Source: a virus
DNA: 64,000 nt
Virus record (IMG/VR): IMGVR_UViG_3300042923_001771
Span: 64,001 to 128,000 of that record
Reading direction: 5' to 3' (one strand)
The translations under genes and the position numbers were made by a program. Below, in pieces: positions 1-64,000 of the stretch. How positions within the stretch are numbered: the first letter of the stretch is position 1; every line of letters begins with the position of its first letter. Under the pieces are notes generated by a model. The model worked only from the letters and a program-made list of their open reading frames with translations. It had not been told where the DNA came from and searched no databases.

Positions 1-37
1 GAGACGAAGAAAAAGCATCTTGAGGAGGAATACAAAA

Positions 38-526
38 ATGAGTTCTAGTTATGTTGTGATTGGTAAATTTTCAGAAATTAATTTTGATGAAGTGATAATG
101 AAAACTAAAGAGGGATTCAAAGTTGATAAAAAGAAGTTGAGAATTATTGCAGCAACAATTCTTTCTGCGGTTGTTATTGGTCTTCTTTCCGATGTTGCAT
201 TTGCAGCGGAAGTTCACTCAACATTTGCTGGTTTTGACCAAGGTGCAGTGGCAGCGATGGCAAATGTTCAACCTAAACCAACTCAATTGGAACATATTTT
301 TGAGTATATTAGATGGTTGATTCAACTCTTAAGATTAATTGTAAGTAGCGTTGCAGGGTTGATTTGTACCTTTGCTGGTTATAAATGGTCTACAACAATT
401 GACGGAAATGGAGCAGAAACCGCTAAGAAAATTTTGAAAAATGCATTTGTAGGTGGTTTAATAGTTTTCTCCGGTACTACAATTGCTGATTTCTTTGTTG
501 GTAAAATGGAGCAAATTCTAAACTAA
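38..526 (+). CDS. T4SS pilin-like membrane protein (VirB2/TrbC type)
   Basis: The 162-residue protein has a charged N-terminal stretch, a signal-peptide-like hydrophobic segment ending in an AFA-AE cleavage-like site near residue 57, and two further hydrophobic helices (about residues 88-112 and 132-152). That layout matches VirB2/TrbC pilin-like subunits, which form the pilus or channel component of type IV secretion. The ATG at 38 is chosen because TGAGGAGG lies 9-10 nt upstream; an in-frame TTG at 20 sits before that site. The gene opens a tight run of membrane proteins leading to VirB4 and VirD4-like ATPases, which is the main support. Codons of an upstream gene may end at 21-23 or 46-48, but the window edge hides it. 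Family assignment rests on topology and context, not on a conserved motif. Confidence 0.55.
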   Translation: MSSSYVVIGKFSEINFDEVIMKTKEGFKVDKKKLRIIAATILSAVVIGLLSDVAFAAEVHSTFAGFDQGAVAAMANVQPKPTQLEHIFEYIRWLIQLLRLIVSSVAGLICTFAGYKWSTTIDGNGAETAKKILKNAFVGGLIVFSGTTIADFFVGKMEQILN

Positions 527-538
527 GGAGCGATACAA

Positions 539-688
539 ATGGATATTAATTATGAAAAAACTATTAGATATACTATTGCTATAACTTGTGGCTTAGTTGG
601 ATTCGCCATTACTTATGTCATTCTTGGATTGGCTATTCAACCAATCCAAGAATGGGTTGACAATAAAACTATAAAGGTGGTAAAATAA
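539..688 (+). CDS. Small single-pass membrane protein in the T4SS operon
   Basis: This 49-residue protein has one hydrophobic helix (about residues 9-32) followed by a short polar tail ending VDNKTIKVVK. Its ATG follows AAGGAG with good spacing and lies 13 nt after the pilin-like gene; its TAA abuts the next ATG. Small one-helix proteins between the pilin and channel genes are common in conjugation operons, but no family is recognised. Confidence 0.6.
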   Translation: MDINYEKTIRYTIAITCGLVGFAITYVILGLAIQPIQEWVDNKTIKVVK

Positions 689-838
689 ATGTTTATAACT
701 TCTGCTGTTATTGCTACTGGTTTTCAGGTAATTATCGCTGTACGCGTTGGTATTTCTACATTTAAAATGGTGAATGTTACACTTAAAAAAAGGACTGAAA
801 AAAAAGACGTAAAGAAAGTAAAAACGATTAAGGAGTGA
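689..838 (+). CDS. Small membrane protein with basic tail in the T4SS operon
   Basis: The 49-residue protein begins directly after the previous stop codon. It has an N-terminal hydrophobic helix (about residues 3-22) followed by a strongly basic tail (TLKKRTEKKDVKKVKT), so the tail probably faces the cytoplasm. AAAGGTGG before the ATG serves as binding site, and its last codons carry the ribosome binding site of the following channel gene. It is probably an accessory subunit of the same secretion complex; no family is recognised. Confidence 0.55.
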   Translation: MFITSAVIATGFQVIIAVRVGISTFKMVNVTLKKRTEKKDVKKVKTIKE

Positions 839-842
839 GGAC

Positions 843-1787
843 ATGCCAGATATGAAAATTCCATTTGTAGATGATGCCCTCAACTCTTGGGTGCAAGAAC
901 ATATTGTTGGACATTTAGCTGATCTTTTTCATCTCCTATCTGATAGCTTGCAGACCGGCGCAAATTCTTTTTTATCTGAAATGCTGGGGTTTGTACTTCA
1001 AACCCCTTTGATTGCAGCAAATCCAGTGATACTTCAAATATGGGCAATTGTCCGTGTAATTTCATTTTCAATTATAGGGTTGATGTTTGTTTGGGAAGCA
1101 TTTAAAAAAATAATTTCTTCAGATAATGTGATAAGACATGTTGAGTTTAAAGAGATGTTTATAAGAATGGTGTATGGTATTATTTTGGCAGTATTTAGTT
1201 TAGATATCATAGATATGATGATTGGTCTTGATAATGCATTAGTTAACACTGTCAAAAATGCTTTTCCCATCATTGTAAACAACAGCATAACTGTGAATGG
1301 TACTTTTAGTTTTATAATGACATTAGTTTTAATTGTTGTTCAAATTGTTTTGGGTGTCAAACTTATGATTCAATATTGGATGAGGATGGCTGAAATATGG
1401 TTAATGGCTGTTTTGGGGCCGTTGATGTATACTCTTTGGATAAATCCAAAATGGGGTGGTTATTTAAGTTCATGGGTAAGTAGATTAACCACTAATATAT
1501 TTACAACATTTGTTTGGGCACTTATAATTTCTTTATATTCTGGTATGGTCAGTATTGTAGCATCAACTGGGATGTTGATAGGGTTTCCAACTCTTGGTCC
1601 AATCGCAGGTATTTGTTTATCGATTGCATTGTTGCTAGTCATGATAGAGACGCCGGATTTCTTAAGGCAACATCTTGCTAGTGGTAAAAATCCAATAGCT
1701 ATGATTAAGAGTACAGTAAATAATGTTAGAAATAGTACACCACTACGTATTACTAAGAGAGCTGCAGGATGGATGTTGAAAAAATAA
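843..1787 (+). CDS. VirB6/TrbL-like polytopic channel protein
   Basis: This 314-residue protein carries about six hydrophobic helices spread from residue 55 to 275, with a short amphipathic N-terminus and a basic C-terminal tail (about residues 280-314). VirB6/TrbL-type proteins form the inner-membrane channel of type IV secretion systems and usually sit between pilin and VirB4 genes, as here. The motif around MAVLGPLMYTLWI followed by a Trp/Ser-rich loop is typical in style of Gram-positive TrbL-like proteins, though no single residue is diagnostic. Start ATG 843 follows GGAGTGAGG. A terminator follows immediately, so the first four genes form one transcription unit. Confidence 0.65.
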   Translation: MPDMKIPFVDDALNSWVQEHIVGHLADLFHLLSDSLQTGANSFLSEMLGFVLQTPLIAANPVILQIWAIVRVISFSIIGLMFVWEAFKKIISSDNVIRHVEFKEMFIRMVYGIILAVFSLDIIDMMIGLDNALVNTVKNAFPIIVNNSITVNGTFSFIMTLVLIVVQIVLGVKLMIQYWMRMAEIWLMAVLGPLMYTLWINPKWGGYLSSWVSRLTTNIFTTFVWALIISLYSGMVSIVASTGMLIGFPTLGPIAGICLSIALLLVMIETPDFLRQHLASGKNPIAMIKSTVNNVRNSTPLRITKRAAGWMLKK

Positions 1788-1799
1788 TAAACAATCTCC

Positions 1800-1836
1800 A
1801 AACCCTGACTAATTACATACAGGGTTTTTATTTTTT
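1800..1836 (+). terminator. Rho-independent terminator after the VirB6-like gene
   Basis: A stem of AACCCTG (1801-1807) and CAGGGTT (1820-1826) is followed by a T-rich run. It separates the pilin/channel unit from the PrgI/VirB4 unit. Confidence 0.8.
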
Positions 1837-1903
1837 CTGAATAATGTCTCTTTTGCCTATTGATGAATATAATTTTATTATAAGGACATAAGGAGGAATT
1901 AAT

Positions 1904-2284
1904 ATGAATGAAGACATTTGTCTCATACCAAGAAATTTAAGAAAAGCAGATACAATCATACAAACGCCAATAAAATTAACAATGAAACAACTTGTTTATA
2001 TTGGTATCGGTATTGGCGGAGCTTATTTTGCTTATGGCGCAGCGTTGCCTCTATTATATAAAGGTTTAATAATGGGTGGTAGTGCTTTAGCTGGAGTTGC
2101 TGGAGGTCTTTTTAAATATCAAGGTTCGTCAATTGATGAATTAGTTGGTGATAGTGTAGTATACGTTCAAAGAAAATCTTATTACAACAAATTAAATAAA
2201 AGGAGTGAGGTAGTTGTTAATATCAATTCTAGAAAAGAAGAAACAACCATCATTGGTGCAAGATCAATCTCTTTCACCGTTTAG
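1904..2284 (+). CDS. PrgI-like conjugation membrane protein
   Basis: The 126-residue protein starts with a short soluble segment containing the IPRNL motif, then two adjacent hydrophobic helices (about residues 30-68) and a soluble C-terminus. This is the layout of the PrgI family, a small membrane protein encoded just before VirB4 in Gram-positive conjugation systems and thought to anchor the ATPase at the membrane. It has AAGGAGGAATTAAT ahead of the ATG. Its last 71 nt overlap the start of the VirB4 gene, which implies translational coupling. Gene order and topology agree, so the call is fairly firm. Confidence 0.7.
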   Translation: MNEDICLIPRNLRKADTIIQTPIKLTMKQLVYIGIGIGGAYFAYGAALPLLYKGLIMGGSALAGVAGGLFKYQGSSIDELVGDSVVYVQRKSYYNKLNKRSEVVVNINSRKEETTIIGARSISFTV

Positions 2285-3926
2285 TCCTCCAAAAAATAGA
2301 GCGGTTTTTAAAGTATCTTCTGTCAATTTTGGGTTTAAATCAATGGATGATAAAATGATGCTTATTGAAAATTTTGGAAAATTTCTAAATTCATTAAACT
2401 TCCCAGTTCAAATACTTTGTGATAGTAAGACAGTTAATCCAGATGAGTGGTTGTTAAAAATACATGATGAAGAATATTATCAATTCTTAAAAGATACAAT
2501 CAATAGTAAGAATGTCACTGAAAAAACGTTTTATATAGCATTTACTGCTAGTGATGAAGTTGAACTTGGTATGCTTAAGAACAATATTAGAAATCATGTA
2601 AAACGTTGTAATTTAATTTGTGAAGAAATTGTTCCTCATGAACCACAAGCTATACCTCAATTGAGTGTAAATCATGTTAAGGTTGGAGAATGGTATCACT
2701 CTACTTTTATAGTTAAGAATTGGCCACATAGCGGTTCTGCTGGATGGTTAGAAGATTTGTACAATTTGGATAAAAACATTTCACTTTCTATGTTTATACA
2801 TCCAGTTCCAAAAGACGAAGCTGTAAAATACATTGGAAGACAATTGGCTAAACTCGGTTCAAGCGTTGTTATAAAAGAACAAGAGTCATGTCACGATGGA
2901 TTAGAAGATGAAGACATTGTAACAGCTATCAATATGCGAGATGAGCTTAATAAGAATGAAGGTAGATTTGTATTTGTAAGCTATTACATTACAGTAAAGG
3001 CAAAAAGTGTAACTGAACTCAAGAAAGATATTAAATATGTAAAAACCATCTTAAGCGGTATGATGATAGAAACAAAACAAGCGACACTTAGACAAGATGA
3101 TGCTTTTAGGTGTTCATTGCCACATGGTGTAGATTATTTAAAAAACAAGGCAATGTATACATTCACCACTACCCCATTGAAAAGATTTTTTCCATTTATA
3201 TCTGCAAACATTGTAGACAAAGGTGGGATTCTAATTGGTGAAAATCTACTAAATAGCTCATTAATTTTCTTGGATCATTTCAGTTATCAAACAGCAAGTA
3301 TGCTTGTAATTGGTAAAGCTGGTTCTGGTAAGTCATATGCTGTGAAAGCTCAGATAGAGAAACTCATTAGGCAAGGCATTGAGGTAACAGTTTTAGATAT
3401 TGAAGATGAGTTCTCTAGAATGCATCCACATCGCAATTTAATAATCAAACATTACGGTAAAACACCTAATGAAGAGTACAAAAAATTTCTTTTCAAATAT
3501 TGGGAAAAGGTTAATGCAGATTCAAGCATACCTAGATTTTTAGTTATCGATGAATTTTGGTGGCATATGAAAGACCCAGAAATTGCTCAACTTCTTCAAA
3601 TGATAGTAAAGCTTAGTAGAAAACGCTGGCTTGGGTTATGTGTAATTACTCAAGAGGTTTATGACATGCTCAGAAATGAATTTGCTGAAAGTATTGTTAA
3701 TAATTGTAGCATTAAGATTTTACTTAAAATTGAGCCCAATCAGAGAGAAAGCGTTCAGAAAACATTTGGTCTAACAAATAGTGAAGTTTCATTCTTGATT
3801 GGTGCGATAGAAGGTGAGGGGATACTCTTTGCTGGATCAAATCATGTACAGTTTAAAACAATTACTTCACCAGAGCAACATAAACGAATTACTACTAAAC
3901 CTCAAGAATTACATTTGGCAATCTGA
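2214..3926 (+). CDS. VirB4-like conjugation ATPase
   Basis: A 570-residue protein with a Walker A loop GKAGSGKS (about residues 367-374) and a Walker B strand FLVIDEF (about 442-448), followed by motifs of the RecA-like fold (VITQEVYDML). The N-terminal half of about 340 residues lacks P-loop motifs and corresponds to the region with which VirB4 proteins contact the channel. VirB4 powers assembly of the secretion apparatus at the membrane. The start is a TTG at 2214 that follows AAGGAGTGAGG inside the 3' end of the PrgI-like gene. At 570 residues it is on the short side for VirB4, but both nucleotide-binding motifs are intact. Confidence 0.85.
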   Translation: MLISILEKKKQPSLVQDQSLSPFSPPKNRAVFKVSSVNFGFKSMDDKMMLIENFGKFLNSLNFPVQILCDSKTVNPDEWLLKIHDEEYYQFLKDTINSKNVTEKTFYIAFTASDEVELGMLKNNIRNHVKRCNLICEEIVPHEPQAIPQLSVNHVKVGEWYHSTFIVKNWPHSGSAGWLEDLYNLDKNISLSMFIHPVPKDEAVKYIGRQLAKLGSSVVIKEQESCHDGLEDEDIVTAINMRDELNKNEGRFVFVSYYITVKAKSVTELKKDIKYVKTILSGMMIETKQATLRQDDAFRCSLPHGVDYLKNKAMYTFTTTPLKRFFPFISANIVDKGGILIGENLLNSSLIFLDHFSYQTASMLVIGKAGSGKSYAVKAQIEKLIRQGIEVTVLDIEDEFSRMHPHRNLIIKHYGKTPNEEYKKFLFKYWEKVNADSSIPRFLVIDEFWWHMKDPEIAQLLQMIVKLSRKRWLGLCVITQEVYDMLRNEFAESIVNNCSIKILLKIEPNQRESVQKTFGLTNSEVSFLIGAIEGEGILFAGSNHVQFKTITSPEQHKRITTKPQELHLAI

Positions 3927-3942
3927 GACAATAGGAGGTATT

Positions 3943-4017
3943 CTGTTTATTGCGGGATTGATGTTTCTATTTTCTAAAAAGCATAATTTAAGCGTAAGTA
4001 GAAAAAGGAGGAAATAA
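3943..4017 (+). CDS. Possible very small membrane protein
   Basis: A reading frame downstream of VirB4 encodes a short hydrophobic stretch (FIAGLMFLFS) followed by a strongly basic end (KKHNLSVSRKRRK). ATAGGAGG at 3930-3937 would fit a non-ATG start at CTG 3943, ATT 3949 or TTG 3958; the exact start is uncertain and the product would be only 19-25 residues. The ribosome binding site of the next gene lies in its last codons. It resembles the other tiny one-helix proteins of the operon, but it could also be just an open frame. Confidence 0.3.
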   Translation: MFIAGLMFLFSKKHNLSVSRKRRK

Positions 4018-4019
4018 GA

Positions 4020-4244
4020 ATGGACTTGTTGATGAATTACGAAGAGGCATGTGAACTTATCAGAAATAATGGTTGGGATGATTTTTTAGCTTTGTTGAAT
4101 GAGAAATTTCCAAAATACAACCTCAAAGGTTGTAGCATGTCATGGTATGAAGAAAAAGATGGTTCTAAATTTATTTGCAAGGCTAAAGGTTCGCGTGGGG
4201 ATGTAATTGTTGGTTGGTATGGTGTGCATGATAAAGCTATGTAA
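4020..4244 (+). CDS. Hypothetical protein, T4SS operon
   Basis: The 74-residue soluble protein has no membrane segment and no recognised domain. It has a strong AAAGGAGG site ahead of its ATG and ends just before a terminator, so it is the last gene of the PrgI-VirB4 unit. Two Trp-Tyr motifs (SWYEEKDG, GWYGVHDK) frame a small beta-rich C-terminal half. Function unknown. Confidence 0.65.
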   Translation: MDLLMNYEEACELIRNNGWDDFLALLNEKFPKYNLKGCSMSWYEEKDGSKFICKAKGSRGDVIVGWYGVHDKAM

Positions 4245-4255
4245 AGATATTTTTG

Positions 4256-4286
4256 AAAAAGAGAGTAAACACTCTCTTTTTTTTAT
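4256..4286 (+). terminator. Rho-independent terminator
   Basis: AAAGAGAGT and ACTCTCTTT arms around a four-base loop, followed by eight or more T, close the PrgI-VirB4 transcription unit. Confidence 0.85.
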
Positions 4287-4352
4287 TTGGTCTCTTTTTA
4301 ACATATGTGAATAAAATATATTAATAAGGTAATATTGAAAGGAGAATCAACA

Positions 4353-6848
4353 ATGTTCAAAAACAAAAAACAACAACCAGAAGAAAAAACTATACTTAAA
4401 TTGGAAAACGACATTGATTCAACAGCGGATGATAAAAGTAGCGATATGGATAGTTTTTGGGGTAGTATAAATGGTCTTCAAACAAAGAAAGAAAAACCAA
4501 CATTCTCATTTGAAATTTTGAGCAATAACGAAGGTGCAGCATTTTACTTTTCTATTCCAACAAAATTCAAAGGAATTATTGGAAAAAGACTAAATGCGGT
4601 ATATCCAGATATTGAAGTAATTGATATTAAAGAAGATAAGAACGATCCGGTTTCTTCTTTTAGAAATTTGAAAGAAGGTGAGCATACTTACAGTTGTGAA
4701 TTGCGATTAACTGAACATCAAGCATTTGGATTAAGAACTTCTGGAGTGCATAAGACTTTTCTTAATAATTTACTTAATACAATGAATCACTATAACGAGG
4801 AAGAAGTTTCGTTAATTCAAATAGTGATGAGACCAAGAACTGAACAATCTAATGCGAGAGCTGCAGCAAGAAGTACAAGTATCAAACGAAATTCATTCAA
4901 ACATCGAAATCCAGCATTTCGTTCATTGATGTTTGTGTTAGAAATTATTGTAAATTCCTTAATGTTTGTAGTAGATACTCTATTAACTAAAGGTCAATTA
5001 AAGAAAGCGTTTGATGAAACGGCAGTAACTGTAACAACTGGAAGTAGTAAGATTAAAGAAAAGGAAAACAAATTTAAAAAACCTTGTTTTGATGTATCGA
5101 TAAGAATAGCAACTAAATCTAAAGACTTAATAGTGGCAGAGCAAACCGCAATAAGCATATCAAATGTTTTCAAAGAATTGGATGATGAAAACAAACTTAG
5201 ACCAATTAAGATTAATATTAATTCAATAGCTGAAAGAGAAATGAAAAAGGGTAAAGCTTTTTCAAGTAATGAAATTTCTCAATTTGCTTATCTGCCTGGT
5301 AAAAATGTTTCGTCAAGTAATGTTGATAAGGGCGGAGTTAAGATGCCTTATGACAAGAATGTTCCTAATAAAGGCATTGTATTTGGATATTCTCCACAAC
5401 AAGGTAACAGATTAGTGGCATTTCCTATGAATGTGATCTCTAAAGAAAAGTATGATGAGCTCTATCAAGAATATGAAAAAATGATTGACAATATTTGCAA
5501 ACCAAGATTAGTGCTTGGAATGATGGGTACTGGTAAATCTGAATGGATTGTAAACTATACTCTTTCTCTCATTGAGGCGGGAGTTGCAGTTATTCTGGTT
5601 GACCCTAAAAATGATACTCAAAAGAGATTAATTGAATCTATGCCAGAAAATAAGCTTGAAAAAATTGACTACTTGGACCTTGGAGATTTATTGTTCCCGC
5701 CAGGTATGAACTTATTACGTCGTAGAAACCCTGGTGACCCAACCGAAATATCACTCATTGTTCAGTCATTAATTAGTTTCTTTAAAAAGGAATTTGGAAG
5801 GTCTTGGGGTTTTGCAATGCAACAATTAATCATGATGACTGGTAATGCTATTTTACTTGATGAAGTTGCTACATTGTATGAATTCCAATTAATGCTTACC
5901 AACAAAGAATATCGTGGCAATATGATTGAAAAAATTGATGAAAGGTTAAAGGACCCAACGGTTGGCGGTAGAGCAATGTTGAAAGAATTACATGCCTTTT
6001 GGAAACAATTTCATAGTTGGCCTGAAAAAGATCAAATGGCTAGAATTAGCTCAACAATGAATAAAGTCGGAGTGTTTATGAGTAACCGTATTGTTAGAGC
6101 GATAGTATCGCAGAAAGGAAGTTACGATTTTAGAAAATCTGGAGATGCTGGTAGAGTCACAATAGTTAACATTCCAGATGGAGAGTTGGGAGACGAAAAT
6201 ACAAGATTATTAGCGTCGTTTATCAATAAGGCTGTTTGGTTAGATTTTCGTTCTAGAGCTAATATTCCAATTGAAAAACGTTATCCAACTGTATGGCTTA
6301 TTGAAGAAGCTCATATGGTAATGGATGAAGAATTTATACCCATACTTACACAATCTCGAGGATATCGTCTTGGTCTGACCGTTTTAACACAAGGTCTCAA
6401 TAACTTTGAAAGTAGAGGAAACGGAGAACTAAAAGATATTCTTTTAACTAACTGTAAAAATAAAATTGTATTCCGTGTTGGACCAGCTGATGCTAGAATA
6501 CTTGCAGAAGAATTTGCACCACTTACAGCATATGATTTGATGAACTGCCCAGATTATCATTTCTATTCAAAGATACTCCTTGAAGGTGGTAAGGTATCAG
6601 AGGCATTCTTTGCGCATGCTCCAGACATGGCACCAGAGCTAAGAAGTTACGACAAATATAAAGAAAATCATCGTTCTGGTAAGATGACAATTGATCAAAT
6701 TGAAGACCAACTTGATACTCGTCATAACTTAACTGATGCAACTACTATTTCAGTAATTAATCTTGGAGAGGGTGAATCACAAACTCCAGATGAAAGACCA
6801 TCTAAGAAAAAACCTGGAATGAAAAAAGCATTAGAGTTTTTAGAATAA
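4353..6848 (+). CDS. VirD4/TraG-like T4SS ATPase (coupling-protein type)
   Basis: An 831-residue protein with an N-terminal region of about 190 residues, a hydrophobic hairpin near residues 188-208, and a HerA/FtsK-class motor domain. Walker A is GMMGTGKSE (about 389-397) and Walker B is VWLIEEAH (about 645-652), followed by SRGYRLGLTVLTQG, typical of conjugation coupling ATPases. Such proteins bring DNA or protein substrates to the secretion channel. The ATG at 4353 is chosen because AAAGGAG lies just upstream; an in-frame TTG at 4335 precedes that site. The C-terminal 60 residues are polar and probably disordered. Its own terminators on both sides make it a separate transcription unit. A DNA-packaging role cannot be excluded, but the VirB4 neighbour argues for secretion. 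Confidence 0.75.
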   Translation: MFKNKKQQPEEKTILKLENDIDSTADDKSSDMDSFWGSINGLQTKKEKPTFSFEILSNNEGAAFYFSIPTKFKGIIGKRLNAVYPDIEVIDIKEDKNDPVSSFRNLKEGEHTYSCELRLTEHQAFGLRTSGVHKTFLNNLLNTMNHYNEEEVSLIQIVMRPRTEQSNARAAARSTSIKRNSFKHRNPAFRSLMFVLEIIVNSLMFVVDTLLTKGQLKKAFDETAVTVTTGSSKIKEKENKFKKPCFDVSIRIATKSKDLIVAEQTAISISNVFKELDDENKLRPIKININSIAEREMKKGKAFSSNEISQFAYLPGKNVSSSNVDKGGVKMPYDKNVPNKGIVFGYSPQQGNRLVAFPMNVISKEKYDELYQEYEKMIDNICKPRLVLGMMGTGKSEWIVNYTLSLIEAGVAVILVDPKNDTQKRLIESMPENKLEKIDYLDLGDLLFPPGMNLLRRRNPGDPTEISLIVQSLISFFKKEFGRSWGFAMQQLIMMTGNAILLDEVATLYEFQLMLTNKEYRGNMIEKIDERLKDPTVGGRAMLKELHAFWKQFHSWPEKDQMARISSTMNKVGVFMSNRIVRAIVSQKGSYDFRKSGDAGRVTIVNIPDGELGDENTRLLASFINKAVWLDFRSRANIPIEKRYPTVWLIEEAHMVMDEEFIPILTQSRGYRLGLTVLTQGLNNFESRGNGELKDILLTNCKNKIVFRVGPADARILAEEFAPLTAYDLMNCPDYHFYSKILLEGGKVSEAFFAHAPDMAPELRSYDKYKENHRSGKMTIDQIEDQLDTRHNLTDATTISVINLGEGESQTPDERPSKKKPGMKKALEFLE

Positions 6849-6861
6849 AATTGGTAAAGAT

Positions 6862-6885
6862 GGAGCCGAAAGGCTCCTTTTTTAT
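6862..6885 (+). terminator. Rho-independent terminator
   Basis: GGAGCC and GGCTCC arms (6862-6877) followed by T6 close the VirD4-like gene. Confidence 0.85.
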
Positions 6886-6929
6886 TGTTAAAATTTAACA
6901 AAGGTGCAGATGATTAATTAGGGAGTACT

Positions 6930-6941
6930 TGTGATATAATA
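6930..6941 (+). promoter_or_regulatory. Extended -10 promoter for the sigma gene
   Basis: TGTGATATAAT carries a TGN extension and a perfect TATAAT at 6935-6940, 37 nt before the start codon. A -35 box with 17-bp spacing is poor, so the extended -10 probably carries recognition. The same TGATATAAT core recurs at 14702, 48005, 56451, 59126 and 60528. Confidence 0.65.
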
Positions 6942-6976
6942 TATATATAAGGTAATTAACCCAAGGAGGAGATAAT

Positions 6977-7750
6977 ATGACAACAATTGTAGATATGACA
7001 TGTTTAAAATCATCGCACTCTCCTATTTTGAGTAACGAAGAAACAATTGAATTATTTAATAAACTTAAATTTAAAAACGACGAATCAGCAAGAGATAAAT
7101 TAGTTTATTCCAATACTGGATTAGTATTAAGTGCTCTTAAGAAATTTAAAAATAGAGGAGAAAATATAAACGATTTATTTCAAATCGGTTGTATTGGCTT
7201 AATTAAAGCAGTTGATAGATTTGACCTTGCTAGAGAATTAAAATTTTCAACATATGCAGTATGGACGATTGACGGTGAAATTAAAAGATATCTACGAGAT
7301 GATTCTGCAATTAGAGTAAATCGTAGTTCAAAAAACATGTTGTACAAAATTAATAGGGCTAAAGATCAATTTGTTATAGAGAATGGTAAAGAACCAACTA
7401 ACACAGAAATTGCAGATAAATTAGGCGTAAAAGAAAAAGAAATTACAAACACCTTACTTTCTTTACAACCAATAGCATCACTATCTGAACCAGTAGATAG
7501 CGATAATGGAAAAGTATCATTGATAGACAAAATTGACGATAAAAAGATAAGTGAAGAATTAACTTTGAATAGTATTGCTTTAAGTGAAGCAATTAAGAAA
7601 TTAAATGAAAAAGAACAAAAAGTAATTAGTATGAGATATTTTTTAGATAAAACTCAAGCCGAAATAGCTAGCGAATTCGGAGTTTCTCAAGTTCATATTA
7701 GTAGATTAGAGAAAAATGCTATTAAAGAAATGAAGAAGTATATGTGCTAA
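6977..7750 (+). CDS. Sigma-70 family factor, SigF/SigG-like
   Basis: The 257-residue protein has the full alternative-sigma layout. Region 2 contains NRGENINDLFQIGCIGLIKA, FSTYAV and GEIKRYLRDD followed by IRVNRS; region 3 contains PTNTEIADKLGV; region 4 ends with a helix-turn-helix TQAEIASEFGVSQVHISRLE. The region 2 sequence closely follows the forespore sigmas SigF and SigG of Bacillota as I know them. It should redirect host RNA polymerase to a subset of phage promoters. It has AAGGAGGAG before its ATG, its own promoter and its own terminator, so it can be expressed independently of both neighbours. A candidate target is the 30-bp element repeated in 46-62 kb. Confidence 0.9.
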   Translation: MTTIVDMTCLKSSHSPILSNEETIELFNKLKFKNDESARDKLVYSNTGLVLSALKKFKNRGENINDLFQIGCIGLIKAVDRFDLARELKFSTYAVWTIDGEIKRYLRDDSAIRVNRSSKNMLYKINRAKDQFVIENGKEPTNTEIADKLGVKEKEITNTLLSLQPIASLSEPVDSDNGKVSLIDKIDDKKISEELTLNSIALSEAIKKLNEKEQKVISMRYFLDKTQAEIASEFGVSQVHISRLEKNAIKEMKKYMC

Positions 7751-7751
7751 T

Positions 7752-7774
7752 GAACCCTTAGGGTTCTTTTTTTT
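7752..7774 (+). terminator. Rho-independent terminator of the sigma gene
   Basis: GAACCC and GGGTTC arms with a three-base loop followed by eight T. Confidence 0.85.
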
Positions 7775-7880
7775 GCAATTAGAAAAGCATTCATTCTAAG
7801 AAAGGATTTTTAATGATTAGGTTATATATTAACTGATGAAATAATGTTCTGAGAAATCACCAGAATGAACCAGATAACAT

Positions 7881-7920
7881 AAAAAGATGATGGATTAATT
7901 AAAATCCATCATCTTTTTAT
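7881..7920. terminator. Bidirectional terminator
   Basis: AAAAAGATGATGGATT (7881-7896) is the inverse of 7903-7918, so both strands give a hairpin with a T tract. It ends the minus-strand gene 7940-8284 and blocks read-through from the sigma side. The stretch 7775-7880 shows nothing further. Confidence 0.8.
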
Positions 7921-7939
7921 ATACTATATACCTGAGAAC

Positions 7940-8284
7940 TTAATCATCATCACCATCACTGTCATCATATTCTAATTCATCTAAAGAATTATTTTGAGCT
8001 CTTACGGTGTTGATGATAGAAAATACCTTTTCAGCAATTTTTTCAATTGCTGGAGTGTTCATGAGTTCTTTATACGTATTTTCTATTTCTTCTAGTACAA
8101 AATTAAGTTCAACATAAGTGAAGCTTTGTTTTTCATCAGGTCTAGTGATTATTTCTCCATCAATTGGAGCCCAATTAGTAATAAGCTTTTTAAATCTATT
8201 TCTTGAGCGTCCATCCAATAAAGTAGTATAGTTATTGTTATTCATTCTAAATAAAATTGCTACCAAACGATCATCTTGTGCCAT
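7940..8284 (-). CDS. Hypothetical protein with acidic tail
   Basis: The 114-residue soluble protein ends in an Asp-rich tail (DELEYDDSDGDDD). It reads opposite to all its neighbours. On its own strand AACAGGAGGAATT precedes the ATG with good spacing, and a bidirectional terminator follows the stop, so it is a real single-gene unit. The tail could mimic nucleic acid or bind metal. No family is recognised. It may be a regulator placed between the sigma gene and the virion genes. Confidence 0.65.
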   Translation of the reverse strand: MAQDDRLVAILFRMNNNNYTTLLDGRSRNRFKKLITNWAPIDGEIITRPDEKQSFTYVELNFVLEEIENTYKELMNTPAIEKIAEKVFSIINTVRAQNNSLDELEYDDSDGDDD

Positions 8285-8601
8285 TTTAATTCCTCCTGTT
8301 AATTTTTGATATTTTCTAGATTATCCATCTTTATTATTATTATATCTAACTGAAAAGCTTCTATACTTGAAAATTTCTCATTTTTTACTCTTTATTGGAT
8401 TTTTTTTAAAAAACCTGTTATATTTTCATTACTCTACTCTATATTAATGATAGGTTAAGGTTAAACCTGTTCTCTACGAAAAGTGTTTTTACCCAATGAA
8501 TTTGGAGATATTCAGATTTTTCTGATTAGAGTTTAAATACTCTAAGCAAATATCAGAAGATATGCTACTGCTAATTTTATTAGAAAGCAGGAGGCGATTA
8601 A
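8285..8601. other. 317-bp divergent intergenic region
   Basis: No gene is seen. It separates divergent units. On the minus strand a TATAAT-like box lies around 8335-8342. On the plus strand there are several small inverted repeats, including AGGTT/AACCT near 8453-8469 and TTAGAGT/ACTCTAA near 8525-8543, and a long AT-rich leader. The latter could fold into leader hairpins ahead of 8602. The plus-strand start of transcription could not be placed. Confidence 0.4.
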
Positions 8602-9081
8602 ATGTATTTAGTAAAGCCAAACGGTAACTATAATATCGTAATTAGTGATATTGGAGTTACGATTTCATCAAACAATAATATCCTTATTGAAAAGAGTAAG
8701 ATTGATAACTCTGGAGATGCTAGGAAATTGATTGTGTCAAATCTTCTTTTGATAGAGGATGCAAACGAAAAGACAATTAAAACTGAAGATAAGGTGGAAG
8801 CAAAAGCCGATGATGCTAAGATTTTTGTTGCTAGAGAGGAAGAAACAAAAGTTAATTCTGAAGTTTTTGTAAGAGAACCTAAAAAAGAAGTTGAAATTGT
8901 TTCACCGGTAGTTGAAGAAATTAAAAACACTGAAGTTGTTGAAATTTCAACTGAGGAAGTTAAAGTAGAAGTTGCTGAAGTAGTAGAAAATACAAAAATT
9001 GCAACTAAAGTTGTAGCTGAAAAAGCTGCACCAACTACAGAAGTAACTGAAAAATCCATTACCAAAAAAGGTAAAAAATAA
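8602..9081 (+). CDS. Low-complexity Val/Glu-rich protein
   Basis: This 159-residue protein has a short beta-like N-terminus (about residues 1-55) and then a long Glu/Val/Lys-rich low-complexity tail ending KSITKKGKK. It has GCAGGAGGCG before the ATG. Only 17 nt separate it from the highly expressed-looking gene at 9099, so the two are probably co-transcribed. The tail is likely disordered or extended. A virion-internal or scaffold-like role is possible but not shown. No family is recognised. Confidence 0.65.
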   Translation: MYLVKPNGNYNIVISDIGVTISSNNNILIEKSKIDNSGDARKLIVSNLLLIEDANEKTIKTEDKVEAKADDAKIFVAREEETKVNSEVFVREPKKEVEIVSPVVEEIKNTEVVEISTEEVKVEVAEVVENTKIATKVVAEKAAPTTEVTEKSITKKGKK

Positions 9082-9098
9082 TAGGGAGGTCATTATAA

Positions 9099-10385
9099 AT
9101 GGCAAAGGTAAACTGGTTAGATAAGTTCGCAGCGGATCAACACGCTAAGGAACAAATGAAAAAACAAGCATCCACTAACAAGGTTGCTAATCAAATCATC
9201 GTAAGCCCTGAAGATGTACCAGGTGCTCAAGAAGGTTCAGAAGTTCAATTCAACGGTGAAAGCTTTAAAGTTGTAGATGCTAACTTCTCCGATGAAGTAG
9301 GTCCTGGTGTTGTTTTAGAAAAAGCAGCTGGTTATGAAGGTTTAGAAGGCGACCCAATGGCAGTTTCTATGGGAACTCAACCATCTAGCGTTTCCACTCC
9401 ATCTTCTACTGGTCAAACTTACCACCGTACGAAACTTGACATTCAACAAACTTACGATAATGATCAAGATGCTCAATATGGTCAATCTTCAGCTCAAGCT
9501 ACTGAGCAAATGATTGCTGGCGAAAATGCTACAGATCGTACTTCCGTCCCTGGTCACTACACAAATTCTCCAGGATTAAACACGGCTCCAGCTGCTCCAA
9601 TTGGTGCTCCTGCAGGTGGACCAGTAGGCGCTCCTACACCAGTTGGTACTCCAGCTCCTTCAGCTACTCCAGTAGTGCCAGCAGCTACTCCAGCTCCAGT
9701 AGGCACGGATGCTCCAGCTGCTCCAGCTGCTCCGGCAGCAGTTGACGTTCCAGCTGAAGAAGTTGCTGTTGAAGATGCTCCAGTTGATGGTGTTGAAGAA
9801 GAAAAGGAAAATAAAATCCTTTCCGCTTTGAAAAATTCTATGCCTAAGAAAGCAAAAGTAACTCGTGCTTCCATTAACAGTCACATCATCAACCTTGCTA
9901 ATGATGTATCTAGTACTATCACAGCTGAAGTTGAAGAAGTTCTTGAAGATGCTGAAGAAGCTGTTAAAGCATTCGTTCCAGCTCGCCTTGCTTCCGCAGC
10001 TCTTGCTAAATTAGAAGAAGCTCTTGAAGAAGAGGGAATTGAAGCATTATTCGACAAAATGGTTTCTAAAGAAGCTATCAGCAAAACTGCTGGTGAAGAA
10101 GTTTCCGATGAAGAAATCGAAGAAGTAGTTAAAAAAGTAGCTGAAGTTGTAGTAGCTGAGCTTGAAGAAGTTCTTAAAGATGCTGACGAAGCAATGGATG
10201 GCGAAAGAGAAACTCTAGCTGAAGGCGAAGAAGATGGCGGTTTCGAAATGGAAGCTAAACTTAAAGCTATGGTTGAACGTAAATTACATGCAAAAGGTAT
10301 TTATACTCGTTTTGCACGTACTGCTAGCAAACCTGCTAAGAAGTCAATTGCTCAAAAAATCCGCGATGCTCGCCGTTCTAACTAA
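9099..10385 (+). CDS. Abundant-type virion protein, Ala/Pro-rich and acidic helical
   Basis: A 428-residue protein in four parts: a polar N-terminus (1-120), a Pro/Ala-rich linker (about 165-230), a long acidic helical region with repeated VEEVLEDAEEAV-type and VAELEEVLKDADEA-type segments (about 265-390), and a basic C-terminus with ARTASKPAKKS. Codon choice (GCT, CCA, GGT, CGT) is more biased than in its neighbours, which suggests high expression. It has GGGAGG ahead of the ATG and a very strong terminator behind. Position before the structural genes suggests a scaffold, internal or decoration protein, but I do not recognise the family. Confidence 0.6.
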   Translation: MAKVNWLDKFAADQHAKEQMKKQASTNKVANQIIVSPEDVPGAQEGSEVQFNGESFKVVDANFSDEVGPGVVLEKAAGYEGLEGDPMAVSMGTQPSSVSTPSSTGQTYHRTKLDIQQTYDNDQDAQYGQSSAQATEQMIAGENATDRTSVPGHYTNSPGLNTAPAAPIGAPAGGPVGAPTPVGTPAPSATPVVPAATPAPVGTDAPAAPAAPAAVDVPAEEVAVEDAPVDGVEEEKENKILSALKNSMPKKAKVTRASINSHIINLANDVSSTITAEVEEVLEDAEEAVKAFVPARLASAALAKLEEALEEEGIEALFDKMVSKEAISKTAGEEVSDEEIEEVVKKVAEVVVAELEEVLKDADEAMDGERETLAEGEEDGGFEMEAKLKAMVERKLHAKGIYTRFARTASKPAKKSIAQKIRDARRSN

Positions 10386-10412
10386 TAAATAATTTCAACT
10401 TCATATCGTATT

Positions 10413-10458
10413 AAATAAGCAGATGTCAGTTTATTGACATCTGCTTATTTTTTTATAA
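10413..10458 (+). terminator. Strong rho-independent terminator
   Basis: A 16-bp perfect stem (10413-10428 with 10435-10450) and a T run of seven or more end the 8602-10385 unit. It is among the strongest hairpins in the window. Confidence 0.9.
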
Positions 10459-10479
10459 AATGTCAAAGTAGGTGTTAAT

Positions 10480-11619
10480 ATGGCAAACATTTATCATAAA
10501 GGTGATGACTTATTTCTTTATGTTCAATTTAAAGATGACAAGAGAAAACCAATTGAAGTAGTAAATCCAACGGTTTGTATTACATACGAACAAGATGGAG
10601 ATATAAAAGATTTACTGCCTATACAAAACTTGGTACAAATGAGTGAAAATGAATATTTTTTCAACTATGTTATCCCTTATGATGCACCGTATGGTATCTA
10701 TCAAATTGAATATCAAGGTCAATATAACGAAGAATTAGGCGGAAGAATATTAGAAGAGTTTCACATCATACCAACTTCTGAAGTGTATGATAATGCAATT
10801 AAAGTTTACGGTTTTGTGCATCAAATGATGGCTAATTATCCATTGATTGGAGTAACTGTAGATGTTTCTTTGACTGTTGACTCCAGAGTTATATCTAAAT
10901 CTTTTACAGGAGACGATGGTTCTTGGGAAGTTCATCTATATCCTGACGAATATACATTTAAATTTAGTAAATTTGGATTTAAAACGCAAATTGTAAGTGT
11001 GCAACTTGGCGCTAGTTATACTGAAATACAATTTGACAATGTGACGCTCGAATCTGAGGCAGATATTAAAAAAGGAAATGGTATATTTAGGGTGAGTGAT
11101 AAATATACCACAAGGGAAGGAGTAGCATTGAGTGGTTTAAATGTTAAAGCATTTAGTACTTTTAACCCAACTGTTGCTTGTGGAGAAGATATTACTAATA
11201 ATTCTGGAGAATGGGAGTTATTTGTAGACCCTGGTATGTATTTGCTAAAAGTACAAGGTGAATCTCTATTAGAAGATTTTGACCAAACTTTTAGATTAAA
11301 GGTAGGTCCGAGCGGAGAATTGTCGTTTGAAAATATAACAAAAAACGTTGCCACTCCAAATATAGATTTTTCATTACAAGGTAATGAAAATGGCAATGGT
11401 ACAGAAGAAATTTCAGATATAGTAACTGATGCAAATGGAAATCCAATTATAGATGTGCAAGTATCTGTTTATTATAAAAACAACTTAAGTAAAATAATAG
11501 CGCAAGACTATACTGATGTTGGTGGTAAATGGATAGTCTTTTTAGATCCTGGCAGTTATGTAATTGAGTTTTATCATCCAGAATTCCATGAGTTTAGAGA
11601 AGATAGACAAGTAAATTAA
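10480..11619 (+). CDS. Virion-type protein with carboxypeptidase-regulatory-like beta domains
   Basis: The 379-residue protein has an N-terminal beta domain (about 1-100) and three repeats of an Ig/transthyretin-like fold with the GxWxxxxxPGxYxxxxxxxGF pattern (around residues 145-165, 245-265 and 345-365). These CarboxypepD_reg-like modules are common in phage surface and fibre proteins and in bacterial adhesins. A related arrangement occurs in the protein at 18946, so both probably decorate the virion. AGTAGGTG serves as binding site. The gene stands alone between terminators. The exact place on the particle is unknown. Confidence 0.65.
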   Translation: MANIYHKGDDLFLYVQFKDDKRKPIEVVNPTVCITYEQDGDIKDLLPIQNLVQMSENEYFFNYVIPYDAPYGIYQIEYQGQYNEELGGRILEEFHIIPTSEVYDNAIKVYGFVHQMMANYPLIGVTVDVSLTVDSRVISKSFTGDDGSWEVHLYPDEYTFKFSKFGFKTQIVSVQLGASYTEIQFDNVTLESEADIKKGNGIFRVSDKYTTREGVALSGLNVKAFSTFNPTVACGEDITNNSGEWELFVDPGMYLLKVQGESLLEDFDQTFRLKVGPSGELSFENITKNVATPNIDFSLQGNENGNGTEEISDIVTDANGNPIIDVQVSVYYKNNLSKIIAQDYTDVGGKWIVFLDPGSYVIEFYHPEFHEFREDRQVN

Positions 11620-11686
11620 AAAGTTTTCTTACCTCCAATTGAAGATTTGATTAGTAACTCTAGTACCAATAGGTTAATATTTAAGA

Positions 11687-11718
11687 AAAGATACCAGATT
11701 ATTTCTGGTATCTTTTTT
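11687..11718. terminator. Terminator hairpin
   Basis: AAAGATACCAGA (11687-11698) pairs with 11704-11715 and is followed by T6. It lies 67 nt after the stop of 10480-11619. Confidence 0.8.
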
Positions 11719-11919
11719 ACATATATGGGAGCGTAAATAGAAATCAAAAAATTTATTGTAGAAAAATGACGATTTAAGGTAATAAACAACACAAACAAAC
11801 GTATTTTTAACATGAAAGTAACTTTTAAATTTTAGTATATCTATAATCTCTTTAGCTAGCAAAGAGCATTTTATAATATACTAATATTAAAATCTACCTA
11901 AGAGGTAAGGTGAGCCCAC
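11719..11919 (+). promoter_or_regulatory. Leader/promoter region of the PhoH-like gene
   Basis: About 200 AT-rich bases without a convincing gene. A TATAAT at 11872-11877 is the likeliest -10 box, with a weak -35 near 11849. CTAAGAGGTAAGGTG supplies the ribosome binding site. Confidence 0.4.
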
Positions 11920-12714
11920 ATGGCAGACAAAGAAAAATACTGTGGATATATCAAGGTAACAGATGATCAATTGGCTAATTATTTTGAAGGTAGAAATTTA
12001 GAAGAACTAAAAACAAATCAATATTTAATTAGCGAAGACGAAAAGATTGTCAGATTTGATGGCACTAAAATCGTCGAATTGAGATTACCAGACATAAAGG
12101 GCTTTAAAGCAAAAAATATCCATCAAATGATGGCACTAGACTTATTACACAATAAAAATGTACCAGCGAAAGTTCTTACAGGAATCGCAGGTTCAGGTAA
12201 GACTCGTATGGCGATTCAATATGGTTTATACCTACTAAGCAATGGTGACATTGAGAAGATTTTTATTACTCGTAATCCTGCGACAGTAGGGGAAGATATT
12301 GGCTATTTAAAAGGAACTAAAGAAGAGAAATTATCATTCATTACGAAACCAATAATTGACAATTTACCAGATGGTGAGTTTGGACTACACAAACTTATTC
12401 AGTATGATCAAATAGAATTTGAATCACCTTCATATATGCAGGGTCGCGACTTAAGAAACTCTTTTGTAATAGTTGATGAAGCACAAATGATGGATAAAGA
12501 TTTAGTTAAAATGTTAGGTAGTAGAATTGGCGAAGGCTCTCAAATTTGTTTTGTTGGGGACTATGAACAAGCTTTTTCTAGAAAATATAAGGGTGACAAC
12601 AACGGTCTAGTTCATATGATTAACACACTAAATGGACAAAATTTATTTGGAGTAGTTGAACTACAAGATAGCGTCAGAGGGCCCGTGGCTGAAATGTTTG
12701 GAAAAATGTTATAA
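11920..12714 (+). CDS. phoH: PhoH-like P-loop ATPase
   Basis: A 264-residue protein with Walker A GIAGSGKTR (about 88-96) and Walker B VIVDEAQMMD (about 183-192), plus the TRNPATVGEDIGYLKGT segment that characterises PhoH ATPases (TR.P..G.DIG.LPG in host proteins). PhoH-like proteins are frequent in large phages and are linked to RNA metabolism; their exact role is unsettled. The first 80 residues are an extra N-terminal segment. It has AAGGTGAG ahead of the ATG and stands between terminators as a single-gene unit. Confidence 0.88.
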   Translation: MADKEKYCGYIKVTDDQLANYFEGRNLEELKTNQYLISEDEKIVRFDGTKIVELRLPDIKGFKAKNIHQMMALDLLHNKNVPAKVLTGIAGSGKTRMAIQYGLYLLSNGDIEKIFITRNPATVGEDIGYLKGTKEEKLSFITKPIIDNLPDGEFGLHKLIQYDQIEFESPSYMQGRDLRNSFVIVDEAQMMDKDLVKMLGSRIGEGSQICFVGDYEQAFSRKYKGDNNGLVHMINTLNGQNLFGVVELQDSVRGPVAEMFGKML

Positions 12715-12733
12715 ATTAGAGCAGTTATTTTTT

Positions 12734-12789
12734 AAAACTCCTTTCATACTCTATTTTTAAGTAGAGAGTATAGAAGGGAGTTTTTTATT
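12734..12789 (+). terminator. Long hairpin terminator overlapping the next start
   Basis: AAAACTCC..CATACTCT pairs with AGAGAGTATAGAAGGGAGTTTT over about 20 bp and ends in T6, so it can stop transcription of the PhoH-like gene. Its 3' arm contains GAAGGGAG, the only plausible binding site for the TTG start at 12790. Translation of that gene from a read-through transcript would therefore be occluded. Confidence 0.75.
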
Positions 12790-13224
12790 TTGCCAATAGT
12801 TAGAAATACATCAGATCATAATATCATTATAAACGAAAAAGTTGTCCTTCCAACAAAATCAATTGCTATATCTCAAGATCAAATTGAAGATGTACAAAAC
12901 CTAATTGATAAAGGTATGTTAAGGTTAGAACCTCAAACTGTAAATAGAGTTGAAAATTTTCCCAAATTTGATGAAAGTAAAAGACAAGAATTTGATGAAA
13001 TAAAAGCACGTCTAATGCCAGCACTTTTCTCACTACATCTCAATCAAGAATTATCTGATGAAGAGTTACGTGATTTGAAGTGGTTTTATAAAAATATTGG
13101 TCCTACGTCACAATTGGATAATAATTTAAAGTCACTTTTAGACGATGTAGTTCATACAGAAGAGTTTTTAGAGGTGCTACTAAATCATTTGTATTCAGAG
13201 TTGATTAAAAATTCGATAAAATAA
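12790..13224 (+). CDS. Hypothetical protein, TTG start
   Basis: The 144-residue protein begins with a small beta-rich segment (PIVRNTSDHNIIINEKVVL) and continues as a helical domain. TTG 12790 is used because it is the only start close to a binding site (GAAGGGAG, embedded in the preceding terminator arm); no ATG occurs before residue 44. It lies among virion-type genes. No family is recognised. Confidence 0.6.
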   Translation: MPIVRNTSDHNIIINEKVVLPTKSIAISQDQIEDVQNLIDKGMLRLEPQTVNRVENFPKFDESKRQEFDEIKARLMPALFSLHLNQELSDEELRDLKWFYKNIGPTSQLDNNLKSLLDDVVHTEEFLEVLLNHLYSELIKNSIK

Positions 13225-13293
13225 AAACGAATCTTAAAATTATATAGTTAACGGTGCGGTCTTGCACTACTAATTATATAGGGGTGGTCTATA

Positions 13294-13497
13294 ATGGCTA
13301 ATTACACATTTAGTGGAAAAATACCCGGGATTGTTGAACAAATTTTTGTTACTAAGTATCAAGAAGGCAAAGACACTGTATTTGTATCTTTGGCAGAAGG
13401 TCAAGTTAGGAACTTAAACGCTACTCAAGTTGAAGCTTTACCAATTTTACCTGCAGGTTACACGATTACTGCTACTTCGACACCATCAACTCCATAA
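13294..13497 (+). CDS. Small hypothetical virion-type protein
   Basis: The 67-residue beta-rich protein ends in a Thr/Ser/Pro tail (TATSTPSTP). It has ATAGGGGTGG before its ATG and a terminator right after the stop. Its style resembles small phage capsid-decoration proteins, but this is not shown. No family is recognised. Confidence 0.6.
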   Translation: MANYTFSGKIPGIVEQIFVTKYQEGKDTVFVSLAEGQVRNLNATQVEALPILPAGYTITATSTPSTP

Positions 13498-13502
13498 AAA
13501 AG

Positions 13503-13532
13503 AAACGGGTGGGCATTAGCTCACCTGTTTTG
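13503..13532 (+). terminator. Rho-independent terminator
   Basis: AAACGGGTGGGC pairs with GCTCACCTGTTTT across a short loop. Confidence 0.7.
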
Positions 13533-13605
13533 CGTAAATAAACAAGTGAAAACTTGTATTTATATATAGACGGTACAAATCGTCAATTTTCGGAGGTGAA
13601 TTTGA

Positions 13606-14145
13606 ATGGGAACAATTCTAACCCCAATTAACCAAAAAGCTCCATCATCTATGTCCGTTAGAGAAAGAGAATGGATACAACAACTAAGAGTAATGTTGAA
13701 GGATTTACCAGATCAAGTAAATAGAACACTTGGCACATTAGTAGAACAAGATCGTGGAGAGAGATGGACAGATATGCAATTGCTTATTTATCTAAATCAA
13801 GCGGTTGCAGATTTAAACGTAGAGCCACCACACACTTCATTCACTCTTGATGTAATACCTGAAATATTTAAGGCTTGCATTATTAATGGTGCTACAATTT
13901 TTGCTTTAATTGCAGAAGGAATTCTTCAAGTGGGTGAAAGCTTCTCTTACTCAGACAACGGTATTAGTCTTTCTATCAACTTGGCTCAAGGTTACCAATC
14001 GCTAGCACAAATGTTGTTGACTGGTTATACTCAATTGAAAAAGGATATTAAACGTGCAATGCGTCCACATGCTGCCGGTATCAAACAAAGCCCTGCTCCA
14101 GTAAAGGTTCGTAGCTATGCACCAAGACAATGGACATATCGTTAA
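13606..14145 (+). CDS. Putative virion (neck/connector-type) protein
   Basis: A 179-residue helical protein with a basic C-terminal tail (QSPAPVKVRSYAPRQWTYR). The sequence TDMQLLIYLNQAVADLN followed by a helical pair and a basic end is similar in style to phage head-completion or connector proteins, which show LL..LN.A..D.N. This is a weak resemblance only. It has a strong GGAGGTGA site and codon bias suggesting good expression. It stands alone between terminators. An alternative is an unrelated structural protein. Confidence 0.6.
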   Translation: MGTILTPINQKAPSSMSVREREWIQQLRVMLKDLPDQVNRTLGTLVEQDRGERWTDMQLLIYLNQAVADLNVEPPHTSFTLDVIPEIFKACIINGATIFALIAEGILQVGESFSYSDNGISLSINLAQGYQSLAQMLLTGYTQLKKDIKRAMRPHAAGIKQSPAPVKVRSYAPRQWTYR

Positions 14146-14155
14146 TTTTTTTATG

Positions 14156-14179
14156 TCTCCCGTAATTGGGAGATTTTTT
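14156..14179 (+). terminator. Rho-independent terminator
   Basis: TCTCCC (14156-14161) pairs with GGGAGA (14168-14173) followed by T6. Confidence 0.85.
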
Positions 14180-14180
14180 G

Positions 14181-14209
14181 TTTAAAAAAGCAGCTAAAAA
14201 AGATATAAT
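14181..14209 (+). promoter_or_regulatory. SigA-type promoter
   Basis: TTTAAA (14181-14186), a 17-bp spacer and TATAAT (14204-14209). It lies directly after a terminator and shows that the following gene starts at 14235, since upstream in-frame codons are not transcribed from here. Confidence 0.75.
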
Positions 14210-14234
14210 ATTTCTACACTGGATGGTGATAGAA

Positions 14235-14648
14235 ATGAAACGTGAAGAAATAATGGATAAATTAGAAGCTTATGTTTTAATAAAGAGCATATTAGAAGAT
14301 AAACCAACATGGAAAGTTAGAAGTGGTGAATCTCTTCATGAAGGTATCAAGAAAAACAATTTTATTAGGGTTATAGAACAGAAAAAAGAGCGATGGTATG
14401 GTGTTAAAAAAAAATGGAATACATATCTTGAAATTTTATATGCTGATAATTTTGTAACAATAAGCTTGTTTCTTAGACCAGAACAAAAAAAGGCATATAA
14501 AATGCTTAGAGAATATTTTTTAACAAACAGAGATGCAGTTAAGGAAGCTTCTCAAGATAAATTTACTGCGCGTTTTGAAGACCACGATAGATTTGATGAG
14601 TTTTTCGAAAACTACATACTAGGAGAAAAAGTGTGTAACTTAGTTTAA
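14235..14648 (+). CDS. Hypothetical protein
   Basis: The 137-residue charged protein starts at ATG 14235 (MKREEIMDKLEAY), chosen because the promoter TATAAT ends at 14209 and GGATGGTGAT lies 4-12 nt upstream. It has mixed helices and strands with a WKVR..ESLHEG motif. It forms a single-gene unit with its own promoter and terminator, like the cassettes near the right end of the window. No family is recognised. Confidence 0.6.
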   Translation: MKREEIMDKLEAYVLIKSILEDKPTWKVRSGESLHEGIKKNNFIRVIEQKKERWYGVKKKWNTYLEILYADNFVTISLFLRPEQKKAYKMLREYFLTNRDAVKEASQDKFTARFEDHDRFDEFFENYILGEKVCNLV

Positions 14649-14649
14649 A

Positions 14650-14677
14650 AAGTCCCTTATTTTTTAGGGACTTTTTT
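14650..14677 (+). terminator. Rho-independent terminator
   Basis: AAGTCCCT and AGGGACTT arms followed by T5. Confidence 0.85.
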
Positions 14678-14678
14678 A

Positions 14679-14707
14679 TTTACAAAATCAATTATATGTG
14701 ATATAAT
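14679..14707 (+). promoter_or_regulatory. SigA-type promoter
   Basis: TTTACA (14679-14684), 17-bp spacer, TGTGATATAAT with TATAAT at 14702-14707. It drives the HNH gene and the two paralogues behind it. Confidence 0.8.
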
Positions 14708-14742
14708 AAATATATAAGAAAAAACATAAAGGAGAGAAAACA

Positions 14743-15216
14743 ATGATTGGAATAAGCAAAATAAAAAACAAATTAATGATAAGAAAAGAAATGTATTCAA
14801 TTGAAGAAGTACTATTGAAGATTGTTCCGATTTATACGAAAAAGAAAGAATCTAGGGTTGACTTTGATGGAGACTTAATAGCGATGAATTCTCATCGTTA
14901 TCACAATTTTCATGCTCACGGTGTTGTTTGTGTTACGTGTGGTCTAGAAGGTAAGTATTTTGTTAAAGAAAAATTTAAAGACGATAATTCTTTTCATTTT
15001 AATCTATATGCAATTAACGCTGATGGAAATGAAGTCCTTATGACAAAAGATCATATTGTGGCTAAGTCAAAAGGCGGATTAGATAGACTGGAAAACTACC
15101 AACCAATGTGTACAATTTGTAATAAAGAAAAAGACACAATGTCGCAAGAAGAGTTCCAACAACATATTATCAATAAAGAGATTATTATGCTGGGGGAGGT
15201 TGCTACAATTGCCTAA
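14743..15216 (+). CDS. HNH endonuclease
   Basis: A 157-residue protein with an HNH core: CVTC at about residues 65-68, the catalytic segment DHIVAKSKGGLDRLENYQP (about 105-123) and the second zinc pair CTIC (about 125-128) followed by NKEKDT. HNH proteins of this size cut DNA and in phages act as homing nucleases or packaging factors. It is free-standing, not inside an intron. It has AAAGGAGAG before the ATG. Its end overlaps the next gene start, so at least three genes are co-translated. A homing role is plausible but its target is unknown. Confidence 0.88.
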   Translation: MIGISKIKNKLMIRKEMYSIEEVLLKIVPIYTKKKESRVDFDGDLIAMNSHRYHNFHAHGVVCVTCGLEGKYFVKEKFKDDNSFHFNLYAINADGNEVLMTKDHIVAKSKGGLDRLENYQPMCTICNKEKDTMSQEEFQQHIINKEIIMLGEVATIA

Positions 15217-15601
15217 ATATGCTGGACATCCAATAATGAATGCAGTTTATGATTCACTCAAAAAGATAAATAACAAAAAAGATGTAATTCTTGTTAAAGA
15301 TTTTGACTCAAAAGCTTGTCAATTGGGATGGCAACGTAAAAATGAAACATTTTCTTGGATGCATGATCTAAGTAAAGAAATATCCACTTTCAGGAATTTT
15401 TCTAAAACCGGAATGTCAATACATAGCTCATTCAAAGATGCTCTTTATCGTGTAAAAAGAGCTATTAGAGCTTTAGAATCTGCTATACAAGATGAATTTG
15501 TCAATCCAAAGCAAATAGCTGTGTTAGGTGAAGTCAAAGACGAACTTGAAGCGTACTTATTAATATTAGAATTTGGAAAAATAAATGAGGAGGCAATGTA
15601 A
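15209..15601 (+). CDS. Hypothetical helical protein, paralogue 1
   Basis: The 130-residue protein is mostly helical. TTG 15209 is preferred because GGGGGAGG lies 9 nt upstream; an earlier in-frame TTG at 15200 abuts that site. Its C-terminal half (SFKDALYRVKRAIRALES ... LGEVKDELEAYLLILEFGKI) matches that of the next gene (NFEKDLVSACRKIVRVLNH ... LSEIKDEVESHLVMIAMEKV), so the two arose by duplication. Function unknown. Confidence 0.6.
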   Translation: MPKYAGHPIMNAVYDSLKKINNKKDVILVKDFDSKACQLGWQRKNETFSWMHDLSKEISTFRNFSKTGMSIHSSFKDALYRVKRAIRALESAIQDEFVNPKQIAVLGEVKDELEAYLLILEFGKINEEAM

Positions 15602-15984
15602 TGCAAGAGATTAATATTATCACTAAAACGATACTCTCCTCTCTTCAAGAAAAAGCAAAAGAATTGAAATTCGTTGTAAATAGTATTTTTTTAAATGATG
15701 ATGGAAGTAAAATTGACAAATCATATGCTTGTGACGCGCGGACTGCTATTCATAATTGGTGCGATAGGATTACTAATAAGAATCTTTGGAACTCTTATTT
15801 TTGTACATATAGAGCTGGTAATTTTGAAAAAGATTTAGTGTCAGCTTGTAGAAAAATAGTAAGAGTTCTTAATCACATTACTTCTAACAAAAATTGCAAT
15901 CAGCAATATAAAGAAAAACTAAGTGAGATTAAAGACGAAGTTGAATCTCACTTAGTCATGATAGCAATGGAAAAGGTTGTTTAA
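15601..15984 (+). CDS. Hypothetical helical protein, paralogue 2
   Basis: The 127-residue protein is the duplicate of 15209-15601; similarity is clearest in the last 60 residues. Its ATG overlaps the TAA of the previous gene and has GAGGAGG upstream. Four Cys residues are present but do not form a clear zinc motif. A 13-bp inverted repeat lies inside its last codons. Function unknown. Confidence 0.6.
   Translation: MQEINIITKTILSSLQEKAKELKFVVNSIFLNDDGSKIDKSYACDARTAIHNWCDRITNKNLWNSYFCTYRAGNFEKDLVSACRKIVRVLNHITSNKNCNQQYKEKLSEIKDEVESHLVMIAMEKVV
15918..15956 (+). repeat. 13-bp perfect inverted repeat inside a coding end
   Basis: ACTAAGTGAGATT (15918-15930) and AATCTCACTTAGT (15944-15956) form a perfect stem with a 13-base loop. 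No T run follows, and the stop codon is 26 nt further on. It may be an RNA processing or stability element, or a protein site. Confidence 0.7.
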
Positions 15985-16031
15985 CCCCATATCTTTCTAA
16001 AAAGAAAAATGAAATATTGTTAAAAATAGGG

Positions 16032-16080
16032 ACCTTCTTTCTAATAATGTTATTATACACATTATGGAAAGAAGGTTTTT
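16032..16080 (+). promoter_or_regulatory. Hairpin/terminator enclosing a promoter-like box and the ligase ribosome site
   Basis: ACCTTCTTTC (16032-16041) pairs with GAAAGAAGGT (16067-16076), extended inside by ATAATG/CATTAT, and T5 follows. The 3' arm holds AAGAAGG, the ribosome site of the ATG at 16083. The loop contains TTATTATACACATTATGG, similar to the left half of the 30-bp element at 46665. Transcripts from upstream would fold and stop; transcripts starting in the loop would not. Confidence 0.55.
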
Positions 16081-16082
16081 AT

Positions 16083-17078
16083 ATGACTGAAATGAAACAC
16101 TACACAGATATTCCACGCTTTGGACACAGATCTACGCTAGATTATTTCACAAAAGTTGCATCCAAAGGTCATAAAATTCGTGTTATGCTTAAGTATGACG
16201 GAGCAAATGCTCAATTTGATGTAAACAGTAAAGGCGAGATTGGAGTTTATTCTCGTAACAATCCATTGAATGCTGAATTGAATCTCAATGGCTTTTACCA
16301 ATATGTACAAGAAAGAGTTGATCCAACACTTCTTCCTTCGAATAGAAAGATCTTTGGAGAATGGTTGGTATCTCACTCTGTAGTTTACCCTAAAGATATG
16401 TACAAACAGTTCTACATGTTTGATGTGTATGACACAGAAAAAGAAGAGTATATTGATCCAAATTCTAATGAGTACAAAAACATTGAAGCGTACCTTGTAA
16501 ATCACTGCGGAATGCAGAAGGGCGTTGTTTTGTACGAAGGTTTGTATCAAGGTATGGAGCACCTTGAAGAAATCTTGAATAGAGTTACTCGTGAAAATGA
16601 CACTCCAGATGGTAAGGCGCCAACTACTATCGATGAAGTTTATCACGAAGGTATTGTTATTAAAGCTCATGACTTCCGTGATCAATATGGAAATCAGCTC
16701 TTTGTTAAGATGGTTAGTGATAAATTCAAAGAAACAAAAGTTAGAAAAGAAAGACAGCCATCTGGTCCAGATGCATCTGTTGAAAGAGAAATTGTTGAGT
16801 TTGCAGTTACTCAAGCAAGGATTGAAAAAATTCTCAATAAACTTGTAGATATTGATGTATTACCAGTAGACTATGATTTGGAAGATATGCCAACTATCGC
16901 TAAAAACGTTCCAAAGATAGCATATGATGACATCATGAAAGAAGAGCTTGATACTATCAATGAACAATTTGGAGAATTTGATCATAAGATTCTTGGTAAG
17001 AAGATTGCTGGTACTGTTATTAGTGTTGTGAAAGATATTATTCGTGAAAAAATCGAGCAAAGAATCAAGAACCTATAA
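16083..17078 (+). CDS. RNA ligase (nucleotidyltransferase superfamily)
   Basis: A 331-residue ATP-dependent ligase-type enzyme. Motif I is KYDGAN with the adenylated Lys at about residue 37, motif III lies near KIFGEWLV (about 91-98), motif IV is EGIVIKA (about 189-195) and motif V is FVKMVSDKFKE (about 206-216). This order is that of RNA ligases of the Rnl2/RNA-ligase family, which seal breaks, often in tRNA after host nuclease attack. The start is ATG 16083 after AAGAAGG; upstream in-frame codons lie in the hairpin. The C-terminal 110 residues are an extra helical domain. The CCA enzyme and Pth2 elsewhere in the window fit an RNA-repair role. Confidence 0.88.
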   Translation: MTEMKHYTDIPRFGHRSTLDYFTKVASKGHKIRVMLKYDGANAQFDVNSKGEIGVYSRNNPLNAELNLNGFYQYVQERVDPTLLPSNRKIFGEWLVSHSVVYPKDMYKQFYMFDVYDTEKEEYIDPNSNEYKNIEAYLVNHCGMQKGVVLYEGLYQGMEHLEEILNRVTRENDTPDGKAPTTIDEVYHEGIVIKAHDFRDQYGNQLFVKMVSDKFKETKVRKERQPSGPDASVEREIVEFAVTQARIEKILNKLVDIDVLPVDYDLEDMPTIAKNVPKIAYDDIMKEELDTINEQFGEFDHKILGKKIAGTVISVVKDIIREKIEQRIKNL

Positions 17079-17094
17079 AATATATTGATTGATG

Positions 17095-17131
17095 AAACCT
17101 ACTATTTGTATAAAATAGTAGGTTTTTTTAA
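17095..17131 (+). terminator. Rho-independent terminator
   Basis: AAACCTACTATTT pairs with AAATAGTAGGTTT and is followed by T7. Confidence 0.9.
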
Positions 17132-17219
17132 TTTGTGTTTGAAAATACAGATGGCATCTAAAAGTGCGAAAGAACTTACATTTTCTAACTAAATAATAAT
17201 TATGTAAGCGGGTGCTTTT

Positions 17220-17663
17220 ATGCTGGAGATTTGGATAGATGGCACTTCGAAGCCAGATAGAATTTCAAATAGAAAACAAGCAAAAGTAGGTCATTCAGCT
17301 ATTGCAGTTATTGTCAAGAAAGATGGTAAAGTAATACATACTGAATCAAAGTATGTAGGAGTTCTTGATAACAATCAAGCTGAATATGAAGCTTTTGTTT
17401 GTGCTTTAAATATCGCTTTAGATATGGATGTTAAATTTGTAAAATTTTACACAGACAGTAACCTGCTTGAAAAACAAATGAATTTTAAATACAATTGTCA
17501 TTCTGAAGCAATTGCACCTTATTACATGAAATCAAAAAACTTGTTACATTTACTTCCTTGTTGGGAAGTAAAATGGATATCTAGAAAAGAAAATAGAGAA
17601 GCAGATAAAATGGCAGACCAAGCAATTGAGATGTGGAAAACTGAACAATTCAAAGATATATAA
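17220..17663 (+). CDS. rnhA: Ribonuclease HI
   Basis: A 147-residue RNase H fold protein. The four acidic catalytic residues are visible: D7 in WIDGTS, E55 in NQAEYEA, D79 in FYTDSN and D129 in NREADKMAD. The enzyme cleaves RNA in RNA-DNA hybrids, for example primers during replication. The ATG at 17220 follows AAGCGGGTG, a moderate site. The gene sits alone behind a terminator and about 140 bases of leader. It lacks the N-terminal hybrid-binding domain of host RnhC-like forms and is of minimal length. Confidence 0.88.
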   Translation: MLEIWIDGTSKPDRISNRKQAKVGHSAIAVIVKKDGKVIHTESKYVGVLDNNQAEYEAFVCALNIALDMDVKFVKFYTDSNLLEKQMNFKYNCHSEAIAPYYMKSKNLLHLLPCWEVKWISRKENREADKMADQAIEMWKTEQFKDI

Positions 17664-17719
17664 AGCCTTGTATTTTCTATTTAAAATTCAGTAGACAAAA
17701 ATATGGAGGGTACGAAAAA

Positions 17720-17944
17720 ATGAAAAGGTTAATAAAAAAATCAAAACAAGATAGTGCAATTGTTAGTGTAAATCCATCATTTGTGCCTATGAGCGAATTA
17801 GATGAAGCAGATATCAAAAATGATAGATGTCCAGCTTGTAAAACTCAAGAATCATTACAAAAAATTGACGGTTTTAAAAAATGTCCTAGCTGCGGAAATA
17901 CTTTTAAGATGTTTGATGGCGATGGATATACTGTAGTGAAGTAA
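17720..17944 (+). CDS. Zinc-ribbon protein with MKRLIKK N-terminus
   Basis: The 74-residue protein has a CPAC ... CPSC zinc ribbon (about residues 39-60) preceded by a disordered linker. Its first residues MKRLIKKS are nearly the same as the N-termini of the unrelated proteins at 44640, 45089 and 46084, which suggests a shared sorting or packaging signal. ATGGAGGGT precedes the ATG. It overlaps nothing and leads into the structural genes at 17961. The molecular role is unknown. Confidence 0.65.
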   Translation: MKRLIKKSKQDSAIVSVNPSFVPMSELDEADIKNDRCPACKTQESLQKIDGFKKCPSCGNTFKMFDGDGYTVVK

Positions 17945-17960
17945 AGGGAGGTTGATTAGT

Positions 17961-18515
17961 ATGGCAACTATTGAAGCACCACGTATTATGATTTACGCTA
18001 GGGTTTTAAACAACATAGATAATAGTCAAATAGAAGGTTATTCTGACATTAGAGATAAAAAAGGTAGCTTTGATTTTGGAACAATTAATGGCATAACTGG
18101 TGGAGAATCTTCAAGCGTTGTAGAATTTGACATTTGGAATAATGAACCTGCATTTTCTTCTGGCATGTTAGCGGAAATAAATGCTGATGCTACTGATTGT
18201 GTTTTTACTGCATGGGATAATAGTAATTGTAATTCTGTTCAAGGAATTACTGGCATTGACAATAGATATTTTATTAGAGCTAGAAGTTTAGCAGATAATG
18301 ATTACGCAAAGGCATTCACTCCGATAGGTGGAGATGGCAGTAATTATTTTAAAAATAGTGTAACTCCTGAAAGTGGACCGTTAGAATTGGGTACATTGAG
18401 TGGGAGAGCCGGTGGAGATCGCGTTAAAATTCAAACTAAAATTTTCATCCCAGCTGCAACTGGGCTTTTGGTAAGAAAGACGTTTGTTTTTGGATTTCAT
18501 TACAATTTTGAATAA
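17961..18515 (+). CDS. Putative virion protein
   Basis: A 184-residue beta-rich protein (MATIEAPRIMIYARVLNN). ATG 17961 is used because AAGGGAGG lies 10 nt upstream; an in-frame TTG at 17952 is too close to that site. Gly-rich loops and the FNSGM/AADTG-like composition fit a phage structural protein, and the next three genes are also beta-rich and tightly packed, so 17961-20567 is probably one structural operon. No family is recognised. Confidence 0.6.
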   Translation: MATIEAPRIMIYARVLNNIDNSQIEGYSDIRDKKGSFDFGTINGITGGESSSVVEFDIWNNEPAFSSGMLAEINADATDCVFTAWDNSNCNSVQGITGIDNRYFIRARSLADNDYAKAFTPIGGDGSNYFKNSVTPESGPLELGTLSGRAGGDRVKIQTKIFIPAATGLLVRKTFVFGFHYNFE

Positions 18516-18524
18516 GGTGAATTT

Positions 18525-18929
18525 ATGTTTTGGATCATAGACTATAAAAATAGAAAAAGTATATCAGAAAATGAATGTAGCTTTAGTCAAGCAAGTAAAG
18601 AGAACATAAGAGCTCTTTATTTTCAAAATGAAGCAGATAGATTTGGCGTGCTAGACAATGGACATTTTTTCATTAATGATATTGAGTACGACTTTAAAAT
18701 CAGTAAACAATTGCACAAATATGTTCAATTTAAAACTGCTTCTTTGATTTTTGATGGTGAATCAAAAAATTCAATTGAATCGTGGAATTTGGGTTTTGAA
18801 ATATACAATTCTAAAGATTATGAAAAATACATTATGCACATCACTAAAAATCATGAGATATATTTTATAGCTCAAAGATTTGATTTAAATTCTAATAAGA
18901 TTGATGAACGAAAAGTACGTCTTCAATAA
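18525..18929 (+). CDS. Hypothetical protein in a structural operon
   Basis: The 134-residue protein starts at ATG 18525 after AAGGTGA, 9 nt behind the previous stop. It has alternating strands and aromatic residues (YIMHITKNHEIYFIAQRF) and no recognised motif. Context suggests a virion component or an assembly factor. Confidence 0.55.
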   Translation: MFWIIDYKNRKSISENECSFSQASKENIRALYFQNEADRFGVLDNGHFFINDIEYDFKISKQLHKYVQFKTASLIFDGESKNSIESWNLGFEIYNSKDYEKYIMHITKNHEIYFIAQRFDLNSNKIDERKVRLQ

Positions 18930-18945
18930 AAAGGCGGTGACAGAA

Positions 18946-19722
18946 ATGAAGAATGGAAAAATTGTTATCTCTGGTAGTTTCAATATAATTGGTGAAAGTA
19001 ATAAAATTTTAACAAACGGAAAATTCAGTACAACAATGGATGACATTAACCCGGTTATTATTCCTAGTAGTTATGATTCGTTAAATAAAGGTGTTTCAGG
19101 CACTATTCTTTATCATGTGAATCCATATCGATATGATATCCCAGATGAACCAGTTCGTAACGCATCAATCAAAGTGTATAAAGATGGAATTATATATGAC
19201 TACACTAAAACTGACGATAATGGTTTTTATGTTTTATATTTAGAAGATGGTATTTATGACATCAAAATACAAAGCCCATCTTACAATAGGACAATAAAAA
19301 ATCAAAAAATTATTAATGGCATAACTCCATTTAACATGTTATTCAAAAGTGGACAAATCGCAAAAAAGGAATTTGATATGGTGGAATTCTTTATGTACGA
19401 AGTTGATGGAGTTTCAACTGGTTTGCGTTATGTTCATGGTACATTATTAAATGAGAATGGTTCTCCAGTTGAAGATGCAGAGATAGTGGTTGCAAATTCT
19501 AACACTCACGTAATACAAGCCTTTGTTAAAACTGGAAAAGATGGTAAGTATGGGTTTGTTATCGATTTGGGAAACTTAGACATAATCATCAGGTCACCTC
19601 GATTTAATGCAAAAGTACTTAGAAATTATGAATTTACAGCTGAAGATGGTTTTATACCGACTGTAATTGAAAAATCAATTTCCTTTGATATAGGAGGGAA
19701 CTCGTTATGGATATCTTATTAA
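18946..19722 (+). CDS. Virion-type protein with carboxypeptidase-regulatory-like domains
   Basis: The 258-residue protein has two modules of the transthyretin-like CarboxypepD_reg type. The first contains GTILYHVNPYR...VRNASIKVYKDG and DDNGFYVLYLEDGIYDIKI (about 55-115), the second GTLLNENGSPVEDAEIVV and KDGKYGFVIDLGNLDIIIRS (about 165-220). ATG 18946 follows AAGGCGGTGA; upstream in-frame starts lie inside the previous gene. It is a likely surface-exposed particle protein, related in design to 10480-11619. Its end overlaps the next gene by 16 nt. Confidence 0.65.
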   Translation: MKNGKIVISGSFNIIGESNKILTNGKFSTTMDDINPVIIPSSYDSLNKGVSGTILYHVNPYRYDIPDEPVRNASIKVYKDGIIYDYTKTDDNGFYVLYLEDGIYDIKIQSPSYNRTIKNQKIINGITPFNMLFKSGQIAKKEFDMVEFFMYEVDGVSTGLRYVHGTLLNENGSPVEDAEIVVANSNTHVIQAFVKTGKDGKYGFVIDLGNLDIIIRSPRFNAKVLRNYEFTAEDGFIPTVIEKSISFDIGGNSLWISY

Positions 19723-20567
19723 ATGAAAAGAAATTACCACCACCAACCAATATAACAGTGAACTCTCTTAGAGTTGCTGGTCAGCTTCTAGTTGTTTGGG
19801 ATAAAGTGAGAAATCCCGACCAACAACATCTAGATCAAGGCCTTGTCGATCCTCGATTAATATCAAAGGTAAAGTACAACGTTTATAGAGGTACATCTTT
19901 AGGTGGTATTTTTTATAAATTAAATAATGAGCCATTGAATTCACTGAGATATGAAGATAAAAACGTTGGCAGAAATCCCAATTCACAATATTTTTACAAA
20001 GTATCAACAGTGTCAGAATTTATTGACGGCATCGTAACTAGGATGGTAGAAGGTGAACTTTCAAATCCAGTTATTTATAGAGTATCAACTACAAATAAGT
20101 GGTTTACTAAAATAAATGAAAGAAACATGTGGATTTTAAAAAACACCGGTGTGTTAATGGATTTGTACGTTAGAAAAACAGATGGTCCGCGTTGCAGTCA
20201 ATGTTGGGATGACTTACGTTCTCAAGGAGATCCAGATTGCACGTTTTGTTTTGGTACAACATTTGAAGGTGGCTATGAGCCTATGTCGCAATTATATGTA
20301 AGACAAAAACCTTCTGTTCAACAATTGGACTTAACCCCACATGGTTATGTTCCGAATAACAATCCAGGTGCATGGACAATCTCAGATATAAAAATATCAA
20401 ATAGAGATTTAATGATTAATCCTGAGGGCAAGATTCTTTCAGTTATTAGTTCAAATGTAAGTCACGCTGCAGGATTCTTATTTCATCAAGAACTGACAAC
20501 AAAAGAACTTGATCCGCTAGATAAAAGGTATAAAATAAAGAGAGTTACGTTGTATCCAAGTTGGTAA
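19707..20567 (+). CDS. Structural protein with FN3-like and zinc-knuckle segments
   Basis: A 286-residue protein. The first 110 residues look like a fibronectin-III type domain (PPPTNITVNSLRVAGQLLVVWD ... YNVYRGT ... YFYKVSTV in parts). A compact zinc-binding segment with CSQC and CTFC spaced by 13 residues follows (about 168-188), then a beta-rich C-terminus. Zinc-stabilised knuckles occur in baseplate and neck proteins of large phages; the gp25-like gene at 38169 has a similar CPRC. ATG 19707 follows AGGAGGG inside the previous gene. The precise role is unknown. Confidence 0.6.
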   Translation: MDILLNEKKLPPPTNITVNSLRVAGQLLVVWDKVRNPDQQHLDQGLVDPRLISKVKYNVYRGTSLGGIFYKLNNEPLNSLRYEDKNVGRNPNSQYFYKVSTVSEFIDGIVTRMVEGELSNPVIYRVSTTNKWFTKINERNMWILKNTGVLMDLYVRKTDGPRCSQCWDDLRSQGDPDCTFCFGTTFEGGYEPMSQLYVRQKPSVQQLDLTPHGYVPNNNPGAWTISDIKISNRDLMINPEGKILSVISSNVSHAAGFLFHQELTTKELDPLDKRYKIKRVTLYPSW

Positions 20568-20631
20568 GTTAATTTGACTCAACGTTTTTAATATAATACT
20601 GATATGAATTTTAGAAAGGGGATCATCACAC

Positions 20632-20979
20632 ATGACACCAGGAAAAATTACGCTTAAAAACTTTAGCGGAAAGCGTATTGATGGAATTATTACGAATCAG
20701 CCAATTGAGATTTCACAACAATATATGGAAGCTGTTGCAGAAGCAGTACTGCAAGTTCTATATAATATGGGAACTTACTCAAATATTGAATTAAATTATG
20801 ACTTAGAGGTTGAAGGTGGTACTAAATATTACGTTCATGGTACTGACGTTACCGTTGTTCCAACCACTCAAGATCCATACAATAGAAGAATTCGCAATAA
20901 CCCAAATGTTATCAGTAAGGATAGAAAAGACGATAACGTTGCAAATGAGCTTCAAAAGATTGAGCGCAACAGAACATAA
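20632..20979 (+). CDS. Small hypothetical structural-region protein
   Basis: The 115-residue protein has GAAAGGGGATC ahead of its ATG and TAATATAAT about 40 nt further upstream as a possible -10 box. Its C-terminus is charged (RKDDNVANELQKIERNRT). It is the last gene before a terminator and the tail cluster. No family is recognised; a tail-completion or head-tail joining role is possible from position alone. Confidence 0.55.
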   Translation: MTPGKITLKNFSGKRIDGIITNQPIEISQQYMEAVAEAVLQVLYNMGTYSNIELNYDLEVEGGTKYYVHGTDVTVVPTTQDPYNRRIRNNPNVISKDRKDDNVANELQKIERNRT

Positions 20980-21000
20980 AAAATAATGATACTTTTTTGA

Positions 21001-21032
21001 AACTACGATACTAATGTATCGTAGTTTTTTTA
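21001..21032 (+). terminator. Rho-independent terminator
   Basis: AACTACGATAC (21001-21011) pairs with GTATCGTAGTT (21016-21026), followed by T6. Confidence 0.9.
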
Positions 21033-21172
21033 TTTTTTGTTTGAAGGAGCCAAAACACAATTCATTCTAACGTATTTTGCCACTATTATATTTTCATATT
21101 GCTTCATATATACTAAATATGAAACATTAGCCTGCCTATGTATTTATATTATTCTTTTTGGAGGTGATTTTG

Positions 21173-21736
21173 TTGAGAGCCTCCGCTCTGAAATTTACTA
21201 AGGATATGCTTATAAAGTATCTTAGGGGGTTTTTAGCTAACTATGAAAACTATAGTAACTTTTGCCCTAAAGATTATTCACAGGCTTTAGTTTCTGATAA
21301 GGAGCCTAATGAATTAAGGCAGTTCCCATTAGTGGTAATTAGTGGTAGTAGCGGTCAAATCATTGCAGGTGGTCTACAGGATTTTGCTGAAGAAATCTAT
21401 GATGAACAAGGAAGTTTACAAGCTTATCGCTATGGTGGTATGTATGAATTCAACATAACTATCGACATAGCAACAAGAAGTACTCTTGATAGAGAGCAAT
21501 TCTCCGACCTAGTAGCTATGGCTTTAAGAGTTCTAGTTAGAAGGTATATTGAAAAAGAGGGAGTTATCATTAAGGATATGAGGTATGGCGGAGAATCAGA
21601 AGTTAATTACGATTCAGATAAGATCTACGTAAGTAATATTCAATTCACGACATGGTCTCAGTGGTACCAAGATATCAACTTGATGGATATTGGTAAAATC
21701 AATCTCGACTTCAATGGCAGTTCAAGTGATCTTTAA
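21173..21736 (+). CDS. Probable tail terminator/completion protein
   Basis: The 187-residue protein lies directly before the sheath gene, the usual place for the tail terminator of contractile-tailed phages. Its layout of an N-terminal helix, a beta sheet with FPLVVISGSSGQ, a central FNITIDIATRSTLDREQFSDL and a C-terminal sheet fits that role. TTG 21173 is chosen because GGAGGTGAT lies at the right distance; other in-frame TTG codons overlap it. The leader from 21033 to 21172 holds AT-rich sequence without a clear promoter. The assignment relies mainly on position. Confidence 0.55.
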   Translation: MRASALKFTKDMLIKYLRGFLANYENYSNFCPKDYSQALVSDKEPNELRQFPLVVISGSSGQIIAGGLQDFAEEIYDEQGSLQAYRYGGMYEFNITIDIATRSTLDREQFSDLVAMALRVLVRRYIEKEGVIIKDMRYGGESEVNYDSDKIYVSNIQFTTWSQWYQDINLMDIGKINLDFNGSSSDL

Positions 21737-21801
21737 AAAAGCAACAAACATTAGAGACTTCTTTGTTGAAGTTAATAAGATAAATCAAGGGGGTAATAAG
21801 A

Positions 21802-23577
21802 ATGCCGTATAAAAAACCTGGTGCGTATGCACGATTTGTAAGAACTACAGGAGCTGTGAATAACGCTGGTTCGTCTAGAGTTATGGCTATTGTTGGTACA
21901 GGTAAATTGTTTTTTGACAAATTAAATGAGCCTATTTTAAGACAAACAGATTCTATTTCAGATTTATTAGGTAAAGAAAATGTGTATGAAATTCATCATG
22001 TTACTTCTAAACCGTTAAAAAATGGAGCTGTTGATGATACTGGCATTGAATACAAAGTTCGCAAAGGTACTGATCCAGTATATGACTTAGAGTTAAAAGA
22101 CGGTAAGTACATTTCATGGAAAGTTGGAACTGCTGCTGCAGTAAGTTTGCCAGTTAGCTCAGGCACTGAAGGTTCAGATAAATTTGCTACTGTAGTACAC
22201 GCATCTAAAGGACAAGAGCATTTAATTGTTGATGGTCAATACAAAATAGAAATCACTTATATTGATACCGATGCTACTGATGCTACTAATTTTGGAACAT
22301 ACGCAGTGATCGACATGGCAACAAACCAGGTACTTGGTGAATATCAAGTAGGTAATGATACTGTTGATATTATTCCTGGTATTCAAATGTTCGTAACTGA
22401 CACGTTTTTCCAAAAAATGAGTGAAGACGCAACTCCTGTACCTATCGTTGGTGAATCAATTTCAGCTCCTGGTGATTATGTTATCATTAACACTACATCT
22501 GCTGGTTCAGCCGTTGGAGCAGTTGCTGATGGTTCAGTTTACTATGTAAGTTACGCATACAAAAAAGCAGAAGAAGATTTCAATCCAAAATTGTTCACGG
22601 ATTATCAAGATCTTGTTGCTGAGTATGGAGATTATGATGTTACTGTTTCTGGTAAAGTTACTAATTCTCTATCATTAGGTGCAGAAATTGCATTTATGAA
22701 TGGAATGAATCCAATTGTTTGTGTACAAGCTAAAAATGATAGCGATTATTCTATGAAACTTGCAATTGATCTTTTAGAAAGAGACGTTGCTGGTGTTGAT
22801 AACATCAATACTATCATACCTCTAACAACTTCTAAAATAGTTGCAGCTCACGCAATGAGTCACGTTAATAAAATGTCACTTTCTACAATTGGTAAAGAGC
22901 GTATGACTTACATCGGAGCTCCAACTAATGAAAAGTACACTGATTCCGCTCAAGCAGCTAGCGATTTCAATGATGAGCGTTTAGTTTACGTTGTTCCAGG
23001 TTCTGCTACAAAATCAGTTAGAGACACTGTAACGGGTAGAATTTCTGTAAAACGTGTTCCTAGTTCTTTCTTAGCAGTTGCTGTTGCAGCTCTTGGTTTG
23101 AAAAATGACCCAGCTGAACCGCTTACAAACAAATTCATCAGCGGCTTTGATGCTATTGGTACACCTTACGCTGAAAGCGAAAAGAATGTCATGGCTGAAA
23201 AAGGTTGCTTAATTTTAGAACAACAAGGTCCAAACGTTAAAGTTCGTCACGGTATGACAACTTTTGTTGCTGAAGTTAATAGCAATGAAATTACATTGGT
23301 TCAAATTAAAGACTATGTAATTGAAGCTGCTCGTAAAACACTTGGTAATGTCTATGTTGGTAAAAAACTTATGCCATCCATTGTTAATGATGTTCAACTT
23401 ACGTTGACTAACGTCTTAAATCAATTTGTTGGCCAACAAGTTATCTTAGGATACAGCGGTGTTAGCGTTAGACGTTCAAAAGATGACCCACGTGCTATCG
23501 ATGTTAGATTTGAAATCGAAGCAGTATATCCGTTGAACTACATTAACATTGAATTCTCCTTCTCAGGTATCAACTAA
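21802..23577 (+). CDS. Contractile tail sheath protein
   Basis: The 591-residue protein has the signature layout of phage sheath subunits: an N-terminal arm (PYKKPGAYARFV), a variable central insertion, and a conserved C-terminal domain (RKTLGNVYVGKKLMPSIV followed by NVLNQFVGQQVILGYSG and AIDVRFEIEAVYPLNYI). The N- and C-terminal arms knit neighbouring subunits into the sheath that contracts during injection. GGGGG precedes the ATG, and codon use suggests strong expression. A perfect 18-bp inverted repeat follows the stop. Confidence 0.92.
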   Translation: MPYKKPGAYARFVRTTGAVNNAGSSRVMAIVGTGKLFFDKLNEPILRQTDSISDLLGKENVYEIHHVTSKPLKNGAVDDTGIEYKVRKGTDPVYDLELKDGKYISWKVGTAAAVSLPVSSGTEGSDKFATVVHASKGQEHLIVDGQYKIEITYIDTDATDATNFGTYAVIDMATNQVLGEYQVGNDTVDIIPGIQMFVTDTFFQKMSEDATPVPIVGESISAPGDYVIINTTSAGSAVGAVADGSVYYVSYAYKKAEEDFNPKLFTDYQDLVAEYGDYDVTVSGKVTNSLSLGAEIAFMNGMNPIVCVQAKNDSDYSMKLAIDLLERDVAGVDNINTIIPLTTSKIVAAHAMSHVNKMSLSTIGKERMTYIGAPTNEKYTDSAQAASDFNDERLVYVVPGSATKSVRDTVTGRISVKRVPSSFLAVAVAALGLKNDPAEPLTNKFISGFDAIGTPYAESEKNVMAEKGCLILEQQGPNVKVRHGMTTFVAEVNSNEITLVQIKDYVIEAARKTLGNVYVGKKLMPSIVNDVQLTLTNVLNQFVGQQVILGYSGVSVRRSKDDPRAIDVRFEIEAVYPLNYINIEFSFSGIN

Positions 23578-23591
23578 TTTTTAATTAGAAC

Positions 23592-23628
23592 AAAGAGTAA
23601 CTAATGTAATTTACATTAGTTACTCTTT
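23592..23628 (+). terminator. 18-bp perfect hairpin after the sheath gene
   Basis: The arms 23592-23609 and 23611-23628 are exact inverse complements and end in only CTCTTT before AAATAAAAG. The weak T run means it may act as an attenuating terminator or as a 3'-end stabiliser that sets the sheath to tube ratio. Confidence 0.7.
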
Positions 23629-23649
23629 AAATAAAAGGGGTGAATAAAT

Positions 23650-24312
23650 ATGGCAATTGATGATAACAAAATTGTTGCTGATACCGTAAAAGGTAAACAC
23701 GCTGCTTACAAGTCATCAGCAAATAGCAATTTGAACACTTATCGTGCTTCAGGTATGGTTGATATGACTGGTCCAAATGCTGGAGCTATAGCTATTACTA
23801 CTACCAATATTGAAATCCACTCAAATGGTATGAAGGTTGGATTTATTCAATCTTGCTCACCGTCAGAGTCTCGTAACATCGTAAAGGTGCAAGAGTTAGG
23901 AACTGAAGGTGTAGTTCAAGCTGTTCCTGGTAACACGACTGGTGGTCAGTTATCTATTTCTAGATTGGCACTATATAATTCCAATATTTTTAGAGCATTA
24001 GGCTTAACACCAACTGGTAGTTACGATACAGGTTTAGCGATGAATGGAGAATACGTAGAATCTGCTAATTCAACATACAATGTAGGTTCTGGTAAAAACC
24101 CATTTAAAACACTTAAGGATCAAAGAGTACCACTTGAAATTAAGGTTAAGATTAGAAAACCTAATGATATGAATAGTCAGCTTAGTTATGATGAAGAAGT
24201 ATATGTTGACTGTTGGTTAGCTTCTTATAGTAAAACTATAGCATCAAGCACTATCACAGTTACTGAATCTGCGACGGTTCAATACAGCGATGTATATGTT
24301 GCTAGTGTTTAA
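23650..24312 (+). CDS. Tail tube protein 1
   Basis: The 220-residue protein lies right after the sheath. It shares with the next gene the block GFIQSCSPSESRNIVKVQEL and EGVVQAVPGNTTGGQLSISR, and the ending ESATVQYSDVY. Position and beta-barrel-like pattern support a tube subunit that stacks into the inner tube of the contractile tail. It has an extra C-terminal insertion around residues 120-170 compared with its paralogue. AAAGGGGTG precedes the ATG. Confidence 0.8.
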   Translation: MAIDDNKIVADTVKGKHAAYKSSANSNLNTYRASGMVDMTGPNAGAIAITTTNIEIHSNGMKVGFIQSCSPSESRNIVKVQELGTEGVVQAVPGNTTGGQLSISRLALYNSNIFRALGLTPTGSYDTGLAMNGEYVESANSTYNVGSGKNPFKTLKDQRVPLEIKVKIRKPNDMNSQLSYDEEVYVDCWLASYSKTIASSTITVTESATVQYSDVYVASV

Positions 24313-24346
24313 AAGTAACAATAGAAAACAAGTGAGGTGATAGAAG

Positions 24347-24907
24347 ATGGCAAATAAATTTAATGATAGCATGAATAAACCGTTACATTCACAACGTGCT
24401 TATGGTTGGGATAGAACGTCTAACCCAAATGTAGTAACTGGTACTAGAATGAATCCAGCCACTGCAGAACAAAACGGTCTGTTACAAACTAGCACCAATA
24501 TTACCATGAAGATTAATGGTGATATTATTGGTATGGTTCAATCTCTTTCGGTTTCTGAAAGTAGAACAATCAACAAATTACAAGCTATTGGGCATGAGGG
24601 CATTGTTCAAGCTGTACCTGGTAATACTCAGGCTGGACAACTATCAATCTCACGTATAGCTCTTTATGACAGAAAGTTTGCAGACGTTGTTGGAATCAAT
24701 GATAGTACTATTGGTGGTGTATTCGTTACTTTGCGCAATCAAAGAGTACCATTTGAAATTTCTATTGAAACACCAACAACAGCTACTGCATACTCAGATG
24801 TTACTACTTATTGTGATTGCTGGATTTCTTCATACAGTAAATCTTATGGTGTACAATCAATTACGGTTGCAGAGAACTTAACGGTTCAATATTCTGATGT
24901 TACTTAA
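24347..24907 (+). CDS. Tail tube protein 2 (paralogue)
   Basis: The 186-residue protein is a clear paralogue of 23650-24312: SESRTINKLQAIGHEGIVQA and VPGNTQAGQLSISRIALYD align without gaps. Two tube-type genes in tandem suggest a main tube protein plus a specialised initiator or terminal ring protein, or a mixed tube. GTGAGGTGA precedes the ATG. A terminator follows. Confidence 0.8.
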   Translation: MANKFNDSMNKPLHSQRAYGWDRTSNPNVVTGTRMNPATAEQNGLLQTSTNITMKINGDIIGMVQSLSVSESRTINKLQAIGHEGIVQAVPGNTQAGQLSISRIALYDRKFADVVGINDSTIGGVFVTLRNQRVPFEISIETPTTATAYSDVTTYCDCWISSYSKSYGVQSITVAENLTVQYSDVT

Positions 24908-24913
24908 TAAATA

Positions 24914-24942
24914 AAAGCCTCTAACAAGGGGCTTTTTATTTT
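24914..24942 (+). terminator. Rho-independent terminator
   Basis: AAAAGCCTC and GGGGCTTTTT arms around a short loop followed by a T-rich run. Confidence 0.75.
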
Positions 24943-25012
24943 TGTTTAAAAACTGTAATAAAGCTATTTTTTGTTCTTATTCTTAAAATGAAGACAAAAT
25001 ACTAAATAGTAT

Positions 25013-25056
25013 GATATAAAAAGTGAAAAGATTCGTATTTTAAATATGAATCTTTG
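25013..25056 (+). other. Promoter-like box and leader hairpin
   Basis: TGATATAAA around 25011-25019 is -10-like, and AAAGATTCGTATTT pairs with AAATATGAATCTTT just behind it. No T run follows. It precedes the tail-chaperone operon and could stabilise its transcript. Confidence 0.4.
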
Positions 25057-25091
25057 TAATAAAAAACGAAGAAAAGAAAAGGGGTTTTAAA

Positions 25092-25439
25092 ATGAGAAAG
25101 TCGCTTGAGGATTTGATTTTTATTGGTAGAATTGATAAGTCGTTTAAGGTGTTTGGTAAGAATTGGACTCTTTCAACTCTAACATCTAATGAACAATTGG
25201 ATGCAACCTCATCAACAGATGGATATGATACTTTATCTCGAGTAAATGCTCTTAAAATTGAGATTTTGGCTCGTTCGGTTAAGAAAGTTGAAGATATTGA
25301 GTTGAATGATGTAAAAGAAAACGTTGAATTTATTGGTAGTCTTCAAATGCCGCTTATTAATGAGTTGTTCTCAAAGTATGAAGTACTACAAAAAGAACAA
25401 GATGACTCTTTAAAGAATTTAGATGATATAAAAAACTAA
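25092..25439 (+). CDS. Tail assembly chaperone, upstream (G-type) product
   Basis: A 115-residue protein between the tube and tape-measure genes, the position of the G/GT-type tail assembly chaperones that coat the tape measure during tail building. It has AAAAGGGG before the ATG. Its last sense codons are ATA AAA AAC, followed by TAA; the run A AAA AAC at 25430-25436 is a textbook -1 slippery heptamer. After slippage the frame is open without a stop into the next gene. The C-terminal helix (ELFSKYEVLQKEQDDSLKNL) is chaperone-like. Confidence 0.8.
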   Translation: MRKSLEDLIFIGRIDKSFKVFGKNWTLSTLTSNEQLDATSSTDGYDTLSRVNALKIEILARSVKKVEDIELNDVKENVEFIGSLQMPLINELFSKYEVLQKEQDDSLKNLDDIKN

Positions 25440-25460
25440 TAGACGACACTTATAGTCGTA
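25430..25460 (+). promoter_or_regulatory. Programmed -1 ribosomal frameshift site
   Basis: The heptamer A AAA AAC (25430-25436) lies in the zero frame directly before the stop TAA (25437-25439). A small stem ACGAC/GTCGT follows at about 25443-25458. In the -1 frame codons run CTA ATA GAC GAC ACT TAT AGT and on into the gene at 25475 without a stop. The fusion would be about 345 residues. Confidence 0.85.
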
Positions 25461-25474
25461 TTCGATGGAAAGTA

Positions 25475-26128
25475 ATGAAAGCCATTGGGATGCCACCATC
25501 TGACCCTCGAGTGCGTCAGATGAATGATGCCCAATGGCTTTGGTGTTATTTTAACCAAATAGAGGATGAGAAAGAGGAAGCGGAGAATTGGAAAGCAAGA
25601 TTCGACTACCTCACTTGGTTCATCAACTACGATATGGCTAAAAGTGTCAGTGACCATAATGAAAAAAATAAAGCTACCGATAAGAAAGGTACCCAAGGCC
25701 CTCGTTACAAGGTAGAAGATTTACACAGGAGTTCCGACTTTGAAAAAGAAGCATACGCAGCAACTAAAGGTTATGATCCAGAAGATGGCTTAACAGTCGA
25801 TGAATTTATTGAGCAACTTCAATCTAATAAGCAAGGAAGAGAAGCTGACATCGTAAACGATAGTTTTGAAGACTTGTTAGCTAGTGGAGATTTTTCTGAG
25901 GTGATGGATGCTACTCAAGGAGTTGGTAATCCAAACGAAACACTTGATGATTTCATAACAAGAGCTTTAATGTTAGAAGAACATCTAGAAGATAAAGCTA
26001 TTGAAATTAATGAAGAAAACTTGCGCCATAATAATGGTAACAGTTTTAATGGTCCTCCAACTTCTGAGAATCATCATACTATAGATGATGATGATTTAGA
26101 TATTTTTGAAGTGGATGATGACGAATAA
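25475..26128 (+). CDS. Tail assembly chaperone, downstream (T-type) part
   Basis: This 217-residue frame is probably made mainly as a -1 frameshift extension of 25092-25439, with 13 extra codons (LIDDTYSRIRWKV) ahead of the ATG at 25475. No real ribosome site precedes that ATG, only TGGAA, which supports the frameshift mode. The N-terminal part MPPSDPRVRQMNDAQWLWCY is like the T domain of other contractile or siphophage chaperones; the C-terminus is acidic (IDDDDLDIFEVDDDE). The fusion should recruit tube subunits to the tape measure. The gene ends 26 nt before the tape measure start. Confidence 0.8.
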   Translation: MKAIGMPPSDPRVRQMNDAQWLWCYFNQIEDEKEEAENWKARFDYLTWFINYDMAKSVSDHNEKNKATDKKGTQGPRYKVEDLHRSSDFEKEAYAATKGYDPEDGLTVDEFIEQLQSNKQGREADIVNDSFEDLLASGDFSEVMDATQGVGNPNETLDDFITRALMLEEHLEDKAIEINEENLRHNNGNSFNGPPTSENHHTIDDDDLDIFEVDDDE

Positions 26129-26154
26129 TTAAAGGGGAAGGACGGTGAAGATAA

Positions 26155-29100
26155 ATGGCGGAAAACAATAACGGGGGAATTTTCGGCAACAAGGGTAACG
26201 GAGACTTTCTTAAGAATCTAAAAAATGAAGTTAACAATAATGCTAACGATATTTCTATGACTCTTGATAAGGTCTTGCGAAGCATTTCTGATTTTAAAGA
26301 TGAAGTCGAAAAAGAAAAAATATCCCTCAATATTGATACATCATATTCTCAAAAAATTGAGAGAATGTTATCTGATTTAGAAAATGATTTTAATAGACTT
26401 ATTGCTCCAGTAAAAGGTAAAATTCAACAGCAAATTTCTGAAGTTTTTTCTTCTGACAATGTAAAGACTGATGGATTAACTAAGGAATTAAATGTTTTCT
26501 CAGACGCATTATCGGGATTTGCAACTAAGGTTAATCAGTTGAGTTCTGAAATTGGAGTTAACTTAGGTTCTGCTTTTGAAAATCTTAATAAGGAAACAGT
26601 TGAGACTTTAAGATCATTTTCTGATATTTTAGCTCAATTACAACAAAGAGATTTAAAAATCAACAACCCCTTCCCTGAAATAATTGCGTCACTTGATGAA
26701 ATTGCAAAAAGAACTCAAAGCATTGGTAGTTTTAACGATGTTTTAAGTAGTATTTTGAATATTCCTGTTGAGCATGGAACGGCTTATCATTTACTAGAAT
26801 TATCTGATAGTTTGGATATTTTTAATAAGACAATGAGAGGCACAACAGATGATGATATAACTAAAATAACTTCATACATTAATGAATTAGAAAAATTAAG
26901 TCAAAAAACTCAAGTTTTCACAGATATTGCTGATAGCATCAAAAGCCTTTCTGTTATTGGAGATATTGCGAAGCAAGTTAATGATTTAAATAGTGCACTT
27001 ACTGCACTTGGTCAAAACAGCAATCTCGGAGCATTAGTTGGTGGTAGTTTTAATGTACCACCAATACCGCAAGGGCCAATCAATATTCCTCCAGCAATAC
27101 CGCCAAGTGGCGGAGGAGGAGGCGGTGGGGGTAATGCAGGTGGTGGAAATCCTGGACCTAGTGGTGGCGGTTACAATGGACCGACCAGTTCATATCCAAG
27201 CCAAGTCATAGTTGGTCCTCAGCCATTTACTCCACAGTATTCGTCTAGTGCGCATGATAAGACGTTTGATGCTATTGAAAAAGCGTTATCTAAATTACAA
27301 CTTAATAATATGTCTGGTGGATCTTGGCACGATAAGTCTAGTAAAAACTTAGATAATGAATCAATTAAAGAAATGATGCAAGTTTTAGAGCAAATTAAGT
27401 ATGATTCAAGTAAATTGAGTGCTTGGGAAGGTCAGTTTAAGCATGCTAGTTCTAACCACGATAAGAGTGGTGCAGAGGCAGCGCTTATGCAAATGAACGA
27501 GTACAGAGCTAAAGTAGTACAAGGAAATTCACAGTTACAAGGCAATCTAGACAATATTGGTCCCAAAGATTTAGGTAAATATCCATCAGAAGTTAGAGAT
27601 ATATTTACTAACATGAAGGATTTTCAACAAGTTATTCAAAATATAATGATAAATCAGTTTAAGTTTAACGAACACTTTGGACTCAACCAATTCAATAAAG
27701 AAATTCTTGATGCCAATAGAGGAATTAATGACTTTGCTAGAAACATAGAAAATCAACCTTGGGATAGAATAAAAGGCAAATTAAGTTCTGCTTTTGACCC
27801 AATTAGTAAATTTACTAGCGGATTAAAAGGTGGAGTAACTGGTGGGTTAGGTATGCTTGGTCTTGGTTCTCTAGGTTCTGCGCTTAGTATTGGTGGATTG
27901 GCTGGTGGAATTACTGATATTTATCAAAGACAAGGTAGACTCTTAGCTGATTCTGCTCAAGGAGAAATATTAGGTGGATACGATTATGATCCGCAAAATA
28001 CAAGACGAATTCTTAGACAAGGCTTAGATTATCAACATTCCACTCACGGAAGAATTCAACAAGAAGACTACTTAAACAGCTATACATCTCTTGTTAATAA
28101 TGTTAGAGGTCACTTTGGCGGTCAAGATGGTTCCGATAAGGCTTCAGCGCAAAGAGATATGGAAAGCTTTGCAAGTACTGCTACAGTTATGCAAGGTATG
28201 GGAGTTTCTCAGGGAACAACTATGTCAGCAATTACTACGTTTTATAAAGAATTGGGTATGAGCGCGAAAGAAACTGATTTCCAATTGGTTAAAATTGCGC
28301 AAACAGCTCAATCTTTAAATGTGCCGTTCGAAGAGCATTTAAAAGCAGTAACAAACTTAGCTACTGAATATAAAGCCATTGGTTTGTCAGCAGATCAAGC
28401 TGGAAATGTAATGGGTAACTTAATGTTTAAAGGTGGTATGACATCAACTGAGGCTGGTAGATTTGCTAGTAATGTTGGTGGAGCTCTAACCAATATGAAT
28501 GAGGGTTGGTTGGCATATGGCGCTGGTATGATGGGTGATGATCCATTAGAAGCAATCATGGATTTAAACTATGGTTATAAAGATGATGGCACAATGAAAG
28601 AAGGAGTTGCTGAAAAGAAAGCGCAAATTCTTACAAATAACTATCAAATGTTTGGTGGCGTCGGCGGAGATGGTGGACGTTATGGCATGAAAGAAGCACT
28701 TAAAGCTATGGGTATTACTGACAACAGAGACGTAGCTAAGTTCTTAAATCATGCTGGTGATGAAAAATGGTTAGTGAATCAATTTAAAGAGATGGATGGT
28801 AAAGCAGGTCTCGGAGATCTTAGTGAAGATAACGCGAAAGATAAACTTACAAGTGGTATATTAGGAGATCTCGGTAAAGCGTCAGATCAACTTTCAGGTA
28901 TAGATAAATCTTTAAATGCTTATAACGAAGTACTTAAGAGGGTAGTTGACGATCAACGCGGTTTATTGGATGAATTGACTGATTTTACTGGAATAATTGA
29001 AAAATTTGGTTCTATGATAGAAAAAGTTATTGGCGGGATGGGGAATCTTTTAGAAACACTTGGGAAACTCGCTAATATGGATTTATCTACCATTGCTGCT

Positions 29101-32100
29101 TTGGGCATTGGAGGGGCAGGCGTACTTGGTGGCTTAGCATCCGCTGGTGGTAGTGCTTTTGTAATGAATAAAGTTTTGAAAAGATTCCGTGGAAGCGGAG
29201 GAGGTAGTGCTGGACCTACTGGTGGCGGAGCTGGAGGAGCAGGTGGCCCAACTAGAGCTCAAGGTGGCGGAGGTGCTGCTGGAAGACCAAGTTGGCTTAA
29301 AAGTTTAACAAAAAGTAAGAGTGGAAAACTTGCCATAGCAGGAGCTGCAGGTTTAGCTGGTTGGGGAGCATATGAGTATTTTGCTGGAGATAGAGCTAGC
29401 GCTGCTACAGATGATGGTGGAGGAGACGATGGATCTGGAGGTATATTTGGTAATATCTACCGAGTACTTCAGGATATCCTTGCAGCACTCGGCGGTGGCG
29501 GAGTTGTTAGTGCTAGTGGCATTGGTGGAGGTGGTGGGAGACCTTCGGTTGATGCACTTGCTGATGTTTCTGGCGTACATGATATTGGTACAAATCCGTG
29601 GTTAGCTACTGGTGTTGCGCTTGGTGGTACTTATGCAGCAACAAAAGTGGGTTCTTCAATACTAAGTAGAATGTCTACACAAGTTCCAGCTAGTGTTTCT
29701 GGAGCGAGTGGAGGTGCATTATCAAGAGTAGCTACAGCTGCAGCATCAAGACCTAGCGCTTGGTCAAAATTGCTTAGTGGTGGTAAATCTAGTGGAGTTG
29801 CAGCTGGTATTTTTAATTCAATTGGTGCAGGTTTTGAAATGCATGATAACTATGAATTAGATGCCCTTTATGGTATTGAAAACCATGGAAGATCTAATGC
29901 AAACACTTGGGGTAAAGCTGCTATCGGTACTATTGGTTCTATAGCTGGTGGTGCACTTGGTACATTAGTTGCTCCTGGCATTGGAACAGTCGGTGGGGCA
30001 ATAGCTGGTGGTATGTTAGCTGATCACTTTAGTGATAACATTATGGGTTTATTTGGCGCTGGTAGTAAAGATATTGAAGAAGATAGAATGAAAAACCCTC
30101 TTTACAAATCTACTCAAGAATTTATGAGAAGAAACGGCGTATCCAATGAAGCTTTTGCTGTTACAGCTTCTAAAGGTATGATGCAATATGGTGGTAGCCT
30201 TGCAAACTTTAGTGAAGCTGAAAGAGACCAATGGGGAGCTAAATTTGCAGAAGGTAAAGGTTCTGGCCTAACTGATGAAGCGGCAAAAGAACAAGCAAAT
30301 CAAATGTTTAGGTTGAATATTACTAACGATGATATTAAAAACTTAAATGCTGAACAACTGCAAAATGGGTTAGAGCTTTCTAAATCAACAGACCAATATC
30401 AAAAAGATTTCGCTAAATATAAAGAAGATTTTGGTAAAAATAACGAAGCAACAAATAAGATTATTGATGAAACAAAAAGCAACACTGGACTTTCACTTAC
30501 TAAGTTGTATGAATTATATGATGTTGCTTCTAATATGCCTGGAGATTTAGCTGCTGCAATTAAAGCTTCAGGTGGACTTGGAAATATGGATGACCCAGGT
30601 AAAATAGAGAGAATGAGAAAGCAACTTGAAGCTGGCGGTTTAGACGTAAAGCAACAAGAAAGAGCTATGGCTGGTTATCTTGATAATAAAGATTTCCTTA
30701 AGAGTTCGATGCAATCCGAAGAAGAAAGAAATAATTGGTTAAGATTGTACTCTATGGATCCATCTTGTCTTCCTCCAGGTACTGACATGTTTGAATATGC
30801 TAACAATAACATAAATCTTAGCAGAAAGACTCAATCATTAATGAGTGGCGGTCTCTTAGGTGATTTTCAAAAGTTTGCTGGTTCAAAAGATGGTCAATTG
30901 TTTATGAACGATTCAGCAAATTCATTACCTTCTCAATTTTCTAGTTGGGACAGTATGATCAAAAAATACACTAAAGAATCAGATATTGATAGCTCAGAAC
31001 TTAAAAAAATTCTAAGTAAAAATCACATTTCTGAAGAACAGTTCGGCAAGTATCTACTTGCGAATGATGGTGGAGGAAACTTCGGTGCAACAAACATAGC
31101 TGGTATTAATAAAGATTATATCAGTAATGGATTCACTGCAGTTGGAGAAGAAAAAAGCAAGGTAGCACAAGAAGTGAAGAAACAAAACGAAGAACAGCAC
31201 AAAGAAGCTGAAAAGACTAAAAAAGAGTTAACTGAAGAAACTACCAAAGCACAAGATGATATCTTCAAGCAAGGTGAAGAAGCTGCTTTGAGTCGCAGTA
31301 AAGATTATGTATCAGCGCTGAAAACATTGCAAGATTTCTTGGGCGACAGTATTAAGAACGTATGGAACAAGCTACAAGATATCAATCAAACAGCAAGTGA
31401 TGCAGTAGTTGAACTTCGTAAAATGGCTTCTTCAGGTGGTTCTGGTGGTGGTCAAACGGGGTTAGGTGGAACTGGTAAATTTGGTTCATCCGTAAATCAA
31501 TGGGATGAATTGATTCAAAAAGTTGGAGCTGAAACAGGAATAGACCCATTGATTCTTAAAACTATCATGCAAAAAGAATCTGGTGGAAATGCAAACGCCA
31601 AAGACAATCAAAATAAAAATGGTACATTTGATATGGGATTAATGCAAATCAACAGTGATACTGCTAAGGGTTATGGTTTTGATTTTGATAAACTGCGTAG
31701 TGACCCAGAGTATGCTCTTAGATCGGCAGCTAAAGTAATACAAGGTAAAAAAACCATGTTGAGTGGTATGGGAGAAGACTCTAACGACCCACATAATATT
31801 TTTCATGCATACAATGGTTGGAGTGCTCAAGGCGGCAGATACGCTGATGATGCTATGGGTTACTTTGACGCTGCTGGCCGTGTTGGAGGATCGGGTGGAG
31901 GCTTTAACGCTTTACTTGGTGAATCAAGACAACTATCATCATCAGGTGCTCTTTCTTATAAGCAAGTTGGCGGAGAATTCAATGGTACTTATCAAGAATT
32001 CTTACAAAGAGGTTTGGCAGATTGTTCGCAATTCGTACAAGAAATGTATGGCAATTTCTTAGGAAAACAACTTCCAAGAACAGCTGCAGAACAATGGAAT

Positions 32101-32850
32101 GCTGGTACTTCAGTTGCTAAAGGACAAGAACAAACTGGTGATTTGGTATTCTGGAACACCACTGGAAAAGATCACTCTCACGTTGGTATGTATACTGGAA
32201 ACGGTAAAGCTATGCAAATGGGTACAAATGGACTTAAGGAAATAGACATTAATTCTATTGACAATTATGAAGGTGCTAGAAGAATTGGTGGTTCAGCTTT
32301 ATATGCTGGTCACAATAGTGCTTGGAACCCAATTACTGGCAAACTCGACGATATTCAGAAAAATACTGAAAAAGCTGCCGATGATGCAAAAAAAATAGCA
32401 GACAATACAGATGCAATCAAAGATAATACAACACCAGATAGCAGCACAAAAACATCATATAAAGCTCTCTTAACAAATATTGGTGAAAACGATCCTTATG
32501 CTGGTATAAACATCAAGGGCAACATGAACAACACAAAATATCTTTTTGACGCTTATGAAAAACTTAAAAGCAAGGGAATCGATTACGATGACCATGGCAA
32601 AGATAATCAAAAGTGGCAACAAGAGATGAGACATAACTTTGATGTTAAACTTAAAGTGGATTTCACAGACCCTGATAAGTCTCCTCAATTCCAAAAAATA
32701 TTAGATAAGCATCTCAATCTTGCAGTAAAAAATGCTATGGAAGAACATACAATGCAAGTTAGTAAAGATACTGAGTCTAGTAATCAAGCATTATGGAACG
32801 CTACAACAGCTAATTCAAAAGCAGTTCAACAAGGTAATTATGATGGATAG
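26155..32850 (+). CDS. Tape measure protein with lytic transglycosylase and NlpC/P60 domains
   Basis: At 2231 residues this is the longest gene and sets tail length. The N-terminal 300 residues are coiled-coil-like, followed by a Gly-rich linker (about 318-350), helical tape regions, hydrophobic Gly/Ala segments (about 560-590 and 970-1110) and two enzyme domains. A lysozyme-like SLT domain (about 1780-1880) shows MQKESGG with the catalytic Glu and MGLMQINSDTA. An NlpC/P60 amidase domain (about 1940-2050) shows ADCSQFVQ with the Cys and DHSHVGMY with the His. The enzymes cut the wall on injection. It starts at ATG 26155 after AGGACGGTGA. Confidence 0.93.
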   Translation: MAENNNGGIFGNKGNGDFLKNLKNEVNNNANDISMTLDKVLRSISDFKDEVEKEKISLNIDTSYSQKIERMLSDLENDFNRLIAPVKGKIQQQISEVFSSDNVKTDGLTKELNVFSDALSGFATKVNQLSSEIGVNLGSAFENLNKETVETLRSFSDILAQLQQRDLKINNPFPEIIASLDEIAKRTQSIGSFNDVLSSILNIPVEHGTAYHLLELSDSLDIFNKTMRGTTDDDITKITSYINELEKLSQKTQVFTDIADSIKSLSVIGDIAKQVNDLNSALTALGQNSNLGALVGGSFNVPPIPQGPINIPPAIPPSGGGGGGGGNAGGGNPGPSGGGYNGPTSSYPSQVIVGPQPFTPQYSSSAHDKTFDAIEKALSKLQLNNMSGGSWHDKSSKNLDNESIKEMMQVLEQIKYDSSKLSAWEGQFKHASSNHDKSGAEAALMQMNEYRAKVVQGNSQLQGNLDNIGPKDLGKYPSEVRDIFTNMKDFQQVIQNIMINQFKFNEHFGLNQFNKEILDANRGINDFARNIENQPWDRIKGKLSSAFDPISKFTSGLKGGVTGGLGMLGLGSLGSALSIGGLAGGITDIYQRQGRLLADSAQGEILGGYDYDPQNTRRILRQGLDYQHSTHGRIQQEDYLNSYTSLVNNVRGHFGGQDGSDKASAQRDMESFASTATVMQGMGVSQGTTMSAITTFYKELGMSAKETDFQLVKIAQTAQSLNVPFEEHLKAVTNLATEYKAIGLSADQAGNVMGNLMFKGGMTSTEAGRFASNVGGALTNMNEGWLAYGAGMMGDDPLEAIMDLNYGYKDDGTMKEGVAEKKAQILTNNYQMFGGVGGDGGRYGMKEALKAMGITDNRDVAKFLNHAGDEKWLVNQFKEMDGKAGLGDLSEDNAKDKLTSGILGDLGKASDQLSGIDKSLNAYNEVLKRVVDDQRGLLDELTDFTGIIEKFGSMIEKVIGGMGNLLETLGKLANMDLSTIAALGIGGAGVLGGLASAGGSAFVMNKVLKRFRGSGGGSAGPTGGGAGGAGGPTRAQGGGGAAGRPSWLKSLTKSKSGKLAIAGAAGLAGWGAYEYFAGDRASAATDDGGGDDGSGGIFGNIYRVLQDILAALGGGGVVSASGIGGGGGRPSVDALADVSGVHDIGTNPWLATGVALGGTYAATKVGSSILSRMSTQVPASVSGASGGALSRVATAAASRPSAWSKLLSGGKSSGVAAGIFNSIGAGFEMHDNYELDALYGIENHGRSNANTWGKAAIGTIGSIAGGALGTLVAPGIGTVGGAIAGGMLADHFSDNIMGLFGAGSKDIEEDRMKNPLYKSTQEFMRRNGVSNEAFAVTASKGMMQYGGSLANFSEAERDQWGAKFAEGKGSGLTDEAAKEQANQMFRLNITNDDIKNLNAEQLQNGLELSKSTDQYQKDFAKYKEDFGKNNEATNKIIDETKSNTGLSLTKLYELYDVASNMPGDLAAAIKASGGLGNMDDPGKIERMRKQLEAGGLDVKQQERAMAGYLDNKDFLKSSMQSEEERNNWLRLYSMDPSCLPPGTDMFEYANNNINLSRKTQSLMSGGLLGDFQKFAGSKDGQLFMNDSANSLPSQFSSWDSMIKKYTKESDIDSSELKKILSKNHISEEQFGKYLLANDGGGNFGATNIAGINKDYISNGFTAVGEEKSKVAQEVKKQNEEQHKEAEKTKKELTEETTKAQDDIFKQGEEAALSRSKDYVSALKTLQDFLGDSIKNVWNKLQDINQTASDAVVELRKMASSGGSGGGQTGLGGTGKFGSSVNQWDELIQKVGAETGIDPLILKTIMQKESGGNANAKDNQNKNGTFDMGLMQINSDTAKGYGFDFDKLRSDPEYALRSAAKVIQGKKTMLSGMGEDSNDPHNIFHAYNGWSAQGGRYADDAMGYFDAAGRVGGSGGGFNALLGESRQLSSSGALSYKQVGGEFNGTYQEFLQRGLADCSQFVQEMYGNFLGKQLPRTAAEQWNAGTSVAKGQEQTGDLVFWNTTGKDHSHVGMYTGNGKAMQMGTNGLKEIDINSIDNYEGARRIGGSALYAGHNSAWNPITGKLDDIQKNTEKAADDAKKIADNTDAIKDNTTPDSSTKTSYKALLTNIGENDPYAGINIKGNMNNTKYLFDAYEKLKSKGIDYDDHGKDNQKWQQEMRHNFDVKLKVDFTDPDKSPQFQKILDKHLNLAVKNAMEEHTMQVSKDTESSNQALWNATTANSKAVQQGNYDG

Positions 32851-32867
32851 GGATAACCCCTATCCAT
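32844..32867 (+). other. Stem-loop at the tape measure stop
   Basis: GGATAGGG pairs with CCCCTATCC across the stop TAG and a short loop; no T tract follows. It may slow decay or reduce read-through. Confidence 0.5.
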
Positions 32868-32891
32868 TTATAAAACAGAGGGGTGAATTAA

Positions 32892-34676
32892 ATGCCGTTA
32901 ATACCTTTTGCAAACAGTAATATGGTAATTGGTGCTATAAGTAAATCTATGAATCAAACATCTGATACTAATGTAATGTATCAAAATAATGATTCTAGAA
33001 ACAATTATTATGAAGCTCAAAAAAGAGCAGATATGTACATGAAAGTAAAGGATAGAAGACCTATGGTGTTTGAATATTTGCAGTCAGCTCCAGACAATTG
33101 GGTTTCTATAACTATGTATATTAATCCCGACAAACTTTCAATTTCACAACAAAAAATAAAAGGTAAACAAGTTACTCGTGGTGGCATTTTTTATCATCAC
33201 TGGGGTGACGACCATCCAGCAATGTCACTTTCTGGTACTACTGGATTATCTGGTATGAAAGGTATCGAAGTGTTAGAAAAAATCTATCACGCTTCCGGAA
33301 CATTGTTAAGATATCAACAATATGGACCATCAACTTACGTTAGCAAAAACCTATCAACAATAGATAATGGTGTTATGGTTGTTGATGTAAATAGCCCTGT
33401 AGATGTGATGAACGCTGCAGCTGACTCAAAGTCAAAAACTTACGTTAACAATCTTAAAGATATTGTGTCTAAAGACAATAAAATAGTTGACGCTTGGAAA
33501 AAATATAAACAAAATAAAAAAATTGTTGAATCATCTACAAGAAGCAACAGTGAAATGAAAAGACTCAATGCAAGAAACACAGATTTGAGAGCACAATATG
33601 GATTTCCAAATGGTAAAGGTGAAGACTTGGGAACAATTGAAGAACTAAGCAGTATGCCTCAAGAATATTCTCAATTATGGGACGTTTATATCGATGGAAA
33701 AACAAGAGCTCAAGCCTTAATAGATGCCGGAGCAACTTTAAGTAATAGTGATGATCTGAGAGGGTTGCATAATATCTTAAAAGGGATGAGACAAGATTGG
33801 AGATTAGAGCCAGATGTAGAATATGGAACTTATGATCTTACCCAATTGCCATTAGAAAAACTGAGATGGGTTACTGCAGCGAAAGAATATATTGACAATA
33901 AGAAAGCTTGGGTAAGGCAACTTGGTAGTATAACAGATGCAACCACGGGTTCAAAAATTAATTTAGAAGACTTGACTAAAGAAAATCAAGCAATTAGAGA
34001 TATGTATGGTTTTCCAGATGGTACGTATGATGAAGTATCAAAAATGTCTTCGCCAATTACAAATAATACTATTGGTGACATAAAGGTTTTAACTGCTAAA
34101 TTATTAAGTCATTATCAAGGCATACTTAATGCTAAAGATTTTCTCAAAAGTATAGACAATGTGGATGCAAAATTAAAACGATATGTTGATAATAGTAGTA
34201 CGAAACCGTCTTTAAAAGATTATTCCAACTTTGCTCTTACTGAGTTTAGAAAAATACAGGGTTTAGATAATGCTATAATTACACAATTAGCATATCAAAG
34301 AACCGTTTACTATGATCATGGTAGCGATTCGCCAGATTCTCCTATTCCATACACTCAAGATGTTGTTGGACAATTATCATCGATTTATGCCGATAGATCT
34401 GCTGCTCTAAATGAAGTTATGCAACAAATGGCAGAGTTTGAACAACAAGAAAAAAGTTTTAGAGAAGATTTGAGAGATAAGTCAATGGATGATATAATGG
34501 ACGACATCAAGGACGAGTGGAAACCAAGAAGAATTTTTATTTATTACGAAAATAGAGTATATGTTGGTCACTTTGATGCATTTTCATATTCTAGAGATGC
34601 GGTCAATCCCTTATTAATTAGATATGATATGCGATTAACAATAGAAAAACAAGTTATCGGTTCTAGCCAAGGGTAG
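32892..34676 (+). CDS. Baseplate/tail hub-region structural protein
   Basis: A 594-residue protein between the tape measure and the LysM hub protein. An N-terminal domain contains FEYLQSAPDNWVSITMYINP and PDKLSISQQKIKGKQV, reminiscent of small LysM-associated baseplate proteins that bind the tape measure end. The middle (about 150-500) is a long helical insertion with two similar segments (DLRAQYGFPNGKGED and AIRDMYGFPDGTYDE), an internal duplication. The C-terminus (RRIFIYYENRVYVGHFDAF ... RYDMRLTIEK) is a beta domain. GAGGGGTG precedes the ATG. Its place in the hub is inferred from order. Confidence 0.65.
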   Translation: MPLIPFANSNMVIGAISKSMNQTSDTNVMYQNNDSRNNYYEAQKRADMYMKVKDRRPMVFEYLQSAPDNWVSITMYINPDKLSISQQKIKGKQVTRGGIFYHHWGDDHPAMSLSGTTGLSGMKGIEVLEKIYHASGTLLRYQQYGPSTYVSKNLSTIDNGVMVVDVNSPVDVMNAAADSKSKTYVNNLKDIVSKDNKIVDAWKKYKQNKKIVESSTRSNSEMKRLNARNTDLRAQYGFPNGKGEDLGTIEELSSMPQEYSQLWDVYIDGKTRAQALIDAGATLSNSDDLRGLHNILKGMRQDWRLEPDVEYGTYDLTQLPLEKLRWVTAAKEYIDNKKAWVRQLGSITDATTGSKINLEDLTKENQAIRDMYGFPDGTYDEVSKMSSPITNNTIGDIKVLTAKLLSHYQGILNAKDFLKSIDNVDAKLKRYVDNSSTKPSLKDYSNFALTEFRKIQGLDNAIITQLAYQRTVYYDHGSDSPDSPIPYTQDVVGQLSSIYADRSAALNEVMQQMAEFEQQEKSFREDLRDKSMDDIMDDIKDEWKPRRIFIYYENRVYVGHFDAFSYSRDAVNPLLIRYDMRLTIEKQVIGSSQG

Positions 34677-34692
34677 TATTTTCTACCCTTTA
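34670..34692 (+). terminator. Hairpin terminator overlapping the stop codon
   Basis: GGGTAG (34671-34676, including the stop TAG) pairs with CTACCC followed by TTT. It is a weak terminator because the T run is short. Confidence 0.5.
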
Positions 34693-34725
34693 ACTTGATT
34701 ATTCTTTAGTGAAAGAGGTGGCACC

Positions 34726-37035
34726 GTGGCTGATAATGATAAGCAGTTTGAGTTGAAATATGAAGACAGATTTTCTAACAATCTAAATGGCAGTAATCGT
34801 CAAATGGTAGATAATCTCCAGCACGACCCTAATAAAATGACAGTTGTTGATTTCAAACAAGATTATACTGTCTTGATACGAAAAAAACTATATTATGCGA
34901 TAAATCAACAAAACAATGAAAATTACGTTAAAATTTTCCAGATAAATAACTTTGTATCTTTAAGAACTTCGAATTCTGTTTATGGTAAGGGTGCAGCAAG
35001 CATTACCATGAAAGGTGGAGAAAGAGTTGTAGTTGCTGATAAGGCTAATGTTGCTGATAAAGATTGGGGAAGTTTTGAAGAAATATTGTATGGCTGGAAC
35101 AATGTAGATAATGAAGGCGATGGTGGGTCTTGGAGAAAATGGAAAGACCCTTCTGATCCAAATGGAAAAACTGTTGATTATGGTAATCTTATGAAAGTAC
35201 GTGAGCAAAAATATGGATGGGCTGTTGCGGAGAAATGTGATTTCGAACCAATGGATGAAATTTACATTTTTGGTAAATCAAAGAGAGAAAAATCATCAGA
35301 TGGAAGTTATAAATTCATTCAATTGTTTTTTGGTTACATTGGTACTGTTACGAAAAGTTATAGTGCAGGAACAAACGGTTCAATAATTAGTATTGAAGCA
35401 AAAGATCATTTAAAACTTTTAGAGATATCGCGTATTGCAAACAGACCAGCTATGGATATGAGGGTAGTCGTGCCAGGCTCAAGATTGGATGGAGATGGTT
35501 TTTGGGTTATCGAGGACGATTATAGATATAATGGTATTGATCCAGATACTTTGCAACCATTACAATCCGGAGCATCATTTGTTTTTACAAATTCATTTGC
35601 TGGTAAACGAGCAGATGAAATTATTAAACAGGTTTGTATTGAGGCCGGAATACCACAATCAAAAATAAAAAAGAGAATTGAACCAACCGATAGGACACCG
35701 TTTACTATTCAATATAGAGGTGCAGCGGCAGAGCTGTTTAACGGTGACTTTAAAACGAGATTATCATTTGCACAACAAGCAGCAGAGATATTAAGTTTTG
35801 AATTTTTTGCAGATGAAGAAGGAAACATAGTTTGGAAAATACCAAACTATAATGTTGGTATTAATAGATTAACGGCTAATAATGTTGGGTTTGATGCAAC
35901 TTATCTCTATGATGTTGGTGGAGCACTATATCAGGCCGGCAGTAAAACAATTACAGAGACTAAAGAAATTATTAAGACTAGAGAAGTTGATACTGACGAA
36001 ACAGTAAGACATACTGTAGTTAAAGGTGATACACTTTGGGCTCTTGCTGGCAAATATTTAGGTTTTACATCTAAATGGCCGGAAATTTGGAAAGAAAATA
36101 AGAGTCAAATCAAGAACCCGCATTGGATTTATCCTGGACAAGTTTTAACAATTATTAAAAAAGGCACAGGGAAAAAGACAGAAATTTACACTGAAAAAAT
36201 TCAAGTTCCAAAAACTGTAAAAGCGGAAAAAAACGTTAACTCGCTTTCTAGAATAACCGACGATAAAATTCCAGTAATTTATCCTTGGGAAATTATTGCA
36301 TTTACATTTAGAGATTCAGATGACCAAGTTTTCACAGCGGCTTCTGTAACTGCAGAAATGCCGGTTATCGGTCCTTCAGGAAATGGTGTAACTCAAGCCG
36401 TTCAAAGAGCAATTCAAGACCCATTGTTAATGGCTAAATTCGGAGTCAGGGTGTTTCCTCCAGTAACTAGTCCTCCAGTATTTGGAGCTGTTGGAGCGCA
36501 AATGTATGCAAATTTATTATTGGTACGTTCTCTCTCTAATAGATACACTGGTTCTTTGCAAATGATTGAAGAATCATCTTTGAGAGTTGGAGATCCAATT
36601 AGATTTCATCTATACGATGAGCACCCATTCCCAGAAATGTATCAGGGTGATAGTGAAGATATGAATTCTCCAGTTAATGCACAGGCAATATTTTATGTTG
36701 ATCAGATCGATAGAACAATTCAACCATCAGGAGTTTCAACAATGTCATTATCTTTAAGGGCTGGCAGGGTGATGGGTCAATCTTCAATTTATGATAAGTG
36801 CGTAAATTTATATAGAAAATTTTATGAACCAGATGCTCCAGCTTCGGTCGCTCCTGAAGATCCAAAAGTTGCAACAACAACTCAAACATATAAGGTTGTT
36901 AAGGGCGATACTTTATCAAAAGTTGCAGCTAAATTTTATGGAACTGAAAAAGTTTACAGATGGAAAGAAATAATGATTGCTAATAAATTAGATGGGCCAG
37001 GAATTCAAGTTGGTCAAGAATTAAAAATACCTTAA
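34726..37035 (+). CDS. Baseplate hub protein with two LysM domains
   Basis: The 769-residue protein starts at GTG 34726 after AAGAGGTGG. The first 420 residues form the gp27/D-like hub region. A LysM module (HTVVKGDTLWALAGKYLGF ... PHWIYPGQVLTI, about 428-480) interrupts it, the fold resumes, and a second LysM (YKVVKGDTLSKVAAKFYG ... QVGQELKIP) ends the protein at about 722-769. LysM modules bind peptidoglycan. The hub sits under the tube and carries the spike, so wall binding at both positions would hold the tail tip on the cell. Having one LysM inside the hub fold and another at the end is notable. Confidence 0.8.
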   Translation: MADNDKQFELKYEDRFSNNLNGSNRQMVDNLQHDPNKMTVVDFKQDYTVLIRKKLYYAINQQNNENYVKIFQINNFVSLRTSNSVYGKGAASITMKGGERVVVADKANVADKDWGSFEEILYGWNNVDNEGDGGSWRKWKDPSDPNGKTVDYGNLMKVREQKYGWAVAEKCDFEPMDEIYIFGKSKREKSSDGSYKFIQLFFGYIGTVTKSYSAGTNGSIISIEAKDHLKLLEISRIANRPAMDMRVVVPGSRLDGDGFWVIEDDYRYNGIDPDTLQPLQSGASFVFTNSFAGKRADEIIKQVCIEAGIPQSKIKKRIEPTDRTPFTIQYRGAAAELFNGDFKTRLSFAQQAAEILSFEFFADEEGNIVWKIPNYNVGINRLTANNVGFDATYLYDVGGALYQAGSKTITETKEIIKTREVDTDETVRHTVVKGDTLWALAGKYLGFTSKWPEIWKENKSQIKNPHWIYPGQVLTIIKKGTGKKTEIYTEKIQVPKTVKAEKNVNSLSRITDDKIPVIYPWEIIAFTFRDSDDQVFTAASVTAEMPVIGPSGNGVTQAVQRAIQDPLLMAKFGVRVFPPVTSPPVFGAVGAQMYANLLLVRSLSNRYTGSLQMIEESSLRVGDPIRFHLYDEHPFPEMYQGDSEDMNSPVNAQAIFYVDQIDRTIQPSGVSTMSLSLRAGRVMGQSSIYDKCVNLYRKFYEPDAPASVAPEDPKVATTTQTYKVVKGDTLSKVAAKFYGTEKVYRWKEIMIANKLDGPGIQVGQELKIP

Positions 37036-37043
37036 GTTTTATG

Positions 37044-37077
37044 AAGCCTTTACCTTAAATGCGGTAAGGGCTTTTTT
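37044..37077 (+). terminator. Rho-independent terminator
   Basis: AAGCCTTTACC pairs with GGTAAGGGCTT followed by T5. Confidence 0.85.
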
Positions 37078-37168
37078 ACTGAACAATAAAATTTTTAATA
37101 TAAAAAGTATGAATATAGCTATTTATTTAAATAGAAGAAGTAAAACATATAAGGACGCAGGTGGTAAA

Positions 37169-38152
37169 ATGACTGATAGAAATAGTTTTAATATACCTTC
37201 AAATCCTGGTTCATCGGTAAACTCACACACTACAATAGCTGGAGCATCCACAAATGGATTAATTCAAAGTAGTATGGTAACAGGAATACTCAATAAAACG
37301 CCTTACGATGGTAAATTGGATAAACACGGTGAAGTCCGATTGAGAATTGGTATTATTGACAATCCTATGATAAAGAGAACCGAAGAGGGTAGAATTGACC
37401 CAATTAATCCATACAATGTCATTAACATGACAACGGGAAATATTACAATAAGATGGCTGGAACAAGATGGTGGATTAGTAAGACCACCTGAATTTGGAGA
37501 ATATGGGCAAGATGGTGAAGGTTCAGATAGAGAACCACTTACGTTGACGCACCCAATGATTTGGGCAAATGAAAGCAATAACTGGTGTGGTATAAATTAC
37601 ATGCCTCCAGTTGGTTCGGTTGTTATCGTTGGATTTAGAAAACATAATTTGCCAGTATTACTTGGATTTTTACAATCACATTATCAAGTAACTTATCCAT
37701 TAGAATTAGGTGAGATAATGAATAAAGGGTTTGGTCACAATACTTCACATTGGAAAATGAATGATGAACAAGAGCATAAGGCTTGGGTTATCAAAGGTGA
37801 TTCAAAACCAGTTGCAGTATTAGATGCTCCTGGAAGAAAATATAGATGGGAAAATGCTCCTTACACTGTGAAACTCAAACTTAGACTAAAAGCTTGGATA
37901 GATCCTAAGAGTCCAAATGATAATAAAGAAATGATAGAAATGACTGCTACTAGAGTTAAAGATAGTGGTATTGAGGAAAGTGTTATTGAGTTAAGACCTG
38001 AAAAAATCACTTTATCGGTTGGTAACGGACAAAGTATTGCAAGTTCAATTGTGATAGAAAAAGATGTCAACATAAACACTACTGGCAATATGACCCTATC
38101 AGCAAGCAAAACATTAACACTAGTAGGTAACAAAATAGATATAAATCCTTAA
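37169..38152 (+). CDS. Baseplate spike (gpV/gp5-type OB-fold protein)
   Basis: A 327-residue protein. ATG 37169 is chosen because CAGGTGG lies just upstream; an earlier in-frame ATG at 37109 has no ribosome site and follows the terminator closely. The central part DKHGEVRLRIGIIDNP (about residues 50-65) and PPVGSVVIVGFRKHNLPVLL (about 148-167) are typical of the OB-fold domain of gpV/gp5 spike proteins. The C-terminus (about 270-327) has short alternating strands (SIVIEKDVNINTTGNMTLSA) like the beta-helix needle. No lysozyme domain is present; those sit in the tape measure. The terminator upstream means it starts a new unit. Confidence 0.8.
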   Translation: MTDRNSFNIPSNPGSSVNSHTTIAGASTNGLIQSSMVTGILNKTPYDGKLDKHGEVRLRIGIIDNPMIKRTEEGRIDPINPYNVINMTTGNITIRWLEQDGGLVRPPEFGEYGQDGEGSDREPLTLTHPMIWANESNNWCGINYMPPVGSVVIVGFRKHNLPVLLGFLQSHYQVTYPLELGEIMNKGFGHNTSHWKMNDEQEHKAWVIKGDSKPVAVLDAPGRKYRWENAPYTVKLKLRLKAWIDPKSPNDNKEMIEMTATRVKDSGIEESVIELRPEKITLSVGNGQSIASSIVIEKDVNINTTGNMTLSASKTLTLVGNKIDINP

Positions 38153-38168
38153 AAGAAGGTGAAAATTA

Positions 38169-39077
38169 ATGAGTTATGACGTACAAATGTTTGTTGCTTG
38201 TGATCATATAATTAGAGTGCCCGGTTTGCCTAATCCAACTACAGCCCCTGAGTTAATTGCGACATCAAATCAAGATTCACTTTTAGCAACTGGAACTTAT
38301 TATGTTGCTTATAGTTTGGCCAATGAAAATGGAGAAACAATGGTTAGTGATTTTTCAAAGATTTATCTTAACGAAGCTCAAAGCTTGGATATAAAGTTTG
38401 AATTGTATTCTAGCTTGAATCCAGTAGAAAACATAAGTATCTACTCCGGAATATATATTGGTTACACTGAAGAAAATATGTTAGGACAATTAACGGAAGC
38501 TCAATTAGTTATTGAAGATGCTGTGATAAAAGGAATGACAAGACAAGGAATTTCAAATGATGGAGAATATTCATTTTCTGGTCCAATAGTTCCAGGTAAA
38601 ATGAAGTCTGGTAACAACTTAACATTATTTAAAACATATGTAGATATTCCTACTGCATGTCCTAGATGCTATGGTAAAGGTTTCTACTTTGATATTTTCT
38701 TTGATGTAACTGGTCAAGCGGTTACCGCTGAGAGCTCAATAAAATTATTACAAGAATTACTGAAAATAGTAATTGAAGATAGGGATGGAAACGTTTTTCA
38801 CCCTGAATGGGGATCGGATATCAATAAGAGAATTGGTTCTAAGAAAAGAGGCATAGCTGATAAATTTAAAATTGAAATATCAGTAAGAAATGCAATTGAA
38901 TACTTAAGAGGTGTTCAAGAAGGAAATCAAAGAGTAAAGAAAAATATGAGACCTGAAGAAATGATTGCAGATATACAATCTATAGTCGTTACGGAAGATG
39001 GGCCAACGGGGTATAATGTTTACGTTGAGGTTCTATCAAAAGCTGGAGAAGTTATAGCATATAATGTTAACTTATAA
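38169..39077 (+). CDS. Baseplate wedge gp25-like protein with N-terminal extension
   Basis: The 302-residue protein ends in a gp25/gpW-like domain (about 175-302: LLQELLKIVIEDRDGN, WGSDINKR, RNAIEYLRGVQEGNQR, PEEMIADIQSIVV). This wedge subunit nucleates the sheath. The N-terminal 160 residues are an added beta-rich domain, and a CPRCYGKG knuckle (about 158-165) joins the two, so the N-terminal part resembles a baseplate-attached module seen at 19707. AAGGTGAAAATT precedes the ATG. It overlaps no neighbour and precedes the J gene, as in other baseplates. Confidence 0.7.
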   Translation: MSYDVQMFVACDHIIRVPGLPNPTTAPELIATSNQDSLLATGTYYVAYSLANENGETMVSDFSKIYLNEAQSLDIKFELYSSLNPVENISIYSGIYIGYTEENMLGQLTEAQLVIEDAVIKGMTRQGISNDGEYSFSGPIVPGKMKSGNNLTLFKTYVDIPTACPRCYGKGFYFDIFFDVTGQAVTAESSIKLLQELLKIVIEDRDGNVFHPEWGSDINKRIGSKKRGIADKFKIEISVRNAIEYLRGVQEGNQRVKKNMRPEEMIADIQSIVVTEDGPTGYNVYVEVLSKAGEVIAYNVNL

Positions 39078-39100
39078 AAATTAGGAGGCGTTGAAATAGC

Positions 39101-41008
39101 ATGAAAATGAAATCACTTAGTGAAATTGCGTTCAATCTAATTACTCATATACATGATACTTTACCTGAGGTTGATACCAAGGAAGGTACCTTTGTTCGTG
39201 ATGTTTTTATTGATCCAATAGCAACAGAAATCGCTTCTTTATATAGAGAATCAAAATTAGTTGAGTTAGCGCAGTCAATCTTGACAGCTTCTGACGGTGA
39301 CTTAGATAAACTAGCAAAAAACTATTTTATTGAAAGAAAAGGTGCAACTCAATCTTCTGGTAAACTACGTTTTTATCTTGGTTTTGCTGAGCCGTCTCAA
39401 GACGTTATTATTCCAAGAGGAACGCTTTCTACTACTATAAATAAAGCCACAACGGATCCAAAGCAATATGCTACAACGGAAACGATAACTATTATAGCTG
39501 GCAATCCAAGTACGTATCATAAGGATATATTTACCAATCAATGGTATGTTGACGCGGACGCTGTTTCACAAAAGAGTGGAACACTTCACAACGCTGATGC
39601 TGGTACAATTGTTCAAATTGCAAGTACATTGGACAGTATGGTTACTGGTGTATCTAATCCATTTTCATTTACTGGTGGTTCTGATCGTGAAGATGATGCA
39701 AGCTTAATTCTTCGAATGTCACTAGTTGTTAGTGGTTCCAACATTGGTACAAAGGATGGTTATAAATCATTCGTCTTGAGTCAATCTGACGTTGCCGATG
39801 CTATCGTAATTGGCGCAGGAGAACCACTAATGAAACGTGATGATGGTGAAGGTGGAATGGTTGATATCTACGTAAGAGCAGAACAATCAGACGAAGATAG
39901 ATTCAACTTCAATATTGATTATGAGTATATTACAGATAATAGTTTAAGAGACGCTTATCCCGATATAATGCTTCGTAAACAACCTGTTTTGAGTATAAAT
40001 GATATTTCTGGCACTTATCCCGATCCAACTTCTGAAACAGGCTTCACGAAAAAATCTTATATTAATGGTTCGAACTTTAAGATTGAAAAAGGAACTAGTA
40101 AGTATTTTCAAGATATTTATTATGATACTGCGTTTGTTGACGTTCCTTTGACTGATTTAGAAGATGATGAGTTACTAAAAGCTCAAGCTACTAATTCTTT
40201 GAATGCTAAATTAAAAAGATTTTTAACTGTAAAAGACGCAAATGATAATGTTTATTACGATAGAACTATAGCCAATCTCAAATACGATACAGATTTCAGT
40301 CTTATTGACGCAAGTCAAGATCACGTTTTACCAACTGATGTAGATTTCTATAGAGGATACTATAGTGATGGATTAATCTATGTATTACTTTCAAAATCCG
40401 ATGCAAGCAATCCATATGTTGGTGGTAGATATTTTGTTCAAAAAGATGGAAAATTATTTGAAAGAACATATCATCAACCCGATTTTATTGTAGTTAAAGA
40501 TGTCAGTGTTGTTGGAAATAGTGTTAATTCTAAAGATGCAATACGCTGGACACCAGACGCTACAAGAAGTAATCTACCTAGAGTTGATGAAGTGTTGACA
40601 ATAATATATACTTTCAATAGTATTATTTCAGAATTGCAAGATAAAATTGAATCAAAACGAGTTCTAACTGCCGATGTACTACTTAAGGGAGCTTCAAGAG
40701 TACCTATTGAAATTAAACTCGACATTGTACCAGATATTGGTTACAGTAAAGACGTTATTAGAAAATCAATAATTAGTAAATTGACTAGTTATATAAATGA
40801 TCAAACTAAGATGGGTGGAATTGTTGACCGTTCCGATATTGTCTTTATTGCTAGAGGAACTGAAGGCATTGATGCAGTTAACTTGGATAGCGTATATCTA
40901 GCCGTTGAAGACGGTGCTCCGATACATCAAATTAGTCTAAACAAATTTGAATATATGCAATTAGTTAATACTTACATTAATGTAATGTCTGCAGGGACTG
41001 TAGTCTAA
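39101..41008 (+). CDS. Baseplate J-like wedge protein
   Basis: A 635-residue protein of the baseplate J family. It contains the N-terminal wedge sequence VDTKEGTFVRDVFIDPIATE (about 25-44), GDLDKLAKNYFIERKGAT (about 66-83) and FTGGSDREDDASLILRM (about 191-207), followed by the J fold. Residues 290-480 form an insertion of extra beta structure not present in short J proteins. The C-terminal GASRVPIEIKLDIVPDIGYS and GGIVDRSDI are also typical. J forms the wedge arms that join tail hub and fibres. AGGAGGCG precedes the ATG. Confidence 0.85.
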   Translation: MKMKSLSEIAFNLITHIHDTLPEVDTKEGTFVRDVFIDPIATEIASLYRESKLVELAQSILTASDGDLDKLAKNYFIERKGATQSSGKLRFYLGFAEPSQDVIIPRGTLSTTINKATTDPKQYATTETITIIAGNPSTYHKDIFTNQWYVDADAVSQKSGTLHNADAGTIVQIASTLDSMVTGVSNPFSFTGGSDREDDASLILRMSLVVSGSNIGTKDGYKSFVLSQSDVADAIVIGAGEPLMKRDDGEGGMVDIYVRAEQSDEDRFNFNIDYEYITDNSLRDAYPDIMLRKQPVLSINDISGTYPDPTSETGFTKKSYINGSNFKIEKGTSKYFQDIYYDTAFVDVPLTDLEDDELLKAQATNSLNAKLKRFLTVKDANDNVYYDRTIANLKYDTDFSLIDASQDHVLPTDVDFYRGYYSDGLIYVLLSKSDASNPYVGGRYFVQKDGKLFERTYHQPDFIVVKDVSVVGNSVNSKDAIRWTPDATRSNLPRVDEVLTIIYTFNSIISELQDKIESKRVLTADVLLKGASRVPIEIKLDIVPDIGYSKDVIRKSIISKLTSYINDQTKMGGIVDRSDIVFIARGTEGIDAVNLDSVYLAVEDGAPIHQISLNKFEYMQLVNTYINVMSAGTVV

Positions 41009-41030
41009 AAGGATAAAGGAGGGAGGATAA

Positions 41031-43331
41031 ATGAGTAATTATGAAAAGAGACAGGGATACGTAGAAGATGTAATGCAAAGTTTAATCGGAAACCTTCCTT
41101 CGTCTTATAATAAAGAGGTTGGTGATACCAACTTCTATAAGCTACTTCGAGCAGTAACACAAGAACTTGCCGATGCTGAAATAGCAATAGACGAAGTCCG
41201 TGATAATATCTATTTAGATTCTGTTACTGGAGAATCTATCTACAATAACTTTGGTGTTTTCGTTAAACTACAAAAGAGAGCTGAGTGGAGTGAAGATAAA
41301 TATAGAGCGCTTATCAAAGGTGTTATGCAGGCTCTATTAAAAGGCCCCAATAAGCAAAATCTCTTGCAAGCCTTTCAAATGTTCACTCAGTTTGACGTTA
41401 AAGTATTCGAACTTTACAAAGATAAAGAATTCGTTGACCCTGAAATATATAAAGGCTACAACCCTAAATATACGTTCTTATTGCAAATTGAAAAACCTCT
41501 TGATGCCAATGTTGATGCAGGCACTTTGATCGATGATGCAAACTACATTGTTAACATAATTAAACCAGCTCATACAATCGGTATTCATATCATTAACCTT
41601 CGTGGTGAAGAAGACTTTAAACAATATTATGGCGTTGAAAAAAAAATAGCAGATTTAGCAAAACAAATTCAAACTGGAAAAGTTGAAGAAAAAACTGATG
41701 AATGGATTTCACAACACATCAATCAATTAATTGCTGATTATGCTGCAAATAATAATGTTGAATTATCTATAGCTACTGATGAAATCTATATGCAAAATCA
41801 TGGCATGAATAAACAAGATTACGAAGCAAACGCATTGGCAAGAGCTGAGACCTTGTATGATAATTATATTAAAAGTTTCCAAACCAATCCTTATGATCTA
41901 AATGAAAATGATTGCATAATACCAGTACTGCAACTTGATTATTTTAAAAAAATTGCAACTGCAGAACTTCGTGGTACTTTAGATACTCAATTTTTAAATG
42001 GATTAAAGGATACTCACTATGAAGAATCATTAAGCGGCTTAACGATAACACAACTCAACATAATAATTAACAACAGAAAAAATGAGTTGATTAATAGTTA
42101 TATAGCAAACGCCCATGATCCAAATGATTATACAGATGCTGAATGGAACCAGAAAGCTGTACAAAGCCTTAAAAATGATGCTATCTTAAACGCAATTATC
42201 AATGCTCTAGGTGGAAAAGTCAATCTATTTAATGAATGCAAGGCAGAAGCAGAAGAATATAGAGATGAGTTTGAACAAAAATACACAGATCATCCAAATT
42301 ATTGCGGTATGGATAAAATATATGTTGAAACAAACAACTTGAATAGAGAAAATTCATATGGATGGAAAAGCTTAACGTACCTTGGACAATTTTACACATC
42401 AACATCTTTTGATAAATCGAAAATTGGTGGCACTGACTTAATTGGTCCAAGATATACTTTGTATGATAATTCTAACGAAGCTTTTGAACAGGCAAGTGTA
42501 GAAAGAATTAGACTGCAACTTTCTCCCTTTATCCTCAATAAATCTGAAACTTTAAATGCTGTTTTGGTTTTACCAGACGAAGACTCTTTAGGTATAGTTG
42601 CTCTTGGTTATAGTGAGGAAAAATTTAATACTTCTCTAGATGAAATTGGAACTGCTGATCTTGAACTGTCTGAGAGTTACGACAACAATTTAGATACTCA
42701 ATTAGATGTCGAATTTGAAACAAAAGAAGACATTCTCATAAAAGATACAATGACTGAAACTACATCACAACAACTTGAACATAATGATGTTTATGACACG
42801 GAATCAAAAACTGCAGATAGTGATACTAACGTCTTAGATAAAGTTTCTACTGAACAATTTGTTTCGCCTGTAGACAATCTTATCTCAATCAGGGTTTCAA
42901 ATGAAGAATTAATTGAATATTCCAAAACACAAACGCTATTCCAACTTAATAGTACGTCTCAAACAAATTTAAGGGTAGATCAACTTGGCTTAACACAAAA
43001 AGATTTGTATTCTAGTGAATTTGAAGTTGCTGAAAATGTCGACATAAAAGCTATAATCATAGAAGCTGATGATTTCAATGCAAACGAAATTCAAGAAAAT
43101 GTAGATATAAAAACAAGAACAACTGATTCTTTTGTATTTAACGAAGTAATGTTTGAAGAAACAATAAGTTTTGCAAGTAGAATTGTAGGCTTTTCACTGA
43201 ATAATCCTACTGATACTATCAATACAGCAACTAATACGTTATCAATTACAACTATGGACTCAGGTCTTGGTGTTCTTTTTAGAATTGATGGTGAAGGAAA
43301 TGAAACAATTATTGAGCAAAGGGCAATTTAA
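41031..43331 (+). CDS. Tail protein I-like baseplate protein with long C-terminal extension
   Basis: A 766-residue protein. The first 210 residues look like the tail-I/YmfQ type: LPSSYNKEVGDTNFYKLLRA, YLDSVTGESIYNNFGVFVKL and AEWSEDKYRALIKGVMQALL, with HTIGIHI closing the domain. Residues 210-500 are helical, and the remainder is an acidic, Thr/Asn-rich region that may be a fibre-attachment stalk. In other contractile phages the I protein follows J and carries the fibre. AGGAGGGAGG precedes the ATG. A hairpin rather than a clear terminator follows. Confidence 0.7.
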   Translation: MSNYEKRQGYVEDVMQSLIGNLPSSYNKEVGDTNFYKLLRAVTQELADAEIAIDEVRDNIYLDSVTGESIYNNFGVFVKLQKRAEWSEDKYRALIKGVMQALLKGPNKQNLLQAFQMFTQFDVKVFELYKDKEFVDPEIYKGYNPKYTFLLQIEKPLDANVDAGTLIDDANYIVNIIKPAHTIGIHIINLRGEEDFKQYYGVEKKIADLAKQIQTGKVEEKTDEWISQHINQLIADYAANNNVELSIATDEIYMQNHGMNKQDYEANALARAETLYDNYIKSFQTNPYDLNENDCIIPVLQLDYFKKIATAELRGTLDTQFLNGLKDTHYEESLSGLTITQLNIIINNRKNELINSYIANAHDPNDYTDAEWNQKAVQSLKNDAILNAIINALGGKVNLFNECKAEAEEYRDEFEQKYTDHPNYCGMDKIYVETNNLNRENSYGWKSLTYLGQFYTSTSFDKSKIGGTDLIGPRYTLYDNSNEAFEQASVERIRLQLSPFILNKSETLNAVLVLPDEDSLGIVALGYSEEKFNTSLDEIGTADLELSESYDNNLDTQLDVEFETKEDILIKDTMTETTSQQLEHNDVYDTESKTADSDTNVLDKVSTEQFVSPVDNLISIRVSNEELIEYSKTQTLFQLNSTSQTNLRVDQLGLTQKDLYSSEFEVAENVDIKAIIIEADDFNANEIQENVDIKTRTTDSFVFNEVMFEETISFASRIVGFSLNNPTDTINTATNTLSITTMDSGLGVLFRIDGEGNETIIEQRAI

Positions 43332-43353
43332 ACTAACTCATTGTAATATTAAG

Positions 43354-43381
43354 CGTCATATGTCATATAGCATATATGACG
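43354..43381 (+). repeat. Inverted repeat after the tail-I-like gene
   Basis: CGTCATAT (43354-43361) and ATATGACG (43374-43381) form a stem without a real T run. It may be a weak terminator or a regulator site. The gap 43332-43508 shows no gene. Confidence 0.5.
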
Positions 43382-43508
43382 TTTAAATTTGTTAATAGAA
43401 TTTGACAAGATAAAATAATTTGACTTTCTAGTTCTATTAAAATATTGAAATTGCATAACAGTATTTTTTGATATAGTATTGCTTTGATAAAAAGAGAGGT
43501 GTTTAATT

Positions 43509-44102
43509 ATGAAAAGTACCGAAGAATTCAAACAACCGACCGGATATATCGGCATGATTCTTCATAAAGGTGGAGAATGGAACGCGGAAACTCAATCGCT
43601 CACTCCCGATGCTGAAATAATCGAAAAATTAGAATTTAAAAACTTAATCGTAAACTCTGCTTCCACGTTAATGGCTCAGAGACTGGCTCCAAGTTCTAGC
43701 ACCAGCACAGTAACTCCCGGTAACTTTATCGCTAATGGATTACAATACTTAGCTGTTGGTCAAGGTGTACAAGAATCCGGCCAAAGTGGTTTTGATTTCA
43801 TGAATCCACAACCAGCTGCAGTTACTAACGTAAAATTAAGAGATGAATTATTTAGAAAAACATTTACAAGTTGGTCATTCATTGATCAAGGTACAGGTGC
43901 TAGTGTTTCTAGTGCTACAAACATCGTTCAAGTTGTTACAACTTTCCTTGAAGCTGAAGCAGTTGGACCTATCGTTGAAATGGGTCTTTATGGTGGTAAT
44001 GCTACAGCAACTAAAGACTCTGGATTTATGTTCAACTACAAAACTTTTCCCGTGTGGAACAAGCCCGCTGATGCTCGATTGATTGTTAGTCGAGTAGCTT
44101 AA
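43509..44102 (+). CDS. Tail/baseplate structural protein, interrupted by a group I intron
   Basis: The unspliced frame gives 197 residues ending LIVSRVA and a TAA that is made of the first bases of the intron. If the intron at about 44100-44399 is removed, codons TTG ACA TTT TAA are added, giving about 200 residues ending VSRVALTF, a more usual aromatic end for a phage beta-rich structural protein. The terminator then lies 9 nt after the new stop. The protein is beta-rich with a GQGVQESGQSGFDFMNPQP loop. Position after the I-like gene suggests a fibre base or baseplate protein. AAGAGAGGTG precedes the ATG. Confidence 0.7.
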   Translation: MKSTEEFKQPTGYIGMILHKGGEWNAETQSLTPDAEIIEKLEFKNLIVNSASTLMAQRLAPSSSTSTVTPGNFIANGLQYLAVGQGVQESGQSGFDFMNPQPAAVTNVKLRDELFRKTFTSWSFIDQGTGASVSSATNIVQVVTTFLEAEAVGPIVEMGLYGGNATATKDSGFMFNYKTFPVWNKPADARLIVSRVA

Positions 44103-44399
44103 GTAATTAAGCTAGAGAAAATTGGGTGAATTGCTGGAAACTCCTTAAGCTCTTAATACCACAACACAACTGGAAACGGTAAATGTGAGGGTTTGAAAAA
44201 TTAAGAGATTGGACAATCAGCAGCCGAGCTCCTATAAGGAAACTTTGGAGAAGGTTCAACGACTAGGCTCAACCTAAAGCGAAAGCAATGGTGATGATGC
44301 CACAGCGCCCAGCCCCTACAAGTAAAGTTGAGGGTGATGATATAGTCTGGCTTTTATCGAAAGATAAAAGATGTTACTAACGTAACGATCACGTGGAAG
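44100..44399 (+). ncRNA. Group I self-splicing intron (ORF-less, about 300 nt)
   Basis: Conserved group I elements occur in order. P1 is a perfect 8-bp pair of TAGCTTAA (44095-44102, spanning the exon end) with TTAAGCTA (44107-44114). P3 is TTGGGT 44122-44127 with ACCTAA 44272-44277. P4 is TTGCTG 44131-44136 with CAGCAG 44218-44223 (AATCAGCAGCC is the Q element). P5 is CTCTTAAT 44150-44157 with ATTAAGAG 44200-44207. P6 is CTCC/GGAG at 44229/44247. P7 is GACTA 44261-44265 (R element) with TAGTC 44343-44347 in GATATAGTC (S element). P9 is a GAAA-capped 8-bp stem at 44351-44370. The 3' end is placed at G44399 by coding logic; exact ends may shift by a few bases. No nuclease ORF lies inside. Confidence 0.88.
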
Positions 44400-44411
44400 T
44401 TGACATTTTAA
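44400..44411 (+). CDS. Predicted short 3' exon of the intron-containing gene
   Basis: TTG ACA TTT TAA would add Leu-Thr-Phe and a stop to the exon ending at 44099. Support: exon 1 ends in T, the intron ends in G, the frame is kept, and a terminator starts 9 nt further on. Inferred, not proven. Confidence 0.5.
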   Translation: MTF

Positions 44412-44419
44412 TCGTCAAA

Positions 44420-44450
44420 AAGAAGAGGTGTTTACACTTCTTCTTTTTTT
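44420..44450 (+). terminator. Rho-independent terminator
   Basis: AAGAAGAGGTG pairs with CACTTCTTCTT, followed by T7. It ends the tail operon after the predicted 3' exon. Confidence 0.85.
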
Positions 44451-44465
44451 GTTTATAATATTATT

Positions 44466-44546
44466 ATGAGAGAAAAATGTAGAATTTGTGATAAAGAATA
44501 TACAATACTTAATAGACGAAAACCTTCAAGGGATGTTTGGAGTTGA
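44466..44546 (+). pseudogene. Short zinc-finger fragment, possible nuclease relic
   Basis: A 26-codon frame encodes MREKCRICDKEYTILNRRKP and six more residues before a TGA; the frame stays open for 11 codons beyond. A single CxxC half-knuckle at the very start is like the beginning of zinc-finger homing nucleases. It stands just after the intron host gene. It has no second CxxC and no HNH core, so it is either a relic or a chance frame. Confidence 0.3.
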
Positions 44547-44580
44547 CCAATATGGACAAAAGAAATAATGACGTCAAATT

Positions 44581-44612
44581 AAAGAGTGGGAATAATTTTC
44601 CACTCTTTTTTT
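44581..44612 (+). terminator. Rho-independent terminator
   Basis: AAAGAGTGG pairs with CCACTCTTT, followed by T7. It precedes the accessory region, so in-frame codons between it and 44640 are unlikely to be the start of the next gene. Confidence 0.85.
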
Positions 44613-44639
44613 ATGTTTAGAGAGAAGGGAGATGATATT

Positions 44640-45092
44640 TTGAAACGTTTAATTAGAAAAGCAGAACAGTTAGATGTATACAATAGAGATGCAGCGATTG
44701 CATATATAAATGGTCAAGTATTTTTGGCAGATACCCATGCTCAATGTGTTGGCCTTTATTTAGATGAAGTTGACAGTGATAAAGATCTTGACAATTATCA
44801 AAATAGACCAAGTGATAGTCAATTAGAGCAAGTTGATGTTAAAAGAATTGCATTTGCCCATTTGTTAGAAAAAGCAAAAGGAATTGATTATAAGGGTCTT
44901 ATAGTATTGCAACCTGGGATATATGTAGAATCAATTACATTGATGAATGTTACGATGGACGAAGTTACAAACACTATAAAACAATCTTATCCGCAGTATG
45001 ATGTTTTTGAAATCGATGGCAATATAACTTCAAAAGAAGACGTTAAGAAATTAGCAGGATTATTATTAAATAAGAAGGAGTTGATAAAATGA
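44640..45092 (+). CDS. MKRLIRKA-tagged protein of a duplicated family
   Basis: The 150-residue protein starts at TTG 44640 after AAGGGAGATGAT; earlier in-frame codons lie in the terminator. Its N-terminus MKRLIRKA resembles those of three other proteins in this window. The body (YNRDAAIAYINGQVFLADTH ... VKRIAFAHLLE ... IYVESITLMNVTMDEVTNTI ... YPQYDVFEIDG) is homologous to the C-terminal half of the next protein. Function unknown. The ATGA overlap with the next gene shows an operon. A virion-packaged role is speculative. Confidence 0.65.
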   Translation: MKRLIRKAEQLDVYNRDAAIAYINGQVFLADTHAQCVGLYLDEVDSDKDLDNYQNRPSDSQLEQVDVKRIAFAHLLEKAKGIDYKGLIVLQPGIYVESITLMNVTMDEVTNTIKQSYPQYDVFEIDGNITSKEDVKKLAGLLLNKKELIK

Positions 45093-45973
45093 AGAGACTA
45101 ATTAAAAAAGCATTTTTATCTTTTGGAGAAGCATTAGACGAGAAAAAGTGGGATGGTACAAAATCTTCACTCAATGAAATAAAGAAAACTGCTTCCGATT
45201 TGGTTGAAGAGTGTGAATTGAGTAATGATGAATCAGATGATGGATATCATATGGATTGTCCTTCGATTTCAGATATGTATATTAGAGCGCTTGTTACACA
45301 ATCGGATGAGTTATATGTATGGATGGATTTATTCAAAGAGCACATTGATGTCGTTGAAGATTTAGGTTACTCACTTGGAGATTGTGTGCATTTAATGATA
45401 AATTACAATGATGGAACAATCGATCTTGAGTATCCAAGAAGTGGAAAAACTATAGAGGAAGAGAAAGAAGATGTGCAAGAATTGTTACCAGAATGGGTAA
45501 TTAATACAAAAGCTCAAATATCTTTTCCGGGTTTAAATGCATCAATAACAAGTAGATTGAAAAAGATTGCTTTTGGAGGGTTTGACATTGGTTCTCGAGA
45601 TTCAGCTATTTCTTATATAAATGGGAAAGTATACGAAACCTACACTCATGCAGAAGCGGTTCAAGAATACGCAAATGAAACAAATAATGAGTTTGAAAAC
45701 GAAGATGGTATGAGACCGAACAAGTGGGAAATGAATGATGCTGGTGTAAATTCGCATGCATTTGCTCATTTGCTTGAAGGTGGAAATGAAGAAGAAGATG
45801 ACGAAGGAAACGTATATGAAACAGAACGCGGAATATACATAGATGTTGATACTATATCAGGTGTTAGCATCGAACAAGTAGCTCAAGCAATAAAAAATGA
45901 GTATTCTGATTATGATGTCTTTTCATATGAACCATCTGGTCCGGAAGGCAAAAATTACACAAAGATTGCATAA
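45089..45973 (+). CDS. MKRLIKKA-tagged two-domain protein
   Basis: The 294-residue protein has an N-terminal domain of about 145 residues (MKRLIKKAFLSFGEALDE ...) and a C-terminal domain that duplicates the previous protein: SRDSAISYINGKVYETYTHA, NSHAFAHLLEGG, GIYIDVDTISGVSIEQVAQA and YSDYDVFSYE. The boundary reads TSRLKKIA, which resembles the N-terminal tag of its paralogue, as if two tagged units had fused. Tag-like segments at start and domain junction could be protease sites. Acidic linker EEEDDEG lies in the middle. Function unknown. Confidence 0.65.
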   Translation: MKRLIKKAFLSFGEALDEKKWDGTKSSLNEIKKTASDLVEECELSNDESDDGYHMDCPSISDMYIRALVTQSDELYVWMDLFKEHIDVVEDLGYSLGDCVHLMINYNDGTIDLEYPRSGKTIEEEKEDVQELLPEWVINTKAQISFPGLNASITSRLKKIAFGGFDIGSRDSAISYINGKVYETYTHAEAVQEYANETNNEFENEDGMRPNKWEMNDAGVNSHAFAHLLEGGNEEEDDEGNVYETERGIYIDVDTISGVSIEQVAQAIKNEYSDYDVFSYEPSGPEGKNYTKIA

Positions 45974-46083
45974 TATTGAAGGAGTTAATAGAAAAAAGAA
46001 AGTGTTTAGATTGAACTTCTAAAAAAATTGGGTATAAAATTATCATCTTTTTAATATTATTTTAAAATAAAGGAGATGATTTT

Positions 46084-46614
46084 TTGAGAAGACTGATTAG
46101 GGCTGACGAAAATGCTGATGTTCAAGTTGAAGTTTTACCGATGAACGTTAATGATAGTGAAGATGGACATTTTGAATCATATAAACTGGTAGCCAATATT
46201 GATGGCCAAGATGTTGGTTTTCTAATGTTATTTGCATATGAAAATTATGATGGTGGACAAGTTTCTTGGAGATTTAAGGGAAAAACAGTTTCATTACTTT
46301 ATTTTGAAGATTTCGAAGTCGATAAAAATCAAAGAGGTAAGGGTATATCTAACGAAATATTGAAAAAACTTGGTGAGTTGTATGCTGAAAAGTTTCAAGG
46401 TTGGCCTTTATTTAATTTCTATTTAAATCCTATAGCTGAATATGCAGTTTTAAATGCTATTTCAAAAGGCTGGTTACCTCAAGAAGCTTTAATAGAAGAA
46501 TATGCTGATCGTGGTTCAGGTTATTATGGTGCTGATGCAAATAAATTAGTTCAAGATTTGAGAAACAAACTGCCACAAGATTATAGAGGTAGATTTGCTC
46601 CTGAGTTTAATTAA
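46084..46614 (+). CDS. GNAT-family acetyltransferase with MRRLIRA N-terminus
   Basis: A 176-residue protein with the GNAT core: a beta strand YFEDFEVDKN followed by the acetyl-CoA loop QRGKGISNEIL (about residues 84-96). GNAT enzymes transfer an acetyl group to amines; the substrate here is unknown. The start is TTG 46084 after AAGGAGATGA. The first seven residues MRRLIRA match the tag of the two previous proteins, so the three genes share a sorting feature although the bodies are unrelated. A terminator follows. Confidence 0.75.
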   Translation: MRRLIRADENADVQVEVLPMNVNDSEDGHFESYKLVANIDGQDVGFLMLFAYENYDGGQVSWRFKGKTVSLLYFEDFEVDKNQRGKGISNEILKKLGELYAEKFQGWPLFNFYLNPIAEYAVLNAISKGWLPQEALIEEYADRGSGYYGADANKLVQDLRNKLPQDYRGRFAPEFN

Positions 46615-46632
46615 TTTAAAACATAAGTATTA

Positions 46633-46664
46633 AAGTAGAGGAATTAAAATTCCTCTACTTTTTT
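46633..46664 (+). terminator. Rho-independent terminator
   Basis: AAGTAGAGGAATT pairs with AATTCCTCTACTT, followed by T6. The T run leads straight into a 30-bp promoter-like element. Confidence 0.9.
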
Positions 46665-46694
46665 CATATTATACACTATATAATTATTATGTAT
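46665..46694 (+). promoter_or_regulatory. 30-bp bipartite AT element, copy 1
   Basis: CATATTATACA then, five bases on, TAATTATTAT. The same element with the same spacing occurs at 51302, 54036, 57649 and 62218, always directly behind a terminator T run and 15-45 nt before a gene. TATAAT within it is -10-like. It is probably a promoter of a dedicated class. Confidence 0.65.
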
Positions 46695-46707
46695 ATGAGG
46701 TGTATGT

Positions 46708-47157
46708 ATGAATTTTGTAGAAAATATTGATAATCAGATAGATAGTTTAAGTGCTAAAATTAAAGAATTAAATAAGACGAGAAATTTGATAAATGTTTTT
46801 CCGGATATTAGAGAAATACAAAATAGATGGAAGACAAAATTTTATACTTCGTTAAAAGTAAATGCAATAGCAACTAATGTCACATTCAGTTATACTTGTG
46901 GTTGTTGTAATGATGCTCCATTGTTAGCTCGGTTTTATGTTGTTTATGATGGCATTGAAGTGAATGCAGATCCGTATACTATCGCTATTGGTGAGAAAAA
47001 CATTTGTGGTTATGGTGATATTCCAAACGTTGGTTGGAGAGATAAACTGATTGAGCATAACATTAATCCTGCGTTGTTTAGTGAAGTAGAGAAGTATTTT
47101 GCAGAAAACCCTCCTGAAAGTTATGAAGATATTGACGAAGAATGGGAGAACCTTTAA
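46708..47157 (+). CDS. Hypothetical protein with CGCC motif
   Basis: The 149-residue protein has an N-terminal coiled-coil-like helix (about 1-30), a beta-rich centre with YTCGCCNDAPLLARFYVVYD (about 65-84) and an acidic C-terminus. The adjacent Cys residues may bind metal. AGGTG precedes the ATG and the 30-bp element lies just upstream. It heads a four-gene unit with tight overlaps. No family is recognised. Confidence 0.6.
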   Translation: MNFVENIDNQIDSLSAKIKELNKTRNLINVFPDIREIQNRWKTKFYTSLKVNAIATNVTFSYTCGCCNDAPLLARFYVVYDGIEVNADPYTIAIGEKNICGYGDIPNVGWRDKLIEHNINPALFSEVEKYFAENPPESYEDIDEEWENL

Positions 47158-47158
47158 T

Positions 47159-47410
47159 ATGAATCTAATTGAAGAAATTAACAAGATTTTAGAAGAGCAT
47201 GAGCGAAATGAAGTCGTTGAGGGTGAAGTAGAAATAATTAAAGAAGTTGAAGGCTATAAGTTATTTCTTGTACGCACTAACTTTGAAGGGTATTTTGGCG
47301 TTGTTGATTCGGAAGGTTGGGTACATTTTGCAGGTAGTGAAAATGAAGGCTTAGACCATGGCTACCAAAATGAATTCAACGTAGACCAATATGGTAAAGT
47401 GGGGAAATAG
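47159..47410 (+). CDS. Small hypothetical acidic protein
   Basis: The 83-residue protein starts at ATG 47159, overlapping the TAA of the previous gene, with GGGAGAACC upstream. It has a charged helix (LIEEINKILEEHERNEVV) followed by a beta-rich part (YFGVVDSEGWVHFAGSE). No family is recognised. Confidence 0.6.
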   Translation: MNLIEEINKILEEHERNEVVEGEVEIIKEVEGYKLFLVRTNFEGYFGVVDSEGWVHFAGSENEGLDHGYQNEFNVDQYGKVGK

Positions 47411-47412
47411 CG

Positions 47413-47544
47413 ATGGGAGATAGAGAGTGTCCAAATTGCGAAGAAGATTCTTTAGTTGAAGAGAGTTTATCAAAGTGGAAATGTTTAATTTGTAAAGAGG
47501 TTTTTGATGAAGCGTTTTTAGATCCTGAGGAGGATGAACAGTAA
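47413..47544 (+). CDS. Small zinc-ribbon protein (43 aa)
   Basis: MGDRECPNCEEDSL and KWKCLICKEVF form a CPNC/CLIC zinc ribbon; the tail is acidic (DPEEDEQ). ATG 47413 follows GGGGAAATAGCG, a weak site, two bases after the previous stop. Its TAA overlaps the next ATG. Tight packing on both sides supports that it is expressed. Confidence 0.65.
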   Translation: MGDRECPNCEEDSLVEESLSKWKCLICKEVFDEAFLDPEEDEQ

Positions 47545-47927
47545 TGTCAAATTTAACAGAAGAAAATAGACAATTATTTGAACAATTGCAGAATGCTTTT
47601 TTAGAGTCATCTATTACTCCAGATATTGAAGCAACGATAAAAAGTGCAGTAAGTAGACGCGTTGAAAGAACACATCCAGATATATTAAAGGAAGTCAAGG
47701 TTACGATGAGACAAGAGAAGGCAGAGAAAGTATCTGCTTATATTGATGTTATGAATGTTAAGTTAATTTTAGACGAAAGCAAACATATAATGGCAACAAT
47801 GTTGGATGAATTAAGGGGTAATTTGGACGAAATAGAAGTAATGAGATTATTAAAGGGAAACGCTAATCTTTACCGAGTAACTACTAGGATGAATTTAAAG
47901 ATAGAAGTAGATATAGTCAGTGAATGA
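47544..47927 (+). CDS. Hypothetical helical protein
   Basis: The 127-residue protein is almost entirely helical with many charged residues. GAGGAGGATGAACAG upstream supplies the ribosome site. It is the last gene of the 46708 unit. No family is recognised. Confidence 0.6.
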   Translation: MSNLTEENRQLFEQLQNAFLESSITPDIEATIKSAVSRRVERTHPDILKEVKVTMRQEKAEKVSAYIDVMNVKLILDESKHIMATMLDELRGNLDEIEVMRLLKGNANLYRVTTRMNLKIEVDIVSE

Positions 47928-47933
47928 TGAAAA

Positions 47934-47964
47934 GGTAGGAGGTTAAATACTCCTTCTTTTTTTA
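47934..47964 (+). terminator. Probable terminator
   Basis: AAGGTAGGAG and CTCCTTCTT arms with a mismatch around TTAAATA, followed by T6. Confidence 0.55.
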
Positions 47965-47981
47965 TGTATAATGAAAAAATG

Positions 47982-48010
47982 TTTACGTGTCAATATAATG
48001 GTGATATAAT
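47982..48010 (+). promoter_or_regulatory. SigA-type promoter
   Basis: TTTACG (47982-47987), 17-bp spacer, TGATATAAT with TATAAT at 48005-48010; drives the DUF262 gene. Confidence 0.75.
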
Positions 48011-48067
48011 ATAAATAGGTGGAATCGTTCACACCGTGATCAGAACACAACAAGAGGAGGATTCTGA

Positions 48068-49210
48068 ATGAATGAGCTAACAAAATGGAAAGTAACATCA
48101 ACAACTTATACTAAGAATATCGATGACATTGTGTCCGATATTAAAAAAGGGTATAAGGGTGTTGGTGGAATAAGACTTAAGCCTTTTTATCAACGTGATT
48201 ACAAATTTACGGTTGAGAAGGAGTCTTCAGTTATTGAATCATTATTATTGGGAATACCAATTCCTATGATTCATTTATCGTCTGACATTGCGCAAGACGT
48301 TCACATTAACAATGTAATTGATGGGCAGCATAGACTATATGCTATTTATCGTTATGTTAATGATGAATTCAGGTTGGCAAGGTTGAAGTTGGTACAAAAC
48401 ATTGAAGAATTTAAAAATGTTGATGGAAAGAAATTTTCCCAATTGCCAAAATCAATTCAAAACAAGTTGTTGTATCAAACTTCTCTGGAGTTTCAATCGA
48501 CGCATGTGCAAGATAATCCTCGATTGGAGCTTGAAATTTTTACTCGTTACAATCAAGGAACAAATCCACTTACCGAACAGGAAATTAGAACGGTCGTTTA
48601 TCATTGTCCGTTTAACGTTTGGGTATACAATGAGTTGATTCCAATGTTTATTGAGAATCCCGTGTATCAAAAGATGTACAACGCACAAGGAAAGAGATTG
48701 TCGAATAAAAAATTACACGAACAAGTGTTCATTCTATATGCAATTCATAAGTACGGGTTAATTCCACGATTTAACGATTCACCTGATTATGCTGATGAAA
48801 TCATGTTTAAGATGAGAAAGCTTAATGATGATTTTGTAGAAGACGAAAAGCAAAAGATGTTGAATTTTTTCGCTGATTTTACCGATTTGTACACGCGGGT
48901 GGCAGAAGAAATTGAAATTGAGTATCCTTGTTCTAAGGAACTTTTAGGTGAGGAACGTTCTGATAAATTTCACACCAGCATTGCTCTTGCTATGGTATCA
49001 ATTTACAATTACCTTATTGAGAATGATATACCAAGAACGGAGTCGTCAGATTTGAGAAAGATTGCCAAATCTATTGAAGTTGGTTTGATAAGAGCTAACT
49101 TCTTAAATCCAGGGCAAATTTCTTCAACCGCTTATCGGTTTCAATTGAGAGGGTTAAAGGAAGTTGTTTATGAATTGAAACAAGCCTTTAATCTTCAAGA
49201 AGTTGTTTAA
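48068..49210 (+). CDS. DUF262 domain protein (GmrSD/ParB-like nuclease fold)
   Basis: The 380-residue protein has the DUF262 pattern: LKPFYQRDYKF (about 38-48), SVIESLLLGIPIPMIHL (about 54-70) and NNVIDGQHRLYAIYRY (about 79-94), where DGQHR is the nucleotide/catalytic loop. In GmrSD-type restriction enzymes this domain hydrolyses NTP and is joined to an HNH nuclease; here the last 200 residues are helical and contain no visible HNH motif. Possible roles are host defence, anti-defence or competition with other phages. AAGAGGAGGATT precedes the ATG. It has its own SigA promoter and ends at a bidirectional terminator. Confidence 0.8.
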   Translation: MNELTKWKVTSTTYTKNIDDIVSDIKKGYKGVGGIRLKPFYQRDYKFTVEKESSVIESLLLGIPIPMIHLSSDIAQDVHINNVIDGQHRLYAIYRYVNDEFRLARLKLVQNIEEFKNVDGKKFSQLPKSIQNKLLYQTSLEFQSTHVQDNPRLELEIFTRYNQGTNPLTEQEIRTVVYHCPFNVWVYNELIPMFIENPVYQKMYNAQGKRLSNKKLHEQVFILYAIHKYGLIPRFNDSPDYADEIMFKMRKLNDDFVEDEKQKMLNFFADFTDLYTRVAEEIEIEYPCSKELLGEERSDKFHTSIALAMVSIYNYLIENDIPRTESSDLRKIAKSIEVGLIRANFLNPGQISSTAYRFQLRGLKEVVYELKQAFNLQEVV

Positions 49211-49213
49211 TAT

Positions 49214-49249
49214 AAAAAAAGAGTAGAGAATATTCTCTACTCTTTTTTT
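49214..49249. terminator. Bidirectional terminator
   Basis: A perfect palindrome with 17-bp arms ending in A7/T7 serves both the plus-strand DUF262 gene and the minus-strand GH26 gene. Confidence 0.92.
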
Positions 49250-49264
49250 ATACATTTCGATTCT

Positions 49265-51109
49265 TCAAATTAATTTCTCTACTCTAAATTCATCCCAAGT
49301 ACTTGGAAAGCCAGTAACAGCAGTTCCTCTATCATGGCGAATACCAACGAGAGTGTTATTTCCATACTTTGTATTTTCTGCATCTGAAAGAGTGTATTCA
49401 AGTACAAATTTCTTATCAACAAATGCTCTTATTGTTTTACCTTTGCATATAACCATTAATTCATATTCTCTTTCATCAACAAATGTTAAATCAATAGCTG
49501 TAGCTAAAACAGTTTCTGTACCTGTATCAATTTTTACAAGCTGAACTTTATCACCGTGAAAAATTCTAAGACCAAGATTATTTGGTTTGTCTAGAGCTTT
49601 GAAAACAATACCAGGACAAGCCCAAGAAGTTAACCAAGAACTTGTATTAGGATCTGCCCAATTATATTTACCAGCAACCTTTACACTAAATGAAAAATCC
49701 TTAGGATTAGATGAACCATAATCTATTAGACCCATTGCTCCATTAAATTGATCTACAGAGTATCCTTTGTTTCCAGAAATACCAAATGTACCACCACCAA
49801 CCGCTCCCCACACTTGTCCTGTATCTGCAGTCCCTTGTGTTGTTGTGCTATTAGCTCTTGTAAAAGAATCATATAATAAAGTTAAAGGATTTGAAGTTAT
49901 CACTCCACTTGCGTTAACTGACAATGAAAATCTAGTTCCAATTGGAGATGTTAAAATGACGTTTTCGGGTTTTGTTATATTCTTCCAACCAGTCTTTTCA
50001 AAATTTGATACTGAAGCGTAAAGATCATTTTCAAACATAGTAAATTGTCCTTTACTTGTTGGAAAGTCACCTATCGTCAAACTTGTAAGAGCATTTGGAT
50101 TTTGAGCCACCGAATCACCAGTATATAACCCATTAAATGGAGGAATTATAAAACCTCTATGTTGTGTTCTAGTTTGATCGTATATTGCTTTTTTAGCAGC
50201 ATCACCACTATATCCGCCAATCCATTGCATGTACCATGAATAATGTGGTTGAGCATTATATACAGTCGTTGTAGGACTATCTCCAACTTCACCAATAGCA
50301 ATAAGTTTTCCGTCTGCACCACCAGCAAGAGCCAAAATTGCATCGTAATTTATTTGAGCATATTCATAACCAACTGTATGATTTGTGTCATGATAAATAT
50401 CATAAGCTAAAACATCACACTTGTTCAAACCAACCCAAATTTTTGTTGTATCATAAATAGCAACAGGTGTATAATCACCAGGAATATGCGGAGACCAAAC
50501 CCAAATCAAATTATTTAAATTATGAAAATTAGTAAAGTAATCATACATAATATCCCATAATTTTGTAAATCCAATTTTATTTCCCCACCAAAACCAGTCT
50601 CCATTCATTTCATGAAATGGACGCCATAAAAGAGGGATATCTGCATCTCGTAATTGTTTAAGATACGGAACTATTAAATCAAAATCGCTAAGTAATTGTT
50701 TATGCATAACACTACCATTAGTAATAATGGCATCAAATTCAGTTTGTGTCGTTACTCTTTTTGTATTAGCAAAAGTTCTAGCAGAAGTTGGATATACTAT
50801 GTGATATGTTGCAGTAGAAATACATCCAAGTTTTGTATATTTAATAATTGCATTTGTTGTTAATTGAAGGTGATTATTGTAAGTTGTAAGATCTTGACTA
50901 TCCATCCATCCAAATTCAGTACCGTGAATTGCAACATTTGTATTTCCCAATGCTGCACTATTAGAAACAGAAATCATATTACCTTCTGGATTCATGATGT
51001 AATTATGCAAACCTGAAAGGGTTTTTATACCTTTAACGCTATAGAAATAGTTTAAAACTTTTTTGACTGATAGTGAAGCATTAGGATTAATGGGTTTATA
51101 ATTAGACAT
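49265..51109 (-). CDS. GH26 beta-mannanase-like enzyme with lectin-like C-terminus
   Basis: The 614-residue protein has a GH26 catalytic domain. LWRPFHEMNGDWFWWG holds the acid/base Glu (E167) and LIAIGEVGD the nucleophile Glu (E274). The C-terminal 200 residues form a beta-sandwich typical of concanavalin-like glycan-binding modules (DSFTRANS ... GIRHDRGTAV). GH26 enzymes cut beta-1,4-mannans or related glycans. No signal peptide is present, so it is either a virion-bound depolymerase or released at lysis. It is the largest minus-strand gene here. TAAAGGAGATTAATT precedes the ATG on its strand. The orientation and autonomous layout suggest insertion as a cassette. Confidence 0.85.
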   Translation of the reverse strand: MSNYKPINPNASLSVKKVLNYFYSVKGIKTLSGLHNYIMNPEGNMISVSNSAALGNTNVAIHGTEFGWMDSQDLTTYNNHLQLTTNAIIKYTKLGCISTATYHIVYPTSARTFANTKRVTTQTEFDAIITNGSVMHKQLLSDFDLIVPYLKQLRDADIPLLWRPFHEMNGDWFWWGNKIGFTKLWDIMYDYFTNFHNLNNLIWVWSPHIPGDYTPVAIYDTTKIWVGLNKCDVLAYDIYHDTNHTVGYEYAQINYDAILALAGGADGKLIAIGEVGDSPTTTVYNAQPHYSWYMQWIGGYSGDAAKKAIYDQTRTQHRGFIIPPFNGLYTGDSVAQNPNALTSLTIGDFPTSKGQFTMFENDLYASVSNFEKTGWKNITKPENVILTSPIGTRFSLSVNASGVITSNPLTLLYDSFTRANSTTTQGTADTGQVWGAVGGGTFGISGNKGYSVDQFNGAMGLIDYGSSNPKDFSFSVKVAGKYNWADPNTSSWLTSWACPGIVFKALDKPNNLGLRIFHGDKVQLVKIDTGTETVLATAIDLTFVDEREYELMVICKGKTIRAFVDKKFVLEYTLSDAENTKYGNNTLVGIRHDRGTAVTGFPSTWDEFRVEKLI

Positions 51110-51290
51110 AATTAATCTCCTTTATTAAAGTATTTGTGTTGAAATTTTTATAATATATAAAATAATTTAAAAATTTGTAATTATAATAAAAAAATATCAG
51201 TATAAATAAAAGTCAATTTCTTAGAGTGGTAACGAAATCTGGCCTACTAAAATGAGATTATGAACAAATTAACATAAGTGTTAAAACTCA
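51110..51290. other. Divergent intergenic region
   Basis: AT-rich spacer between the minus-strand GH26 gene and the plus-strand cassette at 51345. The minus-strand promoter probably lies among the TATAAT-like stretches of 51150-51205. No gene is seen. An imperfect terminator remnant (AAGTG ... CCACTTTTTT) lies at about 51277-51300. Confidence 0.4.
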
Positions 51291-51301
51291 TCCACTTTTT
51301 T

Positions 51302-51331
51302 CATATTATACACTGTATAATTATTATTTAG
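51302..51331 (+). promoter_or_regulatory. 30-bp bipartite AT element, copy 2
   Basis: CATATTATACA then TAATTATTATTT at the same distance as at 46665; contains TATAAT. It lies behind a T6 run and 14 nt before the gene at 51345. Confidence 0.65.
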
Positions 51332-51344
51332 GATGTGATAGTAG

Positions 51345-51749
51345 ATGGAATTTAAGGAGAAAGTCCAAGAGGTTAAAGATATAATGGAAGAATTTTACAT
51401 ACTACTTAGTTTGTCTCTGGGTACAGAATTGAAGTTAGGAGTTCAAGAAAATATTGGAATCAAAAACCAAGAAGATAGAGTTTTTGTTACTATCTACAAT
51501 CCTCGACATCCATATATCATGAGGGTTGGAGTATATAAAAATGAAATCGTTGTGGTTCTTGACAAAAGCAGATACAATAGTGGAATAATATTTCACTACA
51601 AATTGAGAAATTATAAGAAGGACGCGCCACCGTGTAATGAGATTGGTAAAAACATTGTTGGTTGCTGGTACGTTGTCTCCAATGAACCAGAAATGCTTAG
51701 AGATGTTATAAGTGTTATTAATAAGAGAGTGAAGGTGTATAATACATGA
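51345..51749 (+). CDS. Hypothetical protein
   Basis: The 134-residue mixed alpha/beta protein begins with a helix (EFKEKVQEVKDIMEEF) and contains a beta meander (PYIMRVGVYKNEIVVVLD). AGGATGTGATAG precedes the ATG, a modest site. Its ATGA overlap with the CCA-type gene suggests co-translation. No family is recognised. Confidence 0.6.
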   Translation: MEFKEKVQEVKDIMEEFYILLSLSLGTELKLGVQENIGIKNQEDRVFVTIYNPRHPYIMRVGVYKNEIVVVLDKSRYNSGIIFHYKLRNYKKDAPPCNEIGKNIVGCWYVVSNEPEMLRDVISVINKRVKVYNT

Positions 51750-52639
51750 TTACAAATATTCATGAAGATGTAAAGATATTGCTTAATGAATTAAATATAC
51801 TTGGTCAAGCAGTTATCTTTGGTGGTTACTTGAGAGATTTGTATTTTGGTAGAGTACCAAGTGATGTTGATATTGCAACAAATGTTTCTATTGACGTGAT
51901 TGAACACAATTATGGGTATTTAGAAAAAGCATCTAGACGTAAAACTATTAGTGGACATGATGTATTTTCATTTAAGATGCACCGTACGGAAAAAATATTT
52001 GTCGAGATAGTTTGTACTAATGATAATCTATTAGATAAGGCAAAACAAGCTGATTACACAATTAATTCATTATTGTACGATGGAAAACAAATTATTGATT
52101 CTCAGGGTTGTTTCAATGATATGATGTTGGGGACGATTAGAGAAGTTGACATCAAAATCATTAATAGCGATTTAAGTACAAGACCTTATTTGTGGCTTAA
52201 GACTATCAGATTGACATCAATGCTTGGTCTTGGGTTATCTGAAAAAGTATATGCTGCATTGCAAAAACATAGAGATGTTATTAGTAAAATTAGTCCTGAG
52301 ATTATGCAGGCTGAAGGTCATAAAACTCTTAATGGCAAGGGTGTTTTGAGAGCTATTCAATATTTAGGTGCAAATGACTTTATCACAAGAGATTATGAAA
52401 GTACTGGTTATCATGAAGATAAATTTAGTGTTCAAATTCAACCTCACCAAAAACTAGTGTTGGTTGCTTTATTGACTAACAAACAAGTTGCTGACGAATA
52501 CATTAAATTTTATCATTTTCCTTTGGCTTTGAAGGAGAAATATGAAGAATTGTATGAAGCTTATCATAGTGAAGAAAAACCAGCAAATAGATTAAAACAT
52601 CAAGTAATTACCATTAAGAAAATAATAGAGAAGAGGTAA
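51746..52639 (+). CDS. CCA-adding/poly(A) polymerase-type nucleotidyltransferase
   Basis: The 297-residue protein is a class II tRNA nucleotidyltransferase-like enzyme. The active-site block is FGGYLRDLYFG (G26, G27, R30, D31) followed by SDVDIAT with D40 and D42; the ADYTINSLLYDG and GCFNDMMLGTIREV blocks are the family's next motifs. Class II enzymes add or repair the CCA end of tRNAs. It is shorter than host CCA enzymes (about 400 residues), lacking part of the C-terminal tail domain. No tRNA gene is in this window. RNA ligase and Pth2 nearby support a tRNA-maintenance role. Confidence 0.85.
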   Translation: MITNIHEDVKILLNELNILGQAVIFGGYLRDLYFGRVPSDVDIATNVSIDVIEHNYGYLEKASRRKTISGHDVFSFKMHRTEKIFVEIVCTNDNLLDKAKQADYTINSLLYDGKQIIDSQGCFNDMMLGTIREVDIKIINSDLSTRPYLWLKTIRLTSMLGLGLSEKVYAALQKHRDVISKISPEIMQAEGHKTLNGKGVLRAIQYLGANDFITRDYESTGYHEDKFSVQIQPHQKLVLVALLTNKQVADEYIKFYHFPLALKEKYEELYEAYHSEEKPANRLKHQVITIKKIIEKR

Positions 52640-52642
52640 ATT

Positions 52643-52933
52643 ATGATTAGATTTACTCAGACAAGATACGATATGGATCCGTTATCATTTGGAGCAAGAA
52701 TGCTGCGAGCGGGTGTTGACGGATATAAAAGCATCTCTTATGATATAGAATGGGACAATTATGTACTCTTATCTACTGCTACCCCAAAAGAAATAGAAAC
52801 TTATACTGAAAAAGAAATGCTTAGTATTTTTGAAGAATTAGAAACACTTGGAGAGAAAGAATCAAAAGAATTCATATTAAGCAGTGGAGAAGTTGTAGAA
52901 TTGTATTGGGAAATTGATTGTTTCTCAAAATAA
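52643..52933 (+). CDS. Hypothetical protein
   Basis: The 96-residue protein starts 3 nt after the CCA-type gene, with AGAAGAGG as ribosome site in its last codons. It has a glutamate-rich helix (KEMLSIFEELETLGEKE). It is part of the 51345 unit. No family is recognised. Confidence 0.55.
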   Translation: MIRFTQTRYDMDPLSFGARMLRAGVDGYKSISYDIEWDNYVLLSTATPKEIETYTEKEMLSIFEELETLGEKESKEFILSSGEVVELYWEIDCFSK

Positions 52934-52940
52934 GAAATAA

Positions 52941-52973
52941 AAATGGAGTGAGATTAATTTCTTGCTCTTTTTT
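52941..52973 (+). terminator. Weak terminator
   Basis: GGAGTGAG and CTTGCTCTTTTTT arms with mismatches behind the 51345-52933 unit. Confidence 0.45.
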
Positions 52974-53079
52974 ATTTTGTAAGTAACAAGCTAGATTTTA
53001 GTTATACTATCAATCTCCTGGTGTATAGTTTTATTACATTGCAATTGTTGAAATTGTCAATGTAAGGAGAGTGATTTTT

Positions 53080-53996
53080 GTGCCAAATATAATCAAAGAG
53101 CGCATTTATTACGCAAACGGCATTTTAAAGCATTGTGAGGGAAACTACAGTATTTCTGCTACTGACGTAAGGTACATTAAGTTTGACAAGGGTACTTACA
53201 CAATGAAATTAGTTTGGAGTAAGGGTAAGAGAGTTTCACAATTAGTTGCAGAGCATGGAGCAGACTATGGGTTTAATTTTCCGTTTTTTTGGGATGGTAA
53301 CCCAATAGCTGATTGTAAAATTGGTAACACGATTTTAAGTCAAGGTATGATACTGTTGGTGGGGCACAGCAAACAAAATGGCATGGTTTAGCTTACAGAA
53401 ATGGTCAGCCTGAAATCGGACAATTCAGTATTAATGAAAATTTCGGTGCTGATGGATTTTTAGTAAAAACAACACCTTTACTTTTAAATGGACAAGGGTC
53501 AGAAGTGTGGGACTGGTATAGACAACAAGACGGAACTGCTACTGATATTGGTAAGGATTCTAATGGTAATTATGTACGAGCTCAAAGAACGTTTGTTGGT
53601 CTTGATGCTGCTGGTAATTTTCACCTTGCTGTTGGGGATGGAAGAACTTCTTCAGATAGAGGTCTTGACCTTCGTGAGATGGCTATGTATTTGAAAGAAA
53701 AAGGGTGTATGTGGGCATTGAATGGTGATGGTGGTGGTTCTTCTGTGATCGCAGATAAAACTGGCTCTCTTGGTCAAAATGCTGGATACAACGAAAGAGC
53801 TGTCAATCATGCAATTCTAGTTTATATTAAACAACCAGATCCGTTAAAGGAATTAAGAGATAATGCGGCAGAACTTAAAAATCAAGTATTGTATATGTCG
53901 AGCTTAATTGATGGTTCTGGTAGTGGTGTAGAACAATGGACATTAAATTATCTTAAAGAAGTATATGATATTATGAAGTCTAAAGATCTGTTGTAA
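53080..53996 (+). pseudogene. Phosphodiester glycosidase (NAGPA-like) gene split by a frameshift
   Basis: Two frames make one protein. The first (53080-53391, GTG start after AAGGAGAG) reads to SQG and then goes out of frame; from T53346 the -1 frame continues YDTVGGAQQTKWHG ... GADGFLVKTTPLLL ... FVGLDAAGNFHLAVGDGR ... KGCMWALNGDGGGSSVIAD up to 53996. WALNGDGGGSS is the signature of NAGPA/phosphodiester glycosidase domains, which cleave glycosyl-phosphodiester bonds, for example in wall polymers. No slippery heptamer is near 53344, so a one-base deletion or a sequencing error is more likely than programmed shifting. A coiled-coil-like C-terminus (about 60 residues) follows the domain. Intact length would be about 305 residues. 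Confidence 0.7.
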
Positions 53997-54006
53997 GAAA
54001 TTTTTG

Positions 54007-54036
54007 GTGAATGGGTTAAAACTCATTCACTTTTTT
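54007..54036 (+). terminator. Rho-independent terminator
   Basis: GTGAATGGGT pairs with ACTCATTCAC, followed by T7; it leads into element copy 3. Confidence 0.85.
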
Positions 54037-54065
54037 TATATTATTGATTATATAATTATTATTTA
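54036..54065 (+). promoter_or_regulatory. 30-bp bipartite AT element, copy 3
   Basis: TATATTATTGA then TATAATTATTATTT; it differs from the others at two or three left-half positions but keeps the spacing and the location behind a T run. Confidence 0.6.
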
Positions 54066-54081
54066 AAAAGGAATGATAGGC

Positions 54082-54393
54082 TTGGCGCAAAGAGTAAAGG
54101 GTGGATATAAGAACCGCATTACTGCGGAGAGAAATAAAAGTGCTGAACTTGAAGAGAAATTATCTCTTCATCAAGAGTACCAGAATGCAATTAAGGTTGA
54201 TATTGATTATCTTTCAACGCTTTTCATAGCAATTGTAGCGTCATGGATTTTTCTTCCATTTGTTATTGGACTTGATTTTTCGACTGTAGTTAAGACCTCA
54301 TTGTTTATTTTATTAGCATGGTGTTTACCTAGAATTTTTAAGACTTCAAGAATTAAAGTGCGTTTAAACGAAATGGAAGAAAACAGAAAGTGA
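54082..54393 (+). CDS. Small two-helix membrane protein
   Basis: The 103-residue protein has a basic and glutamate-rich N-terminus, two hydrophobic segments (about residues 46-64 and 68-86) and a charged C-terminus. TTG 54082 is preferred over ATG 54073 because AAAAAGG lies 10 nt before the former. It could be a holin-like or envelope-modifying protein by topology, but there is no lysis gene next to it. No family is recognised. Confidence 0.55.
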   Translation: MAQRVKGGYKNRITAERNKSAELEEKLSLHQEYQNAIKVDIDYLSTLFIAIVASWIFLPFVIGLDFSTVVKTSLFILLAWCLPRIFKTSRIKVRLNEMEENRK

Positions 54394-54407
54394 TGGTGAA
54401 GTAAAAG

Positions 54408-54833
54408 ATGAAATTTGAAATTTTAGCGTCTAAAAACAAGAAGATTAAAGAGGGTTTCTTTATTAAAATAAATAGTATGCTTGGCGATGGCGACTATTAT
54501 GATGCATTTACTATGGGCCCATTCCCTAAAGACAAAATTGAATATCTTGAAGAAGTTGTTTCCTTGCTTGAAAAAATGAGCAAGAAGAGAAATTCTGAAG
54601 ATTACGACGATATGGAAGGTTTTCAATTTTGGTTTAATGAGTGTAATATTCAAAATTATGATGAAGAAGACCCAAAGGTAAAATTTTATAGTGATATTAA
54701 ATTTAAGAGTGAAACAACTTCTAGTTGTTATGGTTGGAAGTCATATGAAGGATACAACTATGTTCTTCAAACATATGAAGTTTTTTACATCAATGCTGAT
54801 GGTTCTAAAAGTGAAGTGAAAGTAACTTATTGA
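54408..54833 (+). CDS. Hypothetical protein
   Basis: The 141-residue acidic protein begins MKFEILASKNKKIKEGFF. GATGGTGAAG precedes the ATG. Its aromatic, acidic C-terminal half suggests a beta-rich fold. It sits between the membrane protein and Pth2 in one unit. No family is recognised. Confidence 0.55.
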   Translation: MKFEILASKNKKIKEGFFIKINSMLGDGDYYDAFTMGPFPKDKIEYLEEVVSLLEKMSKKRNSEDYDDMEGFQFWFNECNIQNYDEEDPKVKFYSDIKFKSETTSSCYGWKSYEGYNYVLQTYEVFYINADGSKSEVKVTY

Positions 54834-54843
54834 GGTGAATTTA

Positions 54844-55203
54844 GTGGATGAAATAGTACAATATTTTGTCGTTAATAGCGAATTAGAAATGTCTCCTGGT
54901 AAAATTGCTGCACAGGTTGGTCATGTGGCTACGATGATAGCTTATCATGCTGGTAGAGATTCAATAACTACACAAAGTCAAGAAACAAAGTGGTTTTCTG
55001 ATTGGTTTTATAATGACCAGAAGAAAATTGTACTTCGCGGTAAACAAAAAGAACTGGAAAATCTAATTGCAAAGGGTTTTATTTATATTAGAGATAATGG
55101 ATTAACGGAAATACCGGCTGGTTCACTTACGGTTGTAGGTCTTACTCCAATGCCTAAAGATATAGCTCAGGAATATGTAAAGAGATTACAATTATTCAAA
55201 TAA
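54844..55203 (+). CDS. pth2: Peptidyl-tRNA hydrolase, Pth2 family
   Basis: A 119-residue protein with the Pth2 signature MSPGKIAAQVGHVATMIAYH (about residues 17-36), a central KWFSDWFYNDQKKIVLRGK and the ending LTPMPKDIAQEYVKRLQLFK. Pth2 releases peptides from prematurely dropped tRNAs; it is the archaeal/eukaryotic type but also occurs in some phages and bacteria. GTG 54844 is preferred because GAGGTGA lies 6-12 nt upstream; GTG 54835 overlaps that site. It may keep tRNA pools usable late in infection. Confidence 0.85.
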   Translation: MDEIVQYFVVNSELEMSPGKIAAQVGHVATMIAYHAGRDSITTQSQETKWFSDWFYNDQKKIVLRGKQKELENLIAKGFIYIRDNGLTEIPAGSLTVVGLTPMPKDIAQEYVKRLQLFK

Positions 55204-55233
55204 AAATAGTAGGATTTTTCCTACTATTTTTTT
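55204..55233. terminator. Bidirectional terminator
   Basis: AAATAGTAGGA pairs with TCCTACTATTT, with A5 before and T7 after. It serves Pth2 and the minus-strand gene 55224-55403, whose stop lies in it. Confidence 0.85.
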
Positions 55234-55403
55234 ATTAGTCTATAATCTAGCTTTTCTTCAATACCCATTACTATTTCTTGTTGAATTCTTCTATATATTT
55301 TTTCAAGTTGTTGTCCTGACCAACTATTAATTTTATCCGGGTCCCAAGTTGGTTTCCAATTTAATAGTTTTTCCTTCTTATATTCTTCTGTTACACCAGC
55401 CAT
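55224..55403 (-). CDS. Small minus-strand gene (59 aa)
   Basis: The frame encodes 59 residues starting MAGVTEEYKKEKLLNWKPTW and ending EEKLDYRLIKK. On its strand AAAGAGGTGATAGC precedes the ATG with ideal spacing, and the stop lies in a bidirectional terminator. The WDPDKINSWSGQQLEKIYRR middle looks like a soluble helical protein. It is one of only four minus-strand genes here. Function unknown. Confidence 0.65.
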   Translation of the reverse strand: MAGVTEEYKKEKLLNWKPTWDPDKINSWSGQQLEKIYRRIQQEIVMGIEEKLDYRLIKK

Positions 55404-55450
55404 GCTATCACCTCTTTATTATCATAAAGTAACTTAAAATTTTTATATTT

Positions 55451-55480
55451 AGAGTGGGTATAAACTTCCACTCTTTTTTT
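55451..55480 (+). terminator. Rho-independent terminator-like hairpin
   Basis: AGAGTGGGTA and TTCCACTCT arms followed by T7; on the plus strand nothing upstream needs it apart from Pth2 read-through, so it may protect the next cassette. Confidence 0.75.
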
Positions 55481-55517
55481 ATTGTTTAAGTAGTTGATAA
55501 AAAAATGAGGTGCTGAA

Positions 55518-55571
55518 ATGACTTCAGTTTCTGACTTAAAAAATATTTACAAAGTGAGGAATATTATATGA
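55518..55571 (+). CDS. Possible 17-residue leader peptide
   Basis: ATGAGGTGCTGAAATG gives a good ribosome site for a short frame MTSVSDLKNIYKVRNII that ends TGA at 55569-55571, overlapping the ATG of the next gene at 55568. This layout favours translational coupling. Confidence 0.45.
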   Translation: MTSVSDLKNIYKVRNII

Positions 55572-55831
55572 AATTGACATCGAGGTTGAAGAAAAAGAAT
55601 ATGAAAAAAGAAGCAGCATATACTATTGGTACAACGGAGGAAGACGTTTTAAGTAAATTTCCTAATGCGGAGAAAATAAGCGATTATCAGTATAGAGCTA
55701 AGCAAAATGGTATGACTTATTACATTGGTCATGATAGTGTTTTTGACTGTTGGAAAGTTTTTGGTAGAACGCAAGATGAGCCAGGAGTGTTTCAAAGATT
55801 GATGGACTTTTTCATTAGTTCAAAAAATTAA
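55568..55831 (+). CDS. Hypothetical protein with basic N-terminus
   Basis: The 87-residue protein begins with a very basic stretch (MKLTSRLKKKNMKKEA) followed by a small alpha/beta domain. The TSRLKKK segment recalls TSRLKKIA at the domain junction of 45089-45973, so a common sorting or processing signal is possible. GTGAGGAATATT precedes the ATG. A terminator follows. No family is recognised. Confidence 0.55.
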   Translation: MKLTSRLKKKNMKKEAAYTIGTTEEDVLSKFPNAEKISDYQYRAKQNGMTYYIGHDSVFDCWKVFGRTQDEPGVFQRLMDFFISSKN

Positions 55832-55850
55832 TTAGAATGATTAAATTAGA

Positions 55851-55882
55851 AGAAGTCAGTTAAAAACGCTGGCTTCTTTTTT
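55851..55882 (+). terminator. Rho-independent terminator
   Basis: GAAGTCAG pairs with CTGGCTTC with one wobble, followed by T7. Confidence 0.75.
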
Positions 55883-55923
55883 TAATATAATCTTATATTT
55901 ACAAAAAGGAGACAGAGAAATAA

Positions 55924-56214
55924 ATGTTTGAAAACATTCAATGGGACAATTTTGAAGTAACTTACAATGAATTCAATATTGATAGAAAAAAACCACTTAA
56001 TGAGCAATTAGATGAATTAAAAGAAGATATGTTGCAAGCTGAATTTGGAGACTATATTATTGATATTGGTTATAGTTCAGATTTTGAGGAAGATGGCTAT
56101 TTCACAGTTAGCTTGATTAAAAATAAAGACTGGTTAGATCCGTTTATGCAAAAACGTACTAAAGATTTGAAGCAATTAGAGAAAATTGTACAAGATTTCG
56201 TTTACATGGTTTAA
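55924..56214 (+). CDS. Hypothetical acidic protein
   Basis: The 96-residue protein has AAAAAGGAGAC before its ATG. It has an acidic helix (LNEQLDELKEDMLQAEFG), a YIIDIGYSSDFEEDGYFTVS strand pair, and a helical end. It is co-transcribed with the small gene at 56218. No family is recognised. Confidence 0.55.
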   Translation: MFENIQWDNFEVTYNEFNIDRKKPLNEQLDELKEDMLQAEFGDYIIDIGYSSDFEEDGYFTVSLIKNKDWLDPFMQKRTKDLKQLEKIVQDFVYMV

Positions 56215-56217
56215 GTC

Positions 56218-56391
56218 ATGAACAACTACATTATCTATTTTTATGATAAATATAGTATAGTTGATAGTTTTAAATTCACAACATATGATGATTTTTCAGC
56301 AATTAAAAAAGCTGAGAGAGTATTTTCTATGATTGCATATACAAAAGCTGGTCTCTATAGGGGTTCAAAACAAATTAAACGTTTTGATTAA
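56218..56391 (+). CDS. Small hypothetical protein (57 aa)
   Basis: This frame starts 3 nt after the previous stop: MNNYIIYFYDKYSIVDSFKF and onward to KQIKRFD. No strong ribosome site is present, so translation probably depends on termination of the upstream gene. The stop codon is the start of a terminator stem. The beta-alpha pattern and length look like a small phage protein. Function unknown. Confidence 0.55.
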   Translation: MNNYIIYFYDKYSIVDSFKFTTYDDFSAIKKAERVFSMIAYTKAGLYRGSKQIKRFD

Positions 56392-56419
56392 GAGTGGATA
56401 TTTATTCCACTCTTTTTTA
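56390..56419 (+). terminator. Rho-independent terminator
   Basis: AAGAGTGGA pairs with TCCACTCTT, followed by T4-T6. Confidence 0.8.
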
Positions 56420-56427
56420 AATTTTTG

Positions 56428-56456
56428 TTTACAAAAACAAGCATATGTGATATAAT
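56428..56456 (+). promoter_or_regulatory. SigA-type promoter
   Basis: TTTACA (56428-56433), 17-bp spacer, TGTGATATAAT with TATAAT at 56451-56456. It is the best consensus match in the window. Confidence 0.85.
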
Positions 56457-56478
56457 ATTAATATAGGTGGTGGAAAAA

Positions 56479-56850
56479 ATGATCTATACCCTTCTTAACA
56501 GTGATACATACTTTAAACTCCCATACAATATTGAGAAAGAGTTTGAGGAAGAAATGGACGCAATCATTACAATGCTAGAACTTTCCGGCTTAGAATATTC
56601 TTATGGTCTTTGTGAAAGACAAAACGTTGGTAAAAATTGCGCTTGCGATGGACATATTATGGTTGAAAATGGAAGTCAAATTTGTTTCTTTGTTAATTAC
56701 ACTGGTTTTTTAGAAAAGATGCAAGTATTTAGAGACTACGATTTAGCAAAACAATATTATATGGGCAATTTTATGGAAGCAATTCATGATTTTAAAAAAG
56801 CTACTTGGGAGGCAAGAGATGGAATTGCAATCACTTATAATCAATCGTAG
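56479..56850 (+). CDS. Hypothetical protein with Cys-rich centre
   Basis: The 123-residue protein starts at ATG 56479 after AGGTGGTGG. The centre (YGLCERQNVGKNCACDGH, about 53-70) has three Cys and one His that could bind metal. It belongs to a three-gene unit behind a strong SigA promoter, so it is probably expressed early. No family is recognised. Confidence 0.55.
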   Translation: MIYTLLNSDTYFKLPYNIEKEFEEEMDAIITMLELSGLEYSYGLCERQNVGKNCACDGHIMVENGSQICFFVNYTGFLEKMQVFRDYDLAKQYYMGNFMEAIHDFKKATWEARDGIAITYNQS

Positions 56851-57250
56851 AGAAAGGTGTGATGAAGTATTTGAATATTTTGATGGAATAGTTGTGGCTA
56901 GAGAATTAGCTGGCAATAGGAGATATAAGTTGATATGTGCTCACAACACAGTTAATGAACCATGTTCTAGAGTAATGTACAATATGTTTGCAATTACATT
57001 TAGTGGCTGGGATAACAATTTAGTTTTCCGTTCTTGCTTAGATAGATATGAACTAAAAGTCTCTATCAAGGTTAAATTATCAGACTCTAACACTCGTAAT
57101 AAATTCAAAGGTATTTTTAAACAATATGGATATGATTATGATTGCAAACCATACGCTACAAGTCTTACCTACAGGATTAGATTTAAAGATGATTTTAAAC
57201 TTGAAGAACTTACTTTTATATGCAGGTTTTTCTTACAATATATGAAATAG
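56819..57250 (+). CDS. Hypothetical protein
   Basis: The 143-residue basic protein starts at ATG 56819 (MELQSLIINRRERCDEVF) after TGGGAGGC, overlapping the previous gene by 32 nt. It has the beta-rich pattern of a small RNA- or protein-binding fold, but no motif is recognised. Part of the 56479 unit. Confidence 0.55.
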   Translation: MELQSLIINRRERCDEVFEYFDGIVVARELAGNRRYKLICAHNTVNEPCSRVMYNMFAITFSGWDNNLVFRSCLDRYELKVSIKVKLSDSNTRNKFKGIFKQYGYDYDCKPYATSLTYRIRFKDDFKLEELTFICRFFLQYMK

Positions 57251-57264
57251 GAGATGTAATCTAA

Positions 57265-57600
57265 ATGGAAATTTTAAATACTACAACAGAACTTACAGGT
57301 ATAGCTTGGTGGATTGGATTTCCAGGAATTTTTGGTTCAATGACTGCTATCTCAATGTTAATTATTTTTCTTAGTAACAAAAAATACAAAAACGCATTGT
57401 TCACATTTATTATTTTGGTATTGTGCATTTTTAGTTTCAAATTTGCGTATGTGCCTTATTACAATTCCCCAAAAGGACATTATGTGTACCACGAAGTTTT
57501 ATTGAAAGATGGAGAAAAAATAGATGAAAGCATATACAAAATTAAAGAACAAAAAGGAAAAATCACAGTTATTCAAGAATTACATCCTAAATCAAAATAA
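57265..57600 (+). CDS. Small membrane protein
   Basis: The 111-residue protein has two hydrophobic segments (about 11-34 and 41-60) and a basic soluble C-terminus. ATAGGAGATG precedes the ATG. Such proteins in phage accessory regions can be envelope modifiers or superinfection-exclusion factors; no family is recognised and this is a guess from topology. Confidence 0.55.
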   Translation: MEILNTTTELTGIAWWIGFPGIFGSMTAISMLIIFLSNKKYKNALFTFIILVLCIFSFKFAYVPYYNSPKGHYVYHEVLLKDGEKIDESIYKIKEQKGKITVIQELHPKSK

Positions 57601-57620
57601 TCAATTGAATATTTTTTATA

Positions 57621-57648
57621 GGGATGGTTAAAAGCCATCTCCTTTTTT
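57621..57648 (+). terminator. Rho-independent terminator
   Basis: GGGATGG pairs with CCATCTCC with one wobble, followed by T6; it leads into element copy 4. Confidence 0.8.
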
Positions 57649-57678
57649 CATATTATACACAATGTAATTATTATTTTA
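57649..57678 (+). promoter_or_regulatory. 30-bp bipartite AT element, copy 4
   Basis: CATATTATACA then TAATTATTATTT with the usual spacing; the -10-like core here reads TGTAAT. It is followed by AAGGAGAGATGG and the TTG start at 57708. Confidence 0.65.
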
Positions 57679-57707
57679 TCTTCATTATTTATAAGGAGAG
57701 ATGGAAT

Positions 57708-57986
57708 TTGAGAACAGTGACTTACGTTGGTTATGAAACTCGTAATGCTTTTAGCATGGCTAATATGTTTATGCATTGGGGAGCCAAAGGATATAAGGAA
57801 GCATTTCCTATTGAAGATGCAGATATGGACATGCTGTTAACAACTGGCGATGTCGAATTTGAAGACTATTGGGACGATGCTGACGTTAGCAAATGCTATG
57901 AATTGTTGCAAGAAATGCAAAAAGGAGAAACCAAATTGCACACCATTTCTAATGGTCAAGTAGTAACTTTGGTTAAAGAACAATAA
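57708..57986 (+). CDS. Hypothetical acidic protein, TTG start
   Basis: The 92-residue protein starts at TTG 57708 (MRTVTYVGYETRNAFSMANM) after AAGGAGAG; upstream in-frame codons run through the terminator and promoter element. It has acidic patches (EFEDYWDDADVS). Its stop overlaps the next ATG. No family is recognised. Confidence 0.6.
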   Translation: MRTVTYVGYETRNAFSMANMFMHWGAKGYKEAFPIEDADMDMLLTTGDVEFEDYWDDADVSKCYELLQEMQKGETKLHTISNGQVVTLVKEQ

Positions 57987-58717
57987 TGTGGGGAGGACCA
58001 AGTTTTTCATTCTGGGAAATTGTTAAAATCATACTTCTTTTTCCGTTTTTACTTATAAGACATTTCTTTAAAGTTTATAATCCAATAAGTTATACTGAAG
58101 ATAACAAGCTTATAGACAACCTCTACGATTTGTTGGAGGAAGCAGAAAAACTTACTCACTACATGGGTAAAGGACCATCATATCTGGAAAGTTTCAGGCT
58201 TAAAAATGCTATTAGTGAACATCATATTGAATATAAATATGGTAGCACTGAATTTAGTGAACAACATCGTATTGCATTTTTCTTAACACGTGGTAAAAAA
58301 AATTTTACTTTATTTACTGGTGGTAATTCTGGTGGTGGCGGAAGTTACTACAACAAAGAAAATATCAATTATGAAGAACTAGCTGAAAGAGTATACAGTA
58401 ATATAGAACGTTCCAGAGATCGCAAACAAGATATTCGCCAATGGAGTAACAACTTTCATGAGTGGGAAAAATGGAGAGAAGAATCAATTAAAGCTATCAT
58501 TGATAATTACATTTCATCAATTATTCAAGATAAAGAAATGTTTTATTACTTGAGAAGAGCACTTATAATATCAACTCATGAAGAAACTCACGTTCGTTAC
58601 ATTAAGGCAAAGAATGAATTGATTTCAATTTTAAATGATGAAGTTCTTGTAATGAATATGGTGAATGAAATTGACGAAGCATATTCCGGTAAGATAGTTA
58701 TGAATGAAATAATGTGA
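57986..58717 (+). CDS. Hypothetical membrane-anchored protein
   Basis: A 243-residue protein with a hydrophobic N-terminal segment (about residues 8-30) and a soluble domain with mixed helices. A Gly-rich loop TGGNSGGGGSYY (about 112-123) and a helical C-terminus are visible. The ATG overlaps the previous stop; AGGAGAAACC is distant, so coupling is probable. No family is recognised. It may face the cytoplasm from the membrane. Confidence 0.6.
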   Translation: MWGGPSFSFWEIVKIILLFPFLLIRHFFKVYNPISYTEDNKLIDNLYDLLEEAEKLTHYMGKGPSYLESFRLKNAISEHHIEYKYGSTEFSEQHRIAFFLTRGKKNFTLFTGGNSGGGGSYYNKENINYEELAERVYSNIERSRDRKQDIRQWSNNFHEWEKWREESIKAIIDNYISSIIQDKEMFYYLRRALIISTHEETHVRYIKAKNELISILNDEVLVMNMVNEIDEAYSGKIVMNEIM

Positions 58718-58726
58718 GGTGATAAT

Positions 58727-59086
58727 ATGCGAGCAAAAAAAGAGCAAATTAAACGTGTTCACATAAGCCCTAGAAAATTCTATGAATATGCTATAGCTAA
58801 CGGTATTGACCCTGGAGAATTGCATTTAGTATTATCAGCTGAAGAGTTGGAACAATTTGAAATTGGACCTAAGAAATTTCCAACTGGATTTTTACCACTT
58901 TATAATCATTATGAGTGTTTTAATTGTGGTAAAAAGACTGGATGGTTAGATAAACATCTTGGTTTATTTATGTGCAGTGAAGAATGTAGGGACGCTATTG
59001 ACATTCGCTATAATGCTGGTGAAGACTTTGAACCACACCCAAAATATGTACAACTTTGTGAAGATCATATGAAAGACTTTGAGTAG
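58727..59086 (+). CDS. Zinc-finger protein
   Basis: The 119-residue protein has a basic N-terminus and a zinc-binding segment ECFNCGKKTG ... LFMCSEECRDA (about residues 64-87), in the style of treble-clef or TRASH-type fingers. GTGAGGTGATA precedes the ATG. The stop lies in a terminator. Role in nucleic-acid or protein binding is likely; the target is unknown. Confidence 0.65.
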   Translation: MRAKKEQIKRVHISPRKFYEYAIANGIDPGELHLVLSAEELEQFEIGPKKFPTGFLPLYNHYECFNCGKKTGWLDKHLGLFMCSEECRDAIDIRYNAGEDFEPHPKYVQLCEDHMKDFE

Positions 59087-59107
59087 GAGAAATCCTACTC
59101 TTTTTTA
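59082..59107 (+). terminator. Rho-independent terminator
   Basis: GAGTAGGA pairs with TCCTACTC around AAA, followed by T6; the stop TAG of the zinc-finger gene is inside the stem. Confidence 0.88.
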
Positions 59108-59120
59108 TTTATGGTCTAAA

Positions 59121-59131
59121 TGTGATATAAT
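59121..59131 (+). promoter_or_regulatory. Extended -10 promoter
   Basis: TGTGATATAAT with TATAAT at 59126-59131; the -35 region (TTTTAT) is poor. It serves the 59167/59224 gene. Confidence 0.65.
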
Positions 59132-59166
59132 ATGAATATAATTAAATAAGAAGAGGAGGAGATAGG

Positions 59167-59193
59167 ATGTCTTTATCTAAAGCTTCGCAATAG
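59167..59193 (+). CDS. Leader peptide in frame with the next gene (amber stop)
   Basis: AAGAGGAGGAGATAGG, the strongest ribosome site of the region, precedes ATG 59167. The frame reads MSLSKASQ and stops at TAG 59191-59193 (context CAA TAG CAA). The same frame is open after it for 10 codons and reaches the GTG start at 59224. It is either a regulatory leader or the true N-terminus of that gene with a leaky amber codon. Confidence 0.5.
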   Translation: MSLSKASQ

Positions 59194-59223
59194 CAAGAAA
59201 ATTATACCTTCGGAGGGATTATT

Positions 59224-59964
59224 GTGATAATTGAAGGATTAGAAAACAGAAAAACTCAACCAGATATTTCGTTTACTACAGTTAAAATTAAGGTAGGCGA
59301 CTTAGTACAATTGATTAAGAAGGAGAAAACTATTGAAGTTTATTACAATAATCAATACCACCTTGGCACTGTTCCCAGCAAATACACATCGGAAATTAAT
59401 ATTAAACTTTATCATAATGCAGTCATCAAGATGATGAATCCTAAAGCTGTCACAGTTGATTTTACCTTGGAGTGTATAACGGATTTTGATGTAGAAATTC
59501 GTAATGCATTAGCTGATTTGGAAGAGTTAGAAGCAATTAACTCAAGTGAATTTGAAAAACTAGCACTCTTATTTCGCGACAAAAAGATATATTACTTGAA
59601 CTACCCTCAGAATAGAAATATGGAAAATAAACTTTATGGCACTAATGAACATCACAATCGAAATTATTTGAGAAATAAGATAAAAATTGAATTGGAAAGT
59701 GGAAACATATCTGATCGTACAATATATGAAACGTTCAACAAGATGAATGAAAAAAGTGCTCTCGAACCACGCTTAGAAAAACGGATCAAGGAACTAGATA
59801 ATACTTATGGAATCAATATTCCATTAAATAGTTTTCCTAATATACGAACAACGGTTTGCTGGAAATGTGGCTTATCACTTACCTCCTACACTCATAAAGA
59901 GTGCAATTCTTGCAGATGGTTAGTGTGTAAGTGCGGAGCATGTAAACAAGGCTGTAGTTTATAA
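59224..59964 (+). CDS. Protein with C-terminal zinc cluster, possible HIRAN-like N-terminus
   Basis: The 246-residue protein starts at GTG 59224 after CGGAGGG. Residues 20-60 (VKIKVGDLVQLIKKEKTIEV and the following YHLGTVP) loosely resemble a HIRAN-type DNA-end-binding fold; this is weak. The C-terminus (about 212-245) is a dense zinc cluster, CWKCGLSLTSYTHKECNSC followed by WLVCKCGACKQGC, with nine Cys and one His, suggesting two zinc ions. A strong start with leader lies in frame 19 codons upstream. It is the first gene of an early-type unit. Function unknown, DNA binding likely. Confidence 0.6.
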   Translation: MIIEGLENRKTQPDISFTTVKIKVGDLVQLIKKEKTIEVYYNNQYHLGTVPSKYTSEINIKLYHNAVIKMMNPKAVTVDFTLECITDFDVEIRNALADLEELEAINSSEFEKLALLFRDKKIYYLNYPQNRNMENKLYGTNEHHNRNYLRNKIKIELESGNISDRTIYETFNKMNEKSALEPRLEKRIKELDNTYGINIPLNSFPNIRTTVCWKCGLSLTSYTHKECNSCRWLVCKCGACKQGCSL

Positions 59965-60000
59965 AGCGCTTGATTGTGGTTATAAATTTAATGAGGTGGT

Positions 60001-60483
60001 ATGATGTCTATAGATATTGAGCTTGAAATTGCTGAAATGCTTCGCAATGGTAAGAAAATATTGGTTGTAGGTTCAATTAGTATGGGAAAAACTTATCTTA
60101 CAAATGAAATATTAAAACATTTTGATACTGATGATGTGATAAAGTATTATGCAGAAAGCAAAGATAGTCAATCATACACTACTCCACTTAGAGTGCTAAA
60201 TGATAATGTTTTTATTGATATGTTGTATAAAGCGCTAGTTTTTGATTGCGGTTATGGTTTTAATGAAGTGGCTTTTACACAAAATAGGAAATTTGAAAAA
60301 GTAAGAAATTGCTTATGCGGGGTATTGATTACAGCAACATCGGGAACTGGAGGATTAGTAGATCAAAAAGGGTTTGAAGAAATTAGAAACAGTATACCTA
60401 CAATTGAATTCATGTTTGATGTTGTTATAGAGATTCTGCCCAATTATGAATATAAATTGCATCAATATGAAAGAGTAGGTTAA
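60001..60483 (+). CDS. Small P-loop ATPase, PilT/VirB11-like
   Basis: The 160-residue protein has a P loop LVVGSISMGKTYL (about residues 20-32) directly after a short helix, an NRKFEKVRNCLCGVLIT segment and ATSGTGGLVDQKGFEEIRN, laid out like the Walker A, the E-R switch and the tGH..t.h region of PilT/VirB11 hexameric secretion ATPases. It is much shorter than VirB11 (about 330 residues) and lacks the N-terminal domain. If it belongs to that family it could serve the type IV secretion module at the left end, but the motifs are degenerate and an unrelated AAA-type ATPase is possible. GAGGTGGT precedes ATG 60001/60004. Confidence 0.5.
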   Translation: MMSIDIELEIAEMLRNGKKILVVGSISMGKTYLTNEILKHFDTDDVIKYYAESKDSQSYTTPLRVLNDNVFIDMLYKALVFDCGYGFNEVAFTQNRKFEKVRNCLCGVLITATSGTGGLVDQKGFEEIRNSIPTIEFMFDVVIEILPNYEYKLHQYERVG

Positions 60484-60498
60484 AACCTACTTTTTTTA
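60475..60498 (+). terminator. Rho-independent terminator
   Basis: GTAGGTT and AACCTAC arms around AA, followed by T7. Confidence 0.85.
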
Positions 60499-60504
60499 TT
60501 TTTG

Positions 60505-60533
60505 TTTACATAATGAAGAATATATGATATAAT
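60505..60533 (+). promoter_or_regulatory. SigA-type promoter
   Basis: TTTACA (60505-60510), 17-bp spacer, TGATATAAT with TATAAT at 60528-60533. Confidence 0.85.
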
Positions 60534-60610
60534 ATTATTATAAAAAGAATGATTCCGAGATGATTCTAGTGATTCTCAGTATACATAATTAGGAAACGGA
60601 GAAAAATATT

Positions 60611-60970
60611 ATGTTGATGTCAAAAAGGGAACAAAGAGAAAGAGAGATAAAAAATAAAAAAGAAAAAGCCAACTATGATATAATGTATGATGCTCTTACT
60701 GAATTACTTCTTATTGATATTTTGACAGGTGACGATCAATATAAACTTGAAAAAGAAGGTTTGAACAAATTATACATAAGATTTGGCAATGAATTTCAAC
60801 CACGTTGTGTGCTTGTAGCGGAAGAGTACGAATTTAAGTTTTTAGGAATTAATAACCACGTAAATAAAAACATGCACGAAAAATACAAGTTACATCAAAA
60901 TTGGTACTTTTTTAGAGATGTAGAAGGCTTAATGGATATGTTTAAAAGATGTGTTATGGGATTTAAATAA
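60611..60970 (+). CDS. Hypothetical protein with charged N-terminus
   Basis: The 119-residue protein starts with a very charged helix (SKREQREREIKNKKEKAN) and continues as a small alpha/beta domain. AACGGAG lies 9 nt before ATG 60611. The same frame is open upstream to an ATG at 60560 except for a TAG at 60590-60592. It forms a single-gene unit with a strong SigA promoter. No family is recognised. Confidence 0.6.
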   Translation: MLMSKREQREREIKNKKEKANYDIMYDALTELLLIDILTGDDQYKLEKEGLNKLYIRFGNEFQPRCVLVAEEYEFKFLGINNHVNKNMHEKYKLHQNWYFFRDVEGLMDMFKRCVMGFK

Positions 60971-61023
60971 GTATGTTGTTTTTAATATAATTTACATATA
61001 CTAAAAAAGGATGGTGTTTCCAG

Positions 61024-61071
61024 GTGGAACAAAGTATTATTAGCGAAAAGATGGGTTCTGGTTTTTCTTAG
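61024..61071 (+). CDS. Upstream frame ending in amber, in frame with the next gene
   Basis: AAAAGGATGGTG lies 9-12 nt before GTG 61024. The frame reads MEQSIISEKMGSGFS, meets TAG at 61069-61071 and continues open through IDKHFPGIEENLF to the TTG start at 61111. It may be a leader or the original N-terminus of the following gene cut by a nonsense codon. Confidence 0.45.
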   Translation: MEQSIISEKMGSGFS

Positions 61072-61110
61072 ATTGATAAGCATTTCCCCGGCATCGAGGA
61101 GAATTTATTT

Positions 61111-61476
61111 TTGCATTTAGATGCTTTAGCTGTGATGTCAGAATTTGATGAACAAATGAGTTTTGAGGCGGACGCTATTGGTGCTAATATTAGATTTCAG
61201 CCAATTTCAGGGTTTTCCGTTTACATTAAATTTAATATTTATCAAAAAAGACTTGAACTTGATTTTGGTAGATGGCAAAACAAATTCAACGTCTCAGAAA
61301 TAATCGAATTTATTGAAAAGCGAAATGGATTAATGATGGCGAGAGATACTTCTTCTCATAATTCACTTTACAGTCTTAAGTACTCAGAAAGAAATTGTCA
61401 AAGATTAATCAAAATTCTTAACTCTTTATTTACTGAGTATTTTGCTGAAAAAAGGAGAGAATTAAGTGCAATTTAA
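61111..61476 (+). CDS. Hypothetical protein, TTG start
   Basis: The 121-residue protein starts at TTG 61111 after CGAGGAGAA. The N-terminal part is acidic, the C-terminus basic and helical. The frame extends upstream past an amber codon (61069), which suggests the protein was once 150 residues. Its end overlaps the next gene by 11 nt. No family is recognised. Confidence 0.55.
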   Translation: MHLDALAVMSEFDEQMSFEADAIGANIRFQPISGFSVYIKFNIYQKRLELDFGRWQNKFNVSEIIEFIEKRNGLMMARDTSSHNSLYSLKYSERNCQRLIKILNSLFTEYFAEKRRELSAI

Positions 61477-61672
61477 AGCTAGTGATACTATTGAATTTAA
61501 ACGTGGTGATATGAAGCAACGCGGTAATGTTATAAGGATCGAAAATGACAAAGCTATAGTTAATTTATTTGCAGCGTGCGTTCCACCTGGAAAATGGTAT
61601 TATATGGGAGTATCAAATGAGACTCCAATTTTATTAAAAGACATTGAAGAATGTATTGTAATTGAAAGTTAA
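61466..61672 (+). CDS. Small DUF2187/KOW-like protein
   Basis: The 68-residue protein starts at GTG 61466 after AAAAGGAGAG. The first 30 residues (DTIEFKRGDMKQRGNVIRIE followed by NDKAIVNLF) look like a KOW/SH3 barrel as in the Bacillota DUF2187 family (host YkvS-like). The rest is a short strand-rich tail. A nucleic-acid or ribosome-associated role is conceivable. A terminator follows. Confidence 0.5.
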   Translation: MQFKASDTIEFKRGDMKQRGNVIRIENDKAIVNLFAACVPPGKWYYMGVSNETPILLKDIEECIVIES

Positions 61673-61689
61673 AATAGTTAACATTTTAG

Positions 61690-61720
61690 GAGAGTGGGTT
61701 AAAACCACTCTTTTTTTTGT
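61690..61720 (+). terminator. Rho-independent terminator
   Basis: AGAGTGGGTT and AACCACTCT arms around AA, followed by T8. TTTATAATTATAAA just behind it is -10-like. Confidence 0.88.
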
Positions 61721-61758
61721 TTATAATTATAAATTAAAGTTGAAAGGGGAATTTTTTA

Positions 61759-62166
61759 ATGGGTCAAGTAGTAAAATATCAATGTATACAGTGCGAGGTT
61801 GTACATGAGGGAACAGAGACAAAGGTTCCTACTTGTATTTTTTGCAATACTTCTGAACGTATGAAAGCGCTAGAAGAACAAAAAATGTATCAGATAGTTA
61901 TTGATTATGGACATGATTCCTCTGATGTTTTTATTGCTAATGAAGCTGCTAAAAGAAAGATACAAGTAGCTTTTAAATTGGGTGAAAAGATAACTTTGGA
62001 ATTTTGGAAAGAAGAGTTAGATATCAATATGGAGTTTGTTCAAAATATTAAGTATGAACTTTTATCACCAAAGAAAATATCTAGTTTTGAAAGTACGATG
62101 ATTAAGAATCTCAATAAATATGATGTTGCCTTTAATAAGCGTAGGGTGACAGAGGATTGGGTTTAA
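61759..62166 (+). CDS. Zinc-ribbon protein
   Basis: The 135-residue protein has a rubredoxin-like zinc ribbon YQCIQCEVVH ... PTCIFCNTSE (about residues 7-32) followed by a mixed domain. GAAAGGGG precedes the ATG. Zinc ribbons of this kind often bind RNA polymerase or nucleic acid, but nothing here tells which. Single-gene unit. Confidence 0.65.
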   Translation: MGQVVKYQCIQCEVVHEGTETKVPTCIFCNTSERMKALEEQKMYQIVIDYGHDSSDVFIANEAAKRKIQVAFKLGEKITLEFWKEELDINMEFVQNIKYELLSPKKISSFESTMIKNLNKYDVAFNKRRVTEDWV

Positions 62167-62187
62167 TTTGATTTGAATATAAAGTTT

Positions 62188-62217
62188 GGAGACTGATTAA
62201 AACTCAGTCTCTTTTTT
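62188..62217 (+). terminator. Rho-independent terminator
   Basis: GGAGACTGATT pairs with ACTCAGTCTC, followed by T6, leading directly into element copy 5. Confidence 0.88.
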
Positions 62218-62247
62218 CATATTATACATTAAATAATTATTATTTAA
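62218..62247 (+). promoter_or_regulatory. 30-bp bipartite AT element, copy 5
   Basis: CATATTATACA then TAATTATTATTT at the standard distance. AAGGTGGG and the ATG at 62261 follow. Confidence 0.65.
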
Positions 62248-62260
62248 GGTGGGATATGAG

Positions 62261-62650
62261 ATGGCAAAAGCTAAAAAATTGACTGTAAAAGAAAAAATGA
62301 TTGACTTAATTGAACATATGTTAGTTAATGGTTGGAAGCCTAATCACGAATGGTTGGGAAGTTTAAAGGGCACAGATGTAGATTTTGAAGAACTAATTTT
62401 TGGTAAAACTGGAGATTATAGCGCTCACCTTATTACTGAAGACGGTAAATTTACAGCAAAGTTTACCAACAAACGTCTTCAAATTTTTAGAAAAGATCCT
62501 AAGTGGCAAAAACTTGGTAATTTCCCTGTTGGTAAAGTTGAAAAAATTGAAAATGGTATTATCTACAGAAAAATAAGCGGCATTGCTATTCAAAGTACAG
62601 AGATTATTGTGGTAGGTGAACATAGTGGAAGCAAGGAAGGGTTCGTTTAG
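62261..62650 (+). CDS. Hypothetical basic protein
   Basis: The 129-residue protein starts at ATG 62261 (MAKAKKLTVKEKMIDLIEHM) after AAGGTGGG; GTG 62249 overlaps that site. The N-terminal helix is followed by a beta-rich half. It heads a unit of four overlapping genes. No family is recognised. Confidence 0.6.
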   Translation: MAKAKKLTVKEKMIDLIEHMLVNGWKPNHEWLGSLKGTDVDFEELIFGKTGDYSAHLITEDGKFTAKFTNKRLQIFRKDPKWQKLGNFPVGKVEKIENGIIYRKISGIAIQSTEIIVVGEHSGSKEGFV

Positions 62651-62852
62651 AGTTTTAGGTAGTTGTAATTTTTGTAATAGAGGAAAGTTATCTGCTTGCG
62701 GGTATGATCTCATTTATCCATATACAGAAGTTTATCAAATTGAAGGCGATAGAATGAGTGTTAGAATGTGCGAAGATTGTTTAGAAACAATTAAAGATAT
62801 GGATGCTTTAGTTGATGCAACAAAAGTGATGAGAGAGTTGGTTAGATCATGA
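62625..62852 (+). CDS. Zinc-binding protein
   Basis: The 75-residue protein starts at GTG 62625 after TAGGTGAACA, overlapping the previous gene by 26 nt. CNFCNRGKL and MCEDCLE (about residues 15-23 and 51-57) form a treble-clef-like zinc site, followed by a helix. Its last codons carry the start of the next gene (ATGA overlap). Function unknown. Confidence 0.6.
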   Translation: MEARKGSFRVLGSCNFCNRGKLSACGYDLIYPYTEVYQIEGDRMSVRMCEDCLETIKDMDALVDATKVMRELVRS

Positions 62853-63073
62853 AAATGAGAGATATTGGTATTAACATTGAAGTTAAGGATGAAGAACCTA
62901 TTTTTATAGTTAAAGAGATTGTCGACAACGAACTTAGAATTAGATTTATTCATAATTTTGAAGAAGCTGTTGAGTATAGCGATAGATTAATTAAGCTAAC
63001 ACCAGATATGAAATTAACTGTAATATTTAAAGGAAAATTTCCTGATGACTTTATAGAAGGAGAAATAGTATGA
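62849..63073 (+). CDS. Small hypothetical protein
   Basis: The 74-residue protein has the beta-beta-alpha-beta pattern of a small fold (INIEVKDEEPIFIVKEIVD). It overlaps its neighbours by ATGA on both sides, so all four genes of this unit are probably coupled. No family is recognised. Confidence 0.55.
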   Translation: MKMRDIGINIEVKDEEPIFIVKEIVDNELRIRFIHNFEEAVEYSDRLIKLTPDMKLTVIFKGKFPDDFIEGEIV

Positions 63074-63786
63074 TACGATATGTACACGGTTCAGAGGATT
63101 CTCTTGACTTAGATGTTTTCTACGTATTTGAAAGTATGCCGACATTTGTAGAGTGTCAAAAGTTTTGTTCAGATAAAGAGGAGAATAGAAATATTATTGT
63201 AGTGAAGGAAGGTATTGTTTCACAATGTTTTAAGGGAACAATTGATGAAATCAATAATGGGTTACTTCACACATACCCACTTCATGAACAACAATGTGAA
63301 AATATTGTAACTAAAACAGTTGAACGAGATGTTCTCATTAAAATTGTTAGGGTCATGCGTTGTTTGTTGTCTCATTGTTCTAGGACTCAATATCGTCTTG
63401 ATGTAAAGAAAGTTTTGAAAAGTTCAAGTTGGAAAGACAGACTAAGTATGCTCGACAAAATTGACTTTACCTCAATAGACGATTATGGCAAGTCTGGTTC
63501 AAAAGAAGATGTATTGAAAGTATTTGCTTTTCAATTAGGTCAGGTGTTTGGCCTGATAGATGACAATAATGAATATTATACTAAAAGTTCTATTGCAAAG
63601 CAATACCCTTTGCTTCATAAATATCTGTATCGTCAACAAGATTCAGATATTTCTGATTTAGCTAATGAAATAGATATATTCTATCATTTAGCTGCTTCAC
63701 TTAATATAACTGAAAAAGATGGAATAGTTACTTTTGTTGATTACGATAAGAGCTTTGATTTAGTGAAAGAGCAATATGCAAAATAA
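63070..63786 (+). CDS. Pol-beta-superfamily nucleotidyltransferase-like protein
   Basis: The 238-residue protein begins with GSEDSLDLDVFYVFE (about residues 6-20), which has the GS..(D)..D.D form of minimal nucleotidyltransferases, here with acidic residues at positions expected to bind metal. The rest is helical with FKGTIDEINNGLL and a HCSRTQYR segment. Related sequences occur in large phages beside RNA ligases, as far as I recall. Substrate unknown; tRNA or RNA ends are plausible given the other RNA genes. GAAGGAGAAATAGT precedes the ATG. A bidirectional terminator follows. Confidence 0.6.
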   Translation: MIRYVHGSEDSLDLDVFYVFESMPTFVECQKFCSDKEENRNIIVVKEGIVSQCFKGTIDEINNGLLHTYPLHEQQCENIVTKTVERDVLIKIVRVMRCLLSHCSRTQYRLDVKKVLKSSSWKDRLSMLDKIDFTSIDDYGKSGSKEDVLKVFAFQLGQVFGLIDDNNEYYTKSSIAKQYPLLHKYLYRQQDSDISDLANEIDIFYHLAASLNITEKDGIVTFVDYDKSFDLVKEQYAK

Positions 63787-63817
63787 AAAGAGAGCCTTAA
63801 TTGGCTCTCTTTTTTAG
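63785..63817. terminator. Bidirectional terminator
   Basis: AAAAAGAGAGCC pairs with GGCTCTCTTTTT between the convergent genes 63070 and 63797. Confidence 0.9.
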
Positions 63818-64000
63818 TCTTGTTGTTTTTATTTTTGCTGTAGACTGTTCTTGATTTAAATTTGGATTAACTGTTTTATTTATTTGCGTATAGAATTCTT
63901 TACATTGTTCATATGCAATACTTAAGCTTTGCCATGAACCAGTGCTAATATATTTTTTAAAGTAATATTCAATATCCTCAAGAATTTCACGATCATACAT
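63797..64000 (-). CDS. Hypothetical protein, reaches the window edge
   Basis: At least 67 residues on the minus strand, beginning MYDREILEDIEYYFKKY at the last base of the window; the true start may lie beyond. It has a helical N-terminus, EQCKEFYTQINKTV in the middle and a basic end (KIKTTRLKKRAN). The ribosome site is outside the window, so the start is not confirmed. The stop lies in the shared terminator. Confidence 0.5.
   Translation of the reverse strand: MYDREILEDIEYYFKKYISTGSWQSLSIAYEQCKEFYTQINKTVNPNLNQEQSTAKIKTTRLKKRAN

Follow-up and report, generated by a model that had tools for sequence, protein, structure and literature searches.

The window analysed here, a 64,000-nucleotide stretch of a 175 kb virus record, carries genes of a conjugation-type type IV secretion system (T4SS) close to a contractile-tail block. 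Phages and conjugative elements are regarded as distinct ways of moving DNA. The questions here are whether these genes belong to the phage, and what they would do for it.

Conjugation-type genes in the window

The genes of the module (38-6848) all lie on the plus strand, and their features are collected in Table 1. Overall, an earlier note on this DNA had proposed a conjugation-type T4SS module near a contractile tail in a giant phage, and both the protein families and the synteny of three phages confirm it. The VirB6-like assignment holds over the Pfam cut-off for TrbL_4 (42.9 bits against 27). The PrgI/VirB3-like protein scored 25.2 bits, slightly under its Pfam cut-off of 27; it is kept next to VirB4 in three phages, and its gene overlaps that of VirB4 by 71 nt, in line with the overlap noted earlier. 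For the VirB2-like pilin, the T4SS_pilin score was 22.3 bits here, which is sub-threshold, and 27.4 bits in the phage G protein gp150, with a cut-off of 26.6; the identity of the pilin-like protein is 47% to gp150 and 39% to the third phage. It had been described as a two-helix protein and instead has three hydrophobic stretches, while the expectation of at least two one-helix proteins agrees with the ORFs at 539-688 and 689-838. A PhageMetallopep-family gene stands directly upstream of the pilin gene in three of three phages (phage G gp149, 65%; L025:5002-5424). The metal motif of its product appears degenerate.

Table 1. Features of the module and its flanks in window coordinates; negative positions lie left of the window, and percentages are identities
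Feature	Position	Strand	Evidence and remarks
Replic_Relax gene, divergent, putative relaxase	-2194..-1385	minus	profile match; phage G gp146
M23 wall hydrolase, stand-alone	-1060..-524		profile match
PhageMetallopep-family gene, 3' end	1..23	+	PF18894 2.4e-10; whole gene L005:8574-9023 = window -426..23
VirB2/TrbC-like pilin-type protein, 162 aa	38..526	+	T4SS_pilin 1.4e-4, TrbC 0.0019 (Pfam)
One-helix membrane protein, 49 aa	539..688	+	counterpart of phage G gp151
One-helix membrane protein, 49 aa	689..838	+	counterpart of phage G gp152
VirB6/TrbL-like polytopic membrane protein, 314 aa	843..1787	+	PF19597 TrbL_4 5.2e-11; phage G gp153 64%
PrgI/VirB3-like protein, 126 aa	1904..2284	+	PF12666 2.4e-5; phage G gp154 48%
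VirB4-like ATPase, 570 aa	2214..3926	+	Walker A GKAGSGKS, Walker B LVIDEF; phage G gp155 65%
67-aa ORF, one hydrophobic stretch	3814..4017	+	overlaps VirB4 3' end; doubtful gene
74-aa soluble ORF	4020..4244	+	no family match
VirD4-like coupling ATPase, 831 aa	4353..6848	+	Walker A GMMGTGKS, Walker B LIEEAH; phage G gp156 68%
Terminator-like hairpin ending module	6862..6877	+	GGAGCCGAAAGGCTCC then TTTTTT; L005:15862-15877
Tail sheath gene, first of neighbouring contractile-tail block	21802..23577	+	Pfam sheath C-terminal domain 1.2e-4; phage G gp178 52%

Walker A and Walker B are intact in both ATPases, as had been read from the sequence before. The VirB4-like protein, whose TTG start is preceded by the ribosome-binding site AAGGAG, matched P-loop_TraG (4.5e-16), the CD1110 profile (1.6e-53; at 182 bits far under the 325-bit cut-off of the NCBIfam equivalog NF045971) and solved VirB4/TrwK structures. 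In the VirD4-like protein a helical insert separates the two Walker motifs; it matched SXT_TraD (TIGR03743, 4.8e-11), and its phage G orthologue also matched CD1115 (5.4e-8). The HerA hits that Foldseek gave for it were discounted, as its AlphaFold model reached a pLDDT of only 42. The earlier note had asked whether the ATPases might fall into DNA-packaging or repair families, and their conjugation-type matches reject this. For VirB4 in particular, phrog_2666 ("terminase large subunit") matched at 1.4e-166, but in phage G the large terminase is a different protein (gp1, Terminase_6N over the cut-off), so the label is wrong; given also the VirB4 profiles and structures and the overlapping PrgI gene, a packaging role is very improbable.

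An inherited module of phage-G-like jumbo phages

The gene order of the record is collinear with that of the cultured Bacillus phage G (497 kb), in which the VirB2-, VirB6-, VirB3-, VirB4- and VirD4-like genes have collinear orthologues (gp150 and gp153-gp156, 47-68% identity). A second metagenomic relative, IMGVR_UViG_3300005281_000068, the third phage of the set, shows the same T4SS gene order, and the order from the T4SS to the tail is common to all three; the adjacency sought in other large phages is thus present in two of them, and their recurrent order excludes the chimeric join that had been suspected at 6.9-8.6 kb. Gene positions correlated with a Spearman rho of 0.89. Among 98 shared genes, VirD4 ranked 16th, VirB4 26th and TrbL 31st in conservation. 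The GC and GC3 of the module match those of the tail genes. Since its base composition agrees with that found elsewhere in the phage genome, the module is of old standing and has been passed on vertically. That it is an assembly chimera or a recent insertion of a conjugative element, as is possible a priori for metagenomic contigs, is rejected as next to inconceivable, because the complete, cultured phage G and an independent contig hold it at the same position, with correlated gene positions and equal GC and GC3. On these sequence comparisons, the phage-G-like lineage of jumbo phages has a near-complete conjugation-type T4SS module among its inherited genes.

Scans of IMG/VR found only phage G and one other close relative. 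One DNA pattern scan of bacterial genomes yielded no true relative and a protein scan none, both with short exact motifs that make the absence weak. The GenBank annotation of phage G names only gp155 ("VirB-like") and gp156 ("MsbA-like" ATPase), and we found no account of conjugation-type channel genes in reviews of jumbo phages.

Kinship of the coupling ATPase

The VirD4 proteins of the G-like phages grouped at 100/100 with plasmid coupling proteins (Streptomycetaceae, Sulfitobacter, Halorussus), in a tree that contains long branches and was sampled by searches with the window-phage VirD4 for the plasmid rows and via a SPO1 27.4 search for most phage rows. A single clade of all phage VirD4-like proteins was rejected (p-AU 0.0012), and so was a clade joining the G-like VirD4 with the SPO1 27.4 kind (p-AU 1.6e-5). 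By this phylogeny, the VirD4 of these phages is kin to plasmid coupling proteins and not to the ATPases akin to SPO1 gp27.4 that other Bacillales phages carry.

Flanks of the module

On the right, a sigma gene (6977-7750) follows the strong terminator-like hairpin and starts 128 bp past the VirD4 stop, not 1.8 kb from the module as previously stated; neither phage G nor the third phage has it at this position. In a promoter scan the number of sites was not above that in shuffles.

On the left, extension beyond position 1, which the earlier note had recommended in search of missing parts, added a relaxase-like Replic_Relax gene and an M23 hydrolase but brought no VirB8. All three phages have the Replic_Relax gene next to the module, and the PD...ExD...K residues of its product are conserved. 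The best Foldseek hits of its model were largely PD-(D/E)XK nucleases, with no HUH relaxase among them, an assignment that comes from a model of pLDDT 69 and E-values >1e-3. We therefore regard it as a putative relaxase with a PD-(D/E)XK-nuclease-like build rather than as an HUH relaxase. The profiles of classical relaxases (PF03432, Relaxase; PF02486, Rep_trans; PF01076, Mob_Pre) had no match in the three records, and those of VirB8 (PF04335, PF12642) matched nothing there either, though a diverged VirB8 could escape them. An oriT search gave hairpins whose distance from the start of Replic_Relax is similar in the three phages, about 150-180 nt (single P 0.07-0.18).

The M23 gene has its place beside the module in the window phage specifically and is missing there in the other two. 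With no M23 domain in the window-phage tape measure and a stand-alone M23 gene next to the module, the idea that tape-measure hydrolases substitute for a wall hydrolase is weakened. An upstream VWA protein was left outside the module because it is common to one relative but absent from phage G. Further upstream genes include a TubZ/TubR-like partition pair in all three phages. This pair and the tail block would suit the phage-plasmid envisaged before; on the other hand, the tyrosine integrase profile PF00589 had no match in the three records, no plasmid replicon was recognised, and among cultured phages the closest relative is phage G.

Possible functions

We propose that the genes encode a conjugation-type channel, built in the infected cell, that moves nicked phage DNA across the envelope, a reading about equally apt to be right or wrong. 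During infection, the VirB2-, VirB3- and VirB6-like proteins and the small one-helix proteins would form a channel in the host membrane, with VirB4 powering assembly and transport. Replic_Relax (a winged helix plus a PD-(D/E)XK-like nuclease) would process phage DNA close to the divergent promoter region of its own gene, and VirD4 would dock this DNA on the channel and drive its passage across the envelope. In the window phage the neighbouring M23 peptidase would open the wall, and the TubZ/TubR-like pair may move the genome to the site. Expression during infection, assembly, a DNA cargo, outward direction and transfer from cell to cell are all presumed steps of this scheme. The family matches, the synteny at 47-68% identity, the conservation ranks and composition, the plasmid-type VirD4, the gene order of a plasmid counterpart and the nuclease-like Replic_Relax argue for this reading; the failure to find VirB8 or a classical relaxase, the unshared place of M23, the sub-cut-off scores of PrgI, pilin and VirB4, the modest quality of the Replic_Relax model and hits and the VirD4-like genes of phages that lack the channel argue against it. 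More tentatively, and somewhat doubtfully, phage-G-like jumbo phages might conjugate: an infected cell would hand phage DNA, alone or together with proteins, straight to its neighbours through a viral type IV channel with the help of a PD-(D/E)XK-type relaxase, as a virion-free second route of infection. The module may thus serve as a second DNA-moving route; movement by two routes, as suggested earlier, stays conjectural, since neither an HUH relaxase nor a proven oriT nor VirB8 turned up in the searches.

An intracellular role is a serious rival, because many Bacillales phages have a VirD4-like gene beside pilin-like or Replic_Relax genes without a detectable VirB4 or TrbL channel. Here VirD4 and Replic_Relax, anchored at a membrane complex and aided by a cytoskeletal filament, would act on phage DNA by nicking, tethering, segregating or replicating it; the anchor would consist of the VirB2/B3/B4/B6-like parts, which would then form no intercellular channel. 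SPO1 offers a run of this kind, with 29.1 (pilin-like), 27.9 (actin-like), three one-helix proteins, 27.4 (VirD4-like) and 27.3 (Replic_Relax) and no detectable VirB4 or TrbL. FADO and D6E have ALP_N actin-like genes upstream of their VirD4-like genes, at least 68 phage records have a 27.4-like ATPase, and the TubR/TubZ-like genes of the G-like phages also suit such a role. As the other Bacillales phages with related VirD4-like genes lack the channel, a phage can make use of VirD4 and Replic_Relax without it. Nevertheless, the G-like VirD4 differs in kind from that of SPO1, and a mere anchor poorly explains the strong constraint on VirB3, VirB4 and VirB6, which leaves this role unlikely.

Less likely still is a repurposed channel whose cargo is not DNA, used for protein secretion, exclusion of superinfecting phages or as an aid to lysis. 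Repurposing of T4SSs is known, for example in the archaeal Ced import system (PMC9905601), and neither an HUH relaxase nor a proven oriT was found. Against it, the Replic_Relax gene adjoins the module in three phages and VirD4 in the plasmid counterpart, and no effector or exclusion gene was recognised. PADLOC gave only generic hits, not above the level of shared HerA/VirB4 ATPases, and a defence system was rejected.

A channel gene set inherited within a virus lineage, in which phage G has been in culture for decades, would link phages and conjugative elements. A study of huge phages used matches to genes for partitioning and conjugative transfer to tell plasmids and phages apart (PMC7162821); G-like phages carry both, and such genomes may therefore have been discarded in surveys. 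Beyond this lineage, the VirD4-like ATPases of many Bacillales phages, often with pilin-like or actin-like neighbours, point to a common phage function.

Comparison with known systems

The closest system is that of Bacillus phage G (Donellivirus gee), where gp146 and gp149-gp156 are the same genes in the same order and at the same distance from the tail block (41-68% identity). Phage G differs in having no stand-alone M23 gene at the module, its own M23 domain being in the tape measure, and in having an HNH gene instead of a sigma gene after VirD4. The plasmid counterpart is a linear plasmid of Embleya sp. NBC_00896, with TrbL_4, PrgI, VirB4, VirD4, Replic_Relax and an NlpC/P60 hydrolase in one run, an ORF order found again in Streptomyces sp. 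BHT-5-2 plasmid p1. The Embleya plasmid, which MOB-suite types as non-mobilizable, has Replic_Relax downstream of VirD4 and in the same orientation, unlike the phage, and the proteins are about 24-30% identical.

Among integrative and conjugative elements, the CD1110/CD1115-type T4SS of Gram-positive bacteria and mycoplasmas (NF045971, NF045973) supplies the best profiles for VirB4 and the phage G VirD4 and likewise has PrgI adjoining VirB4, whereas the phage scores are well under the equivalog cut-offs and the phages have no classical relaxase. In the SPO1 27.3-29.1 run and its Bacillales phage relatives, a VirD4-like ATPase gene stands among pilin-like, one-helix, filament or Replic_Relax genes, and some of these ATPases deviate in Walker A (GKD); PrgI, like VirB4 and TrbL, was not detected in these phages, and their VirD4 stands elsewhere in the tree. 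The archaeal Ced system differs in being made of chromosomal archaeal genes and in importing cellular DNA (PMC9905601); its CedB/CedD profiles match VirB4 weakly, and it is, like the phage module, conjugation machinery outside plasmids.

A type IV secretion module retained in phage-G-like jumbo phages

The 175,445-base virus record, of which the window is bases 64001-128000, follows phage G closely. Overall, 98 called genes matched phage G over at least 80% of protein length (median identity 56.5%), and the positions of these shared genes had a rank correlation of 0.89. Since the match extends over roughly the 27-190 kb stretch of phage G, the record is an incomplete piece of a phage-G-like jumbo phage genome. 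Phage G itself is listed from Bacillus megaterium, with a later reassignment to Lysinibacillus according to a reference title cited in PMC13282480. The ribonucleotide reductase genes showed 27-30% identity to the phage G genes at the matching place, against a shared-gene median of 56%; they are probably a replacement. A Thg1-like tRNA-His guanylyltransferase gene, also present in the third relative (IMGVR_UViG_3300005281_000068), and a CTP synthase gene assigned by sequence were both without a counterpart in the first 256 kb of the phage G genome.

According to Pfam and NCBIfam, the module runs T4SS_pilin/TrbC, two one-helix ORFs, TrbL_4, PrgI, VirB4, a 74-aa ORF and a VirD4-like coupling ATPase. 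VirB4 matched solved VirB4 and TrwK chains, an AAGGAG site backs its TTG start at 2214, and the Walker motifs of both ATPases are intact. The hairpin after the VirD4-like gene is terminator-like, so the sigma-70-family gene directly following is probably a separate unit; neither phage G nor the third relative has that gene at the corresponding position. Reading VirB4 (gp155 in phage G) as a terminase, after the label of phrog_2666, is ruled out; phage G has a TerL, gp1. This PHROG is named 'terminase large subunit', yet its VirB4-type members are not terminase, a database mislabel that could mislead annotation of phages.

Coordinates of the features (L003, L004 and L005 are pieces of the virus record; window coordinate = L005 coordinate - 9000)
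Feature	Location	Strand	Remark
VirB4	window 2214-3926
Hairpin	window 6862-6877		terminator-like
Sigma-70-family gene	window 6977-7750
Tape measure	window 26155-32850		without M23
Replic_Relax	L005:6806-7615	minus	PF13814, E 8.7e-25
M23 peptidase	L005:7940-8476		N-terminal hydrophobic stretch
PhageMetallopep-family protein	L005:8574-9023
TubZ-like GTPase (tubulin family), small winged-helix-like TubR-like protein	L004:7448-8872		farther left
CTP synthase	L004:4821-6632
Thg1-like gene	L004:14189-14980
Ribonucleotide reductase genes	L003:14180-17591
SPO1 run	L020:5250-11307		pilin-like 29.1, ALP_N actin-like 27.9, one-helix 27.5-27.7, VirD4-like 27.4, Replic_Relax 27.3

The phage G genes run gp146 (Replic_Relax, minus), gp149, gp150, gp151-gp152, gp153, gp154, gp155, gp156, followed by PhoH and the sheath gene. 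The third relative has, one after another, TubR-like, TubZ-like, VWA, Replic_Relax (minus), metallopeptidase-like, small ORFs, pilin, a small ORF, TrbL, PrgI, VirB4, VirD4 and then the tail block. In the window, VirB4 shares 65% and VirD4 68% identity with the phage G protein, both above the shared-gene median, and the channel genes have the GC3 of the sheath and tape measure. By this shared order, above-median identity and tail-like GC3, the channel genes are old in the G-like lineage.

One component had already been recognised, since gp155 is deposited as 'type IV secretory pathway protein; VirB-like'. In three open-licence papers (a jumbo-phage comparison, a 2026 review and a 2026 survey), searches turned up neither VirB nor VirD4 for these phages, and nothing on conjugation or type IV systems; prior reports may exist elsewhere. 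The system is of a known kind, a conjugation-type T4SS, here retained by a jumbo-phage lineage.

Candidate DNA processing and wall opening

The earlier note saw no relaxase or wall hydrolase and supposed that they may lie further left. Candidates for both are indeed there (Replic_Relax and M23), the former of an unusual kind. The TubZ-like/TubR-like pair, 52-66% identical to gp137 and gp138, is kept just upstream of the secretion region in phage G as well as in the third relative. The M23 domain occurs in the tape measure of phage G; in the source phage a related domain is encoded by its own gene next to the module, so the domain may have been relocated.

The residues PD, ExD and K are conserved across phage, SPO1 and plasmid Replic_Relax members. 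The phage G model (pLDDT 69; at least 80 over most of the C-terminal domain) has the alpha-beta-beta-beta-alpha-beta order of PD-(D/E)XK nucleases. Its top Foldseek matches were mostly of that superfamily (VC1899, Shedu SduA, MunI, AddAB, Card1). Their E-values were weak, none below 0.003, and the best matches included no HUH relaxase. The model supports, but does not prove, a PD-(D/E)XK-type nuclease; 'relaxase' is a family label, and nicking a putative role. In all three G-like phages the divergent intergenic region holds a hairpin, at a distance of about 150-180 nt from where Replic_Relax starts. With single P values of only 0.07-0.18, and the phage G copy inside annotated gp147, we treat it only as a candidate oriT or origin. 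Since no classical relaxase was found and oriT is only a candidate, the module is not classed as a conjugative element.

While the components, their order and motifs, their inheritance and their kinship are established, the mechanism is a proposal. Replic_Relax would process phage DNA, which VirD4 would pass on to a channel of VirB2/B3/B4/B6 parts; the cell wall would be opened by M23 or by other hydrolases, and DNA could exit or enter the cell. A serious rival is that the module acts inside the infected cell; this reading is kept because VirD4-like genes have pilin-like, actin-like or Replic_Relax neighbours in other phages. FADO has ALP_N, VirD4-like and Replic_Relax genes, D6E has ALP_N and VirD4-like genes, and in 031MP004 a TrbC-like protein (6.5e-6) immediately precedes the VirD4-like gene; several further phages have a small hydrophobic protein there. 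The SPO1 run, in a model lytic phage, is a smaller version of the G-like module. In several phage VirD4-like ATPases (L062, L063, L065, L066) Walker A (GKD for GKS/GKT) and Walker B are altered, which suggests that ATPase activity is changed or lost.

Kinship with plasmid systems

Among cultured phages, VirB4 had its only strong match, and TrbL its sole match, in phage G; other VirB4 matches were a distant TrsE-like protein in two Streptococcus records and short faecal contigs. VirD4-like proteins are much more widespread: the window protein as query matched 30 phage records, and SPO1 27.4 at least 68, nearly all from Bacillales. In a tree of 19 VirD4 sequences, to be read with its long branches and biased sampling in mind, the three G-like proteins grouped at 100/100 with proteins from plasmids of Embleya, Streptomyces, Sulfitobacter and Halorussus. 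A single clade of all phage VirD4s (p-AU 0.0012) and a G-like plus SPO1 clade (p-AU 1.6e-5) were rejected. So was a clade of G-like, Embleya and Streptomyces proteins alone (p-AU 0.0017), and the tree therefore singles out no exact plasmid source. The 1.08 Mb Priestia megaterium megaplasmid pFDU301A has pilin, PrgI, VirB4 and VirD4-like reading frames, with VirB4 and VirD4 split over frames. On the Embleya plasmid, one cluster repeats the parts of the G-like module with almost no change of order: TrbL_4, PrgI, VirB4, VirD4 (T4SS-DNA_transf over cut-off), Replic_Relax and NlpC/P60.
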